A stretch of DNA of 64,000 nucleotides from assembly GCF_023101165.1 (NCBI RefSeq), contig NZ_CP078076.1, positions 930,001 through 994,000 on the forward strand, read 5' to 3'. The position numbers were made by a program, and so were the translations under genes. Position 1 is the first letter of the stretch; every line of letters begins with the position of its first letter. The notes below the pieces were generated by a model that was not told where the DNA came from, did not search any database, and worked only from the letters and a program-made list of their open reading frames with translations. The stretch is from Microbacterium sufflavum (GTDB lineage: Bacteria; Actinomycetota; Actinomycetes; Actinomycetales; Microbacteriaceae). This document shows positions 1-64,000 of the stretch, piece after piece.

Positions 1-2
1 TG

Positions 3-1259
3 GCGACACTGCTGGAGAGCGCGACCTTCGACGGCATCTTCATCGCCGACGTGCTCGGCACCTACGACGTGTACGGCGGCACCAACGAGGCCGCGATCCG
101 TAATGGCGCCCAGGTGCCGGTGAACGACCCGATCCTGCTGGTGAGCGCGATGGCCGCCGTGACCGAGCACCTCGGCTTCGGCATCACGGCCGGCACGGCG
201 TTCGAGCACCCCTACCCGTTCGCACGGCGGCTCAGCACGCTCGACCACCTGACGCAGGGCCGCATCGGCTGGAACGTCGTCACCGGCTACCTCCCCAGCG
301 CCGCCCGCAACATGGGCCAGGAGGATCAGCTCGGTCATGACGACCGCTACGACCACGCCGACGAGTACGTCGAGGTGCTGTACAAGCTGTGGGAGGGGTC
401 GTGGGAGGACGACGCCGTGGTCGAGGACCGCGAGCGCGGCATCTTCACCGACCCCGCCAAGGTGCACCCGATCCGGCACGAGGGCACCCACTTCCGCGTG
501 CCGGGCATTCACATCTCCGAGCCGTCGCCGCAGCGCACCCCCGTCATCTACCAGGCCGGTGCGAGCCCCCGCGGCGTGCGGTTCGCGGCCGAGAACGCCG
601 AGGCGATCTTCGTCGCCGCCCCGTCGAAGGAGGTGCTGGCCGGCACCGTGAAGCGCATCCGCGACGCCCTCGAGGCGGCGGGTCGCGACCGCTACGACGC
701 CCGCATCTACACGCTGCTGACCGTGATCACGGCGGCGACGAGCGAGGAGGCGACCGCGAAGCACGCGGAGTACCTGTCGTATGCGAGTCCCGAGGGGGCC
801 CTCACGTTCATGTCGGGCTGGATGGGCGTCGACCTGTCGCAGTACGGCGAAGACGAACCCGTGGGGAACGTGGAGTCCAACGCGATCCAGTCGGTGCTCC
901 AGCACCTGAAGGAGGAGGCGGATCTCGGCCGGGAGTGGACGGTCGGCGACTTCGGGCGGCACAACGCCATCGGCGGACTCGGACCCACGGTCGTCGGCTC
1001 GGGCGAGGAGATCGCCGACGAGCTGCAGTCGTGGGTGGAGCAGACCGACATCGACGGCTTCAACCTCGCCTACGCGGTCACGCCCGGCACGTGGCAGGAC
1101 GTGATCGAGCATGTGATCCCGGTGCTGCGCGAGCGCGGCGCGTACCCCGAGGAGTACACGCCCGGCACGCTGCGCCACAAGCTCCACGGGCGCGGCGACC
1201 GCGTGCAGGACACGCACCGCGCCGCGCAGTACCGCGTGGGGGCGGCGGCGCGGGCCTGA
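3..1259 (+). CDS. NtaA/SnaA/DszA-family FMN-dependent monooxygenase (5' partial)
   Basis: The frame is already open at the left edge and runs 418 residues to a TGA, so only a short N-terminal piece is missing. It belongs to the NtaA/SnaA/DszA branch of the luciferase-like (LLM) superfamily: stretches such as YDHADEYVEVLYKLWEG and SPRGVRFAAENAEAIF are typical, as is the IDGFNLAYAVTPGTW block near the C-terminus. Members use FMNH2 from a separate flavin reductase to oxygenate substrates such as nitrilotriacetate, dibenzothiophene sulfone or other xenobiotics. No reductase is visible here and the substrate cannot be assigned. The next gene is convergent. The family call is strong; the function is open. 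Confidence 0.85.
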   Translation, partial: ATLLESATFDGIFIADVLGTYDVYGGTNEAAIRNGAQVPVNDPILLVSAMAAVTEHLGFGITAGTAFEHPYPFARRLSTLDHLTQGRIGWNVVTGYLPSAARNMGQEDQLGHDDRYDHADEYVEVLYKLWEGSWEDDAVVEDRERGIFTDPAKVHPIRHEGTHFRVPGIHISEPSPQRTPVIYQAGASPRGVRFAAENAEAIFVAAPSKEVLAGTVKRIRDALEAAGRDRYDARIYTLLTVITAATSEEATAKHAEYLSYASPEGALTFMSGWMGVDLSQYGEDEPVGNVESNAIQSVLQHLKEEADLGREWTVGDFGRHNAIGGLGPTVVGSGEEIADELQSWVEQTDIDGFNLAYAVTPGTWQDVIEHVIPVLRERGAYPEEYTPGTLRHKLHGRGDRVQDTHRAAQYRVGAAARA

Positions 1260-1265
1260 GCGGCG

Positions 1266-1442
1266 TCAGTCGGCGTCGCGGGCGAACAGGTTCCGCAGCA
1301 CGAGGAACACCACGACGGCCACGACCGCGACGATCGCGAGCTTCGCGATGAACCACAGCACCGAGAACAGGGCGCTGACGATCCACCACGCGATCACGAC
1401 AGCGAGGATCACGCCGAGCACGGTCCAGATGTTCTTGGTCAT
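1266..1442 (-). CDS. Small hydrophobic membrane protein (58 aa)
   Basis: A 58-residue protein, mostly one 40-residue hydrophobic stretch that probably forms two transmembrane helices (around residues 5-27 and 29-50), ending in a short charged tail RNLFARDAD. Its ATG overlaps the stop of the upstream tandem-MerR gene as ATGA, so the two are very likely cotranscribed and translationally coupled. I do not recognise a functional family. It may be the membrane target or partner of the regulator. The reading frame, coupling and composition support a real gene. Confidence 0.7.
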   Translation of the reverse strand: MTKNIWTVLGVILAVVIAWWIVSALFSVLWFIAKLAIVAVVAVVVFLVLRNLFARDAD

Positions 1443-2242
1443 ACGTCCAGCCTAGGGGCGCGGGCCGCGGGATCCTCCCCTCCCGGACCGCCAGCTCCGG
1501 CGGACGTCGCGGTGTCCGCGCCGCCCGCGCGCTCGGTGTCGGCGAGCAGTGCATGCAGGCTGCCCGCCGCCGCCAGCAGCGCGACGCTGCGGCGGGTGAG
1601 GGCGTCGAGCCGGGCGGCGAGGATGCTCTGCAGCCCTCCGCTCTCGCCGTGCGCCCGCAGCTCCTCCAGGATCCGGGTGATGGCCGGGATCCCATAGCCG
1701 CCCGACCGGAGTGCGGCGACCACGCGGGCCTCGGTGATCGCGCCCGAGCCGTAGCGGCGGGCGCTCCTGCCGTCGCGCATCGGGCGGATGAGCCCCTCGC
1801 GCTCCCAGTGGCGCAGCGCCGAGGTCCGCACGCCGAGAGCCTGGGCGAGCTCACCGACCGTCATCTCGTCGGCGTCGTCGAACACGTCGTCGGCGTCGGA
1901 CACCGCGACCTCCAGACCGCGCAGCGCCTCCCGCACCCGGGTGCGCTCGTCGGCGAGGTCGGCGTGGAGGGCATCGATGCGCTCGGCGGCCCGTTCGACC
2001 GACGACCGGATGAGCATCGGCATGAGCGCGCGGGCCGCCACCGGACCGATGGCCGCGGCGAGCTGCCGGTACGCCCGCGCCGCGGTCTCGTGCCGTGCAC
2101 CGTAGCGCCGGTAGCCGTTCGCCGCGCGGACCGCCGGGGGAATGATGCCGAGCCGCTCCAGGTCGCGGACCTGCTGCACCGAATAGCCGACGCTCCGACC
2201 GATCTCCGCCGTGCTCCTGACCCGCTCTGGAGGGTTGCTCAC
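1439..2242 (-). CDS. Transcriptional regulator with two MerR-type HTH domains
   Basis: A 267-residue protein read from a GTG start preceded by a purine-rich stretch. It carries two MerR-like winged-helix motifs. The first (about residues 8-50) contains STAEIGRSVGYSVQQVRDLE and GYRRYG. The second (about residues 125-190) contains TVGELAQALGVRTSALRHWE and SARRYGSG. A helical segment links them. Classic MerR proteins have one such domain and dimerise; two in one chain suggests a pseudo-dimeric or bipartite DNA reader. No ligand-binding cysteines typical of metal-sensing MerR proteins are visible. It is divergent from the DUF6194 gene and coupled to a small membrane protein. The effector is unknown. 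Confidence 0.8.
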   Translation of the reverse strand: MSNPPERVRSTAEIGRSVGYSVQQVRDLERLGIIPPAVRAANGYRRYGARHETAARAYRQLAAAIGPVAARALMPMLIRSSVERAAERIDALHADLADERTRVREALRGLEVAVSDADDVFDDADEMTVGELAQALGVRTSALRHWEREGLIRPMRDGRSARRYGSGAITEARVVAALRSGGYGIPAITRILEELRAHGESGGLQSILAARLDALTRRSVALLAAAGSLHALLADTERAGGADTATSAGAGGPGGEDPAARAPRLDV

Positions 2243-2303
2243 CCATAACCCCCTGTTCTCCGCAGCCAAGTCTCCATAAGCACTGCAACCGGACCATTGA
2301 AGC

Positions 2304-2744
2304 ATGGACAGACAGCAGATCATCGAGGCCGTGCGATCGTTCGACGGCGCGCTCGCCATGACACCGCAGCCGGGGAGCGAGTTCCCTGAGCTGTCGTGGG
2401 GCGACGCCTACTTCTTCTTCGCCCCCGACGGACGGATGCCCGAGCGCACGCAGCCCTTCGGCACCATCATCACGAAGGACTACCCGGACGACGCGTCGTC
2501 GGACCTCACCGCGACCGGACGGTTCCGCGTCAACATCCACGTCGGCCGGGAGCGCGCCGCGGCCCTGGTGCCGTCCGACCCCGAGCCGACAGCGTCCGAC
2601 GTGTTCCGCCGCCATCCGCTGTACGGCGACGCGGGGTGGGTCTGCGTGATCGAACCGGGCGAGCGGACCGCCGACACCGTGCTCGACCTGCTCCGCGAAG
2701 CACACGACACCGCCCGCCGCCGGGCCGAGCGCCGAGGGCGGTGA
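2304..2744 (+). CDS. DUF6194 family protein
   Basis: A 146-residue soluble protein matching what I recall of the actinobacterial DUF6194 family: an N-terminal IIEAVRSFDGALAMTPQPG, then WGDAYFFFAPDG, TIITKDYPDD and a C-terminal HPLYGDAGWVCVIEPG block. It resembles small proteins of the MmcQ/YjbR type in size and layout. The function is unknown. The ATG lies in the 61-base gap divergent from the tandem-MerR gene, which may regulate it. The stop overlaps the next start as GTGA, implying coupled translation with the Imm-5-like protein. Confidence 0.75.
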   Translation: MDRQQIIEAVRSFDGALAMTPQPGSEFPELSWGDAYFFFAPDGRMPERTQPFGTIITKDYPDDASSDLTATGRFRVNIHVGRERAAALVPSDPEPTASDVFRRHPLYGDAGWVCVIEPGERTADTVLDLLREAHDTARRRAERRGR

Positions 2745-3277
2745 CCGTGGGCACCGCTCAGGGCATGACCGAGGGGCAGCGCCGGACCGTCGCCGTGTGG
2801 GCCGCGGACTGCGCCGACCGCGTGCTGCCGCTGTTCGAGGCGGAGGCCCCCGGCGATGACCGCCCGCGCGACGCCATCGCCAGGACCAGGGCCTTCGCGC
2901 GCGGGGAGCTCTCCGCCGCGGGTGAGATCCGGCGGCGGTTCGTGGCGGGCCGGGCGGCGGGGAGTGCCGCGACCCCGGCCGGACGAGCGGCCGCGCGTGC
3001 CGCCGCCCAGGCCGCGGGGGTGGCGCACATGGGAGCGCATGCACTCGGGGCGGCCGCGTATGCCGCGGTCGCCGTGGGGCTCGCGCATCCCGACGACCCC
3101 CGCGCCCGCGACCGGGAGGTGACGCAGCAGCTCGCCCTCCTCTCCCCCGCCGCAGCTTCGGCCCTGCGCTCCCTGCCCCTCCTCGGCACCGACACCGCCG
3201 GACCGCTCGGCCCCGGGCTGCTGGCCGCAGGCGACCTCGGCGCGGTGATCCGGCGGGTGCAGGCCGCACTCGCCTGA
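2741..3277 (+). CDS. Imm-5-like putative immunity protein
   Basis: A 178-residue, Ala/Arg-rich helical protein. I start it at the GTG that overlaps the preceding stop (GTGA); an alternative is the ATG at 2765. The pattern (W..DCADRVLPLFE, PRDAIARTRAFARGE, then a long Ala-rich helix with VAHMGAHALGAAAYAAVAVG) matches the imm-5/putative immunity protein family found in many actinobacteria. These are named for association with polymorphic toxins, but most copies, like this one, have no toxin gene beside them. It is cotranscribed with DUF6194. A domestic regulatory or stress role is equally possible. Confidence 0.65.
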   Translation: MTVGTAQGMTEGQRRTVAVWAADCADRVLPLFEAEAPGDDRPRDAIARTRAFARGELSAAGEIRRRFVAGRAAGSAATPAGRAAARAAAQAAGVAHMGAHALGAAAYAAVAVGLAHPDDPRARDREVTQQLALLSPAAASALRSLPLLGTDTAGPLGPGLLAAGDLGAVIRRVQAALA

Positions 3278-3295
3278 CCCCGCTGCACGCCGCGC

Positions 3296-3311
3296 TTCAG
3301 CGGCGATTCAG
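3296..3311. promoter_or_regulatory. Direct TTCAG repeats upstream of the response-regulator gene
   Basis: Two TTCAG units (3296-3300 and 3307-3311) are spaced by one helical turn (11 bases), 24 bases before the response-regulator ATG. OmpR/PhoB-family regulators bind such tandem half-sites. The same unit, repeated at 10-11 base spacing, precedes the PepSY gene at 5344-5369, which supports a shared site for this response regulator and autoregulation. Confidence 0.55.
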
Positions 3312-3334
3312 CGTCGAGCCGCCACACTGGGGTG

Positions 3335-4012
3335 ATGCGGATCCTGGTGGTGGACGACGAGGTGCGCCTGGCGGAGGGCGTGCGTCGGGGGCTCGAGGCC
3401 GAGGGCTTCGCGGTCGACGTGGCACACAACGGGGTCGACGGACTGTGGCGGGCACGGGAGACGCGGTACGACGCGATCGTGCTCGACCTGATGATGCCCG
3501 GCATGAGCGGATGGAAGGTGTGCGAGGCGCTGCGGGCGGAGGAGAACTGGACGCCCGTGCTCATGCTCACCGCGAAGGACGGCGAGTGGGATCAGGTCGA
3601 GGCCCTCGAGACCGGCGCCGACGACTACGTCACGAAGCCGTTCTCGTTCGCGATCCTGGTCGCACGGCTGCGGGCCCTGGTGCGCCGCGGGGCCGTGGCC
3701 CGTCCCACCGTGCTGGAGGCCGGGGATCTGCGCCTGGATCCCGCGGCGCATCACGTGTGGCGCGGCGACACGCCGATCAGCCTCACGGCCAGGGAGTTCG
3801 CGGTGCTCGAGCACCTGATGCGGCACCGCGGCCAGGTGCTCTCCAAGCGCGACCTGATCGCGGGGGTCTGGGACGACGACTTCGACGGCGACCCGAACAT
3901 CGTCGAGGTGTACGTCGGCCATCTGCGGCGCAAGGTGGACAAGCCGTTCGGGCGCGCGGCCATCGAGACCATCCGCGGGGCGGGCTACCGGCTGGCGGCC
4001 GACGGTGGCTAG
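3335..4012 (+). CDS. OmpR/PhoB-family two-component response regulator
   Basis: A 225-residue response regulator. The receiver domain (residues 1-115) has the acidic pair VVDDE, the phospho-acceptor Asp51 in VLDLMMPG, and the conserved Lys in YVTKPFS. The C-terminal winged helix (about 130-222) has LTAREFAVLEHLMRHRGQVLSK and VEVYVGHLRRKVD, diagnostic of the OmpR/PhoB class. A GTG codon directly precedes the ATG; I prefer the ATG. The gene overlaps the histidine kinase start by 8 bases. TTCAG direct repeats lie upstream and before the PepSY gene, so it probably regulates both transcripts. Confidence 0.93.
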   Translation: MRILVVDDEVRLAEGVRRGLEAEGFAVDVAHNGVDGLWRARETRYDAIVLDLMMPGMSGWKVCEALRAEENWTPVLMLTAKDGEWDQVEALETGADDYVTKPFSFAILVARLRALVRRGAVARPTVLEAGDLRLDPAAHHVWRGDTPISLTAREFAVLEHLMRHRGQVLSKRDLIAGVWDDDFDGDPNIVEVYVGHLRRKVDKPFGRAAIETIRGAGYRLAADGG

Positions 4013-5321
4013 CCGGTTCCTCCGTTCGGTGCGCGGCCGGACGACGCTCGGCGCGACGGTGGTGGTGGCGGTGGCCCTGCTGATCGGCGCCTTCTCCTTC
4101 TACGGCGTGCTCAGCGCGAGCATCCACGGCGCCAGGGAGCGCGCCGCCGAGCAGCGCCTGGAGGAGCTGGTGCAGCGCTTCGAGGGTCCGGGGCGCCCCG
4201 GTCCCGAGCTGCTCGACGACGACATCGTGCAGCTGATCGGACGCGACGGGACCGTGCGTCGCGCGAGCGAGGAGGCGCAGGAGCTCCTCGGATCGGGGTC
4301 GCTGCCCGTGCATGACGACCCGCGCAGCTTCGTGATCGACGGCGAGCGGATGGTGGTCGTGTCGGACGACCTCGACGACGGTGAGAGCCTGGTGCTGGCG
4401 GTGCCGATGGAGGACGACGCGGAGACGCTCGCCACGGTCGCGACACTGTTGGCCGTCGCCGTCCCCGCCCTGCTGGTGCTCGTCGCCGCGACCACCTGGC
4501 TCGTCACGGGGCGGGCCCTGCGTCCGGTCTCGCGCATCCGCACGGAGGTCGACGGCATCACGGCGGAGCGCCTCGACCGCCGCGTGCCCGTGCCCGACAC
4601 GGGCGACGAGATCGCGTCCCTCGCGACCACGATGAACGGCATGCTCGACCGGCTCGACGCCGCCGCGACCGCCCAGCGCCGCTTCGTGTCCGACGCCTCG
4701 CACGAGCTGCGGTCGCCGCTCGCGACCATCCGTCAGCACGCCGAGCTGGCACAGTCGCACCCCGAGGTCACGAGCATCCGCGAGCTCGCCGACGTGGTGT
4801 CGGAGGAGGGCCTGCGCCTGCAGGGCATCGTCGAGTCGCTGCTGCTGCTGGCCCGCCTCGACGAGGGGGTGGCGGGTGCCGCGGAGCCGGTGGACCTCGA
4901 CGACATCTCCCTCACCGAGGTGCGACGCCTGCGCGCGGCGGGGCTCGACGTGGACGGGTCGGGCATCGGCGCCGCCCGGGTGTCGGGCGACCCCCGGCTG
5001 CTCGCGCAGCTCGTGCGCAACCTCGCCGACAACGCCGCCCGCCACGCCCGCGGTCGTCTGGCGATCGGGGTCACCACGGTGCAGCAGCACGTGTTCCTGA
5101 CCGTGGAGGACGACGGGTCGGGCGTGCCGGCGGCCGAGCGGGAGCGGATCTTCGAGCGGTTCGTGCGACTCGACGAGGCGCGCAGCCGTGATGCGGGCGG
5201 CAGCGGTCTGGGCCTGGCGATCGCCCGCAGCATCGCGACCGCGGCGCACGGCACCGTCACGGTGGACGACTCGCGATGGGGCGGGGCTCGGTTCGTCGTG
5301 ACCCTGCCGTCGGCGGACTGA
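4005..5321 (+). CDS. Membrane sensor histidine kinase
   Basis: A 438-residue kinase partner of the overlapping response regulator, starting at GTG. One helix at about 16-38, a roughly 105-residue extracytoplasmic loop, a second helix at 144-168, a HAMP linker (LRPVSRIRTEVDGIT), HisKA with His233 in SDASHELRSPLATIR, then HATPase boxes: N-box QLVRNLADNAARHA, VEDDGSGVP, and GGSGLGLAIARSI. The sensor loop is rich in Asp/Glu, as is the PepSY target protein, which fits sensing of a cation, cationic peptide or envelope stress; this last point is inference. Confidence 0.93.
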   Translation: MASRFLRSVRGRTTLGATVVVAVALLIGAFSFYGVLSASIHGARERAAEQRLEELVQRFEGPGRPGPELLDDDIVQLIGRDGTVRRASEEAQELLGSGSLPVHDDPRSFVIDGERMVVVSDDLDDGESLVLAVPMEDDAETLATVATLLAVAVPALLVLVAATTWLVTGRALRPVSRIRTEVDGITAERLDRRVPVPDTGDEIASLATTMNGMLDRLDAAATAQRRFVSDASHELRSPLATIRQHAELAQSHPEVTSIRELADVVSEEGLRLQGIVESLLLLARLDEGVAGAAEPVDLDDISLTEVRRLRAAGLDVDGSGIGAARVSGDPRLLAQLVRNLADNAARHARGRLAIGVTTVQQHVFLTVEDDGSGVPAAERERIFERFVRLDEARSRDAGGSGLGLAIARSIATAAHGTVTVDDSRWGGARFVVTLPSAD

Positions 5322-5331
5322 CGGCGCGGTT

Positions 5332-5369
5332 CCTGAAGAGCGCTTCAGGACGCTTCAGGGTGGCTTCAG
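5332..5369. promoter_or_regulatory. Inverted repeat plus triple TTCAG repeat before the PepSY gene
   Basis: A perfect 7-base inverted repeat (CCTGAAG at 5332-5338, CTTCAGG at 5343-5349, 4-base loop) is followed by TTCAG units at 5344, 5354 and 5365, i.e. 10- and 11-base periods. The hairpin could end the kinase transcript; the direct repeats look like an OmpR-type operator. The PepSY ATG is at 5393. The same units precede the response regulator. Confidence 0.6.
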
Positions 5370-5392
5370 CGCCCCCGCGAGACCATCGGGAC

Positions 5393-6268
5393 ATGGACGA
5401 CAAGAACCCCACCCCCGAGAACCCCACCCCGGAGCAGCCCGGCACCCCGGAGCAGCCCGCCGCCGCGCAGAGCCCGGCCCCCGCGCAGCCCGACGCGACC
5501 CCCGCCGCCGACGCCCCCACCGTTCCGGTCGAGCCGACCGCGCCCGCCGCCGCCCAGCCCGCCCCCGCTTCCACGGCGCCCGCAGGCGAGGCGACTCCCC
5601 CGGCGAAGCCCGGACGCAAGCGCGCCCTGCTCATCGGCGGTGGCATCGCCGCGGCCGTGCTGCTCGCGGGTGGCGGGGTGGCTGTCGGCGCGGCGATCGG
5701 CGATGAGTTCGGCGACGACGACCACCCGTCGATGGAGGGACCGCGCCACGGCGACCACCGCGACGGCGACCACGGCCCCCGCGACGACGACGGTCCGCGC
5801 GAGGGCGACCGCGACGGCCGGCCGGCCGGTGCGGGTGGACCGGTGACCGGTATCGGCACGGCCTCGATCGACGAGCTGCTCGACATCGCCGAGGCGGCGC
5901 GTGCAGCCGCGGACGGCGAGGTGACCTCGATCGACGCGAAGCGTGACGGCACGTGGGAGGTGCAGCTGACCACGGCCACGGGCGACGAGAGCGACGTGCG
6001 CGTGGACGACGACCTGAAGGCGTCCGTCGTGGCGACCGAGAAGGCGGACGACGACGACACGGGGCCGACGCTCACGCTCGACGACGAGACCATCCGGGCG
6101 CTGGTCGAGGCCGCGCTCGCGGAGGCCGACGGCATGATCACCGACCTCGACGTCGACGCCGACGATGTGAGCCCCTACGACGCCTCCGTGCTCACGGCGG
6201 ACAACCGCTCGGTCGACATCGAGTTCGATGCCTCCTTCGCCGTGGTCGGCACGGACCTCGACGACTGA
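5393..6268 (+). CDS. Membrane-anchored PepSY-domain protein with Pro/Ala-rich N-terminus
   Basis: A 291-residue protein in three parts. An N-terminal cytoplasmic tail of about 75 residues is rich in Pro, Ala, Thr and Glu. One transmembrane segment (about 79-100, LLIGGGIAAAVLLAGG) follows. The extracytoplasmic part opens with a strongly Asp/His/Arg-rich linker (about 108-145) and continues with two PepSY-like repeats, the first around LDIAEAARAAADGEVTSIDA and the second around IRALVEAALAEADGMITDLD. PepSY proteins often bind divalent cations or inhibit peptidases. It lies 71 bases after the two-component genes behind TTCAG repeats, and is probably their main target. Confidence 0.8.
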   Translation: MDDKNPTPENPTPEQPGTPEQPAAAQSPAPAQPDATPAADAPTVPVEPTAPAAAQPAPASTAPAGEATPPAKPGRKRALLIGGGIAAAVLLAGGGVAVGAAIGDEFGDDDHPSMEGPRHGDHRDGDHGPRDDDGPREGDRDGRPAGAGGPVTGIGTASIDELLDIAEAARAAADGEVTSIDAKRDGTWEVQLTTATGDESDVRVDDDLKASVVATEKADDDDTGPTLTLDDETIRALVEAALAEADGMITDLDVDADDVSPYDASVLTADNRSVDIEFDASFAVVGTDLDD

Positions 6269-6298
6269 GACGCGGCGGGCGGCCGATACGATGCAGGC

Positions 6299-6526
6299 AT
6301 GACGAACTCCGATCCGATCGACGAGGTCTCCATCGGCGGTGAGGTCATCCGCCTCGGCCAGTTCCTCAAGTTCGCCGGTCTGCTCGATTCGGGCGGCGAC
6401 GCGAAGGAGGTCATCATCGACGGCTTCGTGACCGTGAACGGTGAGGTCGACCGCCGCCGTGGTCGTCAACTGCACGATGGCGACGTGGTCGCGTTCGAGG
6501 GCCGGGCGGTGCGCGTCCGGCCCTGA
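6299..6526 (+). CDS. S4-domain RNA-binding protein (YaaA/RlbA-like)
   Basis: A 75-residue protein that is essentially one S4 RNA-binding domain. It has the hallmark IRLGQFLKFAGLLDSGGDAK and VIIDGFVTVNGEVDRRRGRQ pattern, then LHDGDVVAFEG. Relatives are small ribosome-associated or rRNA-binding proteins, often encoded near dnaA/recF in other phyla. It starts 30 bases after the PepSY stop and may be transcribed with it. Its 3' end overlaps the convergent EamA gene by 61 bases. Confidence 0.88.
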   Translation: MTNSDPIDEVSIGGEVIRLGQFLKFAGLLDSGGDAKEVIIDGFVTVNGEVDRRRGRQLHDGDVVAFEGRAVRVRP

Positions 6527-7440
6527 GCCTCCGCCCCCTCGGTCCGCGCTTCCCGCTCGCCCGCGAGCACGAGCGTCACACCCCCGGCGCACAGGACGAA
6601 GCCGGCGACGGTGAGCACGGTCAACGGCTCACCCAGCAGCAGTGCCCCGGCGAGTGCGGTGGCCGGTGCGATGAGGAACAGCAGGGCCTGCAGTGCGGTG
6701 ATGCCCACGCGACGCAGCAGCCACCAGTACAGACCGTAGGCGCCGAGCGTCGGGAACACGGCGGCGAGCGCGACCGAGATCCAGAACCCCGCCGTGGCCG
6801 GAGGGACGAGCGCTCCGGCGAGCAGGGCGATCACGAGCAGCACGACGGCCGTGACGGTGACCTGCACGGCGAGGGTCACGAGGACCCCCGTGTGCGCGGA
6901 CGACCGCCGCTGGAGGAACGTGCCGATCACGAGGCACACCATCGCGGTCACGGGCAGCAGGTAGGCCGCGGGAGTGGCCGCGGCGGAGCCGAGCTGGGAG
7001 TGCACGACGAGGGCCACGCCGATGGCACCCACCCCGAGCCCCGCCCACTGGGCGCCGCGCACGCGCAGGCCGAGGAGGGGGCCGACCAGGGCGGCGACGA
7101 CGAGCGGCTGCACGGCGTCGATGAGGGCGACCGTTCCGGTGGCGATGCCGGCCGCGACGGCGCCCCACACGGCGGCGCAGTAGCCGAACTGCGCGAACAA
7201 CCCGATCGCGGCCTGGACGCCGAGTTCGCGCGGCGTGACACCCCGTGCCGCCCGGGTCGCGCCGACGAGAAGGAGCAGCACGATCGCGAGGAGGACGAAC
7301 CGCCAGACGAGAAGGGTGAGGGCGGAGGTATCGGCCGTGGCGAAGGCGGCGATCACGAAACCCGAGCTCCACGTGGCGACGAAGGCGACGGCGGCGGCCA
7401 CGGTCAACGCCCCATGAAGTATACCGATCTGTTTACTCAT
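6466..7440 (-). CDS. EamA/DMT-superfamily transporter
   Basis: A 324-residue drug/metabolite transporter with about ten predicted helices arranged as two EamA repeats. The first holds LTLLVWRFVLLAIVLLLLVG and VALIDAVQPLVVAAL; the second holds GAYGLYWWLLRRVGITALQA and LLFLIAPATALAGALLLGE. Likely an inner-membrane exporter of a metabolite or toxic compound. The ATG sits inside a palindromic TetR-type site (7418-7437), 33 bases from the divergent tetR start, so the TetR protein almost certainly represses it. The charged C-terminal tail overlaps the S4 gene on the other strand. Confidence 0.9.
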   Translation of the reverse strand: MSKQIGILHGALTVAAAVAFVATWSSGFVIAAFATADTSALTLLVWRFVLLAIVLLLLVGATRAARGVTPRELGVQAAIGLFAQFGYCAAVWGAVAAGIATGTVALIDAVQPLVVAALVGPLLGLRVRGAQWAGLGVGAIGVALVVHSQLGSAAATPAAYLLPVTAMVCLVIGTFLQRRSSAHTGVLVTLAVQVTVTAVVLLVIALLAGALVPPATAGFWISVALAAVFPTLGAYGLYWWLLRRVGITALQALLFLIAPATALAGALLLGEPLTVLTVAGFVLCAGGVTLVLAGEREARTEGAEAQGRTRTARPSNATTSPSCS

Positions 7441-7467
7441 GATCCTGACTATACAGGGCGGTATACT
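7418..7467. promoter_or_regulatory. Paired TetR operators in the eamA-tetR divergent promoter
   Basis: Two 20-base imperfect palindromes, 7418-7437 and 7448-7467, share the half-site AGTATAC/GTATACT; the first matches its own reverse complement at 16 of 20 positions. Between and around them lie the promoters of eamA (ATG ending at 7440) and tetR (ATG at 7474). The spacing, 30 bases centre to centre, would let TetR dimers cover both promoters. Confidence 0.75.
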
Positions 7468-7473
7468 CGTGTC

Positions 7474-8097
7474 ATGCCCCAGGAGACCCCGCAGCTCGTT
7501 CCCCTGACCCCGGGAGCACAACGCGTGCTCGACGCGGCGTCCCGGCTGTTCTACGAACGGGGGATCCACACCGTCGGCGTCGACACCATCGCGGCGGCCG
7601 CCGGAGTGACGAAGAAGACGCTGTACGACCGGTTCGGCTCGAAGGAGGCGCTCGTCGTCTCCTACCTCCAGCACCGAGACGCCCGCTGGCGCGATCACGT
7701 CGCCGCGCACCTCGCCCGCGTGCCGGAACCGGGCGTCGACCGCGTGCTCGCCGTGTTCGATGCCGCCATCACCTGGTCCGGCGAGAACAGCCCCAAGGGG
7801 TGCAGCGCGATCAACGCCCGCGCGGAGATCGACGGCGGAGACGACGAGCGCCTCGTACTCGCCGAGGCGTCGCGGCAGAAGACGTGGCTGCTGTCGGTGT
7901 TCCACGAGCTGCTCGCCGAGGCGGGCTTCGACCATCCGGACCGGCGTGCCGAGGCGATGATGCTGCTCTACGAAGGGGCGATCGTCACGGTCGGGATGGG
8001 GACGTTCAACGGTCCGTTCCTCGTGGCCCGGGACTGCGCACGGACGCTCCTGGAGCCGGCGTCGCCGCAGGACCGGGCAGCACCGAGCGCACGGTGA
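7474..8097 (+). CDS. TetR/AcrR-family transcriptional regulator
   Basis: A 207-residue TetR repressor. The N-terminal HTH (about 14-60) is canonical: AQRVLDAASRLFYERGI, then TIAAAAGVTKKTLYDRFGSK. The C-terminal ligand-binding half contains SPKGCSAINARAEI, seen in many TetR regulators of small exporters. The divergent EamA transporter and the palindromes between the two genes indicate local repression with autoregulation. The 3' end overlaps a convergent membrane-protein gene by 92 bases. Confidence 0.93.
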   Translation: MPQETPQLVPLTPGAQRVLDAASRLFYERGIHTVGVDTIAAAAGVTKKTLYDRFGSKEALVVSYLQHRDARWRDHVAAHLARVPEPGVDRVLAVFDAAITWSGENSPKGCSAINARAEIDGGDDERLVLAEASRQKTWLLSVFHELLAEAGFDHPDRRAEAMMLLYEGAIVTVGMGTFNGPFLVARDCARTLLEPASPQDRAAPSAR

Positions 8098-8518
8098 CGA
8101 TCGTGAGCGCCACGAGCAGCACGACCAGGATCGTGTCGGCCGCGATGTAGGCGTAGTGCGCCCCGTCGGTCCCGGGAGCGGCAGACCCCGCGATCACCAG
8201 ATCACTGCGGCGGTTGAGCACGGGGCGGATCACGACGACCTCGACGGCGAACACGACCCAGATCGCGGTGAGCAGCACCCCGACGGTGCGCCCGGCGCGC
8301 GCCCGCACCGTGACGACCGTCAGCACGAGGAGCACGGCACCCGCGAGCACGTTGAGCGCGGTGAAGACCAGGCGCCCGATGCCGAGTCCGATCGGGATGG
8401 TCACGCCCGGCGCCAGGAACTTGAGCGGCGCCTCGAGGAACGAGATGGCGACCATCGCGCCGAGCAGGAACGCGGGCAGCAGCAGTCGCAGTGCTGTGGT
8501 CAGACGCCCGCCGGTCAT
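8006..8518 (-). CDS. Four-helix integral membrane protein
   Basis: A 170-residue protein with four hydrophobic segments: about 6-25, 45-68 (LVFTALNVLAGAVLLVLTVV), 78-97 and 125-145. Motifs FLEAPLKFLAPGVTIPIGLG and VIRPVLNRRSDLVIAG recall the DUF4149-like/uncharacterised membrane protein group, where the Arg/Asn-rich loop is conserved. The tail overlaps the convergent tetR gene. Function unknown. The divergent HTH regulator starts 89 bases away on the plus strand and could control it. Confidence 0.75.
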   Translation of the reverse strand: MTGGRLTTALRLLLPAFLLGAMVAISFLEAPLKFLAPGVTIPIGLGIGRLVFTALNVLAGAVLLVLTVVTVRARAGRTVGVLLTAIWVVFAVEVVVIRPVLNRRSDLVIAGSAAPGTDGAHYAYIAADTILVVLLVALTIVTVRSVLPGPAATPAPGASVRSPGPRGTDR

Positions 8519-8607
8519 GGCCCCACGCTACCCAGGCGGCCGGGAGCCTGCGCAGACGCGGGCCGTGCAATTCGCCCGTTCTCCGACCTGCGCGGATAAT
8601 AGGTAAC

Positions 8608-9282
8608 ATGCCACGTCCTATCGACGCCTACCGCGGTCTTGCCCAGTCGAGTCGCCTGCGGGTCCTTGACGCCCTGCTCGACACCCCGGGGATCGGTCTC
8701 GCCGAGTTGTCCGCCATCACCGGCCTGCACGTCAACACCCTCCGCGATCACCTCCGGATCCTCGAGAAGGAGGGGCACGTGCGCTCCGAGGTCGAGCACA
8801 CCGGCCGCCGTGGACGACCCCGGCTGCGCTTCGCGGTGGTGACAGCGACCGATCGCAACGAGGTCGCGGAGCGGCATCTGCGTGAGGCGATCCGGCACGG
8901 CGATCTCATGCGCGCGGTGCTCCCGGCGACCGAGTCCACCCTGCCGACCGACGCGACGCACCAGCTCGACGCGCTCTACCACCACCTGGACGAGGTGGGG
9001 CTGGAGCCCGAGGTCGACGAGGAGGCGCTGACGATCGAGCTCGCACCGTGCCGCTTCCACGCCCTGCTCGCCGACGACGGACCGGTCGCCTGCCGCGTGC
9101 ACGAGGAGCTGCTGCGCTCACTGCTGGAGCGCGCGGGCGGACCGGTCGTGATCGATCGCGTGCTGCCGTTCACCGACGCGCATTCCTGTCGCGTGCACCT
9201 CGCCCTGCGCGAGCACGCGGCTCAGGGAAGGGTCTTGCCCTCCAGCGTCGCGACGAACGAGACGCCGGGAGTCGAGCGGTAG
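8608..9282 (+). CDS. ArsR/SufR-like winged-helix regulator with conserved cysteines
   Basis: A 224-residue regulator. An N-terminal winged helix (about 8-75) reads GLAELSAITGLHVNTLRDHL then EGHVRSEVEHTGRRGRPR. The C-terminal half keeps cysteines in APCRFHALLADDGPVACRVH and again in AHSCRVHLAL. This layout matches the COG2345 group, whose SufR members hold an iron-sulfur cluster through three or four such cysteines. It therefore may sense Fe-S status, redox or NO, but the target is unknown. The start is the ATG at 8608 with GATAATAGGTAAC just upstream. The end overlaps the convergent phosphoesterase gene by 61 bases. Confidence 0.8.
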   Translation: MPRPIDAYRGLAQSSRLRVLDALLDTPGIGLAELSAITGLHVNTLRDHLRILEKEGHVRSEVEHTGRRGRPRLRFAVVTATDRNEVAERHLREAIRHGDLMRAVLPATESTLPTDATHQLDALYHHLDEVGLEPEVDEEALTIELAPCRFHALLADDGPVACRVHEELLRSLLERAGGPVVIDRVLPFTDAHSCRVHLALREHAAQGRVLPSSVATNETPGVER

Positions 9283-11573
9283 TTCAGATGCGTCGACACG
9301 GCGATCACGTTGACGCCGGCGCGCAGCGACGACGCGGGGATCGGGATCACGAGCGGTGAGGCGACCGCGGCGGCCGTGTTCGGCGCCGCGGTGGCGTACG
9401 TGGTCGAGGTGACGGTCGTCGTCGGCATGCGGAGCCGGCCGACCTCGACGCCGTTGACCGTCACCACCGCCCCGTCGTCCGCGCGCGCCGTGAGCACCAG
9501 CTCGGAGAGCTTCGCGGGGTCGGTGACCGTGAACGACGTGCGGAACAGCATGCTGATGGGGCGCTGCGTGGTGGGGGGTGGCACGTCGACGACCGTCGTG
9601 ATGCCGCTGCCGAAGCCCAGCGGTGCGGCGCCCTGCCCCCACGCCGTGTCGTCGAACGCGACGCCCATCCATCCGGTCGGCCAGGCTCCGGCCGCGTAGC
9701 GGAAGCGCCAGGCGGCGTCGCTGCGCACGAGCGTGGCCGGCACGGGCGTGGCCGCGGGAGGTGTGGTGACGGAGACCGTGGTCGCGGCGGACCGCGCACC
9801 GTCCGGCCCGATCGCGACCACCGCGTACGACACCGCACTCCCCGCCGGTGCCGCCGCGTCCGTCACCACCCCCGTCGCCCCTGTCCCCGTGAGCGTCGTC
9901 ATTCCAGGGCGCGACACCTCCACACCGCTCACCGCACCTCCGGGGCCCGGCGACCACGCGATGTCCACGCTCGTGGGAGACGTGGCGGTCGCGGTGGCCG
10001 CGGGGGCGCCCGGAGGGTCCTGCGGGGGGTCGACGGTCGTGCGGCGTGCGGTCATCACCAGGTCGAACGTGCTGTCCGGCGTGCCGCGGTAGTTCACGTG
10101 GGCCGAGGCGGCGATCACGTTCGCCCCCTCGCGCAGCAGTCCGGACGGCACCGCGAACACGGCGGGGTCGGCGGTCGCGACACTCGTCGAGCGCACCGCG
10201 TCGGCATAGGTCGCGCTGGTCGGCGCGGTCGACTGCAGGTGCGAGGTGCCCAGCAGCGTGCCGTTGACCCACACCGCCACCCCGTCGTCGGCCCGGGTGC
10301 TCACGGTCACGCCACTGAGCTCGTCGATGTCGGCGAGGGTCACGGTGGTGCGGAAGAGCATCGCGCGGGCGCGGTTGGTGTTCGGCGGCCCGAGGTCGAT
10401 CGAGGTGACGGCAGCGGTGCCCCATCCGAGTGGGGCCCTCCCCGAACCCCACCCGGAATCATCGAAGCCGAGGGTCGTCCACCCGGTCGGCCACGCCTGC
10501 GTCGAGTTGCGCCACTTCCACGTCGACCCGCCCGCGAGCAGCACCTCATCCGTGCCGGGTTCCAGGTCGACCGGGAGGGTGAAGCGGCTCCCGGCGTCGG
10601 TCTCGTACTGCTGGAGGGTCGGCGAGTAGGTGAAGGCGTCGACCGTGCCCGCGGCGGGATCGAACGTGTAGTACCGCAGCCAGCCATTGCCCCCGTTCGC
10701 GCGGCTCTGGTAGTTCGACAGGATCTGGTGCACGGGCGTGCCGCAGGAGTTCGGGTCGGTGCGCCGCGCCTCGCCGATGTCGCCGTCGTGCCAGTGGCCG
10801 TTGACGACAAGGAAGATGGAGCAGTTCTGCGACACGAAGTCGTTCCACAGCGTCACCGCGGACACCGGGGTGACGTCGGTGCGGATGACGTGCGTCGCGC
10901 GCGTGCCGCCCGTGTTGATGAAGCCGTGCGTGGCGAGGATGACCTTGCGGTCGGGGTGGGCGTCGAGCACGCGCTGGGCCCACGCGAGGGTGTAGGCGGG
11001 CGACTCGAATTCGAGGCTCAGCAGCAGCAGCTTCGTGTCGCCGACCGTGAGCAGGCTGTAGCTGTCCTTGTTCTTGCGGTCGATGCCGTCGGGCCCGAAC
11101 TGGTTCTGCCCCAGGTATCCGCCGTACGACACCGTCGGGCTGTTCCACGAGGCGGCGGAGTACCGGCCCGGCGGGAAGTAGGTGTCGTACGTGCTCGACT
11201 CGCCGGTCGTGATGTCGAGGTCGTGGTTGCCCGGCAGCACCGAGTTCGGCACGCCCGCGTCGTCGAGCGTCTTCATGTATCGGCTCGCGCGCTCCCAGTG
11301 GTTCACGTTCGGCCACGACTCGACGAGGTCGCCCACCTGGATCACGAACTTCGTGTTGAGCTGCGCGCGGGAGTCGACGATCCACTGCGTCTGCGCGGCC
11401 ATGGTCTGCTCGTACGTGCTCGACACGGTGTAGCCCTGTGTGTCGGGCAGCACCACGATCGTGAAGGTCTCGTCGGCGGCGGAGGCGACGGCGGGCACGA
11501 GCGCGCCGACCAGCATCACGGTCGCTCCGACCACCGCCAGCGCACGACGCCGTGCGCGCGTCCACGTCCCCAT
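9222..11573 (-). CDS. Secreted calcineurin-like metallophosphoesterase with Fn3 and duplicated beta-sandwich modules
   Basis: A 783-residue exported protein with a signal peptide (about 1-32, cut after ASA). The catalytic domain (35-330) shows all metal motifs: VVLPDTQGY, IQVGDLVES, LPGNHDLD, LATHGFIN and VVNGHWHDGD. The C-terminal half has two homologous modules, each opening with W.(W/F)R....AWPTGW..(L/V).FDD..WG.G.APLG(W/F)G and each holding an ARADDG(V/A).V.VNG core, typical of carbohydrate-binding jelly rolls. A fibronectin type III domain lies between them. It probably acts on a phosphoester outside the cell while bound to a polymer or wall. Confidence 0.9.
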   Translation of the reverse strand: MGTWTRARRRALAVVGATVMLVGALVPAVASAADETFTIVVLPDTQGYTVSSTYEQTMAAQTQWIVDSRAQLNTKFVIQVGDLVESWPNVNHWERASRYMKTLDDAGVPNSVLPGNHDLDITTGESSTYDTYFPPGRYSAASWNSPTVSYGGYLGQNQFGPDGIDRKNKDSYSLLTVGDTKLLLLSLEFESPAYTLAWAQRVLDAHPDRKVILATHGFINTGGTRATHVIRTDVTPVSAVTLWNDFVSQNCSIFLVVNGHWHDGDIGEARRTDPNSCGTPVHQILSNYQSRANGGNGWLRYYTFDPAAGTVDAFTYSPTLQQYETDAGSRFTLPVDLEPGTDEVLLAGGSTWKWRNSTQAWPTGWTTLGFDDSGWGSGRAPLGWGTAAVTSIDLGPPNTNRARAMLFRTTVTLADIDELSGVTVSTRADDGVAVWVNGTLLGTSHLQSTAPTSATYADAVRSTSVATADPAVFAVPSGLLREGANVIAASAHVNYRGTPDSTFDLVMTARRTTVDPPQDPPGAPAATATATSPTSVDIAWSPGPGGAVSGVEVSRPGMTTLTGTGATGVVTDAAAPAGSAVSYAVVAIGPDGARSAATTVSVTTPPAATPVPATLVRSDAAWRFRYAAGAWPTGWMGVAFDDTAWGQGAAPLGFGSGITTVVDVPPPTTQRPISMLFRTSFTVTDPAKLSELVLTARADDGAVVTVNGVEVGRLRMPTTTVTSTTYATAAPNTAAAVASPLVIPIPASSLRAGVNVIAVSTHLNYRSTPGVSFVATLEGKTLP

Positions 11574-11650
11574 GTCGAACCCCAGTCCACTTCGACTGGC
11601 TCCGTCTTACACCCGCCGGGGCGGGAGCCACAAGGGCCTGTGGCGCGAGG

Positions 11651-12397
11651 TCACGGGAAGAGCTGGTGCAGCACGTCCCAGTCCTCGTCGGCGAGGGCCT
11701 GCGTGACCACGGCCTGCCCCTCCGGCGAGACATCTGGGCCGAGGCGCTGCCACACGACGCGCGCCGCGCCCAGGTCGCCCGCGGCGATCGCGTTCGAGAA
11801 CTCGATGAACGCGTTGGCGTAGGGGATGGTGGAGGTGCCGGCCTCCGCCTGGAACGGCCCGTACTGGTCGATCCACGGGAGGGCCGGGTCGGGTCGGAGG
11901 ATCAGCACGTCGCCCGGGTGCACGGTCATGCCGTCGACGTGGTTGTACATCGAGACGGTGACGTAGTCGATGCAGAACCGCTGGCCGATCGCGATCAGGC
12001 TGTCGCCCGGGGCGACCTCGTAGGCGAAGACCTTACCGTCGTCGCCGAGCACGGGGGTGCCGTTCGCGAGGTCGGACGCCCCCATCTCGACGAGGTCGCC
12101 GAGCAGCTTCCCATGCGGCGCCTCTCCGTCCTGGGCGACGATGTTGATGAGCGAGTTCGTGGTGCACTCCCCCGGACCGCCCGCGGGCACGGAGACGCCG
12201 TCGCCGAGATCGACCAGGTCGCCCTCGCCCGGTGCGGACTCCGACTCGTCGACCGCGGCGGGGGCCGGTGCCGGCGCGTGCGTGAACGTCTCGGACGGCG
12301 CGGAGACGGCGGAGACGACAGCCGGGACGGCGAGGGCCGCGACACCGGCGACCGCCACCCCCGCGACGACGGCGACGATGGCGCGGGCGCGGTTCAT
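11651..12397 (-). CDS. Membrane-anchored or secreted LysM-domain protein
   Basis: A 248-residue protein with an N-terminal hydrophobic helix (about 8-30) after MNRARA, an acidic/Ala-Pro linker, and a LysM domain at about 122-170: AYEVAPGDSLIAIGQRFCID, then VSMYNHVDGMTVHPGDVLIL. Two cysteines (GECTTNS and RFCID) may form a disulfide. LysM binds the glycan of peptidoglycan, so this is a wall-facing protein of unknown activity. The C-terminal region is helical and has no enzymatic motif I can identify. It starts 73 bases after the dnaB stop on the same strand. Confidence 0.82.
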   Translation of the reverse strand: MNRARAIVAVVAGVAVAGVAALAVPAVVSAVSAPSETFTHAPAPAPAAVDESESAPGEGDLVDLGDGVSVPAGGPGECTTNSLINIVAQDGEAPHGKLLGDLVEMGASDLANGTPVLGDDGKVFAYEVAPGDSLIAIGQRFCIDYVTVSMYNHVDGMTVHPGDVLILRPDPALPWIDQYGPFQAEAGTSTIPYANAFIEFSNAIAAGDLGAARVVWQRLGPDVSPEGQAVVTQALADEDWDVLHQLFP

Positions 12398-12470
12398 CCC
12401 GTCAGCTTGTCAGGATGCGCCCGCCCGCGCCAGCGCGACGGGCCCGGGCGACCGGCGTTCCGTGCACAGA

Positions 12471-13844
12471 TCAGTTGAAGTCGCCGCCGGGGGCCATGTC
12501 GGCGAAGCGGGAGTAGTGGCCCTGGAACGCGACCGTGATGGTGGCCGTCGGGCCGTTACGGTGCTTGGCCACGATCAGGTCGGCCTCGCCCGGACGCACG
12601 TCCTTGTCGTACACGGAGTCGCGGTGCAGCAGGATCACCATGTCGGCGTCCTGCTCGATCGAGCCCGACTCACGCAGGTCGCTGATGGCGGGCTTCTTGT
12701 CCTGCCGCTGCTCGGGACCACGGTTCAGCTGGGACAGCGCGATCACCGGCACCTGCAGTTCCTTGGCGATGAGCTTGAGGCTTCGCGAGAACTCCGAGAC
12801 CTCCTGCTGACGGGACTCGACGCGCTTGCCCGAGGTCATCAGCTGCAGGTAGTCGATGATGACCATGCGCAGCCCGGCACGCTGCTTGAGCCGTCGGCAC
12901 TTGGCGCGGATCTCGACGAGCGTCATGTTCGGGCTGTCGTCGATGTAGAGCGGCGCGTCGTTGATGCGGCCGCGGGTCGCGGCGACCGTGGTCCAGTCGC
13001 GCGGGTCGAGCGTTCCCTTGCGCATGTTCTGCAGCGGGATGGCTCCCTCGGCGCTGAGCAGACGCATCGCGATCTCGCTCTTGCCCATCTCGAGCGAGAA
13101 GAAGATGGAGGGGAAGTCGTGGCCGATGGAGGCGGCGCGCGCGAAGTCGAGCGCGAGCGTCGACTTTCCCATGGCCGGTCGGGCGGCGACGACGATCATC
13201 TGGCCGCCGTGGAGGCCGTTGGTCAGCTCGTCGAGCTCACGGAACCCGGTCGGGATGCCCGTCATGGAGCCGTCGCGGCCGTTCGCCGCCTCGATCTCCT
13301 CGACCGCCGCGTCGACCGCGACCGTCAGCGGCACGTAGTCCTCGGCGGTCTCCGAACCGGTGACGGAGTAGATCTCGGCCTGCGCGTTGTTGACGATGTC
13401 GGTCGCGTCGCCCTGGCCGTCGTAGCCGAGCTGCACGATGCGGGTGCCCGCGTCGACCAGCCGGCGGAGGATGGCCCGCTCCGACACGATGCCCGCGTAG
13501 TAGCCGGCGTTCGCCGCGGTCGGCACGATCGAGGTGAGCGTGTGCAGGTAGTCGGCGCCGCCGGCCTTGCTCAGCTCGCCCGTCTTGATGAGCTCGTCGG
13601 TGACGGCGACCACGTCGGTCGGCTCGCCGTGCGAGTAGAGCGACAGGATCGCCTCGAAGATCAGCTCGTGCTTCGGGATGTAGAAGTCGGCGCCCTTGAG
13701 GGTCTCGATCACGTCGGCCACCGCGTCCTTCGAAAGCAGCATGCCGCCCAGGGCGCTCTGCTCGGCGAGGAGGTCGTGCGGCGGGGTGCGCTCGGGCGGA
13801 CGCTGCCCTCCCAGGCGCTCCTCCGAGATGTCGGCGATCGACAC
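12471..13844 (-). CDS. dnaB: Replicative DNA helicase DnaB
   Basis: A 457-residue replicative helicase without an intein. The N-terminal DnaB domain begins at about 20 (PHDLLAEQSALGGMLLSKDA). The RecA-like C-terminal motor has Walker A VVAARPAMGKSTLALDFAR, Walker B RMVIIDYLQLM, and the later motifs VIALSQLNRGPEQR and DADMVILLHRD. The start is GTG at 13844 preceded by AAGGGAA. In many bacteria dnaB follows rpsF-ssb-rpsR-rplI; here it is on the same strand as those genes but about 44 kb away. The long upstream gap carries two perfect DnaA boxes. Confidence 0.98.
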   Translation of the reverse strand: MSIADISEERLGGQRPPERTPPHDLLAEQSALGGMLLSKDAVADVIETLKGADFYIPKHELIFEAILSLYSHGEPTDVVAVTDELIKTGELSKAGGADYLHTLTSIVPTAANAGYYAGIVSERAILRRLVDAGTRIVQLGYDGQGDATDIVNNAQAEIYSVTGSETAEDYVPLTVAVDAAVEEIEAANGRDGSMTGIPTGFRELDELTNGLHGGQMIVVAARPAMGKSTLALDFARAASIGHDFPSIFFSLEMGKSEIAMRLLSAEGAIPLQNMRKGTLDPRDWTTVAATRGRINDAPLYIDDSPNMTLVEIRAKCRRLKQRAGLRMVIIDYLQLMTSGKRVESRQQEVSEFSRSLKLIAKELQVPVIALSQLNRGPEQRQDKKPAISDLRESGSIEQDADMVILLHRDSVYDKDVRPGEADLIVAKHRNGPTATITVAFQGHYSRFADMAPGGDFN

Positions 13845-14372
13845 AGTGTTCCCTTCGATGCGACGGTTCCGATGCGGAACTCCGACAGCGGATGACGAGT
13901 GGTCGTCGGTGGTTCCACGCCCGCGCGGCGGCCGGTTCCAGACAAACAGGGGCCCCCGACATTCGGTCGCTCGACCACGCTATGAGCGGTCTCCACACGG
14001 TGCAACACAGCCTGTGGATAACCATGTGGAGAGCGTGCGGAGAAACGCGGAGTGTCTGTGCAGAACGGGTGTGGATAACCCGGTGGAGTGTGGTGAAGAA
14101 GAACTTTTTTATGATCCTTGACCTGGGATTTCTCGTTTCCCCACCCTGTGGATGGAAACGAGCTTAAATCGCGCGTTGAAGGTTTCCCCTGCCGGAGCGA
14201 CATGTGTAGAACTTGGGGAAAGTCAAGCCGGAAATCCGCCGGGCGCGTCACGATCTGACACCACCCGTCGCGGTTGTAAATGGGCCTGGACAGGGTGGGA
14301 CCCCGCGAGTATTCTGCTCCCCATCGACACACCCGTATCGATATGGCGTTGCCTTCAGAGGGGGAGGACGAC
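13845..14372. other. 528-base intergenic region upstream of dnaB
   Basis: No convincing gene. It holds DnaA boxes (14013-14021, 14070-14078), an A+T-rich patch around 14096-14115 that is unusual for this DNA, and the divergent promoters of dnaB (minus) and of the exported Val-rich protein (plus). Short open frames inside lack ribosome-binding sites and codon bias. Confidence 0.7.
14013..14078. promoter_or_regulatory. Two perfect DnaA boxes upstream of dnaB
   Basis: TGTGGATAA, the reverse complement of the strict TTATCCACA box, occurs at 14013-14021 and 14070-14078, both in the same orientation. A looser copy, TGTGGATGG, is at 14147-14155. They suggest DnaA binding that could regulate dnaB or titrate DnaA. 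The canonical actinobacterial origin lies at dnaA-dnaN, which is not in this window, so an origin call is not supported. Confidence 0.6.
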
Positions 14373-15401
14373 GTGAGCGCTCGAGCGACCCGACGCGGCG
14401 TACCCGCCGTCGTTCTCTGGGGTGGCCTCGGCGCGCTCGCGTGGGCCGCACTCACGGTGCTCACCGGTGGCGGATCCGCTCACGCGGACGAGCAGAAGCC
14501 CGGCCCGCTCGACTCCCTGACCACCGCGGTCACGCAGACGGTGACCGCTGTGACGGCACCCGTCGTGAACGAGGTCGTCGCCCCGGTCGTGACCCAGGTG
14601 GCCGCGCCCGTCGTCACGCAGGTGGTCGCCCCGGTGGTGACGCAGGTGGTCGCCCCCGTCGTCTCGCAGGCGGTCGCCCCCGTGCAGGCCGCGCCCGCCG
14701 TCGTCGAGACGGTCACGGAGACGGTCGAGAGCGTGCCGGTCGTGGGGTCGGTCGCGGCGCCCGTGCTCGGCACGGTGACGGACGCGACCTCGTCGGTCGT
14801 CGACACCACCACCGACCTCCTCGCGGACTCGCCCATCTCGCGCGTGACCGCACCGATCCTCGACGCCGTCGGCCGCCTTCCGATCGTCGGCGGGATCGTC
14901 GTGGACTCCGGCGCGTCCGACCTCGTGACCGAGGTGGTGGGCGTGGTCGATGACGTGACCGGCGTGATCGGCGGCACCGTCGACGAGACCGTGCCGCCGG
15001 TGATCGACGGCCTCCAGCCCGGAATTCCGCCGGTGAGCGACGGATCGCTCCCCGCCGCCGCGGTGGCTCTCACCTCCGCGCCCGCGTCCGCGCTGCCCGG
15101 CGCGACGACGCCCGGCGTGTCCGCCGCGATCTCCGGCGCCTCCGACGAACGCGCCGAGGGGGCCGCGCCTCCCGCCGACCCTGCCGCGGGCGATCACACC
15201 CCCGCGCCCGGCAATGCACCACCCGGTGCTCCCGCCGCCCCGTCTTCCTCCGCCACCTCCGGCGGAGGCACCCCGTACGCCCACGCTCGCCTCGGCGACG
15301 ACGGCGTGCTCCCGCTCCGTGCCTGGGAGCGGGTTGCCGGCGCCTCGGACGATGCCCTTCCCGGCTCGCCCGTCGCCGACACCGACGTCTCTCCTGACTG
15401 A
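14373..15401 (+). CDS. Exported Val/Pro-rich protein of unknown function
   Basis: A 342-residue protein from a GTG start with a strong GGGGGAGGA site 7 bases upstream. The signal peptide covers about residues 1-38 (hydrophobic VVLWGGLGALAWAALTVL, cleavage after AHA). The mature N-terminal half contains repeated VAPVVTQV units (about 60-100) and then Val-rich stretches such as VPVVGSVAAPVLGTV and LPIVGGIVVDSG. The C-terminal third is Ala/Pro/Gly-rich and disordered. There is no sortase motif or membrane anchor at the end. It precedes the chaplin-like gene by 100 bases and may be a companion surface or amyloid-like protein; that role is inference. Confidence 0.7.
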   Translation: MSARATRRGVPAVVLWGGLGALAWAALTVLTGGGSAHADEQKPGPLDSLTTAVTQTVTAVTAPVVNEVVAPVVTQVAAPVVTQVVAPVVTQVVAPVVSQAVAPVQAAPAVVETVTETVESVPVVGSVAAPVLGTVTDATSSVVDTTTDLLADSPISRVTAPILDAVGRLPIVGGIVVDSGASDLVTEVVGVVDDVTGVIGGTVDETVPPVIDGLQPGIPPVSDGSLPAAAVALTSAPASALPGATTPGVSAAISGASDERAEGAAPPADPAAGDHTPAPGNAPPGAPAAPSSSATSGGGTPYAHARLGDDGVLPLRAWERVAGASDDALPGSPVADTDVSPD

Positions 15402-15501
15402 CTGACCGTCGCGCCATCCCCGCGGATGGCAGATGCCGTGCTGCGCGCGCACCTCATCGCGTGCACCCATCAGACACCCCAGTCATGTCAGGAGAACCAT
15501 C

Positions 15502-17418
15502 ATGCGTACTTACGCGAAGCGAGCCCTGTGGGGCGCGCTCCTCGCCGGCGGGATCACCCTGCTCGGCGCGACGGCCGCCAATGCGGCCGAGACATCCGGA
15601 GACGACGGACTGCTCTCCGGCACCCAGGCGGTGGCACCCATCACGGCGCCGATCACGGTCGTGGACAACGCGATCTCCGTGCTCGGCGATGCGGTGGCTC
15701 CCGCACCGGCCCCGGCTCCGGCCCCCGCGCCCGCTCCGGCACCGGCCCCCGCTCCGGCTCCGGCCCCCGCGCCCGCTCCGGCTCCCGCTCCGGCTCCCGC
15801 ACCCGCTGCGGAGACGGACGGTGGCTCGGGCACCGCGTCGGGAACCCAGGCGGTCGTGACCGTGAACCTGCCCGTCACCGTGTCGGGCAACGCGATCAGC
15901 CTCACCGACGACTCCACGACCAGCACCCCGGCCGCCGCTCCACCCCAGAGCGCGGCTCCCCAGGCCCCTGACGCGGCCGGGGTGCTTTCCCTCGACACCG
16001 ACGGCATGGACGGTGTGCTCTCGGGCACGCAGGCCCTGCTCGCGGTCAACGCTCCGGTGACCGTGTCGGGCAACTCGCTGTCGCTCCTGGGCGACGCCGA
16101 GTCGGCCTCGACCGACGCGGAGGCCGCAGCACCGGCTCCCGCGACCGGCGTCGATGCGGGCACCAGCGGTGAGGACGGCACGGCCAGCGGCACGCAGGTC
16201 GTCGCCCCCGTGACGGCTCCCGTGACCGTGACCGGCAACGCCATCTCGCTGCTCGGCGACAGCGCCAGCACCGGCGGCACCGGCACCGGCACCGGCACGG
16301 CTCCCACCGCACCCGCGACCGGCGGCAGCCCCGCCACCTCGGGTGAAGACGGCGTCGTCGGCGGCTCGCAGGTCGTCGCACCCATCACCGCCCCCATCGG
16401 CGTGACCGGCAACGCCATCTCCGTGCTCGACGACGCCACCGTCACCGGCGGCACCACCGGCACCGGGACGCCGGCCCCGACCGCACCCGCGACCGGCGGC
16501 GCTCCCGCCACCTCGGGTGAAGACGGCACCGCCAGCGGCACCCAGGTCGTCGCACCGGTGACGGCCCCCGTGACCGTGACCGGCAACGCCATCTCGCTCC
16601 TGGGAGACAGCGCCACGAGCGGCACCACCGGCACCGGCGGCACCCCGTCCGCACCCGCCACCGGCGGCATGCCCGCCACCTCGGGTGAGGACGGCACCGC
16701 CAGCGGCACCCAGGTCACCGCACCCGTCACCGCCCCCATCGGCGTGACCGGCAACGCGATCTCCGTGCTCGACGACGCCACCGTCACCGGCGGCACCACC
16801 GGCACCGGAACCACCTCGACCGCACCCGCGACCGGCGGCGGGATCACCACCGGTGAGGGCGGCATCCTCGGCGGCACCCAGGTCACCGCACCCGTCACCG
16901 CCCCCATCGGCGTGACGGGCAACGCGATCTCCGTGCTCGACGACGCCACCGTCACCGGCGGCACCACCGGCACCGGGACCACCCCGACCGCTCCGGCGAC
17001 CGGCGGCGGGATCACCACCGGTGAGGGCGGCATCCTCGGTGGCACCCAGCTGGGTCTGCCCGTGACGCTTCCGATCACGATCGGCGGCAACGCCATCTCG
17101 GTCGTGGGCGAGAGCACCGTGACCGGCCCGGGCACCACGCCCGGAACCGACCCCGGAACCGACCCCGGTACCGACCCGGGCACGGACCCGGGCACGGACC
17201 CCGGAACCGACCCGGGCACGGACCCCGGAACCACCCCCGGAACGAACCCCGGCACCACTCCGGGCGCGTCCGGGATGGCCTGGGCGTCGGGCGCAGCCGT
17301 CTCCGGTGCGGCCACCGGTCTCGCCATGACCGGCGGTGCACCGTCGCCCGCGCTGTGGGCGATCGCCGCCCTGCTGCTTCTGGGAGGTGCGGGCCTGCTG
17401 CGCCGTCGCACGGCGTAG
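15502..17418 (+). CDS. Chaplin-like multi-repeat surface protein with LAxTG sortase signal
   Basis: A 638-residue surface protein. Start at the ATG behind AGGAGAACC; signal peptide 1-29 cut after ANA. The mature part has nine copies of a roughly 29-residue unit of the form G..SGTQ..APVTAPVTVTGNAIS(L/V)L.D(S/A), strongly recalling chaplin domains (hydrophobic strand-Pro-strand-GN core) but without their cysteines. An Ala-Pro linker of about 35 residues follows repeat 1, and Thr/Gly/Pro linkers separate the rest. Near the end a run of DPGT repeats leads to LAMTG, a membrane helix and RRRTA: a class E sortase (LAxTG) anchor. It probably coats the cell surface and lowers wettability or aids adhesion. 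Confidence 0.85.
   Translation: MRTYAKRALWGALLAGGITLLGATAANAAETSGDDGLLSGTQAVAPITAPITVVDNAISVLGDAVAPAPAPAPAPAPAPAPAPAPAPAPAPAPAPAPAPAPAAETDGGSGTASGTQAVVTVNLPVTVSGNAISLTDDSTTSTPAAAPPQSAAPQAPDAAGVLSLDTDGMDGVLSGTQALLAVNAPVTVSGNSLSLLGDAESASTDAEAAAPAPATGVDAGTSGEDGTASGTQVVAPVTAPVTVTGNAISLLGDSASTGGTGTGTGTAPTAPATGGSPATSGEDGVVGGSQVVAPITAPIGVTGNAISVLDDATVTGGTTGTGTPAPTAPATGGAPATSGEDGTASGTQVVAPVTAPVTVTGNAISLLGDSATSGTTGTGGTPSAPATGGMPATSGEDGTASGTQVTAPVTAPIGVTGNAISVLDDATVTGGTTGTGTTSTAPATGGGITTGEGGILGGTQVTAPVTAPIGVTGNAISVLDDATVTGGTTGTGTTPTAPATGGGITTGEGGILGGTQLGLPVTLPITIGGNAISVVGESTVTGPGTTPGTDPGTDPGTDPGTDPGTDPGTDPGTDPGTTPGTNPGTTPGASGMAWASGAAVSGAATGLAMTGGAPSPALWAIAALLLLGGAGLLRRRTA
15607..17115 (+). repeat. Nine in-frame chaplin-like repeats and low-complexity linkers
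   Basis: Nine coding repeats within the surface protein, the later ones nearly identical at DNA level over about 90 bases (for example around 16361-16440, 16721-16800 and 16881-16960). An alternating Ala-Pro codon run lies at about 15700-15808 and a DPGT-type run at about 17143-17250. Such homogeneity implies recent duplication or gene conversion and a likely length polymorphism. Confidence 0.85.
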
Positions 17419-17545
17419 GCGCTGAGCCCCGGCGGCGCCGGTGTCCTCGGGGGAGGAGACACGGCTCCGCCGGTGCGCGGCAGCGTCCACTCGTGCGGTG
17501 CGTCCCCCGCACCTCCTCTGCCGAGCGCGACGGCCGCGCGACACG

Positions 17546-17580
17546 CGGATGCCCCGTGGCGAACCGCCACGGGGCATCCG
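17546..17580. terminator. Perfect 16-bp hairpin, bidirectional terminator
   Basis: Arms at 17546-17561 and 17565-17580 (CGGATGCCCCGTGGCG and its complement) with a 3-base AAC loop. It sits between the convergent chaplin-like gene and the LigA-like gene. There is no U-tract, as is common in actinobacteria. Confidence 0.8.
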
Positions 17581-17622
17581 TTCACGCCTGCGCTCAGGCC
17601 GTCAGCGCGGGTGTCGCCCGCC

Positions 17623-17970
17623 TCAGAGGATGTCGTCGACCTCGCCGTGCGGGATGATCGCCGCGCGGTAGCGCTCCACGAGCTCGCGCCAGCCGAAGCC
17701 CTCCGTGTACTCGTGCTCGTACACCGCCTCCGTGAAGTGCCACAGCAGGTACGGATGCGCCCCGAGCCCGTACAGCGCCCCGTAGTCGCGCGCGATGAAG
17801 GCCGCCCGCTCCTGCGGCGTCAGCTCCCGGTCGTCGGCGACCGCATCCGGCCCGGCGCCGCCCGCCAGCCACCGGTCGACGAAGCCCTCGGTGTCGGCGA
17901 CGTACGCGTTCACGTTGGCCGTGCTCATCTCGACCGCCCGCATGAACTTGCCGATCATGTACCTGCTCAC
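17623..17970 (-). CDS. LigA-like extradiol dioxygenase small (alpha) subunit
   Basis: A 115-residue protein matching the all-helical LigA subunit of protocatechuate 4,5-dioxygenase-type enzymes: LTPQERAAFIARDYGALYGLG is the typical family core. The start is GTG at 17970, with GGAGGT 8 bases upstream and overlapping the end of the LigB-like gene as GTGA. LigA caps the active site of LigB and helps bind the aromatic substrate. It is the last gene of the operon; the strong hairpin at 17546-17580 follows. The substrate is not evident. It is somewhat shorter than classical LigA (about 140 residues). Confidence 0.82.
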   Translation of the reverse strand: MSRYMIGKFMRAVEMSTANVNAYVADTEGFVDRWLAGGAGPDAVADDRELTPQERAAFIARDYGALYGLGAHPYLLWHFTEAVYEHEYTEGFGWRELVERYRAAIIPHGEVDDIL

Positions 17971-18809
17971 GATGCAGACCTCCACAAGAAGAACGGGCTC
18001 GAGGCGAAACGCGACGTGGTGGCCTCCGCCAGCTCGGCCGGGCGGCCCTGCATCGCGGCGAGGGCCGTGACGATGTTCACGTACTGGTAGGTGACGTTGC
18101 CCGCCGCCATGATGCGGTCGAACCGGCAGCCGGCGATCGCGGCGTCGAGGTCGCCGTCGCGCATCCACCCGACCGCCTCGGCGTCGAACGCGGGGTCGGG
18201 CGAGCCGTTGAACGTGCGCGGCCCTCCGACGTCGGTGGCCATGTGGCCCGAGGTGAGCAGCGCCACCCTGGCCCCGCCGTCCCACGACTCGACCGCGGCG
18301 CGCAGGTGATGTCCGAGCGCGGCGAACCGCGCGGCCGAGGGCAGCGGCGGCAGGATGGCATTCGCGTGGATGGGCACGATCGGCAGGTCGAGCTCGGGCC
18401 GCACGTACTGCAGCGGGAGGACGAAGCTGTGGTCGAGCCGCCACTCGTGCGACACCGAGAAGTCGATCGCCTCGGGCAGCACCTCGCGTCCGGCGATCTG
18501 CGCCGCGAGCTCGGGATGCCCGGTGAGCTCGGCGTACTCCATGCCGAACGTGCGCACCTCGTTCTCGTACGTGCCGTGGTACGACGCGGCTTTGCCGACG
18601 ATGAACGCGGGCGAGTTGTCGGCGAAGAACTGCCGCACGTGGTCGGTGCCGAGCACGATCAGCGCGTCGACCTCGGCCTCGGCGATCGCCTCACGGATGC
18701 GCCGGAAGTTCGCCTCGACCGCGACCAGGTCGGGCGGATACGGCTCCCGCATCGCGCGCCACAGCAGCGGGTTGTGCGGGGTCGCCGCCGCCAGCACCAG
18801 TTCAGCCAC
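17967..18809 (-). CDS. LigB-like class III extradiol ring-cleavage dioxygenase catalytic subunit
   Basis: A 280-residue LigB-superfamily protein from a GTG start. Likely Fe(II) ligands are the His in ATPHNPLLW (residue 12) and the His in LGTDHVRQFF; family acid/base His residues probably include those in SHEWRLDHSF and LTSGHMATDVGG. C-terminal AGNVTYQYVNIVTALA is typical of the LigB fold. It should open a catechol-like or hydroxylated N-heteroaromatic ring beside a hydroxyl group. It lies 21 bases after the amidohydrolase and is coupled to LigA. Protocatechuate, gallate, or a hydroxypyridone (as in PydA of mimosine degradation) are possible substrates; the sequence alone does not decide. Confidence 0.82.
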   Translation of the reverse strand: MAELVLAAATPHNPLLWRAMREPYPPDLVAVEANFRRIREAIAEAEVDALIVLGTDHVRQFFADNSPAFIVGKAASYHGTYENEVRTFGMEYAELTGHPELAAQIAGREVLPEAIDFSVSHEWRLDHSFVLPLQYVRPELDLPIVPIHANAILPPLPSAARFAALGHHLRAAVESWDGGARVALLTSGHMATDVGGPRTFNGSPDPAFDAEAVGWMRDGDLDAAIAGCRFDRIMAAGNVTYQYVNIVTALAAMQGRPAELAEATTSRFASSPFFLWRSAS

Positions 18810-18830
18810 GGTCGGCTCCCTTCTCCGCGG

Positions 18831-19694
18831 TCACAGCCGGAACAGCTTCCGCGCGTTGTCGATCAGGATCTTGCGGCGCGACTCCTCCTTGAAGCCGAGC
18901 TCGTCGAACTCCGCCATCCACCGGTCCGCGGTCATCACGGGCCAGTCCGAGCCGAACAGCACCCGCTCGGAGATGAGCGAGTCCGCGTAGCGCACCACCT
19001 CGGGCGGCAGGTACTTCGGAGCCCAGCCGGAGAGGTCGAGGTACACGTTCGACTTGTGCCACACCATCGCCAGGTTCTCCAGGTGCCACGGCCACGCCGG
19101 GTGCGCGCTGATGATGTTCAGCTCGGGGAACTCGGCCGCGACGTCGTCGATGTAGGGCACGGGGCGGGCGTTCTCCAGCCGGTACCCTCCGCCGCCCGGG
19201 GTGCCGGCGCCCGCACCGGGGAACCCGGAGTGGAACATGACCACCAGCCCGAGCTCGGCGCAGGTCTCCCAGATCGGCCAGAACCGACGGTCGTTCGCCA
19301 GGAACCTCTGCCGCGACGGGTTCAGCTCGCCCACGCCCTTGATGCCGTACTCGTCGTGCATGCGGCGGATCTCGGCGATCGCCGCCTCGCCCTTCCACGG
19401 GTCGATGCCCGCGAAGGCCAGGAACACGTCGGGGTGGTCTCGCTGCGCCCGGCCCAGCAGGTCGTTGGGGGCGCCCTTGATCCCGCTCGTCGTCTCCGAG
19501 TCGGAGTTGACGATCACGGCCATCATCCTGCGGTCGCGGTACTGGTCGGCCTGCTCGGCGAACGACACGACCGGCCGCTCCCGTCCGAAGTGCGCGGCCA
19601 TCTGCGTGTGCCGCGCACCCATCGCCGCGATGAACTCCTCGGTCTGCGGGTGGGTGTGCACGTCGATCGCCACCAGGTCGTCGATGCCGGGCAT
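18831..19694 (-). CDS. Amidohydrolase_2 (ACMSD/LigW-type) family metal-dependent hydrolase or decarboxylase
   Basis: A 287-residue TIM-barrel protein of the ACMSD-related amidohydrolase group. Metal-site motifs: AIDVHTHPQ (residue ~8), VMFHSGFP, NIISAHPAW and LFGSDWPVM. Members are non-oxidative decarboxylases of aromatic or muconate-type acids (ACMSD, LigW) or lactone and oxaloyl hydrolases (LigI-like). Its ATG shares one base with the CoA-transferase stop (TGATG). In this operon it could decarboxylate the ring substrate before LigAB or hydrolyse its product. It is distinct from the true ACMSD encoded at 54608-55600. Confidence 0.8.
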   Translation of the reverse strand: MPGIDDLVAIDVHTHPQTEEFIAAMGARHTQMAAHFGRERPVVSFAEQADQYRDRRMMAVIVNSDSETTSGIKGAPNDLLGRAQRDHPDVFLAFAGIDPWKGEAAIAEIRRMHDEYGIKGVGELNPSRQRFLANDRRFWPIWETCAELGLVVMFHSGFPGAGAGTPGGGGYRLENARPVPYIDDVAAEFPELNIISAHPAWPWHLENLAMVWHKSNVYLDLSGWAPKYLPPEVVRYADSLISERVLFGSDWPVMTADRWMAEFDELGFKEESRRKILIDNARKLFRL

Positions 19695-20872
19695 CAGGCC
19701 GCTCCTTCGTTCAGGGTTCCGGCCGCGGTGCGCAGACCGGTCAGCTCCTCGGTGTCGGCCCCGAGCGCGGGCGCATAGACCAGCTCGGGCCGGCCGCTGC
19801 GGTGGAACCGGGTGCTCGGCACCGGCACGCGCACCGCGCCGCCCGGTCCCGCGATCTCCTCGACCAGGCCCATGCTCGCGATCTGCGGGTCGTCGAACAG
19901 GTCGCCCATCGTGTTGAGCGGGCCGTGCGGGATGTCGTGCGCGGCCAGGCGCTCCAGCCACTCGGCGCGCGGACGGGTGGCGGCGATCTCCTTGAGCACC
20001 GCGTCGAGCTCGTCGTAGTTCCGCACGCGCCCCTCCCTGGTCGCGAACCGGGGGTCGTCGGCGAGGTCGGGCCGCTCCAGCACGTCGAGCAGCCCGGTCC
20101 AGAACTTCTCCGGCACCGACATGTGGATCACGAACGCCTTGCCGTCGGAGCCGCGGCACGCGTACGCCTGGGCGCGACGCGGACGCGAGTCCGGCGACGA
20201 TACCTGCCCTGTCTCCAGGAACGCCGAGGCGGACTCGGTGAGGAAGTCGAGCAGCGCACCCACCATCGACACCTCGACGTGCTCGCCCTCCCCGCTCACG
20301 TCGCGGGCGTGGAGGGCCGCGAGCACCGCCTGGACCGCCGACATCCCGGACAGCAGATCGGAGAACGCCGGGCCGAGCGGTCGGATCGTGTCGGCCGGGA
20401 CGACCTGGCTGTACATGCCGCCGGTCGCGGAGATCACCGTGTCGTACGCGGGACGCTTCGCCGAGGGTCCCGTGGGGCCGAAGCCGGTGATGGAACAGGT
20501 GATGACGCGCGGGTTGTGCGCGTGCAGGGCCTCCGGACCGAAACCGAGCCGCTCGGCGACGCCCGGACGGAAGTTGTCGAGCACGATGTCGGCGTCGGCG
20601 ACCAGGGCGAACAGCGCCGCCAGCCCCTGCGGAGTCTTGAGGTCGAGCACCACCCCGCGCTTGCCCCGGTTGTACGCGGCGAACTGCGGGCTCATGGTCG
20701 CTCGACCCTCCCACCGGCGCATCGGGTCGCCCTCCGGCGACTCGACCTTGATCACCTCGGCACCGAGATCGGCCAGGAGCTTCGCGGCGAAGGGACCGGA
20801 GATGTACTGGCCCAGCTCGACCACCCGGATCCCGGCAAGCGCCCCGGCGCCCGGCAGTGCAGTACTCGTCAC
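19694..20872 (-). CDS. CaiB/BaiF-family class III CoA-transferase
   Basis: A 392-residue formyl-CoA transferase-type enzyme from a GTG start with GAGGAG upstream. The N-terminal RVVELGQYISGPFAAKLLAD and VIKVESPEGDPMRRW are canonical. The catalytic Asp is residue 172 in GPAFSDLLSG, and AYNRGKRGVVLDLKTPQG is the CoA-binding loop. It moves CoA between carboxylic acids, so an acid in this pathway is handled as a thioester, either the ring substrate before attack or a ring-opened diacid. It lies 27 bases after the dehydrogenase-like gene and overlaps the amidohydrolase by one base. Confidence 0.9.
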   Translation of the reverse strand: MTSTALPGAGALAGIRVVELGQYISGPFAAKLLADLGAEVIKVESPEGDPMRRWEGRATMSPQFAAYNRGKRGVVLDLKTPQGLAALFALVADADIVLDNFRPGVAERLGFGPEALHAHNPRVITCSITGFGPTGPSAKRPAYDTVISATGGMYSQVVPADTIRPLGPAFSDLLSGMSAVQAVLAALHARDVSGEGEHVEVSMVGALLDFLTESASAFLETGQVSSPDSRPRRAQAYACRGSDGKAFVIHMSVPEKFWTGLLDVLERPDLADDPRFATREGRVRNYDELDAVLKEIAATRPRAEWLERLAAHDIPHGPLNTMGDLFDDPQIASMGLVEEIAGPGGAVRVPVPSTRFHRSGRPELVYAPALGADTEELTGLRTAAGTLNEGAA

Positions 20873-20899
20873 GTCTGGTCTCCTCTTCGATACCCGTGG

Positions 20900-21904
20900 T
20901 CAGCGCACATCCACGATCACCTTCCCGTCGCCGGCGCGGGGGAAGTCGCGGTAGGCCGTGGCGATGTCGTCGAGCGCGTACCGGGCGCCCGCGAGCGGCG
21001 GCAGCACTCCGGCGGCGGCGAGGGCGAGGGCCTCCGCCACGTCGTCGTACCGGGCGCTCGCGGCACCCGCGAGGCGCTTGCGGCGCAGGTAGAAGTCGCG
21101 CGCATCGATCCGCAGGTCGGGGTCGACCGAGGCCGAGCAGAACACGGCCCGTCCACCCCAGCCGAGCGCAGCGACCCCGGCGCTCAGCGTGGGGCCGTGG
21201 CCGGAGACGTCGAGCACCACGTCGAAGCCGTCCTCGGCCGCGAGTGCGGCGGTCAGGGCGGCGGGATCGGGGGCGTGCACGAGCCGTTCGTCACCGACCG
21301 GCGTCAAGGGGCGGCGGGAGGCGGCGACCACGCGGGCACCGCGGGCGAGCGCGATCGCGACGGCCGCGCGACCGAGCGTTCCGCCCGCACCGGTGATGAG
21401 CACACGCTCGTCGGCGGCGAGCGCGGCGATCCGCAGGGCGTTGAGCACGATCGGGGCGCTGTGCACGACGGCCGTGGCCTCGGCGGCGGTCAGGTCGTGG
21501 CGGTCGATCGCGTTGCGCGCGGGGACGGTCACGTACTCGGCGGCGCCGCCGTCGCGGTGCACGCCGACGACGGTCTGCGATGGGCAGTCGGCCTCGTCTC
21601 CCTCGCGGCAGCGCGGGCACGTGCCGCAGGCGATGTTGGGCTTGACGACCACGGCCTGGCCGAGGCGCGCGGGGTCGACGCCGGAGCCGACGGCGACGAT
21701 CTCCCCCGCCGGGTCGATGCCGAGGATGCGCGGGAGCCGGGCGTGCGCTCCGGGGCCGACGCCGGCTATGACGTTGAGGTCGAGCTGGTTGATGCCCACG
21801 GTCTCGACGCGGATCAGCACTTCGCCCGGAGCGGCCGACGGCACCGCCGACTCCGTGACGGTCAGGCCGTCCAGGTCGTGGCTGCTCAGCACGGCGGCAC
21901 GCAT
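20900..21904 (-). CDS. Medium-chain (zinc-type) alcohol dehydrogenase-like oxidoreductase
   Basis: A 334-residue MDR-family protein, first gene of the ring-cleavage operon. I start at ATG 21904 with AAGAGG upstream; an in-frame GTG lies at 21910. The structural zinc lobe is complete (CGTCPRCREGDEADC, four Cys), and the nucleotide site is GAGGTLGRAAV. The position of the usual catalytic zinc Cys reads GINQLDLNV, i.e. Asn instead of Cys, so it may work as a zinc-independent enoyl or quinone reductase rather than an alcohol dehydrogenase. A GGATACTGTATCC operator lies 28 bases before the start. Confidence 0.85.
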   Translation of the reverse strand: MRAAVLSSHDLDGLTVTESAVPSAAPGEVLIRVETVGINQLDLNVIAGVGPGAHARLPRILGIDPAGEIVAVGSGVDPARLGQAVVVKPNIACGTCPRCREGDEADCPSQTVVGVHRDGGAAEYVTVPARNAIDRHDLTAAEATAVVHSAPIVLNALRIAALAADERVLITGAGGTLGRAAVAIALARGARVVAASRRPLTPVGDERLVHAPDPAALTAALAAEDGFDVVLDVSGHGPTLSAGVAALGWGGRAVFCSASVDPDLRIDARDFYLRRKRLAGAASARYDDVAEALALAAAGVLPPLAGARYALDDIATAYRDFPRAGDGKVIVDVR

Positions 21905-21932
21905 GGTCACCTCTTCATCGTGGGACTGTTTC

Positions 21933-21945
21933 GGATACTGTATCC
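21933..21945. promoter_or_regulatory. Regulon operator O1 (GGATACTGTATCC)
   Basis: A perfect 6-1-6 palindrome just upstream of the dehydrogenase/CoA-transferase/LigAB operon, facing a second copy (O2) for the divergent transporter gene. The same core recurs before other gene sets in this window; the proposed binder is the GntR protein encoded at 56986-57717. Confidence 0.7.
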
Positions 21946-22019
21946 AATTTTCATCGTGGTCGTCCAGACCCCGTTGTCAGCACGATATCGGCCGAAGCAT
22001 GGACAGCCGATACCAAATT

Positions 22020-22032
22020 GGATACCGTATCC
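22020..22032. promoter_or_regulatory. Regulon operator O2 (GGATACCGTATCC)
   Basis: A 13-base palindrome with only the central base unpaired, 61 bases before the substrate-binding protein ATG. The flanks AAATT and CAAAAT are A/T-rich, as at the other copies. With O1 it brackets the divergent promoter region. Confidence 0.7.
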
Positions 22033-22093
22033 CAAAATCCGCGTGAGACGCCCCCCTCACGAAGGGGCGCACGCACTGCCCGAATGGAGAGTC

Positions 22094-23170
22094 ATGCGCA
22101 CGACAAGAACCAGGCTCGGCCTCGCCGTGGCCGGAGGCGCAGCAGCACTGACGCTGCTCGCCGGCTGCACCTCGCCGACACCCGCACCCGAAGGCCCGGT
22201 CGACCTCGGCGACGGGGAACCCGGCGCCGCCGAAGACACCAGCATCACGGTGGCCATCCCCTTCCCCGACGTCACGATGTACTCGATGTTCGTCCTCGGC
22301 ACCGACCTCGGCTACTACGAGGAGGAGGGCCTCACCGTCGAGGTCATCACCGCCGACAACGTCACCGCCGCGGTCGCGAGCGGCAGCGCCGACATCGGCG
22401 TGGAGTCCACCGGCACCGTGATCGACGCCATCCGCGGCGGCGTGGAGATCGACCTGGTGTCGGGCCACTACTGCCGCCAGAACTTCGACTTCGCGGCCCA
22501 GTCCGACGTGGAGAGCGTCGAAGACCTCGACGGCACCTCGATCGTCCTCGCCGGAACCCCCGGCGACCCGGCCGAATTCCAGCGGGCACAGGTGCTCGCG
22601 GAAGAGGGCTGGGACCTCGAGAGCATCAACGCCGAGGTCGTCTACCCCGGACCCGGCTCCGAATCGTGGACCGAGTTCTTCGTGAACGACCGCATCTCGC
22701 TGCAGCCCTTCTACGCCGACGACCGTGCGGCGCTCGAGGAGCACGGCGCGAACATCGTCGTGGAGTCGCTGCGCAACTGGGCCAACGACGTGCAGATCGC
22801 CGGCACGGCCTGGGTGAAGGAGAACCCGAACTCGCTCGTGCGGTTCCTGCGCGCCACACTCAAGGCCACCGACTTCATGACCGCCCCGGCACCGGGCGAG
22901 TTCCCGGAGAACGCGGAGGAGGCGCTGGACATCTACGAGGCCAACGACTTCGACGTGCAGGAGCTCCGCGACTCCGACAGCGTCTGGATCCTCGACGGCC
23001 ACCTCGCCTGCCCGAACCTGTACTTCGACGCGGACGCCTGGGACACCACGATCGAGACGCAGAAGCTCGAGCCGCTGGAGTTCGACGACGCGCAGCTCAC
23101 GCACCTGTTCAAGGCGCAGGAGCTGCTCGGGCTCGACAACGAGGGACCGGCGACGCTCCCCTACCCCTGA
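22094..23170 (+). CDS. NMT1/TauA-type ABC transporter substrate-binding lipoprotein
   Basis: A 358-residue lipoprotein with lipobox LLAGC (Cys about residue 25), then an Asp/Pro-rich linker. The binding fold starts ITVAIPFPDVTMYSMFVLG, followed by LGYYEEEGLTVEVI and VASGSADIGVEST, the signature of NMT1/THI5-like proteins that bind pyrimidines, sulfonates, aromatic acids or nitrate-like solutes. It is the only solute receptor near the matching permease/ATPase genes at 23851-26338, which lie on the other strand behind a toxin-antitoxin pair. It is divergent from the LigAB operon with operators between, so its ligand is probably the substrate of that operon. Confidence 0.88.
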   Translation: MRTTRTRLGLAVAGGAAALTLLAGCTSPTPAPEGPVDLGDGEPGAAEDTSITVAIPFPDVTMYSMFVLGTDLGYYEEEGLTVEVITADNVTAAVASGSADIGVESTGTVIDAIRGGVEIDLVSGHYCRQNFDFAAQSDVESVEDLDGTSIVLAGTPGDPAEFQRAQVLAEEGWDLESINAEVVYPGPGSESWTEFFVNDRISLQPFYADDRAALEEHGANIVVESLRNWANDVQIAGTAWVKENPNSLVRFLRATLKATDFMTAPAPGEFPENAEEALDIYEANDFDVQELRDSDSVWILDGHLACPNLYFDADAWDTTIETQKLEPLEFDDAQLTHLFKAQELLGLDNEGPATLPYP

Positions 23171-23184
23171 GCCGCACGCCCCCG

Positions 23185-23224
23185 GACGAGGCCCCACCGT
23201 TGCGCATGGCGGTGGGGCCTCGTC
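23185..23224. terminator. Hairpin terminator after the substrate-binding protein gene
   Basis: Perfect 15-base arms (23185-23199 and 23210-23224, GACGAGGCCCCACCG and its complement) around a 10-base loop. It lies between the convergent receptor gene and yoeB and can act in both directions. Confidence 0.8.
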
Positions 23225-23235
23225 GCGTCCGCGGG

Positions 23236-23496
23236 TCAGTAGCGATCGCGGGCCTGGAGGATCACGATCTGCTCGTCGCTCACGTGGTACACGAGGCGGT
23301 GGGTCTGGTCGATGCGGCGGGACCAGGCGCCGGAGAGCACGTGCTTCAGGGGCTCCGGCTTGCCGATGCCCTCGAACGGGTCACGGAGGGCATCGGCGAT
23401 CAACTGATTGATCCGTCGCAGCGTCTTCCGGTCCTGGCCCTGCCAGGAGGTGTAGTCCTCCCACCCGTGCGGGTCGAAGGCGAGCCGCCTGCTCAC
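23236..23496 (-). CDS. yoeB: YoeB/Txe-family mRNA interferase toxin
   Basis: An 86-residue RelE-fold toxin very close to YoeB: PFEGIGKPEPLKHVLSG then WSRRIDQTHRLVYHV is the family signature, containing the catalytic Glu and Arg. It cleaves mRNA on the ribosome. The C-terminus reads ARDRY, where E. coli YoeB has the catalytic His-Tyr pair, so the penultimate residue is Arg rather than His; activity may be altered. The gene overlaps the antitoxin gene by 4 bases (ATGA), the usual antitoxin-first order. Confidence 0.93.
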   Translation of the reverse strand: MSRRLAFDPHGWEDYTSWQGQDRKTLRRINQLIADALRDPFEGIGKPEPLKHVLSGAWSRRIDQTHRLVYHVSDEQIVILQARDRY

Positions 23497-23744
23497 TCGT
23501 CGATCAGGTCGTGCTGCTCGGACTCACCTCGGCGGGCGCGCTCGAGTGCCGAGAGGAGCCGCTCCGCGCCGACGGGGTTGCGCAGCAGGTAGGCCGTCTC
23601 CGTGAGCGCGTCGTAGTCGTCCTTCGACATGAGCACGGCGTTGCCGCGGCGGGACACGACCTCGACCGGAGCATGGTCGTCGTTCACCTGCTGGATGAGA
23701 CCGAAGAGGCTCTTCCGCGCCTCGGTCGCGGAGATCGCCGTCAT
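23493..23744 (-). CDS. yefM: YefM/Phd-family antitoxin
   Basis: An 83-residue antitoxin. The N-terminal Phd/YefM fold, MTAISATEARKSLFGLIQQV then VVSRRGNAVLMSKDDYDAL, binds DNA and the acidic C-terminal tail (ESEQHDLIDE) wraps the toxin. It has an excellent AGGAGGTGACGAG site before the ATG. A perfect 8-8-8 inverted repeat at 23759-23782 lies directly upstream and should be its autoregulatory operator. The pair interrupts the space between the transporter receptor gene and its permease genes. Confidence 0.93.
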   Translation of the reverse strand: MTAISATEARKSLFGLIQQVNDDHAPVEVVSRRGNAVLMSKDDYDALTETAYLLRNPVGAERLLSALERARRGESEQHDLIDE

Positions 23745-23758
23745 CTCGTCACCTCCTG

Positions 23759-23782
23759 AGTGGTACAGAAAAGCGTACCACT
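23759..23782. promoter_or_regulatory. YefM-YoeB operator
   Basis: A perfect inverted repeat, AGTGGTAC at 23759-23766 and GTACCACT at 23775-23782, with an A-rich 8-base spacer. It ends 15 bases before the antitoxin start, where conditional-cooperativity operators of YefM-YoeB lie. Confidence 0.75.
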
Positions 23783-23807
23783 CGGCGAGGCGAGAAGGCC
23801 GACCCGA

Positions 23808-23831
23808 CCCCCGTCGCGCATGAGACGGGGG
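23808..23831 (-). terminator. Terminator of the hydrolase-LLM-ABC operon
   Basis: Arms CCCCCGTC (23808-23815) and GACGGGGG (23824-23831), 8-base loop, beginning 20 bases after the stop of the last permease gene on the minus strand. It separates that operon from yefM-yoeB. Confidence 0.65.
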
Positions 23832-23850
23832 CCGGGAGTCGGGGGCGGCG

Positions 23851-24684
23851 TCAGCCGACGATCTTCCGCTCGTCGTACCAGGGCGCCAGCCTGCGGCGCA
23901 GCACCGAGATGAGGAACAGCGTCAGGTTCGCGATGATCACCATCACCACGACCATCGCGATCGCCTCGTCCATGCGGAACTGATACGCCGCGAACTCCAG
24001 CAGGTGACCGAGGCCCCCGGTGCCGCCGAGGAACTCGCCGAGCACCTCGCCCGTGAAGCCGAGGGCCGCACCGCGCTGGATGCCGGACAGGCTGTAGGGC
24101 AGCGTCGCCGGGAAGATGACCTTCCACCCCAGCCCGATGCCCTTCGCGCCGTACACGCGCGCCGCGTTCACGAGCGACGGGTTCACGGTGACCGCGCCCT
24201 CCATCGTGTTCAGCAGGATCGGGAACACCGCGAGCAGGATCACGAGGGCGATCTTCGACTCGCTGCCGAGCCCGAGGCCCAGGATGAACAGCGGAGCGAG
24301 CGCGACCTTGGGCGTGGAGTACAGCACCCACAGGAACGGGGCCACCATGAAGCGCAGCACCGGTGACCAGCCGACCGCGAGCCCCACGACCACACCCACG
24401 ACGATCGCGATGGCGAGGCCGATGAGCAGGTTCGTGACGCTGAAGCCGAAGGCGCCCCAGAACTCCGGGTCGACCATGAGCCGCCCGAAGGCCACGGCGA
24501 TCGCGCTGGGGGCGGGCAGAAACGCCTCGGGCACCCACTGGAACCAGGTGACCACCGCCTCCCACACGAGCAGCACGGCGGCCACGACCGCGATCAGCAG
24601 CAGCGTCCACCTGCCCTCGCCCGCGCGCACCACGCGCCGGGGCCGCACGATCCGCACGGTGCCGGTTGCCGAGACGACGCTCAT
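23851..24684 (-). CDS. TauC/SsuC-type ABC transporter permease 2
   Basis: A 277-residue inner-membrane permease with six helices. The EAA loop is RVYGAKGIGLGWKVIFPATL, and LWVLYSTPKVALAPLFILG is the typical TauC/SsuC segment. It starts within the end of the preceding permease gene (ATGA). It is homologous to, but clearly different from, permease 1, so the channel is probably a heterodimer, which is less common than the homodimer in TauABC-type systems. Last gene of a six-gene operon starting at 29723. Confidence 0.92.
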   Translation of the reverse strand: MSVVSATGTVRIVRPRRVVRAGEGRWTLLLIAVVAAVLLVWEAVVTWFQWVPEAFLPAPSAIAVAFGRLMVDPEFWGAFGFSVTNLLIGLAIAIVVGVVVGLAVGWSPVLRFMVAPFLWVLYSTPKVALAPLFILGLGLGSESKIALVILLAVFPILLNTMEGAVTVNPSLVNAARVYGAKGIGLGWKVIFPATLPYSLSGIQRGAALGFTGEVLGEFLGGTGGLGHLLEFAAYQFRMDEAIAMVVVMVIIANLTLFLISVLRRRLAPWYDERKIVG

Positions 24685-25514
24685 CGCCTGCCCTTCCTCG
24701 TCCACGGCGCGACCCCGCGCTCGATCGCGGTGACCACCTGGGTCATGCCCACGCTCCACACCACGACGATCGCGATCGCCGCGAACGCCTGATCCGTCTG
24801 ATACGTGTTGGAGGCGCGGATGATGAGCGCGCCCATGCCGCTCGACGACCCGGCGAGCTCGGCCACGACCATGCCGATCGTGGCGAGCACGACCGCCTGG
24901 CGGAGGCCGGCGAACAGGAACGGGATCGTCGACGGCAGGTACACCGAGCGGTACAGCCGCAGGCGGCCCGCGCCGTACACGCGGGCGGCGCGGATGATCG
25001 ACGGGTTCGTGGTGCGCATGCCCGCGGCGACGTTCAGCAGGATCGGGAAGATCGCGCTGATCGTGACGAGGAAGATGACCGGTCCGATGCCGAAGCCGAA
25101 CCAGGCCTTCGCGAGCGGCTGGTATGCGATCGACGGGGTGGCGTAGATGGTCCAGGCGATCGGACCGACCACGCGGTCGACCGGGAGGGACGAGCCCATC
25201 AGCAGGCCGACCGGGATGCCCACGACCACGGCGAGCGCGAAGCCGGTCAGCCACGCCTGCGCCGAGATCCCGGCGTTCGCGGCGAGCGACCCGTTCGCGA
25301 TGATCTCCCCGAAGCCCTGCGCGATCGACAGCGGGGGCGGCAGGAAGACCGGGTTGATCCAGCCGAGGACTCCGACCACGAGCTGCCACAGCAGCAGGAG
25401 CACGACGACCTCGACCGCGATGACCGCGGCCTTGCCGCGCGTGCTCAGCCCCGCGAGCCAGGCGGCGACCCCGCCGCGTCCGAGGTTCGGTCCCGTGGCG
25501 AGCAGCGCGCTCAT
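24681..25514 (-). CDS. TauC/SsuC-type ABC transporter permease 1
   Basis: A 277-residue six-helix permease. Typical segments: [40 protein letters not shown] and the ATPase-contact loop [20 protein letters not shown]. It overlaps the ATPase gene upstream and permease 2 downstream by 4 bases each. It forms a transporter with the NMT1-type receptor encoded at 22094-23170. Confidence 0.92.
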
Positions 25515-26338
25515 TTCGACACCGCTGCCGCCGTGGCCTCGCCCTCCAGCGCCTCCCAGAGGTGGTCGCGGAGTTCGAGGAAGCGGGGATCGTGCTGCAC
25601 CGACCGCTCGGAGCGCGGCCGCTCGATCCCCGTGGTGATGATCTCCTTGATGGCGCCGGGGTGACTCTTGAACACCACGATGCGGTCGCCCAGGAGGATC
25701 GCCTCCTCGATCGAGTGCGTGATGAACAGGACGGTCTTGCCGGTCTTCTCGATCAGCTTCTCGATCTCGTCGCGCATCACCTCGCGGGTGAGGGCGTCGA
25801 CGGCGCCCAGCGGCTCGTCCATCAGCAGGATGCGCGGCTCGGCGACGAACGCCCGGGCGAGACCCACCCGCTGCTGCATGCCGCCGGACAGCTCCCGCGG
25901 GTACGACGACTCGAAGCCCTTGAGGCCCACCATGTCGATGGCCTCCTGCACGCGCTCGCGCCAGTCGGCCGTGCGCAGGCCCTTCTGCATCTCGAGCCCG
26001 AACTTCACGTTGTCGAACACCGTGCGCCAGGGCAGCAGCGCGTAGTCCTGGAAGACGACGGCCCGGTCGGGTCCCGGGCCGTCGACCTCCGTGCCGTCCA
26101 CCAGGACGGACCCGGTGCTCGGCGCGACGAGGCCGGCGATGACGTTCATGAACGTCGTCTTGCCGCACCCCGACGGGCCGAGCACCGTGATGAACTCGCC
26201 CTCGAACACGTCGAGGTCGACGTTCTCGATCGCGATCAGCTTCTTCCCCGTGCGCGCCACGTCGTAGCTCACGGAGAGTCCGGTGACCGAGATCAACGGG
26301 TCCGTGGCGGAGGGTGCGGTGTCTTTCACGTCAGTCAT
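25511..26338 (-). CDS. TauB/SsuB-type ABC transporter ATP-binding protein
   Basis: A 275-residue ATPase of the nitrate/sulfonate/taurine class. Walker [15 protein letters not shown]-loop [11 protein letters not shown], signature [15 protein letters not shown], Walker [13 protein letters not shown] and switch His in FITHSIEEA. It energises the two permeases encoded immediately downstream. It begins 40 bases after the LLM oxidoreductase gene in the same operon, so uptake and first catabolic steps are transcriptionally linked. Confidence 0.95.
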
Positions 26339-26378
26339 CGTCGACCTCTCGTCTTGTCGCCGCGCTCGGGTGCGCGGC

Positions 26379-27353
26379 TTATCGCAGCTTAGGAAGCACC
26401 TCGGTGCCGAGGAGCTCGATCTGCTCGAAGAACCGATCGAACTTGAACCGGAAGTCGAACACCAGGTGCTCGGTGCCGATCTCCTCGAACCGGCGGATCT
26501 GATCGACCGCCTCGTCGGGGCTGCCGACGATGAGCTGACCCTCCAGGTCTTCCACGGTCTCGAAGCTGCCGGACGGCGGCTTCACCGCGAACTTCGCCTT
26601 GTTCGCCCACGCCAGCAGGCCGGGGATGTTCACGTGCTTGAGCGCCTCCTCGCGGGTGTCCTCGATGGAGGTGGGAGGGATCACGGCGATGGTCGGCATC
26701 GGCCGGCCGTTCTCGTCGGTCATCTCGCGCATGGTCTGGATGCGCTTCTCCATCGTGGCCAGACCCGTGCGGCCGGGCATCCAGCCGTCGGCGAACTCCG
26801 CCGCGAGGCGGGCCGACCGCGGGGTCGCGCCGCAGTACCAGAACGGGATACGACCGCCGACGGGCTTGGGCTCGATGGTGACGTTCTCGAACGAGAAAAT
26901 GCCGTCGTCGTAGGTGACGTCGTTCTCGGTGAACACGCGGCGCAGGATCTCGGCGTTCGAGCGCACCATCTCCACGCGGTCCAGGTCGCCCCAGCCGATC
27001 GCCTCGAACTCGTGGTCGAACGTGCCGGCGCCGAAGCCGAGGATCAGGCGCGGGCCGAGCAGCTGGGTCATGGTGCCGGCCATCAGCGCGGTCACGAGCG
27101 GGTGCCGGAACGGGATGAGCGACCCGGTGCCGAGCTCGATCTTCTCGGTCACCGCGCCGATGGCGGTGAGCGTGGTGAGCGCGTCGTAGAACGTGCGGTT
27201 GGGCTTCTCCATCTCGCCGTGCGGCTCGAACACGAGGTGGTCGCGCACCCACACGGAGTCGAATCCGAAGCTCTCGGCGAGCTTCGACCCCTCCAGGAGC
27301 TTCTCCTTGCTCGCCTCCTCGCCGAAGTGCGGCAGCAGCAGTCCGAATTTCAT
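26379..27353 (-). CDS. LLM-class flavin/F420-dependent oxidoreductase
   Basis: A 324-residue luciferase-like TIM barrel. It starts [15 protein letters not shown], with [12 protein letters not shown], the cofactor-site loop [20 protein letters not shown] and C-terminal [20 protein letters not shown]. Enzymes of this type use F420H2 (hydride transfer) or FMNH2 (oxygenation). Given the F420 import, biosynthesis and reduction genes in the same regulon, F420 is the better guess, but sequence cannot decide. It lies one base after the cyclic-amide hydrolase stop and before the ABC genes, so it probably attacks the imported compound or its hydrolysis product. Confidence 0.88.
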
Positions 27354-27354
27354 G

Positions 27355-28761
27355 TCAGTTCCTCTCTGCGGCCAGTGCCGCCCTGTCTTCCGCCGAGGCG
27401 GCGAGCTTTCCGAAGGCGGGGTCGCCGACGACCTCGCGGTCGACGTACACGTCTTCTCCGCGCACGAGCGTGCGCTGGATGCGGGCGCTGATGGTGCGCC
27501 CGTCGTACGGGGTCCAGCCGATCTTCGACAGCACGTCGTCGTTCGTGATGGTCCACTCGTCGGCCAGGTCGGCGATCACGATGTCGGCGTCGGCGCCGAT
27601 CGTGAGGGAGCCCTTGACGCCCTCCAGGCCGAACTTCGCGGCGGGGATGTGGGCGACCATGTCGATCGCGCGCTGCAGGTCGAGCTCGCCCTTGTTCACG
27701 GCGTCGAGCATGAGCTCGTAGTAGTACTGGATGCCCGGGGTGCCCGTGTGCGAGCTCCACATCTTGGTCCAGCCGACCTCCTTCTCCTCGCGGGTGTGCG
27801 GGGCGTGGTCGCTGGCGGCGATGTCGATCGTGCCGTCCCGCATGCCCTCCCACACGGCGGTGCGGTTGTCGTCGGGCACCCAGTAGCTCAGGGCGTAGGG
27901 ACCGAGGGTCTCCACGTCGTCCCACGTGGACAGGAACGGCGCCCAGTGGTTGACCTCGCACGTGACGTCGATGCCGTTCTGCTTGGCGCGGCGCACGGCC
28001 TCGATCGAGCGCCGGGTCTGGATGTGCGCGATGTGCACGGGGCAGCCGGAGGCCTCGGCGAGCCGCAGCACCACGTCGATCGCGGTGTCCCAGATCACGC
28101 CCTCGCGCGCGGCGTAGGCGGAGGCGTAGCCCTGCGGGGTGTTCTCGCCGCGGGCGAGGTAGGCGCCCTCGATGTAGTCCATGAGCGCCTGGTCGTGCGG
28201 GTGCACGATGAAGCGCTTCCCGGTCTGGGCGATATGGTCCATGATCTCGAGCAGGTGCCCGTGGTCGTGGATGCCGGTTCCGGAGGGGTGCGGGTAGTCG
28301 CGGCCCGTGTCGACGACCATGTAGATCTTGTAGGCGCGGATGCCGAGGTCGCTCATGCCCGCGATCTCGGCGAACTTCGTCGGGGCGGGGTTGTGGTTCC
28401 AGTCGACGATCGACGACTCCTCGTAGCGCCGGAACACGTCGGTGAGGGTGGCGACGTCGGTCGTGGGCGGCTTGAGGTTGGGCATGCCGAACATCGTCGT
28501 GACACCGCCGGCCGCGGCCTGGAGGCTGGTCGTGTAGATGTCGTCCTTGTGCTCGTAGCCGGGCTCGCGGGTGTGCACGTGCACGTCGACCATGCCGGGC
28601 AGCACGAGCTTGCCGGTGGCGTCGATCGTGCGCGCGGCGTCGATGTCGGTGTCGGCCGCGACGATGCCGGCGACCCGGCCGTCCGCGACGAGCAGGTCGG
28701 CGACGACCGGTCCTGCGGGGGTGACGACGGTGCCGCCGGTGATCTTCAGATCGACGCTCAT
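27355..28761 (-). CDS. Dihydroorotase/hydantoinase-type cyclic amidohydrolase
   Basis: A 468-residue amidohydrolase of the dihydroorotase-allantoinase-hydantoinase group with a full binuclear metal site: LPGMVDVHVHTREPG, the carboxylatable Lys in RAYKIYMVVD, HPHDQAL, CPVHIAHIQT and the catalytic Asp in IAASDHAPHTREEK. These enzymes open cyclic amides, imides or ureides. It is not in a pyrimidine or purine gene setting, so dihydroorotate is unlikely. Coupled by ATGA to the alpha/beta-hydrolase upstream and one base from the LLM gene. It points to a cyclic amide or imide intermediate. Confidence 0.9.
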   Translation of the reverse strand: MSVDLKITGGTVVTPAGPVVADLLVADGRVAGIVAADTDIDAARTIDATGKLVLPGMVDVHVHTREPGYEHKDDIYTTSLQAAAGGVTTMFGMPNLKPPTTDVATLTDVFRRYEESSIVDWNHNPAPTKFAEIAGMSDLGIRAYKIYMVVDTGRDYPHPSGTGIHDHGHLLEIMDHIAQTGKRFIVHPHDQALMDYIEGAYLARGENTPQGYASAYAAREGVIWDTAIDVVLRLAEASGCPVHIAHIQTRRSIEAVRRAKQNGIDVTCEVNHWAPFLSTWDDVETLGPYALSYWVPDDNRTAVWEGMRDGTIDIAASDHAPHTREEKEVGWTKMWSSHTGTPGIQYYYELMLDAVNKGELDLQRAIDMVAHIPAAKFGLEGVKGSLTIGADADIVIADLADEWTITNDDVLSKIGWTPYDGRTISARIQRTLVRGEDVYVDREVVGDPAFGKLAASAEDRAALAAERN

Positions 28762-29723
28762 CGCGCGACCTCCTGTTCCTGAACGGATTCTGTCTGGATG
28801 GACTCGCCGATCGCGGGCGACGGCGTGGTCCGGTGGATGAGATGCGCGGGGCGCACGTGCGTGTCGAACCAGCCGACGATCACCGGGGTGGTCTGCTCCC
28901 AGTACGTGTCGTAGGCGGCGTAGTGCGTGGTGTGCCGCTGCATGATGAGCTGCTTGGGGCCGCGCGCCGCCTCGTACAGCGCCTCGGCGTGATCGGTCGG
29001 CGTGGTCGCATCGCCCTCGACGCCGATCACGAGCAGCGGCGTGGTCAGGCGGGCCGCGGCGTCGATGGGGCGGTAGGCGATGATGCCCTCGGCGCACGCG
29101 AGCGGCACGGCGGAGGGGATGCGGTCGTCGACGTCGGCCTTGATGGTGGTGGCGCGACGCTCGGCCGTGGGGATCATGATCTCCTCGCGGGGGTGCACGA
29201 TGCGGCCCTCCCCCGTGGTGACGCGCCGGCGGCGGTCGTCGTCGAGCGACTTCTGGAAGTCGAGCCACTCGTACTCGCTGCGCATGCGGTGCAGCCAGTC
29301 CTCGCCGTCGGCCACGGGAACCTGGCTGACAGCGGCCTTGACGCGCGGATCGACGTCGGCGAGCAGCACCGCGTTGCCACCGCCGGTGCCCCCGGTGCCG
29401 AACACCCCGATGGCGTCGGCGATCACGTCGTCGCGCGTGGTGAGGTAGGTGACGGCGTTGACGAGGTCCTGCAGCTGCCAGGCGGGCGAGAGGTAGCCGC
29501 GGTCGCCGTCGGAGTCGCCGAAGCCGCGGTAGTCGATCACGAGCACCGCGAAGCCGGCCGCGACGAGGGCCTCGTGGTAGCGGACGTAGAGCTTGGCGTC
29601 CTTGAGGCCGAGCCAGCCGGGCCCCTGCACGATCGCGCGGTACGGGCCGTCATGGTCGGGGGTGCGCCAGATCGCGGAGATGCGGGAGCCCTCGCTGAAG
29701 AACGAGACGGGTGTGGTCTGCAT
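28758..29723 (-). CDS. Alpha/beta-hydrolase with Thr at the nucleophile position
   Basis: A 321-residue alpha/beta-hydrolase, first gene of its operon, with AGAGGAA before the ATG. Fold markers: oxyanion region VQGPGWLG, LVIDYRGFGDSDG, and the later acid and base in VIGVEGDATTP and QRHTTHYAAYD. The nucleophile elbow, normally GxSxG, reads FGTGGTGGGNA, so the expected Ser is Thr113 (or the site is dead). Such a change may mean a non-hydrolytic or lyase-like role. Two copies of the regulon operator lie in the gap to the divergent F420-0 transporter operon. Confidence 0.82.
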   Translation of the reverse strand: MQTTPVSFFSEGSRISAIWRTPDHDGPYRAIVQGPGWLGLKDAKLYVRYHEALVAAGFAVLVIDYRGFGDSDGDRGYLSPAWQLQDLVNAVTYLTTRDDVIADAIGVFGTGGTGGGNAVLLADVDPRVKAAVSQVPVADGEDWLHRMRSEYEWLDFQKSLDDDRRRRVTTGEGRIVHPREEIMIPTAERRATTIKADVDDRIPSAVPLACAEGIIAYRPIDAAARLTTPLLVIGVEGDATTPTDHAEALYEAARGPKQLIMQRHTTHYAAYDTYWEQTTPVIVGWFDTHVRPAHLIHRTTPSPAIGESIQTESVQEQEVAR

Positions 29724-29804
29724 GGATTCCTCTCGGCTGAACGCGGCGTCGCGATCGGGCGATGTGCGCCGCGGCGGTGGGGCTTCTTCATCATGACCCA
29801 TTTT

Positions 29805-29840
29805 GGATCCAGAATCCAGTATTGATTGGATCCAAAATCC
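29805..29840. promoter_or_regulatory. Regulon operators O3a and O3b
   Basis: GGATCCAGAATCC at 29805-29817 and GGATCCAAAATCC at 29828-29840, centres 23 bases apart. The reverse complement of O3a, GGATTCTGGATCC, is identical to O5 at 44114. They lie in the 228-base gap between the divergent hydrolase operon (start 29723) and the F420-0 importer operon (start 29952), so one repressor could control both. Confidence 0.7.
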
Positions 29841-29951
29841 GAGCTAGCATGACCGCATCGCGCCGACCCGATTGGCCGGCGCCGGTGGTCCCGACCTGGA
29901 CTGCGACCGCGCATACACCCGCGCCTACCCGCCCACGTCCTCCGGAGAACC

Positions 29952-30935
29952 ATGACCCCCACCGCCCGCGCGCTCGGCGCCACCCCCGTCCTCGCCCTCC
30001 TCCTCGCCGCGGGCCTCAGCGGCTGCGCGAGCGGCCCCGCCTCCCCCGCAGCCGCCGACGCCGACCGGCCCCGTGCGACCCTCGACAACTGCGGCACCGA
30101 GGTGACCCTCGACGGACCGCCGCAGCGCATCCTCACGGTCAAGTCCTCCACCCTCGAACTCGCCCTGGCCCTCGGCGCGGGCGACCGCATCATCGGCTCC
30201 GCCTTCACCGACGGCCCGCTCCCCGAGGCGCTCGCGGCGGAGGCCGACGGCATCCCCACCGTGTCGGACAAGGTGCCGTCGAAGGAGGCCGTGCTCGAGC
30301 TCGAACCCGACCTGGTGTTCGCCGGATGGGAGTCGAACTTCTCGGTCGACGGCGCCGGCGAGCGCGACGACCTGCAGCAGCTGGGCATCGCCACCTACGT
30401 CGCCCCGGCGGCGTGCAAGGCGCCCGGCTACATGCCCGACCCGCTCACGTTCGACGCCGTGTTCGACGGTTTCACCGAGGCGGGCGAGCTGCTCGGCGAG
30501 CAGAAGGCCGCGGCGGCCCTCGTCGCGGAACAGCGGACCACCCTCGACGCGATCGCCCCCGACGACCGCGGGCTCTCCGCCGTCTGGTACTCGTCGGGCA
30601 GCGACCAGCCCTTCGTCGGCGCGGGCATCGGCGCCCCGCAGATGATCATGGCGGCCGCGGGGCTGGAGAACGTGTTCGCCGAGGTGCACGACACCTGGAC
30701 CTCGACCTCGTGGGAGCTGATCGCGGAGGCCGACCCCGACGTGATCGTGCTGGTGGACGCCGCGTGGAACACCGCCGCGTCGAAGCAGGAGCTGCTGGCG
30801 TCGAACCCGGTGACCGCCCAGCTCGACGCCGTGCGGAACGAGCGGTACGTGGTCGTGGACTTCCCGGCGACGGAGGCCGGGATCCGCAACGTCGACGCGG
30901 TGGCCGCGATCGTCGCGCGGCTCGGAGAGCGATGA
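29952..30935 (+). CDS. Putative F420-0 ABC transporter substrate-binding lipoprotein
   Basis: A 327-residue lipoprotein (lipobox GLSGC, Cys about 25) with the FecB/BtuF fold: TVKSSTLELALALGAGDRI, LELEPDLVFAGW, LLASNPVTAQLDAVRNERYV. It looks like a siderophore or cobalamin receptor, but matches the actinobacterial subgroup annotated as F420-0 transporter receptors: DNCGTEVTLDGPPQRILT near the N-terminus and SDQPFVGAGIGAPQMIM in the middle. That assignment, proposed from co-occurrence of this three-gene cassette with cofE, fits here because cofE, cofC, cofD and fgd lie 3-9 kb away. Transport of F420-0 or Fo is inferred, not proven for the family as far as I know. Confidence 0.78.
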   Translation: MTPTARALGATPVLALLLAAGLSGCASGPASPAAADADRPRATLDNCGTEVTLDGPPQRILTVKSSTLELALALGAGDRIIGSAFTDGPLPEALAAEADGIPTVSDKVPSKEAVLELEPDLVFAGWESNFSVDGAGERDDLQQLGIATYVAPAACKAPGYMPDPLTFDAVFDGFTEAGELLGEQKAAAALVAEQRTTLDAIAPDDRGLSAVWYSSGSDQPFVGAGIGAPQMIMAAAGLENVFAEVHDTWTSTSWELIAEADPDVIVLVDAAWNTAASKQELLASNPVTAQLDAVRNERYVVVDFPATEAGIRNVDAVAAIVARLGER

Positions 30936-32005
30936 GCGTCACACTGCCGCTGCGGGCGGCGATCCCGGCCATGGCGGCATCCGTTCCCCGCCCGCGAAGG
31001 CGCCGCGCCGCCCCGACGATCGCGGTGCTGCTGCTCGCCCTGGCCGGCACCGTGGTCGCTGCGGTCGCCATCGGCCCGGCCGACATCACTCCTGCCGAGC
31101 TCGTGGCGAGCGTGTGGTCGCACCTGACCGGGGCAGCCAGCGGACTCACGCCCATCCGCGACGCGATCATCTGGGAGGGACGAGTGCCCCGGGTTCTCAC
31201 GGCCGCCGCGGTGGGAGGCGGCCTTGCCCTGTGCGGCGCCGTGATGCAGGCGCTCACCCGCAATCCATTGGCAGACCCGTACCTGCTGGGCCTGTCGTCC
31301 GGAGCCTCGACGGGCGCCGTGATCGTCATCGTGCTGGGTGCCGCGGTGGCGCTGCCGTTCGCCGCCTTCGCCGGCGCCCTGCTCGCTCTTGCCCTCGCCC
31401 TCGGTCTGGCCCGCGCGGCCGGCTCCTCAGGGCCGACGGCCGTAGTGCTCGCGGGTCTCGCGGTGTCGGCGGTTCTGGCCGCGCTGACCAGCCTGGTGAT
31501 CTTCTGGAGCGCGACCAACGACAGTTACCGCGAGATCCTCAGCTGGCTGCTCGGATCTCTCGGCGGCGCTGATTGGTCGGATGCCGCGCTGGCCGGCGTC
31601 GCGGTGGTCGTGTGCGCCGTGCCGCTGCTGGCCTCGGCCCGCCCGCTCGACAGCCTGGTGCTCGGCGACACGGCCGCCGAGGCGCTGGGCATCCCGGTCA
31701 CGCGCGTGCGGGTGCTCCTGTTCGTGTGCGCCGCTCTGCTGACCGGCGCGCTCGTCGCGGTGAGCGGATCGATCGGCTTCGTCGGGCTGATCCTGCCGCA
31801 CGCCGTTCGTGCGGTCGTCGGCGCCCGGCATCGCGCTCTCCTCCCGGTGTCATTCCTCGCCGGGGCGGTGTTCCTCATCTGGGCCGACACCATCGCGCGC
31901 ACCGTGTTCGAGCCGCGCGAGCTCCCGGTCGGCATCGTCACCGCGCTGATCGGTGGTCCGGTGTTCGCGCTGCTGATGCTGCGCATGCGGAAGTCCCGCG
32001 CATGA
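30932..32005 (+). CDS. Putative F420-0 ABC transporter permease (FecCD type)
   Basis: A 357-residue FecCD-family permease with about nine or ten helices. Signature segments: RVPRVLTAAAVGGGLALCGA, MQALTRNPLADPYLLGLSSG, ILSWLLGSLGGADW and SGSIGFVGLILPHAVRAVVG. It is coupled to the receptor gene by ATGA and to the ATPase gene by ATGA. By itself it cannot be told from heme, siderophore or B12 permeases; the F420-0 call rests on the cassette and neighbours. Confidence 0.8.
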   Translation: MSVTLPLRAAIPAMAASVPRPRRRRAAPTIAVLLLALAGTVVAAVAIGPADITPAELVASVWSHLTGAASGLTPIRDAIIWEGRVPRVLTAAAVGGGLALCGAVMQALTRNPLADPYLLGLSSGASTGAVIVIVLGAAVALPFAAFAGALLALALALGLARAAGSSGPTAVVLAGLAVSAVLAALTSLVIFWSATNDSYREILSWLLGSLGGADWSDAALAGVAVVVCAVPLLASARPLDSLVLGDTAAEALGIPVTRVRVLLFVCAALLTGALVAVSGSIGFVGLILPHAVRAVVGARHRALLPVSFLAGAVFLIWADTIARTVFEPRELPVGIVTALIGGPVFALLMLRMRKSRA

Positions 32006-32817
32006 CCGCGCACGACGGAAGCGGGCTCGATGCCCGCCGCATCCGCTTCGATCACGGCGACCGCGTGATCATCGACGGCATGCACATCACCGCTCCCGGC
32101 GGCTCGGTCACCGCCCTGCTCGGCCCGAACGGCTCGGGCAAGAGCACACTGCTGCGCCTGATCGCCGGAACACTGCGCGGCGAGGTCGAGAGCCTGGAGC
32201 TCGATGGCGTGTCCCTGACCGAGATGCAGCGGAGGGCACGGGCGCAGCGGGTTGCCCTGGTGGAGCAGGAGTGGTCGGCGGCCGAGGGCATGACCGGACG
32301 CGACATCGTCGGGCTCGGACTCCTCCCGCACCGCGGATGGCTGTCGTTCGAGGGCGGGGAGGCGGATGCCGATGCGACGGACGCCGCGATGTCCCGCGCC
32401 GGCGCACGAGAGTTCGCAGACCGCGACGCGGCGACCCTCTCGGGCGGCGAGCGCCAGCGCGTGAATCTGGCCAGGGCACTGGCTCAGCGACCGGCGCTGC
32501 TGCTGTGCGACGAACCGACGAACCACCTCGACATCCGCGCCCAGCTCGACGCCCTCGTGCTGCTGCGCACCCTCGCCCGTGACGGGATGACGGTGCTCGC
32601 CGCGCTGCACGACCTCAACCACGCCGCGGCGTTCGCCGACCACGTCGTCGTGGTCGCCGACGGTCACGTGCAGGCGGCCGGTTCACCGCAGGACGTGCTC
32701 ACCCGTGAGCTCATCGCCCGCGTGTGGCACGTCGAGGCCGAGGTGCTCTCTCGACCCGACAGCGATCGTCCGCTGATCGTCTTCGATGCGGCGATGACAC
32801 CCGCCCTCGGTCGGTGA
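32002..32817 (+). CDS. Putative F420-0 ABC transporter ATP-binding protein
   Basis: A 271-residue FepC/BtuD-type ATPase. Walker A LLGPNGSGKSTLLRL, Q-loop VALVEQEWSA, signature TLSGGERQRVNLARALA, Walker B ALLLCDEPTNHLD, switch His in ALHDLNHAA. It is the third gene of the importer operon. The operon ends here; the convergent ImmA/IrrE-like gene ends 35 bases further on. Confidence 0.85.
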   Translation: MTAHDGSGLDARRIRFDHGDRVIIDGMHITAPGGSVTALLGPNGSGKSTLLRLIAGTLRGEVESLELDGVSLTEMQRRARAQRVALVEQEWSAAEGMTGRDIVGLGLLPHRGWLSFEGGEADADATDAAMSRAGAREFADRDAATLSGGERQRVNLARALAQRPALLLCDEPTNHLDIRAQLDALVLLRTLARDGMTVLAALHDLNHAAAFADHVVVVADGHVQAAGSPQDVLTRELIARVWHVEAEVLSRPDSDRPLIVFDAAMTPALGR

Positions 32818-32852
32818 CCGGGGTCACTCGAGGGACCCGACCCGAAGCGGGA

Positions 32853-33296
32853 TCAGCAGGCGACCGTGAGCACCGGCTCGAAGCGTGGGGCCAGCATGAA
32901 GGCGCTCAACCGACGCGCGAGTTCTTCGGCTTCGCGCTCCTGCTGCCGCGGCACGTCCGACGCGGCGACGTCTACGGCGGCCGGTCGCTGCGGACCGTCG
33001 AAAGTCATCGGCAGCATCGCGCACTGCGCGTGTCCGCACAGCAGGTGCGCGAGCTCATGGGCAACCACATGCAGCTGATACCAGCGTGGATCGGACTCCC
33101 GGACGGGGATCCGTGCCCGGTCGCCGTTCACGAGAGCGAACGGCGGGATGCTCGCCCACTCGCGTTCGCCCAGCACATCGACCTCGATGTCCACGCCCAG
33201 CAGGACCGACACCCGATCCGCGAGGCCGCCCAGCATGGCACCGCATTCGACTTCCAACTCCTCGAAGAGCTGGTTCACTCCGTTTCGACCGTTCAT
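32853..33296 (-). CDS. ImmA/IrrE-type metallopeptidase domain protein
   Basis: A 147-residue soluble protein with a zinc peptidase motif HVVAHELAHLLCGHAQ (HExxH plus a third His), as in ImmA/IrrE peptidases that cleave XRE-family repressors. The rest of the chain is acidic and has no export signal. Together with the XRE-type gene at 34982 it could form a derepression pair, although two genes separate them and they are divergent. The surrounding DNA is less G+C-rich than the flanking operons. Confidence 0.8.
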   Translation of the reverse strand: MNGRNGVNQLFEELEVECGAMLGGLADRVSVLLGVDIEVDVLGEREWASIPPFALVNGDRARIPVRESDPRWYQLHVVAHELAHLLCGHAQCAMLPMTFDGPQRPAAVDVAASDVPRQQEREAEELARRLSAFMLAPRFEPVLTVAC

Positions 33297-33452
33297 GAGG
33301 CCCCTCCGCCCGACTGGCCCGCGCCGTGATCCGGCCGAGCACTGCTCCCACGTGAGAGATGACGGAAACGGTCAACTCATTACGCCGATATTGGCGGCTT
33401 TCGGCCAGAGGTTCCGCCGAACGTCTATATCCGATCGAGCACGGCCGCATGA

Positions 33453-33541
33453 ATCCTCCATGCGGAGTTGATGAGCGGGTTCATGCGTGACTACGCGTCA
33501 GGCGGAAACCGCGATGGGGTGGATCCTCCATGCGGAGTTGA
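33453..33541. repeat. 19-base direct repeat, 70 bases apart
   Basis: Identical 19-base copies at 33453-33471 and 33523-33541. The second is inside the 3' end of the membrane-protein gene, encoding its NSAWRIH segment. The first lies just past the stop and reads in the same frame sense as NSAWRIHAA, so it looks like the remnant of a duplicated 3' end. Confidence 0.85.
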
Positions 33542-33893
33542 GGTAGAGGGCAGTAAGAAGCAGGGATACCACACTGCCGATGAGTGCCAGGCTCGGACTC
33601 GGTGCGGTGAGCGCGCCCACGGACGTGGCGACTCCCTGAAGGAAGAACAATACGGCGAGCAGAATGCTGCTGCGGCGCGTGCTCGTCATCTTCCACCAAG
33701 GACGCGGGGCGTCAAGTTCCGTGGGACCGCGGAACGTGCGAGCTGCGACTGCAACGGCCGCAAGAACAGACACCACTGCCCAAGCGAACCCGAGGTAGAG
33801 GCTGACGGCTGCGAGAGGGATCATGGTGAGCGTGATTCCGACGCCCACGACGAGCAGATATCCGACCTTGGCAGCCGGTGCCTTGATGCGCAT
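33498..33893 (-). CDS. Four-helix membrane protein paired with the secreted protein
   Basis: A 131-residue protein with four hydrophobic segments (about 10-32, 34-50, 74-94 and 100-118). The first part is VGYLLVVGVGITLTMIPLAA; a basic loop RPWWKMTSTRR links helices 2 and 3. I do not recognise the family. It begins 15 bases after the stop of the secreted protein gene and is certainly cotranscribed. It could be an immunity, export or anchoring partner; no direct evidence. Confidence 0.7.
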   Translation of the reverse strand: MRIKAPAAKVGYLLVVGVGITLTMIPLAAVSLYLGFAWAVVSVLAAVAVAARTFRGPTELDAPRPWWKMTSTRRSSILLAVLFFLQGVATSVGALTAPSPSLALIGSVVSLLLTALYLNSAWRIHPIAVSA

Positions 33894-33908
33894 GATGCTC
33901 CTCTTGGT

Positions 33909-34808
33909 CTACGGGACTGCCGTATACGTCGTGTAGCTGCAGTAGTTGAACCCGCAGTTGTAGTACGTCACCTTGATTCGCCACTTGTTCCAGTATGCCT
34001 TCTCCACCTGCGCCGCAGGGGCGAGACCCAAGCAGGCGATACTCGCCGGATACGGAATCGGGAGGGCGCTACATGCGCCGCTGATTCCGTGGAGCCCGTT
34101 GTACATGGTGACGACCTGGGCCTTGCTGAGGTAGATCACCGACGTCGTGTAGGTCGGATCGGCGACCACAGGATAGACGTAGTTAGTGTTGTGCTCCACG
34201 ACTTGGGTCAGCGTCTGCCCTTCCACCTCATAGCGGGTGCGGACGTCCTTGCCCGTTGCGTCTTTCGCCCAGGGGGCCGCGAAGCTTCCCAGGACCTCGC
34301 CAGTTGCATCATCGACCACCGCCACGCCGCCGCCACCCTGGAGAACGAGGCTCGAAGCTTCGGGAAGATCGATCGGATAGTCATATCGTGTCGGCGCGGC
34401 TGCTGTATCGATTACTGTCGCAACCTGCACGGATCCGGTGTCGTGCACGAGGACGACGCTGCTGCTCGCGTTCCCGTTGTCGTACGTCACCGTTCCTGGG
34501 TCTGTTGAGATACCTGCGGTAGCGTCGTCCGCGAATGGAAGGCCGATCGTCGCCGTCCCTGACCCGGCTGAAATTGAGACGCCGTCGGTGGCTTCGGTGG
34601 ACACATCGACAGTAAGCCGGTCAATCGTGACGGTGCTTTCACCGCCGTCGAGAAGCGGGGTGTCAATGGCCGCCGTGACATCCGCCGGAGTAACGTTCGC
34701 GACCACGTCTACCGTGGATTCTTCGTCCGCGATCGCTGCTGGGGAAACCCACATCACCGACAGCACAGCCGCCACCCCAGCTGCTGATCCAACCCTGAAC
34801 TTCTTCAT
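33909..34808 (-). CDS. Secreted protein of unknown function with cysteine-containing C-terminal domain
   Basis: A 299-residue protein started at the ATG behind GAGGGGAGAA. Signal peptide about 1-27 (VGSAAGVAAVLSVMWVSPAAIA). The middle is beta-rich and Thr/Val/Asp-rich. A conserved-looking segment, NTNYVYPVVADPTYTT, known from many actinobacterial exported proteins, precedes the C-terminal roughly 75 residues. That domain has four cysteines (SGACSALP, ASIACLG, YYNCGFNYCSY counted as pairs) and an aromatic-rich end. It may be a secreted effector or bacteriocin-like toxin, with the downstream membrane protein as partner. Base composition is less G+C-rich than neighbours. Confidence 0.75.
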   Translation of the reverse strand: MKKFRVGSAAGVAAVLSVMWVSPAAIADEESTVDVVANVTPADVTAAIDTPLLDGGESTVTIDRLTVDVSTEATDGVSISAGSGTATIGLPFADDATAGISTDPGTVTYDNGNASSSVVLVHDTGSVQVATVIDTAAAPTRYDYPIDLPEASSLVLQGGGGVAVVDDATGEVLGSFAAPWAKDATGKDVRTRYEVEGQTLTQVVEHNTNYVYPVVADPTYTTSVIYLSKAQVVTMYNGLHGISGACSALPIPYPASIACLGLAPAAQVEKAYWNKWRIKVTYYNCGFNYCSYTTYTAVP

Positions 34809-34903
34809 CGGAATTCTCCCCTCGATCACCTACTAGACGAGGCAAGCCTGGCCGGGGCAATCAAACGCAAATGGTCTGGCCATCCTGCTCCGTTCCGATC
34901 GAG

Positions 34904-34929
34904 AATCCAGCAGGCATGAGTTCTGGATT
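34904..34929. promoter_or_regulatory. Inverted repeat in front of the XRE-type gene
   Basis: AATCCAG (34904-34910) and CTGGATT (34923-34929) with a 12-base spacer, between the divergent secreted-protein and XRE genes. TGTAATGT just downstream could serve as a -10 element. It is a plausible autoregulatory operator of the XRE protein. It differs from the 13-base regulon operator in spacing. Confidence 0.45.
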
Positions 34930-34981
34930 GCCAAGATGTAATGTGCTACCTTCGCGGTTTGCCGCGTACGAAAGGGCGCCT

Positions 34982-35245
34982 ATGCCGCATCGAGTGCTGG
35001 ATCTCATCGCCCGGCAACTCGCCGCCTACCGCAAGCAACACGCTCTTTCCCAAGAAGAAGCCGCTGAACAAGTTGGATGCTCGCTCCCCACGTACCGTTC
35101 GCTAGAGCAGGGCACGTACCACGTCGATCACCTAGCGGATCCGAGACTCAGCACCATCATGCGGGTCGCCACGACTCTGCACCTCGAGCAGGACCTCATC
35201 GCCGTCTTCGACGCGGGGACTCGAAAAGCTGACGGCCGAGAATAG
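34982..35245 (+). CDS. XRE-family HTH protein
   Basis: An 87-residue Cro/C1-type regulator: RQLAAYRKQHALSQEEAAEQ, VGCSLPTYRSLEQGTYHVDH, then TIMRVATTLHLEQDLIAVFD. The ATG at 34982 follows an AAAGGGCGCC stretch. It is the probable local repressor of the divergent secreted-protein operon and may be cleaved by the ImmA/IrrE-like peptidase at 32853. Lies 42 bases from the convergent cofD end. Confidence 0.85.
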   Translation: MPHRVLDLIARQLAAYRKQHALSQEEAAEQVGCSLPTYRSLEQGTYHVDHLADPRLSTIMRVATTLHLEQDLIAVFDAGTRKADGRE

Positions 35246-35287
35246 GGTCGGGGTGCCGCCGATGGTGGTCGTTCCCGCAAGGACTCA

Positions 35288-36286
35288 CTATTCCGAGCCC
35301 AGCGCAACATCGAAGGCGTCCGCGGCGAGACGAGCCGATGTGTCGAGGTCACGCATCCAGAGCGCCCGCACCGGCGCGCGCAAGCCGTCCGTCCCGAGGT
35401 CGGCAGCAAGGGAAGCGTCCTCTTCACCGATGAGCCAGGCATCGAGGAGCCCGCCAGTCACGCGCGGGCCGTAGTGGCGGCCCACCGCATCAGCCGTGGC
35501 CGAAATCCCGACCGCGGCGAGACAGGCATCGGCCATCCCGCGAACGGGGGCGCCGGCGATGATCGGGGACACCCCGACCACGGAACCTGACGCCGTTCTG
35601 ACCGCGTCGGCGATGCCGGGCACTGTCAGGACGGGACCGATCGAAACCACAGGATTGGACGGGGCGAGCAGAATCACGTCGGCTGCCACGAGGGCGTCCA
35701 GCACACCCGCCGCCGGCACGGACCGCTCGATTCCCGGCCAGTCGAAGCCCTGTACCGGGATCGCCGCGCGGTGCCTGGTCCACCACTCCTGAAAGTGCAT
35801 CCGGCCCTGCGCCGCCGTCACGTGCGTGTCGACTTCCGCATCCGTCATCGGCAACAGTCGCACCCCGAGCGGCCACCGTGACGCCAGCCGGTCGACGACC
35901 TCGGTCACCGTGGCACCATCGCGAAGCCAGCCCGTGCGCGTGATGTGGGCGCCGAGGTCGAGGTCGCCGAGGGTGAACCACGGCCACCCCGCACCCCATG
36001 CGTGCAGTTCGGCGGCCACCCGCTCGCTCTCCCCGGTGCGCCCCCACCCACGCGCGGTGTCGTTCACGCCGGCGAGAGCGTAGATCATCGAGTCGACGTC
36101 GGGCTGCAGCCGCAAGCCGCTGAGCCACAGGTCGTCACCGGTGTTGACGACCACGGTGATCTCGGCACGAGTGCCGCCCGCGGCATCCGGCCAGCGCCGC
36201 CGGGCGGCCTCCCGCACGCCGACGACGAACTTCGACCCGCCGACGCCACCCGCCAGTACCACGATGCGCGGCGCCGACGACATCAT
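35288..36286 (-). CDS. cofD: CofD/FbiA: 2-phospholactate (or enolpyruvyl) transferase of F420 biosynthesis
   Basis: A 332-residue CofD/FbiA homologue. It joins the phospholactate- or phosphoenolpyruvate-derived moiety from the CofC product to Fo, giving (dehydro-)F420-0. Motifs: VVLAGGVGGSKFVVGVREA at the N-terminus, VVVNTGDDLWLSGLRLQPDVD, GDLDLGAHITRT and ILLAPSNPVVSIGPVLTVPG. I start at the first of two adjacent ATGs (36286), which overlaps the cofC stop as ATGA. Last gene of the oxidoreductase-cofE-fgd-cofC-cofD operon. FbiC, which makes Fo, is not in the window. Confidence 0.95.
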   Translation of the reverse strand: MMSSAPRIVVLAGGVGGSKFVVGVREAARRRWPDAAGGTRAEITVVVNTGDDLWLSGLRLQPDVDSMIYALAGVNDTARGWGRTGESERVAAELHAWGAGWPWFTLGDLDLGAHITRTGWLRDGATVTEVVDRLASRWPLGVRLLPMTDAEVDTHVTAAQGRMHFQEWWTRHRAAIPVQGFDWPGIERSVPAAGVLDALVAADVILLAPSNPVVSIGPVLTVPGIADAVRTASGSVVGVSPIIAGAPVRGMADACLAAVGISATADAVGRHYGPRVTGGLLDAWLIGEEDASLAADLGTDGLRAPVRALWMRDLDTSARLAADAFDVALGSE

Positions 36287-36951
36287 GATGCCAGCACGAG
36301 ACGTGGGGCGAGGAGCGCCGCCGTGCGCGGACCGAGACCGCACCGTCGGGCGGCTCGGAGGTGATCGGCGTGGTCGAGGTCGCGGCGCAGCCCGCTCAGC
36401 ACGGGGAACCCCACCTCGGCGAACCCGGCAGCGCGGTGCGCGGCGGCCGAGTCGTCGCCGAAGCAGGGCCGCAGCGGTACGTCGGCGCGGGCGGTCGCGA
36501 GCACGGTGCCGGTGCCCTCCGCGTCGGGCACGAAGGCCCGCGGGTGGGCCGAGGCGTAGTCGAGCGCCCGGGTGAGCTCGTCGGGCAGCAGGGCCGGGAG
36601 GTCGCCGAGCAGCACGGCCCGCGGGAGCCGCGTCGACGCCGCAGACACCCCCTGCGCGATCGCCGCGGTCAGTCCCTCGACGCGGTCGCGCACGATCCGC
36701 ACGCGGGGCACCGGGAGCAGGGCGGCCGCGGTGACCTCGTCGCTCGTGACCACCACGACCTCCGCGACCCGCGGGCACAGCGCGGCGGCCTCGACCGTGT
36801 CGAGCGCGATCGCCCGGGCGAGCGGCTCGCGGTCGACGCCCGGGAGCCGCAGTCGCGTCTTCCCGAACTCCGCCCGCTTCACCGGGATCACGACCACCCA
36901 CTCCCGCGCCGGGGCGTGCGGTGACGCCCCGGCACGCAGACCGCCCGTCAT
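36283..36951 (-). CDS. cofC: CofC/FbiD: 2-phospholactate or PEP guanylyltransferase
   Basis: A 222-residue nucleotidyltransferase. EWVVVIPVKRAEFGKTRL is the CofC/FbiD GTP-site start; VVVVTSDE, AVLLGDLPALLPDELTRAL and VPDAEGTGTVLATA are further family blocks. It activates phospholactate or PEP with GTP for CofD. The actinobacterial FbiD uses PEP; whether this one does is not readable from sequence. It starts 10 bases after the fgd stop and overlaps cofD. Confidence 0.92.
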   Translation of the reverse strand: MTGGLRAGASPHAPAREWVVVIPVKRAEFGKTRLRLPGVDREPLARAIALDTVEAAALCPRVAEVVVVTSDEVTAAALLPVPRVRIVRDRVEGLTAAIAQGVSAASTRLPRAVLLGDLPALLPDELTRALDYASAHPRAFVPDAEGTGTVLATARADVPLRPCFGDDSAAAHRAAGFAEVGFPVLSGLRRDLDHADHLRAARRCGLGPRTAALLAPRLVLAS

Positions 36952-36961
36952 GGCCGCGCCC

Positions 36962-37975
36962 TCACCCGCGCAGCCGCGGCGCGATGTCGCGCTCGAACAG
37001 CTGCAGGAACCGGCGCTGATCGTGACCGGGCGCGTGGAAGACGAGGTGGTTGAAGCCCCAGTCGATGTACTGCTGGATCTCGGCGGCGACCGCGTCGGGG
37101 TCGTTGCCGACGATCCACCGCTTGGCGATGGTCTCCAGGGGCAGCGCGTCGGCGGCCTTCTCCATCTCGACCGGGTCGGTGATGTCGTGCTTCTGCTCCT
37201 TCGACAGCGACAGCGGGGACCAGAACCGGGTGTTCTCCAGCGCCGCCTCCCTGGTCTCCTCGTACGACAGCTTGATCTCGATCATGCGGTCGTACGTGTC
37301 GAAGGAGCGCTCGGACTGCTCCAGGCCCTCCTTCACGGCGGGCAGCAGCTGGTCGACGTAGAGCTCCTGGCCCTTGCCCGACGTGCAGATGAAGCCGTCG
37401 CCCGCGCGGCCGGCGTAGCGGGCGACCATCGGGCCGCCCGCGGCGATGTAGATGGGGATGCCGCCCTCGGGCCGGTCGTAGATGGAGGCGTCGTGCGTGG
37501 AGTAGTACTCGCCGTCGAAGCTCACGCGGTCGCCCGACCACAGCGCCCGCATGAGCCGCACCGACTCGCGCAGGCGGGCGTAGCGCTCCTTGAACTCGGG
37601 CCACTCCTGCTCGCCGGCGCCGCGGAACCCGGTGGCGATCTCGTTGAGCGCCTCGCCGGAGCCGACCCCCAGGATCACCCGGTCGGGGTACAGGCAGCCG
37701 AGGCTCGCGAACGCCTGGGCGAGCACGGCCGGGTTGTAGCGGAAGGTGGGGGTGAGCACGGAGGTGCCGATGCGGATGCTCGACGTGCGCTCGCCGACCG
37801 CCGCCATCCACGTGAGCGAGAACGGGGCGTGACCGCCGGTGTGCCGCCACGGCTGGAAGTGGTCGCTCGCGAACACGGACTGCATGCCGTGCGCCTCGGC
37901 CGCGACCGAGATCTCGACCAGCTCACGCGGGTCGAACTGCTCGGCGCTGGCCTTGTATCCGAGGGTCAGTGTCAT
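36962..37975 (-). CDS. fgd: F420-dependent glucose-6-phosphate dehydrogenase
   Basis: A 337-residue enzyme, nearly the length of mycobacterial FGD1 and very similar to it: [10 protein letters not shown] at the start, [49 protein letters not shown] and [14 protein letters not shown] at the end. The catalytic residues of FGD1 are present: His39 and Trp43 in SDHFQPW and Glu108 in GSGEALNE (one less than FGD1 numbering). It oxidises glucose 6-phosphate and reduces F420, the main F420H2 source for F420-dependent reductases. It overlaps cofE by ATGA. Confidence 0.96.
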
Positions 37976-38772
37976 GTCGCATCCTTCTGTTCGGGTGGGG
38001 AGAGTTCGGCGCGCGCGGCCGCATAGCCGTCGCGGTAGCCCTGGTCGAGCGCCTCGGCGGTGCCCAGCCAGAAGAGGTCGCGGTCGGCGCCGCGCACGAT
38101 GCTCGACGCGCCGGGCAGGTCGAGCGGACCCACGAGGTCGCCGCGGCCGCGCACGACGGCGACCGGGTTCCCGCTGGCCTTGCCCTTGACGAGGTCGGCG
38201 GCGGCGGCGAGCTCGTCTGCGACGCACGGGGTCGTGACGCTGAGCACCTTGCCCGCCTGGTCGGTGGTACCGCGCAGGTCGGCGACCATGTGCACGCCGC
38301 CGCCGCCGATCGCGACGTCGGTCTGTCCTTCGCGCCAGGGCCGCCCGAGGGTGTCGCTGAGGAGCACACCGACCTCGGCCCCGGTCGCGGCGCGGAGCCC
38401 CGCGGCGAGCGCACGGGCGGAGCGGTCGGGGTCTTCGGGCAGCAGCAGCACCCAGCCGTCGGGGGTGTTGCTGGCGTCGACGCCCGCGGCCGCGGCGACC
38501 ATGCCGAGGCGGTTCTCGACGATGCGCATGGTGTGGCCGTCGTGGGTGCGGGAGGCGACGAGGCGCACGGTCTCCGCGGTGATCGCGGCCTCCCGGTCGG
38601 CGGCCTGCACGTAGCGCCCCTCCGCCTTGGACACGATCTTCGACGTGACGACGAGGATGTCGCCGTGCAGCAGTTCCACGCCCGTGGCGAGGACGAGCGC
38701 GACCAGGTCGTCGCCCGGGCGCACCTCGCCCATGCCGGGGAGGGCGAACACGTGCAGGCCGGGGGCGGTCAT
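37972..38772 (-). CDS. cofE: CofE: F420-0:gamma-glutamyl ligase (single-domain)
   Basis: A 266-residue Cof[53 protein letters not shown] and [18 protein letters not shown] are the ligase blocks. It adds glutamates to F420-0. Unlike mycobacterial FbiB it lacks the C-terminal nitroreductase-like domain that reduces dehydro-F420-0, ending shortly after the ligase fold. Translationally coupled to the FGD-like oxidoreductase before it and fgd after it. Confidence 0.95.
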
Positions 38773-39761
38773 GCGCGCACCTTCGGCAGCACGTCGCGCC
38801 CGAAGACCTCGAGCCACTCCCGCTGGTTCGGCCCCACGTTGTGCAGGTAGATGCGGGTGAAGCCGAGGTCGGCGTAGCGCTGGATCTGCGCGCGATGCAC
38901 GTCAGGGTCGGCGGAGATCAGCATCGACGCGCGCATGTCGTCGGGAGTCACGCCGCGCACGAGCTGCTCGAAGTCGTAGGGCGAGCGCACGTCGCCTCGC
39001 CGCATGCGCAGCGCCGCGATGGGCCACTCGGCGTGGGCCTGGGCGAGCGCCTGCTCCTCGGTCGGCGCCCACGACAGCGGCAGCTGGAGCACGCGCGGCA
39101 GCGTGTCGGCGTCGCGCCCGGCCTCCCTCGCGCCCTCCGCGAAGCGTGCGAGCAGCGGGGCGAGGCGCTCGACATCGGCCGCGACCGTGATGAGGCCGTC
39201 GGCGTTGCGGCCGGCGCGGCGCGCGGTGACGGGGCCCGCCGTGGCGACGAACACCGGGGGCGCGGCCGGGGGCATGGTCCACAGCCGGGTGGACTCCATG
39301 CGGAAGTGCTCGCCGCGGTGGCGGGTGTCGCGGCCCGCGAGCGAGGCGGTGAAGAGCTTGCGGATGATGTCGACGGCCTCGAACATGCGGTCGATGCGCT
39401 CGGCGGGCTCGGGCCAGTAGCCGCCCGTGATGTGCTCGTTCAGCGCGTCGCCGGAACCGACCCCGAGCCACGCGCGGCCGGGGTACAGGGTGGCCAGCGT
39501 GGCGGCGGCCTGCGCGACCACGGCCGGGTGCGTGCGGAACCCGGGGGTCGTGACGCCGGGACCCAGGTCGCCCGTGGTGTGCGCGCCGATCGCGCCGAGC
39601 ATGGTCCACACGTGCGCGGAGGCCCGGTGTCGCGGGAGCCACGGCTGGAAGTGGTCCGTGGCCATGATGCCGCGGAACCCGTGGGCCTCGGCGGCGATGC
39701 AGTTCTCGATGACGGCGGAGGGCTGCACCTGCTCCAGCATCGCGGCGTACCCGATGTGCAT
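38769..39761 (-). CDS. FGD-like F420-dependent LLM oxidoreductase
   Basis: A 330-residue relative of FGD, first gene of the F420 operon. It keeps [22 protein letters not shown] (the FGD His and Trp), [15 protein letters not shown] and the end [14 protein letters not shown]. The catalytic Glu of FGD is replaced by Asp (GDALNE), and the phosphate-binding residues are not obviously kept, so its substrate is not glucose 6-phosphate. It probably uses F420H2 to reduce the catabolic substrate or another carbonyl or alkene. The regulon operator O4 lies 38 bases upstream of its ATG. Confidence 0.88.
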
Positions 39762-39798
39762 GGCCCCTCCTCTCGCGTCGTCGCTGTCTCCATTGAAT

Positions 39799-39811
39799 GG
39801 ATACTGGATCC
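39799..39811. promoter_or_regulatory. Regulon operator O4 (GGATACTGGATCC)
   Basis: A 13-base near-palindrome with an AAAA flank, 38 bases upstream of the FGD-like gene that heads the F420 operon. It matches GGATNCNGNATCC exactly and differs from O5 by one base. Confidence 0.7.
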
Positions 39812-39872
39812 AAAAGTCAAGAGCCGTGTCGGCAGGCCTCTCCGGGCGCGGGCCTGGCTCGGCTTCCGCCCC

Positions 39873-41741
39873 TCACCCCCTCCCGCGGCGGCGCTGCACG
39901 GCGAGGGTCACGGTGGCGGAATCGGCGGGGGCGGGTGCGGCGGCGGCGAGGTCGGGGAGGCCGGCGGCGACGGTCTTGCGCGTGCGACCGATCGCGCGGC
40001 GCGACAGCACCCACTGCAGGCCGTAGCCGATCGCGAACACCATGAGCGTGAAGATCAGCGCCATCGCGGCACCCTGATCGGGTGCGTAGAGCTGCGCGGA
40101 CCGCGGGTTGATCATGGCGTAGATGTACATCGACAGCGGACGAGACGACGGCGTCGCCAGGAACGCCGGCAGCGTGAACTCGTTCGTGCCGAGGATGAAC
40201 ATCTGGATCCACACGGCCATCACGGTCGGCATCAGCAGCGGCGCGATGATGCGGCGGAACCCCTGGAACCTGCTGGCCCCGCTGGTGAGCGCCGCCTCCT
40301 CCAGCTCGGGCCTGATCTGCAGCGTCGCACTGTACGACGAGCGGTACGCGATCGACACCCGGTACGAGTAGGCGATCACGAGCGCGAACAGCGTCCCGGC
40401 GAGCGGGATGTAGGGGTTCAGCACCATGAAGGTGAGGAACATCGCGAAGCCGGCGATGGTCGCGGGGATCGCGACCGACGACGACGCGAACAGGTCGAGC
40501 GCCTTCACCCACCCGCTCTTCTTGCTGCGGGCGATGCCATACGCGAGCACGGTCGCGAAGACCACCGCGATCGTGGCGCTCCCGCCCGCGATGAGCACCG
40601 TGCGCCCGAGCGACACCCAGAACTCGGAGTCGGCGAGCACCACCCCGAACGCCCCGAAGTCGGTGCGGCTCAGCATCGCGTCGATCGAGAACGCCACCGG
40701 ATAGGGCGTGATCGCAGCCCACAGCAGCGCGAGCAGCGGCAGCACCGCGGTCAGCAGCACGAACACGGCCACCAGCACCATGACCGGGATCTTCCACGGC
40801 CCCATCCGCATGGTCGACGGCCGGAAGCCCTTGCCCGAGACGGAGGCTCGGCGCTCCGCGTTCCTGGTCGCCCTCAGGTACACCGCGAACGCGATCGTGG
40901 TGATCACCAGGAACACCAGGCCCCACGCGGCGGCGAGGCCGTACTGCGGCAGCTCCCCCGCGTTCGAGCTGATCAGCGTCCACAGTTTCAGGGCGAAGAT
41001 GCTGCGCCCCGACTCCTGGCCGAACAGCAGCGGCACCTCCAGGCTGCCGAGGCCGAGGATGAACGTCAGCACCGTGACCCCGAGCAGCCCCGGCCACAGC
41101 ATCGGCAGCGTCACCCGCCGCAGGGTCTGCGGCCATGACGCGCCCGACACCCGCGCCGACTCCTCGAGCGACCCGTCCATGTTCGTCAGGATCGGCACGA
41201 TCATCAGGTACGGGAAGGTCACGTTGGTGAGCGCCTGGATGACGATCATCGTCGGGAACGCATACGGGTCGATCGGCACGTCGCTCGCGAACGGCAGCAG
41301 CCGCAGCAACTGGTTCAGCACACCCGACTCGGGCGACAGCATCAGCAGATACGCCTGCGCCTTCACGATCGGCGGGATGATGTACGGCACGATCACGAGC
41401 ACCGAGATGAGCCGGCGCCACGGGGCGTCGGTGCGGACGGTGACCCAGGCCAGGCCGAACGCCATCAGCAGCGTGAGCAGGGTCGAGCCGCCGACGAAGG
41501 CCCCGGTCGCGCCGAGCACGCCCCAGAAGTCCTCGCGCAGCTGCCACAGGGTGACGAAGTTCTCGACGCCCCACTGGGCGGACGAGACCCCGAAGGGCAG
41601 GAACGGACCACGGAACGCGGTGATCACCTGAACGATCAGCGGCACCGCGAGCAGGAGGAAGATGACGATCCCGGAGACGACCATCGCGATCGTCATCGAG
41701 GTGGGACGCCGGCGTCCCGTGGTCCGTCGTGCCTGGAACAT
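39873..41741 (-). CDS. Fused double permease of a ferric/AEP-type ABC transporter
   Basis: A 622-residue permease that carries two complete binding-protein-dependent permease domains in tandem (about 1-295 and 315-600), as in FbpB/SfuB. The first EAA loop is ARVSGASWPQTLRRVTLPML and the second is AALTSGASRFQGFRRIIAPL. About twelve helices. The last about 35 residues are Ala/Pro-rich and basic. Such fusions serve Fe3+, 2-aminoethylphosphonate or related solutes. It follows the receptor gene by 2 bases. Confidence 0.92.
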   Translation of the reverse strand: MFQARRTTGRRRPTSMTIAMVVSGIVIFLLLAVPLIVQVITAFRGPFLPFGVSSAQWGVENFVTLWQLREDFWGVLGATGAFVGGSTLLTLLMAFGLAWVTVRTDAPWRRLISVLVIVPYIIPPIVKAQAYLLMLSPESGVLNQLLRLLPFASDVPIDPYAFPTMIVIQALTNVTFPYLMIVPILTNMDGSLEESARVSGASWPQTLRRVTLPMLWPGLLGVTVLTFILGLGSLEVPLLFGQESGRSIFALKLWTLISSNAGELPQYGLAAAWGLVFLVITTIAFAVYLRATRNAERRASVSGKGFRPSTMRMGPWKIPVMVLVAVFVLLTAVLPLLALLWAAITPYPVAFSIDAMLSRTDFGAFGVVLADSEFWVSLGRTVLIAGGSATIAVVFATVLAYGIARSKKSGWVKALDLFASSSVAIPATIAGFAMFLTFMVLNPYIPLAGTLFALVIAYSYRVSIAYRSSYSATLQIRPELEEAALTSGASRFQGFRRIIAPLLMPTVMAVWIQMFILGTNEFTLPAFLATPSSRPLSMYIYAMINPRSAQLYAPDQGAAMALIFTLMVFAIGYGLQWVLSRRAIGRTRKTVAAGLPDLAAAAPAPADSATVTLAVQRRRGRG

Positions 41742-41743
41742 GG

Positions 41744-42904
41744 TTATCCGTTCAGCGCCTTGTCGGCCGCGTTGATCATGGCCTGCCAGTCGTCGCGGGT
41801 GTCCTGCGTCTCGGTCTCGGCACCGCTGTCGAGGCCGAGCAGCAGCGCGTCGGCGTTCGTCTTCATGAGGCCCGTGGCCTCTCCGAAGGTCGCGGCGGGG
41901 AGCCCGGCGAACGGCACCTGCGTGCTGGCGAAGCGCTCGTCGGTCATGCGCAGGTGGATCCAGTCGGGGTCGAACGCGTTCCACAGGGTCCACAGCGCGG
42001 CGCCCGGCTTGTTCTTCGCATCGGAGTTGACGCCCGAGAACTGCGCCCACACCCCGGAGTGCTCGAACGGCGCCACCTGCAGCGACGGGTTCGGGTTGAA
42101 CAGGGTCTGGTTGAGCGCGACCGGCACGTCTCCGCTCGACAGCGGGGCGCCCTGGTCTTCGAGCAGCTTCATGGTGCCGGACGACATCAGCTCGTCGATC
42201 AGGTCGAGCATCGCGTCTTCGCCCTCGGCCATGCCGTAGCCCGCGAAGACCACCGCGTTGTAGCCGGCGACCGACACCTTGCCGGTGTACTCGGGGGCGA
42301 GCAGGCCGTCGAGCGACGCCGGGACCTCCGCGATCTTGTCGGTGTTGTACTGCAGCAGCGACCCGTTGATGCTGTCGGGCATGAGCTCGGGGGCACCGAG
42401 GGTGAGGTACTCCTCCGGCACGCCGAAGCTCTGCCAGTCGACCTTCTCCCAGAAGCCCTCGTCGTACATCGCGGCCATCGAGGTGATCGAGCCGGAGACG
42501 ACGTCGGTGTTGCGCGACCCGGTGGCCTTGGCCGAGATGATCGCCGACGACAGGTTGTAGGTGAGGCCCCGCGTCTCGACCTTGATGTCGGGGAAGCGCT
42601 CGTTGAACTGCGCGATCACGTCGGGCGACAGCTCATACCAGTCCCAGATGACCAGGGTGCCGCCGTCCTCCTCCTTCGCCTGCTCGTAGAGGGCGTCGAG
42701 CTGCTTGTCGATCTCGGGCCAGTAGTCGTCGTAGAAGTTCTCGCAGCGCGTGATGGCTCCGACGTCGACCGCGTCGCACGTGGCCGCGGCGGCGTCGCCC
42801 TTCAGCGAGCTCTCGCCGTCGCCCGCCTCGGCCTGCGTGCCGCAGCCGCTCAGGGCGAGTGCGACGACCGCCGCTCCGGCGACGGCTCCCAGTGTTCTCT
42901 TCAT
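41744..42904 (-). CDS. Extracellular solute-binding lipoprotein (family 1, ferric/AEP type)
   Basis: A 386-residue lipoprotein with lipobox ALSGC at about residue 21. The fold of spermidine/Fe3+/AEP receptors is seen in EDGGTLVIWDWYELSPDVIA, FNERFPDIKVETRG, ATGSRNTDVVSGSITSMAAM and YNAVVFAGYGMAEGEDA. There are no paired Tyr residues clearly typical of ferric-binding proteins, so an organic ligand is more likely. Lies between its ATPase and permease genes in one operon headed by operator O5. Confidence 0.88.
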   Translation of the reverse strand: MKRTLGAVAGAAVVALALSGCGTQAEAGDGESSLKGDAAAATCDAVDVGAITRCENFYDDYWPEIDKQLDALYEQAKEEDGGTLVIWDWYELSPDVIAQFNERFPDIKVETRGLTYNLSSAIISAKATGSRNTDVVSGSITSMAAMYDEGFWEKVDWQSFGVPEEYLTLGAPELMPDSINGSLLQYNTDKIAEVPASLDGLLAPEYTGKVSVAGYNAVVFAGYGMAEGEDAMLDLIDELMSSGTMKLLEDQGAPLSSGDVPVALNQTLFNPNPSLQVAPFEHSGVWAQFSGVNSDAKNKPGAALWTLWNAFDPDWIHLRMTDERFASTQVPFAGLPAATFGEATGLMKTNADALLLGLDSGAETETQDTRDDWQAMINAADKALNG

Positions 42905-42961
42905 GATCCGAATGTCCTCTCTGACATCAGGTGCGTGATCTCGGGTGTGGTGCGGGTTGCG

Positions 42962-44086
42962 TCATGCGGCCAGCACGCGGCAGGCGTGCGGGACCAGTTC
43001 GAGGAAGACCCTGCCGCCCTCGGGGGGTGTCGCCAGCGGAGCTCCGCGGCCGACGATCGTGCCGACCGTCTCGCCGCCGGCGAGCACCTCGGCCTCGTAC
43101 TCGACGATCTCGCCGAGGAACTCCACCCGCACGATGCGCACGGGGACGACGTTGGGGCGCTCGACCGCGGTCTCATGCCAGCGCACGGCCTCGGGCCGCA
43201 GCGTCAGCGTGACCTCGTCGCCCGCCGTCACCCCGTCGGGGACGGGCGTGTGCAGCCGGGTGCCGAGCGCCTCGACCACCGCGTCACCGCTGCCGTCGCG
43301 GTCGACCACACGGGCGGGCACCATGTTCACGCGGCCGACGAAGTCCGCCACGAAGCGGTCGGCCGGCTGGTCGTAGAGCTCGCGCGGGGCGGCCTCCTGC
43401 ACGATGCGGCCGCCGTTCATCACGGCCACCCGGTCGGACATCGACAGCGCCTCGGACTGGTCGTGGGTGACGTAGAGGGCGCTGATGCCGAGGCTGCGCT
43501 GCAGGCTGCGCAGCTCGTTGCGCATGGTGTCGCGCAGCTTCGCGTCGAGGTTGGACAGCGGCTCGTCCAGCAGCAGCAGACGCGGACGGTGCGCGAGCGC
43601 GCGGGCGAGGGCGAGTCGCTGCTGCTGCCCGCCCGACAGCGCGGTGGCGGGGCGCTGCGCGAGGTGGTCGAGCTGCACGAGCTCCAGTGCCTCCATCGCG
43701 CGCTTCTTCGCCTCCTGCTTCGGCAGCCGGGAGCCGGCGACCTGGAGGGGGAAGATGGCGTTGGCGAACACGGTCATGTGCGGCCAGATGGCGTAGTTCT
43801 GGAAGACCATGCCGATGTCGCGCTTGTCGGGCGACACGTGCTGGGTTCCGGTGGACAGCACGCCCCCGTCGAGCGAGATGACTCCGCCGTTGCTGCGCTC
43901 GAGCCCGGCGACGCACCGCAGCGTCGTGGTCTTGCCGCAGCCCGACGGCCCGAGCAGGGAGTAGAACGTGCCGGGCTCGATCGTGAACGTGACGTCTTTC
44001 ACGACGGGCACGGCCGCGCCGTCGAGCTCGTAGTCCTTCTTCAGGGCATCGACGACGAGTCGTCCGCCCCCGGCGTTCGCGGTCAT
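42962..44086 (-). CDS. FbpC/PotA-type ABC transporter ATP-binding protein
   Basis: A 374-residue ATPase with C-terminal TOBE-type extension. Walker [17 protein letters not shown]-loop GMVFQNYAIWPH, signature ALSGGQQQRLALARALA, Walker B LLLLDEPLSNLD, His in YVTHDQSEAL, then TLRPEAVRWHE in the regulatory domain. I start at ATG 44086 with GAGAGGA upstream, not the longer open frame. It heads a three-gene operon with receptor and fused permease; operator O5 is 28 bases upstream. Confidence 0.94.
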   Translation of the reverse strand: MTANAGGGRLVVDALKKDYELDGAAVPVVKDVTFTIEPGTFYSLLGPSGCGKTTTLRCVAGLERSNGGVISLDGGVLSTGTQHVSPDKRDIGMVFQNYAIWPHMTVFANAIFPLQVAGSRLPKQEAKKRAMEALELVQLDHLAQRPATALSGGQQQRLALARALAHRPRLLLLDEPLSNLDAKLRDTMRNELRSLQRSLGISALYVTHDQSEALSMSDRVAVMNGGRIVQEAAPRELYDQPADRFVADFVGRVNMVPARVVDRDGSGDAVVEALGTRLHTPVPDGVTAGDEVTLTLRPEAVRWHETAVERPNVVPVRIVRVEFLGEIVEYEAEVLAGGETVGTIVGRGAPLATPPEGGRVFLELVPHACRVLAA

Positions 44087-44113
44087 CGGCGTCCTCTCCC
44101 GGGCCTCTGTTCT

Positions 44114-44126
44114 GGATTCTGGATCC
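44114..44126. promoter_or_regulatory. Regulon operator O5 (GGATTCTGGATCC)
   Basis: An exact match to the 13-base regulon motif in the 56-base gap between the MFS gene stop and the ABC ATPase start. Identical to the reverse complement of O3a. Confidence 0.7.
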
Positions 44127-44142
44127 GCAATCATCGCTGCCA

Positions 44143-45633
44143 TCATCGTCCCTCTCCCGTCGTCGCCGCCACCGGCTGCGGGGCGGCGGGTGCACCCCAC
44201 GGCCGCGGCCTCACGAAGAACAGCACCACGAGCGCGCACACCCCGAAGGCCACGGCCGACAGCAGCAGCGACTGCGACATCGCCCGCGCCAGCCCCGCGC
44301 CGTCCTCGTCAGACAGCACACTGCCGGGGTGGATCGCACCGGGCACGAACCCGCGGATCTGCGCCGCCAGGGTCACGTTCATCAGCACGGCCAGCAGGGC
44401 GGAACCGATGACGGAGCCCATCTGCCGCGTCGTCGAGTAGACCCCGGAGCCCGCCCCGGCCTGCGTGTGCGGCAGGTTGCGCGTGGCGGTCGAGGCCAGC
44501 GGCCCGAACATGCCGGACACCCCGACCCCGAGCAGCGCCGACGGCAGCAGCAGCAGCCAGAACGGCGCATCGAGCGTCATGGTCGCGGCGTACCAGGCCA
44601 TCGCGACCGCCGAGATCGTGAACGCGGCGAAGGTCACCCAGCGCGGTCCGACCCGGTCGCTGAGCTTTCCGACGAACGGCCCGAGCACCCCGGACACCAC
44701 CGCCATCGGCGCGAGCATGAGGGCCGCGAGCGTGGGGTCGAGGCCACGGGCGACCTGAAAGTAGAAGGCGAGCGGCACGGGCATCGCGGTGATGCCGACC
44801 CCCACCAGGAAGATCGTGGCGTTCGCGACGGAGAAGTTGCGGTCGCGGAACAGGGCCAGCGGCATCAGCGGCTCGGCGCGGCTGACGCGCTGCCACACCA
44901 CGAACAGCACCAGCAGCACGACGCCCGCGGCGATCAGCCCCCACACCGTGACCGGACCGGCGATCACACCCCAGTCGTACACCTCCCCCTCCTGGAGTCC
45001 GAAGACCAGGAGGAAGAGCCCGGCACCCGAGAGGATCACGCCGAGCAGGTCGAACCGATGGGGGTGGCCGTCCAGATCCGGCACCAGCCGCCACGCGACG
45101 ACGAACGCCACCACGCCGACCGGGACGTTCACGAAGAAGATCCACTCCCAGCCGACCGTGTCGGTGAGCACGCCGCCCAGGATCGGCCCGACGAGGGTCG
45201 CGAGGCCGCCCACGGCACCCCACGCCCCCATCGCCTGGCCCCGGCCGCGCGGCGGGAAGACGCGGGCGATGATCGCCATGGTCTGCGGCGTCATCAGCGC
45301 GGCGCCGAAGCCCTGCACGGCCCGCGCCGCGATCAGCATCTCGATGCTGCCGGACAGGCCGCACGCGAGGGAGGCGAGGGTGAACAGCACGAGTCCCGCG
45401 AGGTACACCCGCTTGGGGCCGAACCGATCGCCGAGGCGGCCCGTGATCAGCAGCGGCACCGCGTAGGCGAGCAGGTACGCGCTGGTCACCCAGATCACCG
45501 TCGTGAGGTCGGCGTCGAACGCCGCGAGGATGACCGGGTTGGCGATCGCCACGATCGTCGTGTCCACGAGGATCATGAAGAAGCCGATGCACAGGGCCCA
45601 CAGGGCGGGCCACGGCCGGACTGTCTGCGTCAT
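44143..45633 (-). CDS. MFS transporter, DHA2 (EmrB/QacA, 14-TM) family
   Basis: A 496-residue exporter with about 14 helices. Motif A GRLGDRFGPKRVYLAG, motif C GPILGGVLTDTVGWEWIFFVN, and ILVDTTIVAIANPVI in helix 1 are diagnostic of DHA2 drug:H+ antiporters. It probably exports a toxic substrate or intermediate of the neighbouring pathways. It lies on the minus strand upstream of the second ABC operon, whose own operator separates the two. Confidence 0.92.
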   Translation of the reverse strand: MTQTVRPWPALWALCIGFFMILVDTTIVAIANPVILAAFDADLTTVIWVTSAYLLAYAVPLLITGRLGDRFGPKRVYLAGLVLFTLASLACGLSGSIEMLIAARAVQGFGAALMTPQTMAIIARVFPPRGRGQAMGAWGAVGGLATLVGPILGGVLTDTVGWEWIFFVNVPVGVVAFVVAWRLVPDLDGHPHRFDLLGVILSGAGLFLLVFGLQEGEVYDWGVIAGPVTVWGLIAAGVVLLVLFVVWQRVSRAEPLMPLALFRDRNFSVANATIFLVGVGITAMPVPLAFYFQVARGLDPTLAALMLAPMAVVSGVLGPFVGKLSDRVGPRWVTFAAFTISAVAMAWYAATMTLDAPFWLLLLPSALLGVGVSGMFGPLASTATRNLPHTQAGAGSGVYSTTRQMGSVIGSALLAVLMNVTLAAQIRGFVPGAIHPGSVLSDEDGAGLARAMSQSLLLSAVAFGVCALVVLFFVRPRPWGAPAAPQPVAATTGEGR

Positions 45634-45677
45634 GAGCTGCTTTCGGGTGGGGCGTCACGGGGGGCGGGTGGTCCGGG

Positions 45678-45711
45678 GTCCGTCCTGTTCGCCCCCGAGT
45701 GCAGGACGGAC
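45678..45711 (-). terminator. Terminator after the LVIVD-repeat gene
   Basis: Arms GTCCGTCCTG (45678-45687) and its complement (45702-45711) with a 14-base C-rich loop, starting 23 bases after the LVIVD gene stop and before the MFS start. Confidence 0.6.
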
Positions 45712-45733
45712 GCCGGAGTTCCGGGGGCCGGGG

Positions 45734-47347
45734 TCAGCCGTCGGCGGAGGGGATCCCGGTGACGGGCTCCCCCAGCAGCGGCGTCGACACGGCGTAGATG
45801 CCGTGGTTCGCGAACAGCCAGATGAGGTTGCGGTCCCACTCGACGAAGATGCCGTGCACGGGTGCGGCGAGATCGTCGTCGTCCTTCAGTCCCATCGGCG
45901 GCACGAAGTAGGCGCCCACCTTCGGGTCCTCGGGGTCGCGCACGTCGAAGATCTGCAGACCGGCGGCGTAGAACGCGTACGGGATGACCCCGCCGTGCGG
46001 CGTGCCGGTGTTGGTGAAGTAGCCGGAGCGCTTGGGACCGAACGAGCCGCGGCGCTGCGCCCAGTCGGTGAAGGCCGCCTCCGCGGGCGGCGTGGGCCGG
46101 GGCAGCGTGCGCACGACCCGCGGGTTCGTCGGGTCGCTCACGTCGATCTGGTAGATCTCCTTGGCGGGCTCGTAGCAGTCGGTGTTCATCGGGTAGCCGG
46201 AGACGTAGACGTACCCGGTCTCCTCCACCTGGGTGGTGTCGACGTTGTCGCCCTCGGTGCCGGCGACGCTCGTCGGCAGCGGGCACCAGCCCACGTGGTG
46301 GATGTCCGTCGGGTCGGAGACGTCGAGCACGAAGAAGCCCTGGCCGCCCTGCGCCGCGTAGCCGTACGTCCAACCCGACTCGACCGAGCGGGGCAGGAAC
46401 ACGCCCATGCGCGAGCCGAACCAGGAGGTCTTGTTGTTCCAGCGGTCGTTGTCGGCCAGGTACGGGGAGTCGTCCTCCTCGCCGGCCCGCGAGCCGGGCA
46501 CCCACCAGGTCGACAGCAGCTCGGGCTTCGCGGGGTCGGACACGTCGTAGGCCGCGTGGCCCGCGGTCCACAGCGTGGTGCGGTACGGCTGGTTGGTGAA
46601 GGTGTTGTCGGGCGCGGTGGCCACGAACAGGTACTTGTCGCCGTAGTACACCGGGAGGTCGAGCACGCCGTTGCCCTCCTGGATCTCGCCGGGCGAGTGG
46701 TTCGGGTCGGTCGACACCTCGGTGAGCAGCGTCCACTCGCGCGGGCTCGGGCCGTCCATCCGCCAGGTGCGGAAGCCGCGCAGGCCCTCCCACTCCTTCA
46801 GCTGCCCCTCGACCGTGTCGTCGAGCCACTTGTTCGCGACGCGCCCCTGGAGGAAGTACCGCGGGGTCTCGCTCGCCTGGATCGCGATGTACGCGCCGAG
46901 CTCCTGGTTCCACTGCACGGTGGTCGCGCCGAACTGCGGGCGGGGGTCGCCCCAGCCCCACTGCTCCTCGTCGACGATCGTGAGGTCGCGCGGGTCGGTG
47001 ATGTCGTACAGCTTCCAGTGGTTGCCGCCGCCGTAGTGCAGCATCAGGCGCCGGCCGTCCCAGTCGTAGATGCACTGCCACGAGTGGCTCGTGTTCACCA
47101 CGATCGGGTAGAACGCCTCGGCCTTCGCGTTGAGCGCGTAGGTCTCCGGGTCGCGGTAGTCGAGCTGACCGGGCCAGTCGACGAACACGTCGCGCGGGAC
47201 GGAGGGGGTGTGGGCGGGCGGCAGGAACGTGCCGTCGGGCTGCATGCCCCACGTGGAGGGGTCGGGATCGGCCGGTTCTCCGGCGACGCGCTCGAAGTCC
47301 TCCGGACGGTACTTCTTCGCATCGGGCACGTAGGGAGAGCCGGCCAT
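45734..47347 (-). CDS. LVIVD-repeat beta-propeller-like protein
   Basis: A 537-residue soluble protein. I start at ATG 47347 with GGAGG 5 bases away; an in-frame GTG at 47383 is possible. Repeated units of the form (A)YDVSDP..P.L, VLDVSDPTDIHHVG, QIDVSDPTNPRVV and IFDVRDPEDPKVG are LVIVD-type propeller blades. It resembles the selenium-binding/methanethiol oxidase-like and 'LVIVD repeat' proteins found beside aromatic catabolic genes. No signal peptide. Catalysis is uncertain; no enzyme motif is secure. It is divergent in function from its neighbours, separated from LysR by 123 bases. Confidence 0.75.
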   Translation of the reverse strand: MAGSPYVPDAKKYRPEDFERVAGEPADPDPSTWGMQPDGTFLPPAHTPSVPRDVFVDWPGQLDYRDPETYALNAKAEAFYPIVVNTSHSWQCIYDWDGRRLMLHYGGGNHWKLYDITDPRDLTIVDEEQWGWGDPRPQFGATTVQWNQELGAYIAIQASETPRYFLQGRVANKWLDDTVEGQLKEWEGLRGFRTWRMDGPSPREWTLLTEVSTDPNHSPGEIQEGNGVLDLPVYYGDKYLFVATAPDNTFTNQPYRTTLWTAGHAAYDVSDPAKPELLSTWWVPGSRAGEEDDSPYLADNDRWNNKTSWFGSRMGVFLPRSVESGWTYGYAAQGGQGFFVLDVSDPTDIHHVGWCPLPTSVAGTEGDNVDTTQVEETGYVYVSGYPMNTDCYEPAKEIYQIDVSDPTNPRVVRTLPRPTPPAEAAFTDWAQRRGSFGPKRSGYFTNTGTPHGGVIPYAFYAAGLQIFDVRDPEDPKVGAYFVPPMGLKDDDDLAAPVHGIFVEWDRNLIWLFANHGIYAVSTPLLGEPVTGIPSADG

Positions 47348-47470
47348 GTCGCCTCCATTGGCTGAATCGGGTGGGATCGTCACGACGTCGTGTCGTCCCC
47401 CTCAGATTCACCCGGTGCCGCGATGCTGTCCAATATCCATACGGGTCAGAGCCATGACCATCCGGGCATA

Positions 47471-48439
47471 TCAGCCGAGCGGTCGCGGCTCCCCCTCCGT
47501 GTACTCGCTTTCCAGGGCCGCGAGCCGCGCGCCCTCCTCGCGCAGGTGCGTCAGCAGGGCGGTCGCGGCGGGCGAGGGCGCCCGGTCCTTGGGCAGCGTG
47601 ACGCCGACCGAACGCCGGATCGAGCTGAGCGGCGTGGGCAGGATCCGCAGCTCGCGGTCGTCGACCGCGATGAACATCGGCAGCGCCGCGATCACGTCGG
47701 TCGAGATCAGCAGCGTGCGCAGCGTCAGCATCGACGTGCACTCCACGCGGTCGGGAGGCAGGGGCAGCCCCTCGTGGAAGAACACCGCCTCCAGCTCCGC
47801 GCGCAGGGCGGTCTGGGCCACGGGGAAGATCCACGGGTAGGAGATGAGCTCCGCGAGCGAGTGCGCCTTGGCACCACCGAGCACCGGGTGCCCGGCCCGC
47901 GCGACCAGGCGGATCGGCTCGAGGTGCAGCCGCTCCTGCTCCAGTCGCACGGGCACCGTGGGCGACAGCCGCCCCACCGTGAGGTCGAGGTCGCCCGCGA
48001 GCAGCAGCTGCTGCAGGGTGTCGGGCGTGCCCTCGCGCACCACCACCGTGAGCCGGGGATGCTCGGCCTTCAGCCCCGCGATCGCCCGCGGCAGCAGCAG
48101 GTTCGACCCCGCCAGGTGCGTGCCGACCGTGACCGTGCCCAGCTGCCCTGACTGCAGCAGCCGCACCTCCTCCCCCGCCGCCCGCAGCTCGGCGAGCACG
48201 GACCGGGCCCGCTCGATGAACGCGTGCCCGTACGGCGTCGGCCTGACCCCGCGCGGCAGGCGCTCGAACAGCGCGACCCCGAGCACCTCCTCCACCTCGC
48301 GCAGTCCGCGCGTGACGACGGGCTGGGTGATGTGCAGCGACTCGGCCGCGCGCACGAGCGTGCCCTCGTCGGCGATGGCGGTGATGAGGACGAGGTGCCG
48401 GATCTTGACCCGGCCGTCGAGCAGTCGATCGGTGACCAT
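47471..48439 (-). CDS. LysR-family transcriptional regulator
   Basis: A 322-residue LysR protein from ATG 48439. HTH: RHLVLITAIADEGTLVRAAE then SLHITQPVVTRGLREVEEVL; effector domain with VGTHLAGSNLLLPRAIAGL and VREGTPDTLQQLLLAGDLDL. It lies 83 bases from the divergent 3-hydroxyanthranilate meta-cleavage operon, the classic arrangement for a LysR activator of that operon. In the Pseudomonas nba cluster the regulator NbaR is, as I recall, also of this class. Its inducer is probably a pathway intermediate. Confidence 0.92.
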   Translation of the reverse strand: MVTDRLLDGRVKIRHLVLITAIADEGTLVRAAESLHITQPVVTRGLREVEEVLGVALFERLPRGVRPTPYGHAFIERARSVLAELRAAGEEVRLLQSGQLGTVTVGTHLAGSNLLLPRAIAGLKAEHPRLTVVVREGTPDTLQQLLLAGDLDLTVGRLSPTVPVRLEQERLHLEPIRLVARAGHPVLGGAKAHSLAELISYPWIFPVAQTALRAELEAVFFHEGLPLPPDRVECTSMLTLRTLLISTDVIAALPMFIAVDDRELRILPTPLSSIRRSVGVTLPKDRAPSPAATALLTHLREEGARLAALESEYTEGEPRPLG

Positions 48440-48522
48440 GAGCGGGACTATAGCCGTGGGGGCATGGCAGTGCATCAAGAGAGTATTTGTCGGCATCCCT
48501 TCGACGTTCCTAGCCTGAGCGC
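48440..48522. promoter_or_regulatory. Divergent lysR - nba-like operon promoter region
   Basis: Eighty-three bases between LysR and the first catabolic gene. It is less G+C-rich around 48474-48490 (AAGAGAGTATTTGTCGG). I could not fix a unique T-N11-A LysR box. It lacks the GGATNCNGNATCC operator, so this operon seems to be outside the GntR regulon. Confidence 0.5.
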
Positions 48523-50031
48523 ATGCCTTCCGAGACGATGACGCCTCCCCGCCCTGCCGCCGAGCAGGGCCGGGCGCCGCGCGCGATCCACAACCTGATC
48601 GCCGGCGAGCGCGTCGAGGGCATCGGCTCGTTCGCCAAGATCAGTCCGATCGACGGCACGCTGATCGCCGAGGTGCACGAGGCCGGGGCCGAGCAGGTCG
48701 ACCGTGCCGTGGCTGCCGCCCGTGCCGCGTTCGACGGACCGTGGGGTCGCATGACGGTGGCCGAGCGCGCCCGCGTGTTGCGGGGCGTGGCCGACGCGAT
48801 CGACCGCCGCGCCGACGAGCTCGTGGCCGCAGAGGTCGGCGACACCGGCAAGCCCGAGTCCCTCGCCCGCGACCTCGACGTGGCCAGGGCCGCCGCGAAC
48901 TTCCGCTCCTTCGCCGACACGGTCTCCGCCACCGGGCTCGACTCCTTCCTCACCGAATTGCCCGACGGCCGCCGCGCCCTCAACTACGCGGTGCGCAAGC
49001 CCCTCGGCGTGGTCGCGGTGATCGTGCCGTGGAACCTGCCGCTGCTGCTGCTCACGTGGAAGCTCGCGCCGGCCCTCGCCACCGGCAACACCGTGGTGAT
49101 CAAGCCGTCCGAGGAGACGCCGTCGTCGGCCACGCTGCTCGCCGAGATCCTCGCGGAGGCGGGGGTGCCGGCCGGGGTGGTGAACGTGGTGCACGGCTTC
49201 GGCGCGGGTTCCGCGGGCGAGGCCCTCACGACGCACCCCGGCATCGACGGTGTGACCTTCACGGGCGAGTCCTCCACGGGCTCCGCGATCATGCGGGCCG
49301 TCGCACCGCGCGTGCGTCCGGTGTCGTTCGAGCTCGGGGGCAAGAACGCCGCGCTCGTGTTCGCCGACGCCGACCTCGACGCCGCGGTGGCCGGCCTCGC
49401 CCGCAGCACCTACCTCAACACGGGCCAGGTGTGCCTGTGCACCGAGCGCATCTACGTCGAGCGGTCGGTGTTCGACGACGTGGCGGCCGGGCTCGCCGAG
49501 CACGCGGGGCGGCTGCGCCTCGGTCGGCCGGAGGACCCCGCGACCACCACGGGCCCGCTGATCTCGCAGGCGCACCGGCAGAAGGTGCAGTCGTACTTCG
49601 ACCTCGCGGTGTCGGAGGGCGCCACGGTGCTCGCGGGTGGCGGGGTGCCGACCCTCGGCGACGGACTCGACGGCGGCTCCTGGATCGAGCCGACGCTGTG
49701 GACCGGGCTCGACAACAGCCACCGCACCGTGCGCGAGGAGGTGTTCGGCCCGGTCGCCGCCCTCATCCCGTTCGACAGCGAGGAGGAGGCGATCCGGCTC
49801 GCGAACGACACCGACTACGGGCTCGCCGCCGTCACCTGGACCACCGATCTCACCCGCGGTCACCGCGTCGCCCAGCAGATGCGCACCGGCATGTCGTGGG
49901 TCAACACCTGGTACCTGCGCGACCTGCGCAGCCCGTTCGGCGGCGTGGGGCTCTCCGGCATCGGTCGCGAGGGCGGCCACCACTCGCTCGAGTTCTACAC
50001 CGAGCCGACGAACGTGTGCGTGCAGCTGTGA
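48523..50031 (+). CDS. nbaE: 2-aminomuconate/2-hydroxymuconate semialdehyde dehydrogenase
   Basis: A 502-residue aldehyde dehydrogenase with all catalytic residues: Asn171 in VPWNLPLLL, Glu270 in FELGGKNA and Cys304 in [11 protein letters not shown]. Its closest resemblance is to the hydroxymuconic/aminomuconic semialdehyde dehydrogenases (NbaE, AmnC, XylG). It oxidises 2-aminomuconate 6-semialdehyde with NAD+ to 2-aminomuconate. First gene of a nine-gene operon in which almost every start overlaps the preceding stop. Confidence 0.92.
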
Positions 50032-50858
50032 CCGGGCTCCTCGACACCGAGGCCGTGCGGGCCGCCGACGAGCGGCTGCGGCGGGCCGCCGAGACCGGTC
50101 GCCCGTGCGCACCGGTGCGCGACCTGCTCGGCGACACCGACCAGGACGCCGCGTACGCCGTGCAGTCGCTCGGCATCGCCCGTCGCGTGGACTGGGGCCG
50201 GCGCATCGTGGGGCGCAAGATCGGCCTCACCTCGCCGGTCGTGCAGGCGCAGCTCGGCGTGGACAGCCCCGACTACGGCGTGCTGCTCGACGACATGAGC
50301 CACGCCGACCGGGAGCCGCTCGACCTCGGGCGCTTCCTGCAGCCGCGCGCCGAGGCCGAGGTGGCGTTCGTGCTCGGGCGCGACCTCGACTCCCCCACCA
50401 CGACCGTCGCCGACGTGCTGCGGGCGACGGAGTTCGTGCTGCCCGCGATCGAGGTCGTGGACTCCCGGGTGGCGGGATGGGACATCCGCCTCACCGACAC
50501 CATCGCCGACAACGCCTCCAGCGGCGCGGTCGTGCTGGGCACCACCCCCCGCCGGCTCGACGGCTTGGATCTGACCGCGCTCGGCATGACGCTCGACCGC
50601 GACGGGCGCCCCGTCTCGACCGGCAGCGGCGCCGCGTGCCTGGGCAGTCCCGTGATCGCGGTGGCCTGGCTGGCGCGCGAGGTCGCCCGGCGCGGACAGC
50701 CGCTGCGCGCGGGCGAGGTGATCCTGTCCGGGGCGCTCGGGCCCATGGTCGACGCGACGGCCGGCGTGTTCCGCGCCCGGCTCGACGGACTCGGAGAGGT
50801 GCGCGCCGACTTCCACGGCACGGCCTCCGGCACGGCGACGGAAGGGGCGGCGGCATGA
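50028..50858 (+). CDS. nbaH: 2-oxopent-4-enoate (2-hydroxypenta-2,4-dienoate) hydratase
   Basis: A 276-residue fumarylacetoacetase-superfamily hydratase started at the GTG that overlaps the dehydrogenase stop. [53 protein letters not shown] and [19 protein letters not shown] are typical of MhpD/XylJ/NbaH. It adds water to 2-oxopent-4-enoate to give 4-hydroxy-2-oxovalerate. The paralogous decarboxylase is encoded three genes later. Confidence 0.93.
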
Positions 50859-51793
50859 CCACGGGAATCGCCATCATCGGCTCCGGCAACATCGGCACGG
50901 ACCTGCTCATCAAGGTGAAGCGGCTGTCGACCACGCTGCACGTGGTGGCGATGGCCGGGATCGACGAGCACTCGGACGGCCTCGCGCGCGCCCGCCGCCT
51001 GGGTGTCGCCACCACGCACGAGGGGGTGGACGGGCTGCTCGCGATGCCCGAGTTCGCCGATGTCGAGCTGGTGTTCGACGCGACCTCGGCCGGCGCGCAC
51101 TCCCGCAACGACGCCCTCGTGCGCAACGCCGGACGGCTCATGGTCGACCTCACCCCCGCCGCGATCGGCCCCTACGTGGTGCCCGTGGTCAACATCGACG
51201 CGCACGCGGGTGCCACCAACGTGAACATGGTCACGTGCGGCGGGCAGGCGACCGTGCCGATGGTGGCCGCCGTGTCGCGCGTGGCCCCGGTCGCATACGC
51301 CGAGATCGTCGCCTCGATCGCCTCGAAGTCCGCGGGACCCGGCACCCGCGCGAACATCGACGAGTTCACCGAGACCACGGCCCGCGCGCTGGAGGTGATC
51401 GGGGGCGCCGAGCGCGGCAAGGCCATCATCGTGCTGAACCCCGCCGACCCGCCACTCATCATGCGCGACACCGTGTACTGCCTGGTCGAGGGCGACCCCG
51501 CCACGCTCGACCGCGACGCGGTCCGCACCTCGGTGACCGACATGGTCGCCGCGGTGCAGGGGTACGTGGGCGGCTACCGGCTCGCGCAGGACGTGCAGTT
51601 CGACGCGGTCGACGAGGGGTACGTCCCCGCGCTCGACCGGGCGTTCCGCGGCACGCGCGTGACCGTGCTGCTGGAGGTGACCGGCGCCGGGCACTACCTT
51701 CCGGAGTACGCGGGCAATCTCGACATCATGACCTCGGCCGCCCTGCGCACCGCCGAGCGACTCGTCGCGCAACGGACGGGGGTTCCCGCATGA
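50855..51793 (+). CDS. nbaJ: Acetaldehyde dehydrogenase (acylating)
   Basis: A 312-residue MhpF/DmpF-type enzyme. NAD site [30 protein letters not shown]; catalytic Cys in [45 protein letters not shown]. It converts acetaldehyde, channelled from the aldolase, to acetyl-CoA. Its stop overlaps the aldolase ATG, matching the known DmpFG complex. Confidence 0.96.
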
Positions 51794-52827
51794 CCGGCTC
51801 GACTCCGCGCGTGTACGTGCAGGACGTGACGCTGCGCGACGGCATGCACGCCATCGGCCACGGTTACACGACCGACCAGGTTCGCGACATCGCCCGGGCC
51901 CTGGAAGCCGCGGGCGTGGATGCGATCGAGGTCGCGCACGGCGACGGTCTGGGCGGGTCGAGCGTCGCCTACGGGCACGGCGCCCACACCGATTGGCAGT
52001 GGATCGCGGCGGCCGCCGAGGTCCTGGACCGGGCGGTGCTGACGACCCTGATCCTGCCCGGCATCGGCACGATCGACGACCTCGCCCGCGCCCGCGACCT
52101 CGGCGTCGCGAGCGTGCGGGTCGCCACGCACTGCACCGAGGCCGACGTGGCGATCCAGCACATCACGTGGGCGCGCGAGCACGGCATGGACGTGTCGGGC
52201 TTCCTGATGATGAGCCACCTGAACGATCCGCGCGGGCTCGCCGAGCAGGCGCGGATCATGGAGCAGGCGGGCGCGCACTGCGTGTACGTGACCGACTCCG
52301 GCGGACGCCTCACGATGCACGATGTCGCCGCGCGCGTGGACGCCTATCGCGACGTGCTCGACCCCGCGACGCAGATCGGCATCCACGCGCACGAGAACCT
52401 GTCGCTGAGCGTCGCCAACAGCGTGACCGCCGTCGAGCACGGCGCATACCGCGTCGATGCATCCCTCGCGGGCCAGGGCGCCGGAGCGGGCAACTGCCCC
52501 GTCGAGGCGTTCGTCGCGGTGGCGGATCTGCTCGGGTGGGAGCACGGCTGCGACCTGTTCGCCCTGCAGGACGCCGCGGAGCAGCTCGTGCGTCCGCTGC
52601 AGCACCGTCCGGTGCGCGTCGACCGCGAGACGCTCACCCTCGGCTACGCGGGCGTGTACTCCAGCTTCCTGCTGCACGCCGAGCGCGCGGCCGCGAAGCA
52701 CGACCTCGACGCGCGGGACATCCTGGTCGAGCTCGGACGACGGCGCATGGTGGGCGGCCAGGAGGACATGATCGTCGATGTCGCGCTCGACCTGGTCGCC
52801 GCGCGTTCCGCGGGGGCGGCCTCATGA
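51790..52827 (+). CDS. nbaI: 4-hydroxy-2-oxovalerate aldolase
   Basis: A 345-residue MhpE/DmpG-type class II aldolase. Metal and substrate motifs [28 protein letters not shown] and [15 protein letters not shown], with [19 protein letters not shown]. It splits 4-hydroxy-2-oxovalerate into pyruvate and acetaldehyde. Partner of the acylating dehydrogenase encoded before it. Confidence 0.96.
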
Positions 52828-53630
52828 GCACCGACGCGGTCTACGCCGCCGCCCTCGACACCGCCCAGCGCACGGCCGCGCCCATCAACCAGCTGTCGCC
52901 CACGGAGGAGGTCGACCTCGCCACGGCCTACGCCACGCAGCACGCCCTCATCGCCCGACGGGTCGCCCGCGGCGAGCACATCACCGGGGTCAAGCTCGGG
53001 TTCACCAGCCGGGCCAAGGCGCAGCAGATGGGTGTGCACGACGTGATCCTGGGCACCCTGACCGATGCCATGCGCCTGGACGACGACGGCGTGTTCGCGC
53101 GGCGGTCCGCCATCCACCCGCGCATCGAGCCCGAGGTCGCCTACCTCCTGCGCGCCGACCTCGACGCATCCGCGGTCGACCGGCCGCTGTCGGAACTGGT
53201 GGCCGCGGTCGCCCCCGCCGTGGAGATCATCGACTCCCGGTACCGCGACTTCCGCTTCAGCCTCGCCGACGTGGTGGCCGACAACGCCTCCGCCGCGGCC
53301 TACGCGATCGGCCCCTGGACACCGCTCGACCGCACGGGCGCCATCGACAACCGGGCCGTGCGGCTCGAGGTCGACGGCCGCATCGCCGCGACGGGCTCGA
53401 CCGCCGCGATCCTCGGCGACCCCGGTCGCGCCATCCTCGCGGCCGCTCGACTCGGTGCGCGCCACGGCTTCGTGCTGCGGGCGGGCATGGTGCTCCTCGC
53501 CGGGGCCGCGACCGCCGCGGTTCCCCTGCCCGACCGCGGTGTGGTCGAGGCGACGGTCACCGGTCTGGGCGGCGTCACGATCCGCACGGACGACGGTTCC
53601 GCGTCGTCCGGCCCGAAGGGAGCATCATGA
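52824..53630 (+). CDS. nbaG: 4-oxalocrotonate decarboxylase
   Basis: A 268-residue member of the hydratase/decarboxylase family. [51 protein letters not shown] and [11 protein letters not shown] identify the decarboxylase branch (DmpH/NbaG). It removes CO2 from 4-oxalocrotonate to give 2-oxopent-4-enoate for the hydratase. Start and stop both overlap neighbours by 4 bases. Confidence 0.92.
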
Positions 53631-54079
53631 CCGAGTCCCGCGGCATCCTCGTGGAGGGCAAGGCCACCCCGCGCGGACGCTTCCCGCACGCCAAGCTCAG
53701 CGGCGACCTCGTGTTCGTGTCGGGCACCTCCAGCCGCCGCCCCGACAACACGATCGCGGGCGCCGAGGTCGACGAGTTCGGGGCGACCCGGCTCGACGTC
53801 GCGGTGCAGACCCGCGCCGTGATCGAGAACATCCGCGCGGTGCTGGCCGCCGCGGGCTGCGACCTCGACGACCTCGTGCAGGCCACGACGTTCCTGGTCG
53901 ACATGAACGACTTCGCCCCCTACAACGCCGTCTGGGCCGAGTACTTCGACGAGCAGGGCCCGGCCCGCACCACGGTCGCCGTGCACGCCCTGCCGCATCC
54001 GCACCTGCGCCTCGAGATCCAGGCGATCGCGAGGCGCCCCGACCGCACCACCCCTGCCACTCTCGAGGAGGAGAAATGA
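53627..54079 (+). CDS. nbaF: RidA-family 2-aminomuconate deaminase
   Basis: A 150-residue RidA/YjgF-fold protein. [39 protein letters not shown] and VEIQ-like [11 protein letters not shown] are family blocks. In this context it should be the 2-aminomuconate deaminase (NbaF/AmnD type), releasing ammonia to form 4-oxalocrotonate. Its place between decarboxylase and dioxygenase genes matches the nba order. GAGGAGGAG precedes the next start within its own end. Confidence 0.9.
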
Positions 54080-54600
54080 GCACCATCCCACCCGTCATCG
54101 ACTTCGCCGCCTGGATCACGGAGAACGAGCACCTCCTGAAGCCGCCGGTCAACAACAAGGCCGCGTGGACGCCGATGGGCGACTTCATCGTGCAGGTCGT
54201 CGGCGGCCCCAACCAGCGCACCGACTTCCACTTCGATCCGTACGAGGAGTGGTTCTACCAGTACCGCGGCAACATGCACGTGAACATCCAGACGGAGGAC
54301 GGCCCGCAGCGCATCGACATCCGCGAGGGCGAGATGTGGCTGCTGCCCGGCAACGTGTTCCACTCCCCGCAGCGCCCCGAGGAGGGGTCGATCGGCATCG
54401 TGATCGAGCGCATCCGCGAGGAGGGCACGCTGGAGAAGTTCGCGTGGTTCTGCCCGAACTGCAACACCAAGGTGCACGAGGTCGAGCTGCAGGTGCGCGA
54501 CATCGTGGAGGACCTGCCGCCGGTGTTCCGCGAGTTCTACGACAGCGAGGAGGGGCGCACCTGCCCCGAGTGCGGCACCGTCCACCCCGGCAAGGGCTGA
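54076..54600 (+). CDS. nbaC: 3-hydroxyanthranilate 3,4-dioxygenase
   Basis: A 174-residue cupin dioxygenase. Fe(II) ligands His52, Glu58 and His96 in [13 protein letters not shown] and [10 protein letters not shown]; substrate Arg48 in [10 protein letters not shown] second, rubredoxin-like metal site is complete: Cys126/Cys129 (FCPNCN) and Cys163/Cys166 (TCPECG), as in bacterial NbaC and unlike animal HAO. It cleaves 3-hydroxyanthranilate to 2-amino-3-carboxymuconate semialdehyde. Translationally coupled to the deaminase gene. Confidence 0.97.
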
Positions 54601-54607
54601 CGCGGCG

Positions 54608-55600
54608 TTGGGCACGATCGACGTCCACACGCACTTCGTGCCGAGCGCCTGGCCCGACCTGTCCACGCAGGTCGGGCCGGGGCTCTGGCCGACCCTGCGC
54701 GTGGACTCCGAGCGCGAGGCGATGATCATGCTCGGCGAGTCCGAGTTCCGTCGCATCGGCGACGACTGCTGGGATGCCGAGGTGCGCCTGGCCGACATGG
54801 ACGCCGACGGGGTGGAGATGCAGGTGGTCTCCCCCACTCCGCTGTTCTTCTCCTATGACAAGTCGGGAGACGAGGCGGTGAAGGTCGCGCGCCTCTTCAA
54901 CGACCTGGCGCTGGAGATCTGCGCCCCCGCACCCGATCGGCTCATCCCGTTCGCGCAGGTGCCGCTGCAGGATCCGGATGCCGCGTGCGTCGAGGCCGAC
55001 CGCGCGATCGCCTCCGGTCACGCCGGCGTCGAGATCGGCAACCACGTCGGTGACCGCGACCTCGACGACGCCGGCATCGTCACGTTCCTCCAGCACTGCG
55101 CCGAGCGCGGGATCCCCGTGTTCGTGCATCCGTGGGACATGGCCGGCTCGCCGCGACTCGATCGCTGGATGGCCCGCTGGCTCACGGGCATGCCCGCCGA
55201 GACGCACCTGTCGATCATCGCGCTGATCCTCGGCGGAGTGTTCGACCGCGTGCCGCCGTCGCTGCGGCTCGCGTTCGCGCACGGTGGCGGCTCGTTCGCG
55301 TTCTGGCTCGGCCGCTTCGAGAACGCGTGGCGGCAGCGGCCCGACGTGATCGGCGTGAGCGCACAGCCGCCCTCTTCCTACCTCGACCGGTTCAGCGTCG
55401 ACAGCGTCGTGTTCGACCCGGCCGCACTGCGCCTGCTCGTCGACACGCTCGGCGCCTCGCAGGTGATGGTCGGCAGCGACTACCCGTATCCCCTGGGCGA
55501 GCGACCGGTCGGCGACGTCGTCCACCGCTCCGCCTTCCTCGACGACGTCGAGAAGACCGCCATCCTCCGCGACAACGCCCTGCGCTTCCTCGGCCGCTGA
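54608..55600 (+). CDS. nbaD: 2-amino-3-carboxymuconate-6-semialdehyde decarboxylase (ACMSD)
   Basis: A 330-residue ACMSD from a TTG start, 8 bases after the dioxygenase stop. Zinc and active-site motifs: IDVHTHFVPSAWP, VFVHPWDMAGS, LAFAHGGGSFAFWLGR and MVGSDYPYPLGE. It decarboxylates the unstable dioxygenase product before it cyclises to quinolinate, sending carbon to 2-aminomuconate semialdehyde. The TTG start may hold its level below that of its neighbours. Confidence 0.96.
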   Translation: MGTIDVHTHFVPSAWPDLSTQVGPGLWPTLRVDSEREAMIMLGESEFRRIGDDCWDAEVRLADMDADGVEMQVVSPTPLFFSYDKSGDEAVKVARLFNDLALEICAPAPDRLIPFAQVPLQDPDAACVEADRAIASGHAGVEIGNHVGDRDLDDAGIVTFLQHCAERGIPVFVHPWDMAGSPRLDRWMARWLTGMPAETHLSIIALILGGVFDRVPPSLRLAFAHGGGSFAFWLGRFENAWRQRPDVIGVSAQPPSSYLDRFSVDSVVFDPAALRLLVDTLGASQVMVGSDYPYPLGERPVGDVVHRSAFLDDVEKTAILRDNALRFLGR

Positions 55601-55626
55601 CCGCACGACCCGAACGGACCCGCCCC

Positions 55627-56916
55627 ATGAGCACCACGACCCCGCCCAGCGCCACGACCCGCACCGCCCTCGACCGCGCCACCTGCGAGGCGCTCGACGC
55701 CTCCGATCCGCTCGGCTCGTTCCGCGACCGCTTCGTGCTGCCGGAGGGCGTCATCTACCTCGACGGCAACTCCCTCGGCGCGCTCCCCCGGCACACCCCG
55801 GCGCACGTGCAGCGCGTGATCACCGAGGAGTGGGGCACCGGGCTCATCCGCAGCTGGAACGACGCGGGCTGGTTCGCGAAGCCGCGTACGGTCGGCGACC
55901 GGATCGCCCCGCTGATCGGCGCCGCGGAGGGCGAGGTCGTGCTCGGCGACTCCACGTCGGCGAGCCTCTTCCAGGCCGTGGTCGCGGCGGTGCGCATGCG
56001 GCCGGGGCGGCGCGTGATCGTCGCCGAGCGCGGCAACTTCCCCACCGACCTGTACATGCTGGAGGCCGTGCAGGAGCTGCTCGGCGGCGGCGAACCCCTG
56101 GAGCGGCGGCTGATCGCCGACGACGGCCCCACGCTCGACGACGTGCTCGACGACCACGTGGCGGTGGTCGTGCTCACCCAGGTCGACTACCGCACCGGGC
56201 GGCTGCACGACCTGGCCGAGGTCACGCGCCGCGTGCAGGCCGCCGGGGCGCTGGTGGTGTGGGACCTGTGCCACAGCGCCGGGGCGCTGCCGATCGACCT
56301 GAACGCCGCCTGGGCCGACTTCGCGGTGGGCTGCACCTACAAGTACCTCAACGGCGGCCCGGGGTCACCCTCGTTCCTGTGGGCCGCGTCCCGCCATCAC
56401 GCCGCCGCCCGGCCCGCGCTCACCGGCTGGCACGGCCACGCCCGTCCGTTCGACTTCACGGTGGACTACGCCCCGGCGCCCGGCATCGAGCGGTTCCGCG
56501 TCGGCACACCGCAGCTGCTGTCGGTCGCGGGACTGGAGGCGAGCCTCGACATCTGGGACGACGTCGACCTGGAGCTGCTGCGCGAGAAGAGCCTGCGGCT
56601 GACCGAGCTGTTCCTGTCGCTCGTGGACGCGCGGCTCGCAGAGCGCTGGGGCATCGTGTCGGTCACACCGCGCGAGTCGTCCCGCCGCGGCAGCCAGGTG
56701 TCGCTGCGCCACGACGACGGCTATGCGGTGATGCAGGCCCTCATCGAGCGCGGGGTGATCGGCGACTTCCGGGCGCCCGACCTCATCCGCTTCGGGTTCA
56801 CCCCGCTCTACACCTCCTACGCCGACGTGTGGGATGCGGTCGACGTGCTGCACGACGTGCTGGAGACCGAGGTGTGGCGCGAGCCCCGCTTCGCGCGCCG
56901 CGGCACCGTCACCTGA
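55627..56916 (+). CDS. kynU: Kynureninase
   Basis: A 429-residue PLP enzyme of the kynureninase family. IYLDGNSLGALPRHT, SWNDAGWFAKPRTVGDRIA, VVWDLCHSAGALPIDL and the PLP Lys239 in GCTYKYLNGGPGSPSFLW are diagnostic. It splits kynurenine or 3-hydroxykynurenine to (3-hydroxy)anthranilate and alanine. It is the last gene, 26 bases after ACMSD, and supplies the operon with 3-hydroxyanthranilate if 3-hydroxykynurenine is available. Tryptophan dioxygenase, formamidase and kynurenine monooxygenase genes are not in the window. Confidence 0.96.
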   Translation: MSTTTPPSATTRTALDRATCEALDASDPLGSFRDRFVLPEGVIYLDGNSLGALPRHTPAHVQRVITEEWGTGLIRSWNDAGWFAKPRTVGDRIAPLIGAAEGEVVLGDSTSASLFQAVVAAVRMRPGRRVIVAERGNFPTDLYMLEAVQELLGGGEPLERRLIADDGPTLDDVLDDHVAVVVLTQVDYRTGRLHDLAEVTRRVQAAGALVVWDLCHSAGALPIDLNAAWADFAVGCTYKYLNGGPGSPSFLWAASRHHAAARPALTGWHGHARPFDFTVDYAPAPGIERFRVGTPQLLSVAGLEASLDIWDDVDLELLREKSLRLTELFLSLVDARLAERWGIVSVTPRESSRRGSQVSLRHDDGYAVMQALIERGVIGDFRAPDLIRFGFTPLYTSYADVWDAVDVLHDVLETEVWREPRFARRGTVT

Positions 56917-56985
56917 GCCCCGGGCTGTCCTGCGCCTGCGGAGCTGTGTGTCGGCGGAGTCGCCCGCCGCGCGTCGTGCGCCGCG

Positions 56986-57717
56986 TCAGGAGTTGTCCGC
57001 GCCCTCCGCGGCCGCGTCGTCGAGCAGGGCGATCACGCCGTCGCGCACCTGGGTCAGGTGGGCCTCCAGCACGCCCAGCGCCTTCTTCGCGTCGCCGGCC
57101 GCGACCACGTCGACGAGCTCGGTGTGCGAATGATCGTGCGAGCCCGCGGGCCCCAGCCGCCACCCCAGCACGTAGCGCCCGAGCTTGAGCCGCAGCTGCT
57201 CGATCATCTCCCACAGCAGCGGGCGGGCCTGCGCGTCGTACAGGGTGGCGTAGAACTCGGTGCGCGCCTCGACGAACTCGCCGCCCTCGGAGATGTCGTC
57301 GGCGGTCTTCGCGAGCTCCCGCAGGCGCTCGACCCGTTCGGGCGTGATCTCCGCCATCGCCAGGCGCAGCGCCTCCTTCTCGAGCAGCATGCGCAGGTGG
57401 TAGACCTCCCCGGCCTCCTCCGTGGACAGTGCCCGCACCATCGCGCCGCGGCGTGCGTGGAACACCACGAGCCCGTCGGCCTCGAGCTGGATGAGGGCGG
57501 AGCGGATCGGGAGGCGGGAGATGCCGATCGATTCGGCGAGGGTCTCCTGGCGCAGTTTCATGCCGGGCGGGAGCGTGCCATCGAGGATCGCGTCGCGGAT
57601 GATGTCGTACGCCATCGCGCCGACCGACCGATACCCGGCCCCGTGTCGCTGGGCGAGCTTCTGCAGCGCATCGGCGCGATCCTTCGCAGACGCGGCCGCG
57701 TCCCCTGACTTCACCAT
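56986..57717 (-). CDS. GntR/FCD-family transcriptional regulator
   Basis: A 243-residue FadR-subfamily regulator. N-terminal winged helix with GAMAYDIIRDAILDGTLPPG, KLRQETLAESIGISRLPIRS and ALIQLEADGLVVFHARRGAM; C-terminal all-helical FCD domain with YHLRMLLEKEALRLAM and likely metal-ligand residues Asp/His in HDHSHTELVDVVAAGD. FCD proteins usually release DNA on binding a metabolite acid. The only GntR gene here; a copy of the 13-base operator with one mismatch lies 37 bases before it. It is the best candidate to bind O1-O6 across 36 kb. Confidence 0.92.
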   Translation of the reverse strand: MVKSGDAAASAKDRADALQKLAQRHGAGYRSVGAMAYDIIRDAILDGTLPPGMKLRQETLAESIGISRLPIRSALIQLEADGLVVFHARRGAMVRALSTEEAGEVYHLRMLLEKEALRLAMAEITPERVERLRELAKTADDISEGGEFVEARTEFYATLYDAQARPLLWEMIEQLRLKLGRYVLGWRLGPAGSHDHSHTELVDVVAAGDAKKALGVLEAHLTQVRDGVIALLDDAAAEGADNS

Positions 57718-57753
57718 GGGTCAGAGGCTATCGGATCGAAGCCCTCAAACTCT

Positions 57754-57766
57754 GCATTCTGGATCC
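57754..57766. promoter_or_regulatory. Regulon operator O6 (GCATTCTGGATCC), gntR autoregulatory site
   Basis: Differs from O5 at one base (second position C for G) and has the same A-rich flank. Lies 37 bases upstream of the gntR ATG on the minus strand, fitting autoregulation. Confidence 0.6.
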
Positions 57767-57799
57767 AAGATCACCGAACGCGTCGCGGCCGGAGAACGA

Positions 57800-57835
57800 C
57801 GAACGCCCCCCGTCCCGGAGGACGGAGGGCGTTCG
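57800..57835 (-). terminator. Terminator of the rpsF-ssb-rpsR-rplI operon
   Basis: A 16-bp stem with one mismatch (arms 57800-57815 and 57820-57835) and a 4-base loop, starting 11 bases after the rplI stop on the minus strand. It insulates the ribosomal operon from gntR. Confidence 0.8.
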
Positions 57836-57846
57836 ACAGACGTGCC

Positions 57847-58299
57847 TTACTTGGCGGCGACGACCTGCAGCGTGATGACCGCGGTGACGTCCTCGTGCAG
57901 ACGCACGGTCGCCTCGTGCTCACCGGTCGCCTTGATGGGCGACGTGATGTGCACCTTGCGCTTGTCGATCGCACCGAGACCGGCGGCCTCGACCGCGTCG
58001 GCCACGTCGGCGGTCTTGACCGAGCCGAAGAGACGACCCTCCTTGCCGGCCTTGACCGCGAGGCGCACCTTGGCGGCCTCCAGCGAGTTCTTCAGGGCCA
58101 CGGCCTCGTCGCGGTCGTGGATCGCACGCGCCTGGCGTGCGGCCTGGATCGACGCGACCTGCTTCTCGCCACCGCGCGTCCACGCGGTCGCGAAACCCTG
58201 CGGGATGAGGTAGTTGCGGGCGTACCCGTTCTTGACCTCGACCACGTCACCGGCGCTACCCAGCCCGGCGACCTCGTTCGTGAGAATCAGCTTTGCCAT
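57847..58299 (-). CDS. rplI: 50S ribosomal protein bL9
   Basis: A 150-residue bL9. N-terminal [20 protein letters not shown], then [17 protein letters not shown] is the rRNA-binding signature; the long central helix and C-terminal domain ([20 protein letters not shown]) are intact. It lies 11 bases after rpsR in the usual order. In many bacteria dnaB follows closely; here the next minus-strand gene is gntR, behind a terminator. Confidence 0.98.
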
Positions 58300-58310
58300 C
58301 TCAGTACCCC

Positions 58311-58565
58311 TTACCGGCCGGCGCCAGCGTAGGGCAGGAGCGCCATCTCGCGGGCGTTCTTGATCGCCGTGGCGATCAGACGCTGCTCCTGCACCGACAC
58401 ACCGGTGATGCGACGGGCGCGGATCTTGCCGCGCTCCGAGACGAACTTGCGGAGGGTGGCGACATCCTTGTAATCGATGACACCGACCCGGATGGACTTC
58501 GCGGGGGCGGCGTTCTTCGCGCCCTTCCGCGGCTTGCGGCGGTCGCCGCTCGACTTTCCAGCCAT
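58311..58565 (-). CDS. rpsR: 30S ribosomal protein bS18
   Basis: An 84-residue bS18. [20 protein letters not shown] and [20 protein letters not shown] are the S18 core. The N-terminal extension is Lys/Arg/Ala-rich and has no zinc-binding cysteines, i.e. the C-minus form that is not subject to zinc-dependent replacement. Confidence 0.98.
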
Positions 58566-58624
58566 TGCTCTTCCTTAGTGATGATGATCGGACGCTGCGC
58601 GCACGCGCGCATCCGGAGAATTGA

Positions 58625-59125
58625 TCAGAACGGGGTGTCGTCGCCGAAGCTGCCCGGAGTGCTCCAGGCGTCGGCGCTGGTCGACGAGCCGGGCGTGGAC
58701 CACGGCTCCTCCGACACCTGCTGCTGCTGCGGACGGGACTGCCCGCCACCGCCACCGCTCGAGGCCGCACGGGTGACCTGCGCGGTCGCGTACCGCAGCG
58801 AGGGGCCGATCTCGTCGACCTCCAGCTCGATCGCGGTGCGCTGGTTGCCCTCGCGGTCCTGGTAGGAACGCTGACGCAGACGGCCCTGCGCGATCACGCG
58901 CATGCCCTTGGTCAGCGAGCCCGCCACGTGCTCCGCGAACTCGCGCCAGACCGACGCGCGGAGGAACAGCGCTTCGCCGTCCTTCCACTCGTTCGCGGCA
59001 CGGTCGAAGTTGCGCGGCGTCGATGCGATGGTGAAGTTCGCCACCGGCAGCCCGTTCTGCGTGTACCGCAGCTCGGGGTCGGCCGTGAGGTTTCCCACCA
59101 CGGTGATGACGGTTTCGCCGGCCAT
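58625..59125 (-). CDS. ssb: Single-stranded DNA-binding protein
   Basis: A 166-residue SSB. OB fold from [20 protein letters not shown] to about 110, with [20 protein letters not shown] and [21 protein letters not shown] Gly/Gln-rich flexible linker leads to the acidic tip GDDTPF used to recruit repair and replication proteins. Placed between rpsF (5 bases upstream) and rpsR. Confidence 0.98.
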
Positions 59126-59130
59126 GAGAC

Positions 59131-59499
<369 letters not shown>

Positions 59500-59724
59500 T
59501 TACCCACCTCCTTCGGACTAGAACGGCTCTCGGGACTTTCCCGGGAGCAGGAGGGTGTGTGCACGTGCCTGCCCGTGGAACCCGAGTGGGTGCCGGAAGG
59601 CAGACAACCTCGACAGTCTAGCGGACATTCCTCCGAGCCGCCTCCCACCGATCGGCCCGCGGCTTGGCATGCTGGAGGGCGTGCCCGATGACCGTCATCG
59701 GGCACATGACTGGAGGGGGGCGCC

Positions 59725-60429
59725 ATGCGCGTCAACAAGTGGGGGGTCGGCGTCGTTCTCGCCGCCGCCGTCATGCTCACCGGATGCTCGGCGGGCGGAT
59801 CGGACAAGCCGGCCGACGCGAAGCCGAGCACGGCCGCATCGCAGGAGGCCGACGCACCGGCCACGGACTGCCCCGAGCTGGCCGAGGGCGCGACCGTCGA
59901 CGGCACGGCGCTCGGCACGTGCATCGCCGACGCGATGGCCGACTCCGCGGGCTACGCCGCCAAGACGAGCGTGCTGGGCATGGAGAGCACCGCCCGCGTG
60001 AACCCCTCCGAGAACGCCCTCGAGTCGATCTCGCCGATGGGCTCGATCGTCGCGATCGGCGACGACGTGTGGGTCAAGTCGCCGTCGAGCGACTGGCAGC
60101 CGGCCGACCCGGACTCCAGCGACCCGATCATCGCGGGCCTCAGCACGAGCGCGGCCGACGTCGCCGCCATGGACCCCGCCGCCGCGGCCGAGGCCCTCGC
60201 GGGCGACTTCACCGTGAGCGGCACCGGCGAGCGCCTCGGCCAGAAGGTGTTCCTGATCACCGGTTCGGTCGACCAGCAGGGCACGACGGTCGACGTGGCG
60301 TTCGAGGTCACCGCCGACTACGTCAACCTCGCATCGAAGAGCACCGCGTCCGTCGAGGGCCAGTCGCTGGAGATCGCGATGGAGATCACCGAGTGGGACG
60401 TGAAGCAGGACATCGTCGCCCCGGTGTGA
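59725..60429 (+). CDS. Secreted lipoprotein of unknown function
   Basis: A 234-residue lipoprotein with a clear signal (VGVVLAAAVMLTGC, lipobox LTGC, Cys at about 21), a Gly/Ser/Ala/Asp linker and a mixed alpha/beta domain that ends ...GQSLEIAMEITEWDVKQDI. The shape recalls the LppX/LprAFG-type mycobacterial lipoproteins that carry lipids, but similarity is only general. Two Cys (TDCPELA and GTCIADA) may pair. Divergent from rpsF, convergent with the ABC operon. Confidence 0.75.
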   Translation: MRVNKWGVGVVLAAAVMLTGCSAGGSDKPADAKPSTAASQEADAPATDCPELAEGATVDGTALGTCIADAMADSAGYAAKTSVLGMESTARVNPSENALESISPMGSIVAIGDDVWVKSPSSDWQPADPDSSDPIIAGLSTSAADVAAMDPAAAAEALAGDFTVSGTGERLGQKVFLITGSVDQQGTTVDVAFEVTADYVNLASKSTASVEGQSLEIAMEITEWDVKQDIVAPV

Positions 60430-60442
60430 TCCGGGGATGACA

Positions 60443-60474
60443 CGAAGGGCCGGGGCATGCGCCCCGGCCCTTCG
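60443..60474. terminator. Bidirectional terminator hairpin
   Basis: Perfect 14-base arms (60443-60456 and 60461-60474, CGAAGGGCCGGGGC and its complement) around ATGC. It separates the lipoprotein gene from the convergent Dpp-type operon and is followed by TCGTCGTCC. Confidence 0.85.
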
Positions 60475-60489
60475 TCGTCCGGCCCCGCG

Positions 60490-61329
60490 TCAGTAGGCGA
60501 CGGGCGGGACCTCGGCCCACACGCCGCGGTCGTCCGTGGAGGGGGCGTCGGGGATGCGGCCGGCGCCGTCCGGCTCGGGGATGGCCGCGAGCAGGGCCTG
60601 CGTGTAGGGGTGCTGCGGCGCGGACCACAGCTGCTCCGTGGGGCCCGACTCGAGCACCCGTCCCGCGAACATGACCAGGGTGCGATCGGCGATGCGGCGC
60701 ACCACGGCGAGGTCGTGCGAGATGAAGAGCATGCCGGCGCCGGACTCGGCCACCAGGTCGCGCATCAGTCCGGCCACGCTCGTCTGCGTCGAGGCGTCGA
60801 GCGCCGAGATGGGCTCGTCCGCCACGAGCAGCGAGGGCCGCGCGGCCAGGGCCCTGGCGATCGCGATGCGCTGCTTCTGCCCGCCCGAGAACTGGTGCGG
60901 GAAGCGGGTGCGGACGTTCGCGGGCAGCCCGACGCGTTCGAGCCACTCCTCCACGGTGGATCCGGCGGCACCGCGCGCTCGGGCGGTGGCGATGCCGTCG
61001 GAGATCTGGTCGCCGATGCGTCGGCGAGGGTTCAGCGAGGTCGACGGGTCCTGGAACACCATCTGGATCCCGGTCAGGGCGGTCGACCGGCGGCGGATGC
61101 CGAGCGGCGCGACCGGGGCCCCGCGGAACTCGACCGTGCCGGCGGCGGTCTTCTCGATGCCGACGACGGCGCGGGCGAGGCTCGACTTGCCGCTGCCCGA
61201 CTCGCCGACCAGCGCGACGGTCTCCCCCGCGGCCACGCGGACCGACACCCCGTTCACGGCGATCACCGGCGGGTTGCCCGGGTAGCGCACGACCACGTCG
61301 CGCGCGTCGAGGACGCTGACCTCACTCAT
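60490..61329 (-). CDS. Dipeptide/oligopeptide ABC transporter ATP-binding protein (OppF/DppF-like)
   Basis: A 279-residue ATPase, last gene of the transporter operon. Walker A LVGESGSGKSSLARAV, Q-loop IQMVFQDPSTSLNPRRRI, signature QFSGGQKQRIAIARAL, Walker B LLVADEPISALD, and the peptide-transporter C-terminal PQHPYTQALLAAIPEPD. It works with the next ATPase as a heterodimer. Its start lies within the end of the upstream ATPase gene (8-base overlap). Confidence 0.93.
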   Translation of the reverse strand: MSEVSVLDARDVVVRYPGNPPVIAVNGVSVRVAAGETVALVGESGSGKSSLARAVVGIEKTAAGTVEFRGAPVAPLGIRRRSTALTGIQMVFQDPSTSLNPRRRIGDQISDGIATARARGAAGSTVEEWLERVGLPANVRTRFPHQFSGGQKQRIAIARALAARPSLLVADEPISALDASTQTSVAGLMRDLVAESGAGMLFISHDLAVVRRIADRTLVMFAGRVLESGPTEQLWSAPQHPYTQALLAAIPEPDGAGRIPDAPSTDDRGVWAEVPPVAY

Positions 61330-62164
61330 GCGCATCCTCCTCGATCGGGTCGACCGCATCGACCTGGTCCGTCGCGTCGACCGCGGGCGCCTCGATGCGC
61401 GAGCCGGGGAGGGCGGCGAGCAGCATCCGCGTGTACTCGTGCTGCGGGTGCAGGAACAGGGTCTCGCGGTCGGCGAGCTCCACGATGCGGCCGTCCTTCA
61501 TGACCGCGACGGTGTCGGCGATCGCGCTCATCACGCCGAGGTCGTGCGTCACGAGCAGCACGGCGAGGTTCCGTTCGATGGCGAGGTCGCGCAGCAGCTG
61601 CAGGATGCCGGCCTGCACCGTGACGTCGAGCGCCGTGGTGGGCTCGTCCGCCAGCAGCACCTCGGGGTCGCACGCCAGGGCGCACGCGATCGCGATGCGC
61701 TGCCGCTGCCCGCCCGAGAACTGGTGCGGGTAGCGCTTCAGCGCCTCGGCCGGGTTCGGCACCTGCACGGTCTGCAGCAGCTCCACCGCCCGCTCGCGCG
61801 CCGCGGCGCCCGTGAGGCCGAGGTGCACGCGCATGTGGTCGGTGAGCTGGCGGCCGACCGGGAGCTGCGGGTGCAGCGACGCCGACGGGTCCTGGAACAC
61901 CATCGCGATGCGCTTCCCGCGGATGCGGTTGAGGCCGCGGCGCTTCAGGCCGAGCAGCTCCTCCCCCGCGAGGGTGATCGAGCCGCCCGTGCGGGCCTGC
62001 CGCGGCAGCAGCCCGAGCACCGCGAGCGAGGTGAGGGTCTTGCCGGAGCCCGACTCGCCCGCGAGGCCGTGGATGCGCCCGGCCTCGAGCTCGAGCGACA
62101 CGCCCTTCACGAGCGGACGGCCGATGTCGACCGTGAGATCGCGGATGCTCAGCGCGGCGGTCAT
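61322..62164 (-). CDS. Dipeptide/oligopeptide ABC transporter ATP-binding protein (OppD/DppD-like)
   Basis: A 280-residue ATPase. Walker A LAGESGSGKTLTSLAV, Q-loop IAMVFQDPSASLHPQLPV, signature QFSGGQRQRIAIACAL, Walker B VLLADEPTTALD, and HPQHEYTRMLLAALPG near the end. The usual signature Ala-Arg-Ala is Ala-Cys-Ala here. It overlaps DppC by ATGA. Supplies ATP hydrolysis for peptide, nickel or glutathione-type solute uptake. Confidence 0.93.
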   Translation of the reverse strand: MTAALSIRDLTVDIGRPLVKGVSLELEAGRIHGLAGESGSGKTLTSLAVLGLLPRQARTGGSITLAGEELLGLKRRGLNRIRGKRIAMVFQDPSASLHPQLPVGRQLTDHMRVHLGLTGAAARERAVELLQTVQVPNPAEALKRYPHQFSGGQRQRIAIACALACDPEVLLADEPTTALDVTVQAGILQLLRDLAIERNLAVLLVTHDLGVMSAIADTVAVMKDGRIVELADRETLFLHPQHEYTRMLLAALPGSRIEAPAVDATDQVDAVDPIEEDAHE

Positions 62165-63072
62165 GCGGGCACCCCCGTCGCGGAGGCCTGGTGGTCGGCC
62201 TCCTTCTCGTGCGTGACCTCGGCGGTCGGGTCGAGCACGTCGCGCATCGCATCGCCGAGGAAGTTGAACGCCAGCACGACCGTGAGGATCGCGAGACCGG
62301 GGAACACCCCGAGCCACCAGGCGTCGAAGTTCTGCATGGCCCCCGAGATCATCGACCCCCACTCGGCGGTGGGCGGCTGCGCGCCGAGGCCGAGGAAGGA
62401 GAGGCCGGAGAGCAGCAGGATCGCGGCGCCGATGTCGAGCGTGGCGAGCACGAGCACGGGCCCGGCGATGTTGGGGAGTATGTCGACGAACAGGGTCCGC
62501 AGCGGCGAGTGGCCGAGCAGGCGTCCGGCGATCACGTAGTTCTGTCCGCGCAGGCCGAGCACGATGCTGCGGGTGACGCGGGCGTACTGCGGCCACGACA
62601 CCACGATCGCCGCGATTACCGCGTTGAACAGCGACGGGCCGAGCGACGCGGCGACCACCATCGCGAGGATCACGGTCGGGAACGCCATGAAGAGGTCGGT
62701 GATGCGCATCAGCGTCTCGTCGACCGCGCGGCCGAAGTAGCCCGCGACGGCGCCGATCAGCGTGCCGATGATCATCGCCGCGATCACGAGCATGAGCGCG
62801 AGCGGCAGGCTCACCGTCGCTCCGGTCATGAGTCGCGAGAAGATGTCGCGGCCGTTGCCGTCGGTGCCGAGGATCGTGTCGATGCCCGGCTCCTGCAGTC
62901 GCGGCAGCACCTGCGCGTTCGGCGGGTACGGCACCCACCACTGCGCCGTGAAGGCGATGACGATCCAGGCCGCCGCGATCACGGTGCCGATGATGCCGAG
63001 CGGGGTGCGCCAGGCGCGGGGCCAGCGGAAGCGGAAGCGCCAGGGGCCGGCGGCGGCGTCGATGCGGCTCAT
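62161..63072 (-). CDS. Dipeptide/oligopeptide ABC transporter permease (DppC/OppC-like)
   Basis: A 303-residue six-helix permease. LGTDGNGRDIFSRLMTGATV is the OppC N-terminal signature; MRITDLFMAFPTVILAMVVA and the EAA loop RLLGHSPLRTLFVDILPNI follow. It partners the DppB-type permease whose gene overlaps it by 4 bases. An acidic/His-rich tail after the last helix is of unknown use. Confidence 0.93.
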   Translation of the reverse strand: MSRIDAAAGPWRFRFRWPRAWRTPLGIIGTVIAAAWIVIAFTAQWWVPYPPNAQVLPRLQEPGIDTILGTDGNGRDIFSRLMTGATVSLPLALMLVIAAMIIGTLIGAVAGYFGRAVDETLMRITDLFMAFPTVILAMVVAASLGPSLFNAVIAAIVVSWPQYARVTRSIVLGLRGQNYVIAGRLLGHSPLRTLFVDILPNIAGPVLVLATLDIGAAILLLSGLSFLGLGAQPPTAEWGSMISGAMQNFDAWWLGVFPGLAILTVVLAFNFLGDAMRDVLDPTAEVTHEKEADHQASATGVPA

Positions 63073-64000
63073 GCGATCCTCACTCTCGGGTCGAGCACGC
63101 CGTAGAGCAGGTCGACGATGAAGTTGATGAGGAGGTAGATGACGCCGACGACCAGACCGACGCCCATGATGCCGGGCAGGTCGAGGTTCGCGGCGGAGTT
63201 GTAGGCGTACGTGCCCAGGCCCGGCCACGCGAACACCGACTCCACGAGCACGGTGCCCGACAGCAGGGCCCCGAATGCGACGCCCACCACGGTGAGGATC
63301 GGCAGCGAGGCTCCACGGAGCACGTAGTCGAGGATGACGCGCAGGGCCGGAAGCCCCTTGGCGCGGGCGGCCCGCACGTAGTCGCTGCCCAGCACCTCCA
63401 GCACCGACGTGCGGATGAACCGGGTGAGCAGGCCGATCGTCACGAGCGAGAGCACCATGACGGGAAGGGCGAGGTGGGCGAGCGCATCGAAGAAGCCGAC
63501 GCCGTCGCCGTTGAGCAGGTAGTCGACCGTGTAGAGCCCGGTCACGCGCGGCGGCGGGGTGATCGACGGCGAGATGCGCCCCGAGCCCGGCGCGATGCGC
63601 AGCTCCAGGAAGAAGACGTAGAAGCTGACCAGCGCGAGCCAGAAGGTGGGGACGCTGAGGCCGACGAGGGTGACCACGCGGATGACCTGGTCGGTGACCA
63701 GGCCCCGGCGGTAGGCGGCGAGCGTGCCGAGCACGATGCTGACCGCGAGGCTGACGATGATCGCCCCGATCGCGATCTCGATCGTCGCGGGCACCGCGGT
63801 GGCGAGGTCGCTGGTGACCGGGCGTCCGGTCACCAGCGACGTGCCGAGGTCCCCGCGGAGCAGGTTCCCCATATAGATGAAGTACTGCACGAACAGTGGC
63901 TGGTCGAGTCCGTTCGCCTTGATGAACGCCTCGCGCGTCGCCGGGTTCTGCGACGCGCCCTCACCGAGGGCGGCCGAGACCGGGTCTCCCGGCACCAGGT
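63069..64000 (-). CDS. Dipeptide/oligopeptide ABC transporter permease (DppB/OppB-like), 5' partial
   Basis: The right window edge cuts this gene; 310 residues are visible, beginning in the LVPGDPVSAALGEGA segment that lies near residue 30 of DppB. FWLALVSFYVFFLELRIAPG, RFIRTSVLEVLGSDYVRAAR and VLVESVFAWPGLGTYAYN are characteristic. The solute-binding protein of this system is expected just outside the window. Confidence 0.92.
   Translation of the reverse strand, partial: LVPGDPVSAALGEGASQNPATREAFIKANGLDQPLFVQYFIYMGNLLRGDLGTSLVTGRPVTSDLATAVPATIEIAIGAIIVSLAVSIVLGTLAAYRRGLVTDQVIRVVTLVGLSVPTFWLALVSFYVFFLELRIAPGSGRISPSITPPPRVTGLYTVDYLLNGDGVGFFDALAHLALPVMVLSLVTIGLLTRFIRTSVLEVLGSDYVRAARAKGLPALRVILDYVLRGASLPILTVVGVAFGALLSGTVLVESVFAWPGLGTYAYNSAANLDLPGIMGVGLVVGVIYLLINFIVDLLYGVLDPRVRIA

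Follow-up and report, generated by a model that had tools for sequence, protein, structure and literature searches.

An operon of Microbacterium sufflavum predicted to reduce and open an N-heterocycle with F420H2, and a possible origin of its cofactor

The window analysed here, a 64-kb stretch of the Microbacterium sufflavum genome, contains an operon that joins an ABC importer to three enzymes. It raises the question of which ring these enzymes attack, and with which cofactor. We consider it probable that they form a regulated catabolic module, in which a carboxylated N-heterocyclic lactam or imide would undergo F420H2-dependent reduction and then hydrolytic ring opening. What the sequence itself shows is gene content and order, operators in common, active-site residues and co-occurrence with F420 genes. 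No paper describing the ABH-CAH-LLM trio was found in the open-licence literature.

Results

Organization of the operon

Six ORFs, all on the minus strand, span positions 29723 to 23851, and their families were confirmed by profile search:

28758..29723, minus strand: ABH, alpha/beta-hydrolase-fold protein, 321 aa (family profiles, alignment)
27355..28761, minus strand: CAH, dihydroorotase/allantoinase/hydantoinase-type cyclic amide hydrolase, 468 aa (family profiles, motifs)
26379..27353, minus strand: LLM, luciferase-like oxidoreductase, 324 aa, proposed F420H2-dependent reductase (profiles, PDB matches, fold)
25511..26338, minus strand: ABC ATPase, nitrate/taurine/sulfonate type (family profiles)
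24681..25514, minus strand: ABC permease 1 (family profiles)
23851..24684, minus strand: ABC permease 2 (family profiles)

The preliminary description spoke of six overlapping genes. The six ORFs lie where it placed them, but overlaps, of 4 bases in every case, are confined to three of the five junctions (ABH/CAH, ATPase/permease 1, permease 1/permease 2); CAH and LLM are separated by 1 base, LLM and the ATPase by 40. An Rfam scan of the window gave no matches.

A receptor gene and a peripheral module lie nearby:

22094..23170, plus strand: NMT1/THI5-like substrate-binding protein (receptor), same regulon, separate transcript (family profile, operator)
20900..21910, minus strand: zinc-type alcohol dehydrogenase (ADH) (family profiles)
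19694..20872, minus strand: CoA-transferase family III (CaiB) (family profiles)
18831..19694, minus strand: amidohydrolase PF04909 (AH2) (family profiles)
17967..18809, minus strand: class III extradiol dioxygenase-like protein (LigB) (family profiles)

The receptor, formerly taken together with the operon, is not a member of it; it is a separate transcription unit that converges on the trio/importer operon, with 680 bases between the 3' ends. A divergent promoter region has the receptor on one side and the ADH-CaiB-amidohydrolase-LigB operon on the other. A PDB search with the receptor returned a single weak match, from which no ligand could be taken. In a plasmid search AH2 matched 43 records, every one below 60% identity, and LLM and CAH had no match at E 1e-40 and 1e-60.

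A rare operator links the operon to F420 genes

Further along the window lie genes of F420 metabolism, two transporters and a regulator:

29952..30935, plus strand: 'F420-0' importer substrate-binding protein (TIGR03868, 460.1 bits, over cut-off 392.4)
30932..32005, plus strand: 'F420-0' importer permease (TIGR03869, 456.4 bits, over cut-off 437.35)
32002..32817, plus strand: 'F420-0' importer ATPase (TIGR03873, 321.2 bits, under cut-off 372.4)
35288..36307, minus strand: cofD (TIGR01819, 300 bits, cut-off 257)
36283..36951, minus strand: cofC (TIGR03552, 124 bits, cut-off 105)
36968..37975, minus strand: FGD, third gene of the LLM2-cofE-FGD-cofC-cofD operon
37972..38784, minus strand: cofE, F420-0:L-glutamate ligase (TIGR01916, 223.5 bits, cut-off 180.65)
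38769..39761, minus strand: LLM2, second LLM protein, F420_G6P family (TIGR03557, 279 bits, cut-off 210)
39873..44086, minus strand: second ABC importer (ATPase 42962-44086, binding protein 41744-42904, permease 39873-41741; named from translations)
56986..57717, minus strand: GntR-family regulator, candidate regulator of the cluster (family profile)

The binding protein of the second importer had no NCBIfam match at 1e-40. The operator sites, given without strand, are:

21933-21945: operator GGATACTGTATCC, between ADH and receptor
22020-22032: operator GGATACCGTATCC, between ADH and receptor
29805-29817: operator GGATCCAGAATCC, between trio operon and importer
29828-29840: operator GGATCCAAAATCC, one mismatch, between trio operon and importer
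39799..39811: operator GGATACTGGATCC, preceding the LLM2-cofE-FGD-cofC-cofD operon
44114..44126: operator GGATTCTGGATCC, preceding the second ABC importer
57754..57766: operator-like GCATTCTGGATCC with one mismatch, preceding the GntR gene

The 3.57-Mb genome has the palindrome GGATNCNGNATCC at 9 sites. Five are in this cluster, preceding the trio/importer pair, the receptor/ADH pair, the LLM2-cofE-FGD-cofC-cofD operon and the second transporter; of the four elsewhere, three lie within ORFs and one just past an ORF end. The trio operon is indeed divergent from the F420-0 importer and shares operators with it, as had been proposed, since the 228-base gap between them holds the exact site at 29805 and the one-mismatch site at 29828. 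We infer that the GntR regulator is paired with this palindrome. The kynurenine/3-hydroxyanthranilate operon (48.5-56.9 kb), considered as part of the pathway, was rejected, there being no exact or one-mismatch operator ahead of it.

Across 75 trio loci, 94 exact sites were found in 32 loci (1.2 expected from shuffles), and the other 43 loci have none. All but four of these sites (90/94) sit within the 400 bases that precede a cluster gene. In the Ruania locus L052, GGATCCAGAATCC stands at both FGD and ABH.

The trio is conserved and accompanies F420 genes

Of 75 loci in other genomes, 70 hold ABH, CAH and LLM together, and in all 70 the three are colinear, which is more than chance; many of the loci belong to close relatives (Microbacterium, Agromyces), and these counts are therefore not independent events. 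In locus L054 CAH is only 47% identical. Locus L091 has no CAH between ABH and LLM, and reads ABH-LLM-ferredoxin-cofE-cofD-cofC/G/H fusion; locus L086 reads ABH-CAH-LLM-GntR-FGD-cofD-pgl. In two proteobacterial MAGs, trio genes adjoin F420 genes.

In 50 of 51 trio genomes cofE exceeds its cut-off, the exception (G390) being a 1.7-Mb record. As a raw count, an FGD homologue (at least 50% identity) lies inside 29/75 loci, and at the thresholds used 34/75 have no F420 gene within about 10 kb. Within the genus cofE is common (159/247 genomes) and the trio rare (10/247), which implies other uses of F420 there.

Active sites of the two hydrolases and the nature of the ring

The assignment of CAH as a cyclic-amide or imide hydrolase agrees with its predicted active site. 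Aligned with dihydroorotase 3mpg, it keeps the motifs HVHTREPG, MPN and DHAPH, with the metal- and carboxylate-binding residues of dihydroorotase intact. The Arg, Asn and His of these three motifs, which we take to be the carboxylate-binding positions of dihydroorotase, are conserved in 67/67 aligned sequences. CAH stays under the cut-offs of all three subfamily models compared: TIGR00857 (pyrC_multi; 259.2 bits, cut-off 279.05), allantoinase TIGR03178 (265.2, cut-off 357.85) and D-hydantoinase TIGR02033 (201.8, cut-off 393.25).

ABH does have the alpha/beta-hydrolase fold ascribed to it, but is no ordinary serine hydrolase: its nucleophile elbow reads FG[TS]GGTGGGN, and GxSxG is absent in 70/70 sequences. 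The PDB homologue 7qjm has Ser at the nucleophile place. The acid and histidine of the triad, D238 and H267, are invariant in 30 aligned sequences.

Candidate substrates are oxo-pyridine carboxylates of the nicotinate, picolinate or isonicotinate type, and orotate. The enzymes neighbouring the trio vary by lineage and therefore blur the choice. Were the pathway one of orotate degradation, LLM would reduce orotate with F420H2, CAH would serve as a catabolic dihydroorotase and ABH would process ureidosuccinate. The invariant carboxylate-binding positions would suit this, as would an aspartase-like gene in 6 trio loci. We nevertheless regard it as unlikely, given that CAH falls short of the dihydroorotase subfamily cut-off and that neither the LigB/CaiB/ADH modules nor the molybdenum hydroxylases would be of obvious use for orotate. 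The large subunit of the latter occurs in 15 trio loci; its nearest PDB entries are 4-hydroxybenzoyl-CoA reductase, 6-hydroxypseudooxynicotine dehydrogenase and quinoline 2-oxidoreductase.

Is LLM the F420 client?

LLM is a Bac_luciferase domain protein (PF00296, 171.6 bits, cut-off 27.9). Against its best F420 model, TIGR03619, it scores 154.7 bits, under the curated cut-off of 166.9. Its structure model (pLDDT 91.7) has Mer as nearest fold, and Mer and FGD are the best PDB matches by both sequence and fold search, but at about 25% identity in the fold alignment and with other substrates. FMN enzymes such as SfnG follow close behind Mer. Because of the sub-threshold score and these nearly equal neighbours, neither the sequence nor the fold of LLM is enough to settle the cofactor.

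Genomic context does speak for the earlier suggestion that LLM is the F420 client: the rare operator in common with cofE-FGD-cofC-cofD, the adjoining F420 genes in the proteobacterial MAGs, and the frequency of cofE and FGD in trio genomes and loci. The F420 link of the trio operon is thus well supported from sequence, and use of F420 by LLM is predicted. Since FGD is co-regulated, the redox direction would be consumption of F420H2.

The regulon's F420H2 consumer might instead be LLM2 or another LLM protein. LLM2 exceeds its F420 cut-off, belongs to the cofE-FGD operon and lies near the trio in 15/75 loci. Its family, however, includes F420-reducing dehydrogenases such as FGD, most trio loci lack a nearby LLM2, and in L086 and L091 the trio has F420 genes for neighbours yet no close LLM2, which makes this quite improbable. 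That LLM is an FMNH2-dependent ring-cleaving monooxygenase, as RutA and TgnB are, with the F420 genes mere neighbours playing no direct part in the trio, is very unlikely: the TIGR03619 score, the nearness of FMN enzymes and RutA, a related LLM opener of pyrimidine rings at fold rank 44, would allow it, but the common operator, the MAGs and cofE in trio genomes argue against it, and profile search of the trio/importer operon revealed no flavin reductase gene (although an SsuE-like reductase lies near the trio in L086). Riboflavin lyase (RcaE) was also considered, Microbacterium maritypicum being among the species listed, and set aside, no PDB match at E 1e-10 bearing that name.

Where the cofactor may come from

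The one-contig genome lacks FO synthase yet keeps cofC and cofD, and de novo synthesis of F420, a rare redox cofactor, is apparently impossible in this bacterium. The cof-gene and FO synthase searches covered 50 of the 75 loci. Among 50 trio genomes, the importer is present in 29/31 without FO synthase, against 2/19 with it (G368, with only contig-end fragments of FO synthase, was excluded); cofD matches in G370, G389 and G392 were under the cut-off.

The binding protein and permease exceed the curated cut-offs of the putative F420-0 ABC importer (TIGR03868/TIGR03869/TIGR03873), whose NCBIfam models were presumably built on cofE-only organisms. Here, unlike its namesake, the importer adjoins cofC and cofD in a genome that lacks FO synthase, and this setting suggests FO as its cargo. 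Judging from these distributions, it may carry FO rather than F420-0, so that F420 would be a salvaged vitamin here. We put forward tentatively, at somewhat below even confidence, that these soil actinobacteria lost or never had FO synthase, import FO through the 'F420-0 importer' and complete F420 by cofC, cofD and cofE, under the same GntR operator as the F420H2-dependent N-heterocycle operon, the pathway thereby hanging on a neighbours' cofactor. A deazaflavin-like substrate, once listed for the operon, has no support, since the cofactor genes account for the deazaflavin connection.

Phrase searches of the open-licence literature found no description of an FO transporter, F420-0 ABC transporter or F420 auxotroph. 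In the passages of PMC8498797 consulted, the sole one on an 'ABC transporter' concerns possible export in P. rhizoxinica, and FO genes are said to be generally found together with genes converting FO to F420.

Discussion

In the pathway that we propose, the ABC importer would bring the substrate or a precursor into the cell. LLM would use F420H2 as hydride donor for a heteroaromatic ring of the lactam or imide type (oxo/hydroxy), and co-regulated FGD would regenerate F420H2 with glucose 6-phosphate. CAH, a dihydroorotase-like metal hydrolase, would cleave the reduced ring at a C-N bond, and ABH, lacking the serine nucleophile, might process the ring-opened product (e.g. an enamine or amide) and aid release of ammonia. 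Joint induction of the trio, the importers and the F420 genes would fall to the GntR regulator (56986-57717), with GGATNCNGNATCC as its site of action. The ring chemistry and the ABH step are what we infer.

Precedents exist for the parts. In the reductive nicotinate pathway of Eubacterium barkeri and Azorhizobium, as described in passages of PMC9304392, the ring is partly saturated (6-hydroxynicotinate to 1,4,5,6-tetrahydro-6-oxonicotinate) before an amidohydrolase-superfamily enzyme, enamidase, hydrolyses the C-N bond, as proposed for the trio. A molybdenum hydroxylase stands upstream both there and in many trio loci; the trio differs in its proposed reductant, F420H2 via LLM, and in the dihydroorotase type of CAH. 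The reductase of the anaerobic nicotinate pathway uses ferredoxin. The hxn system of Aspergillus nidulans places HxnT reductase, HxnM cyclic imidase and HxnN amidase in a similar series (PMC9304392, in part), but with unrelated proteins: an old-yellow enzyme, a polysaccharide-deacetylase-like imidase and a FAAH-like amidase. Picrate and dinitrophenol reductases of Rhodococcus and Nocardioides likewise deliver F420H2 hydride through the LLM type to an electron-poor ring in actinobacterial catabolism (passages of PMC8498797). Their substrate is a nitroaromatic carbocycle, unlike the N-heterocycle proposed here. We know of no dihydroorotase-like partner for them.

If FO is imported, deazaflavins would be a traded vitamin, a named transporter family would gain a different cargo, and absence of FO synthase would no longer mark bacteria as unable to use F420; an entire catabolic pathway would, on such salvage, rely on a cofactor from neighbours. 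F420 in actinobacterial catabolism is known chiefly from picrate-type xenobiotics, as far as the consulted parts of PMC8498797 go. In soil, plant-associated and marine actinobacteria, a conserved trio that opens rings with the aid of F420H2 would, if true, give F420 a natural catabolic role, and one with a clear assay.

Organization and conservation of the trio operon

The source genome is a single contig of 3,573,919 bases and is 100% complete; the window covers its positions 930001-994000.

Trio operon and exact operator sites in the window
29723-23851, minus strand: six-gene trio/ABC operon (Pfam and NCBIfam)
21933 and 22020: operator sites GGATNCNGNATCC, gap between the ADH and receptor genes
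29805: operator site GGATNCNGNATCC, gap between the trio operon and the F420-0 importer
39799: operator site GGATNCNGNATCC, in front of LLM2-cofE-FGD-cofC-cofD
44114: operator site GGATNCNGNATCC, in front of the second ABC importer

According to Pfam and NCBIfam, the trio comprises an alpha/beta-hydrolase fold protein (ABH), an amidohydrolase of the dihydroorotase/allantoinase/hydantoinase type (CAH) and a Bac_luciferase protein (LLM); the remaining operon genes encode ABC transporter components of the nitrate/taurine/sulfonate type, one ATPase and two permeases. The six genes had been described as overlapping, which applies to three of the five junctions (4 bases); at the other two the genes are 1 and 40 bases apart.

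Scanning of genome contigs with LLM yielded 75 loci. At thresholds of at least 55% identity for LLM and ABH and at least 50% for CAH, all three genes are present in 70 loci and colinear in every one of these. Among the incomplete loci, L054, L062 and L091 lack CAH at this threshold, L096 contains LLM alone and L097 an LLM fragment. Hosts include Microbacterium, Agromyces, Leifsonia, Ruania, Jiangella, Pseudonocardia, Mycolicibacterium, Actinomadura, Amycolatopsis, Solirubrobacter, Acidimicrobiia and two proteobacterial MAGs. LLM was found in 15 of 296 genomes of the class as sampled (E 1e-50) and in 10 of 247 genomes of the genus (E 1e-100).

Neighbouring modules are variable: a molybdenum hydroxylase large subunit occurs in 15 trio loci, a thiamine-diphosphate enzyme in 9, an aldehyde dehydrogenase in 7, and a TctC/TctA transporter and an aspartase-like protein in 6 each. 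The peripheral ADH-CaiB-AH2-LigB module of the window recurs in many relatives (CaiB in 29/75 loci), and a HyuA/HyuB pair (hydantoinase/oxoprolinase) adjoins the trio in the proteobacterial MAG L086 (3690-7528, minus strand). In Microbacterium sp. MYb62 (L027, 10991-14268), genes for an aldehyde dehydrogenase and for a thiamine-diphosphate enzyme come immediately after LLM and ahead of the usual ATPase.

Operator sites and the GntR regulator

The palindrome GGATNCNGNATCC occurs nine times genome-wide, versus zero for the backward control. Five copies lie inside the window; of the four outside, three fall within ORFs and one shortly past an ORF end. With one mismatch allowed, the window contains nine matches versus 2.38 expected. 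One of them is at 29828 and another, at 57754, lies immediately upstream of a GntR gene; those at 28269 and 34048 fall in ORFs. Across the 75 loci, 94 exact sites were found in 32 loci (1.2 expected from mononucleotide shuffles) and none in 43; 90 of the 94 precede a cluster gene by no more than 400 bases. The majority belong to Microbacterium and Agromyces, and sites also precede FGD, ABH and ADH/receptor in Ruania (L052) and receptor and FGD in Pseudonocardia (L054). The GntR protein has homologues in 35/75 loci (26-71% identity), and in 7 of these a site deviating by no more than one base lies at the start of the gene, versus 115 of 4000 random stretches.

Adjoining the GntR gene is an operon (48523-56916, plus strand) with kynureninase, 3-hydroxyanthranilate 3,4-dioxygenase, 2-hydroxymuconic semialdehyde dehydrogenase, acetaldehyde dehydrogenase and 4-hydroxy-2-oxovalerate aldolase, all above cut-offs, which we read as a kynurenine/3-hydroxyanthranilate degradation operon; no GGATNCNGNATCC precedes it. 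The ARAGORN tRNA-Pro call at 42988-43075 (plus strand), antisense within an ABC ATPase ORF (42962-44086), is probably spurious.

LLM as a predicted F420 enzyme

The nearest solved relatives of LLM are Mer and FGD. In the fold search its four best matches are Mer entries, with FMN enzymes so close behind that this resemblance alone is a weak argument for F420, and LLM scores under the TIGR03619 cut-off. The initial proposal that LLM is the F420 client of the regulon is well supported, as a prediction, by independent genomic evidence. FGD, cofC, cofD and cofE of the window score above curated cut-offs; of the 51 trio genomes tested for cofE (our own and those of 50 of the 75 loci), 50 have it above cut-off. 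FGD (at least 50% identity) lies within 29/75 loci, and any F420 gene, importer counted, within 41/75. Gene order is ABH-CAH-LLM-GntR-FGD-cofD-6-phosphogluconolactonase in L086 and ABH-LLM-ferredoxin-cofE-cofD-cofC/G/H fusion in L091. The co-regulation of FGD suggests an F420H2-consuming pathway, in which LLM would act as a reductase.

In L086 (10975-14437), cofD and 6-phosphogluconolactonase come after FGD, and 6-phosphogluconate dehydrogenase is encoded on the opposite strand, a local set for producing F420H2 from glucose 6-phosphate. Mycobacterial loci L057, L059, L066, L068 and L072 (about 1.9-6.2 kb) carry a second LLM gene ahead of a TctC/TctA tripartite transporter; that of L072, the one scanned, exceeds the TIGR03619 F420 cut-off.

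Active sites and candidate substrates

Arg (HVHTREPG), Asn (MPN) and His (DHAPH) of CAH are conserved in 67/67 sequences and align with dihydroorotase 3mpg; the allantoinase sequences compared differ at these positions. In dihydroorotases these residues bind the carboxylate of the substrate; their retention makes a carboxylated cyclic amide or imide the likely substrate. In ABH, GxSxG was not found in any of 70 sequences (a PDB homologue has Ser there), and D238 and H267 are invariant; by analogy with RutD, ABH may act on an enamine. Ring opening by the trio is plausible, now with active-site support. Among candidate substrates we rate oxo-pyridine carboxylates first and orotate second; the reductive nicotinate routes (PMC9304392) are the nearest precedents.

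Importer and FO synthase

No FO synthase match was found in our genome, which retains cofC, cofD and cofE. Among the 51 trio genomes, FO synthase matches occur in 20 (E 0.001; fragments only in G368), the importer binding protein is above cut-off in 31, and cofD is matched in 46 (43 above cut-off). With G368 set aside, 29 of 31 genomes that lack FO synthase carry the importer, versus 2 of 19 that have the synthase (50 genomes; Fisher p 2.6e-9, uncorrected for kinship); G387 and G390 have neither, G353 and G354 both. CofD requires FO. Of the 29 importer genomes without FO synthase, 26 have a cofD match (25 above cut-off), which is absent in G350, G355 (PHSC20C1) and G367 (Ruania). In the genus, cofE is present in 159/247 genomes and FO synthase in 137/247; among cofE-positive ones, FO synthase is absent in 9/10 with the trio versus 15/149 without. 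These gene distributions point to FO as the imported compound, and FO may thus be the cargo of the importer. Of the results given here, this FO-salvage pattern is the more surprising.
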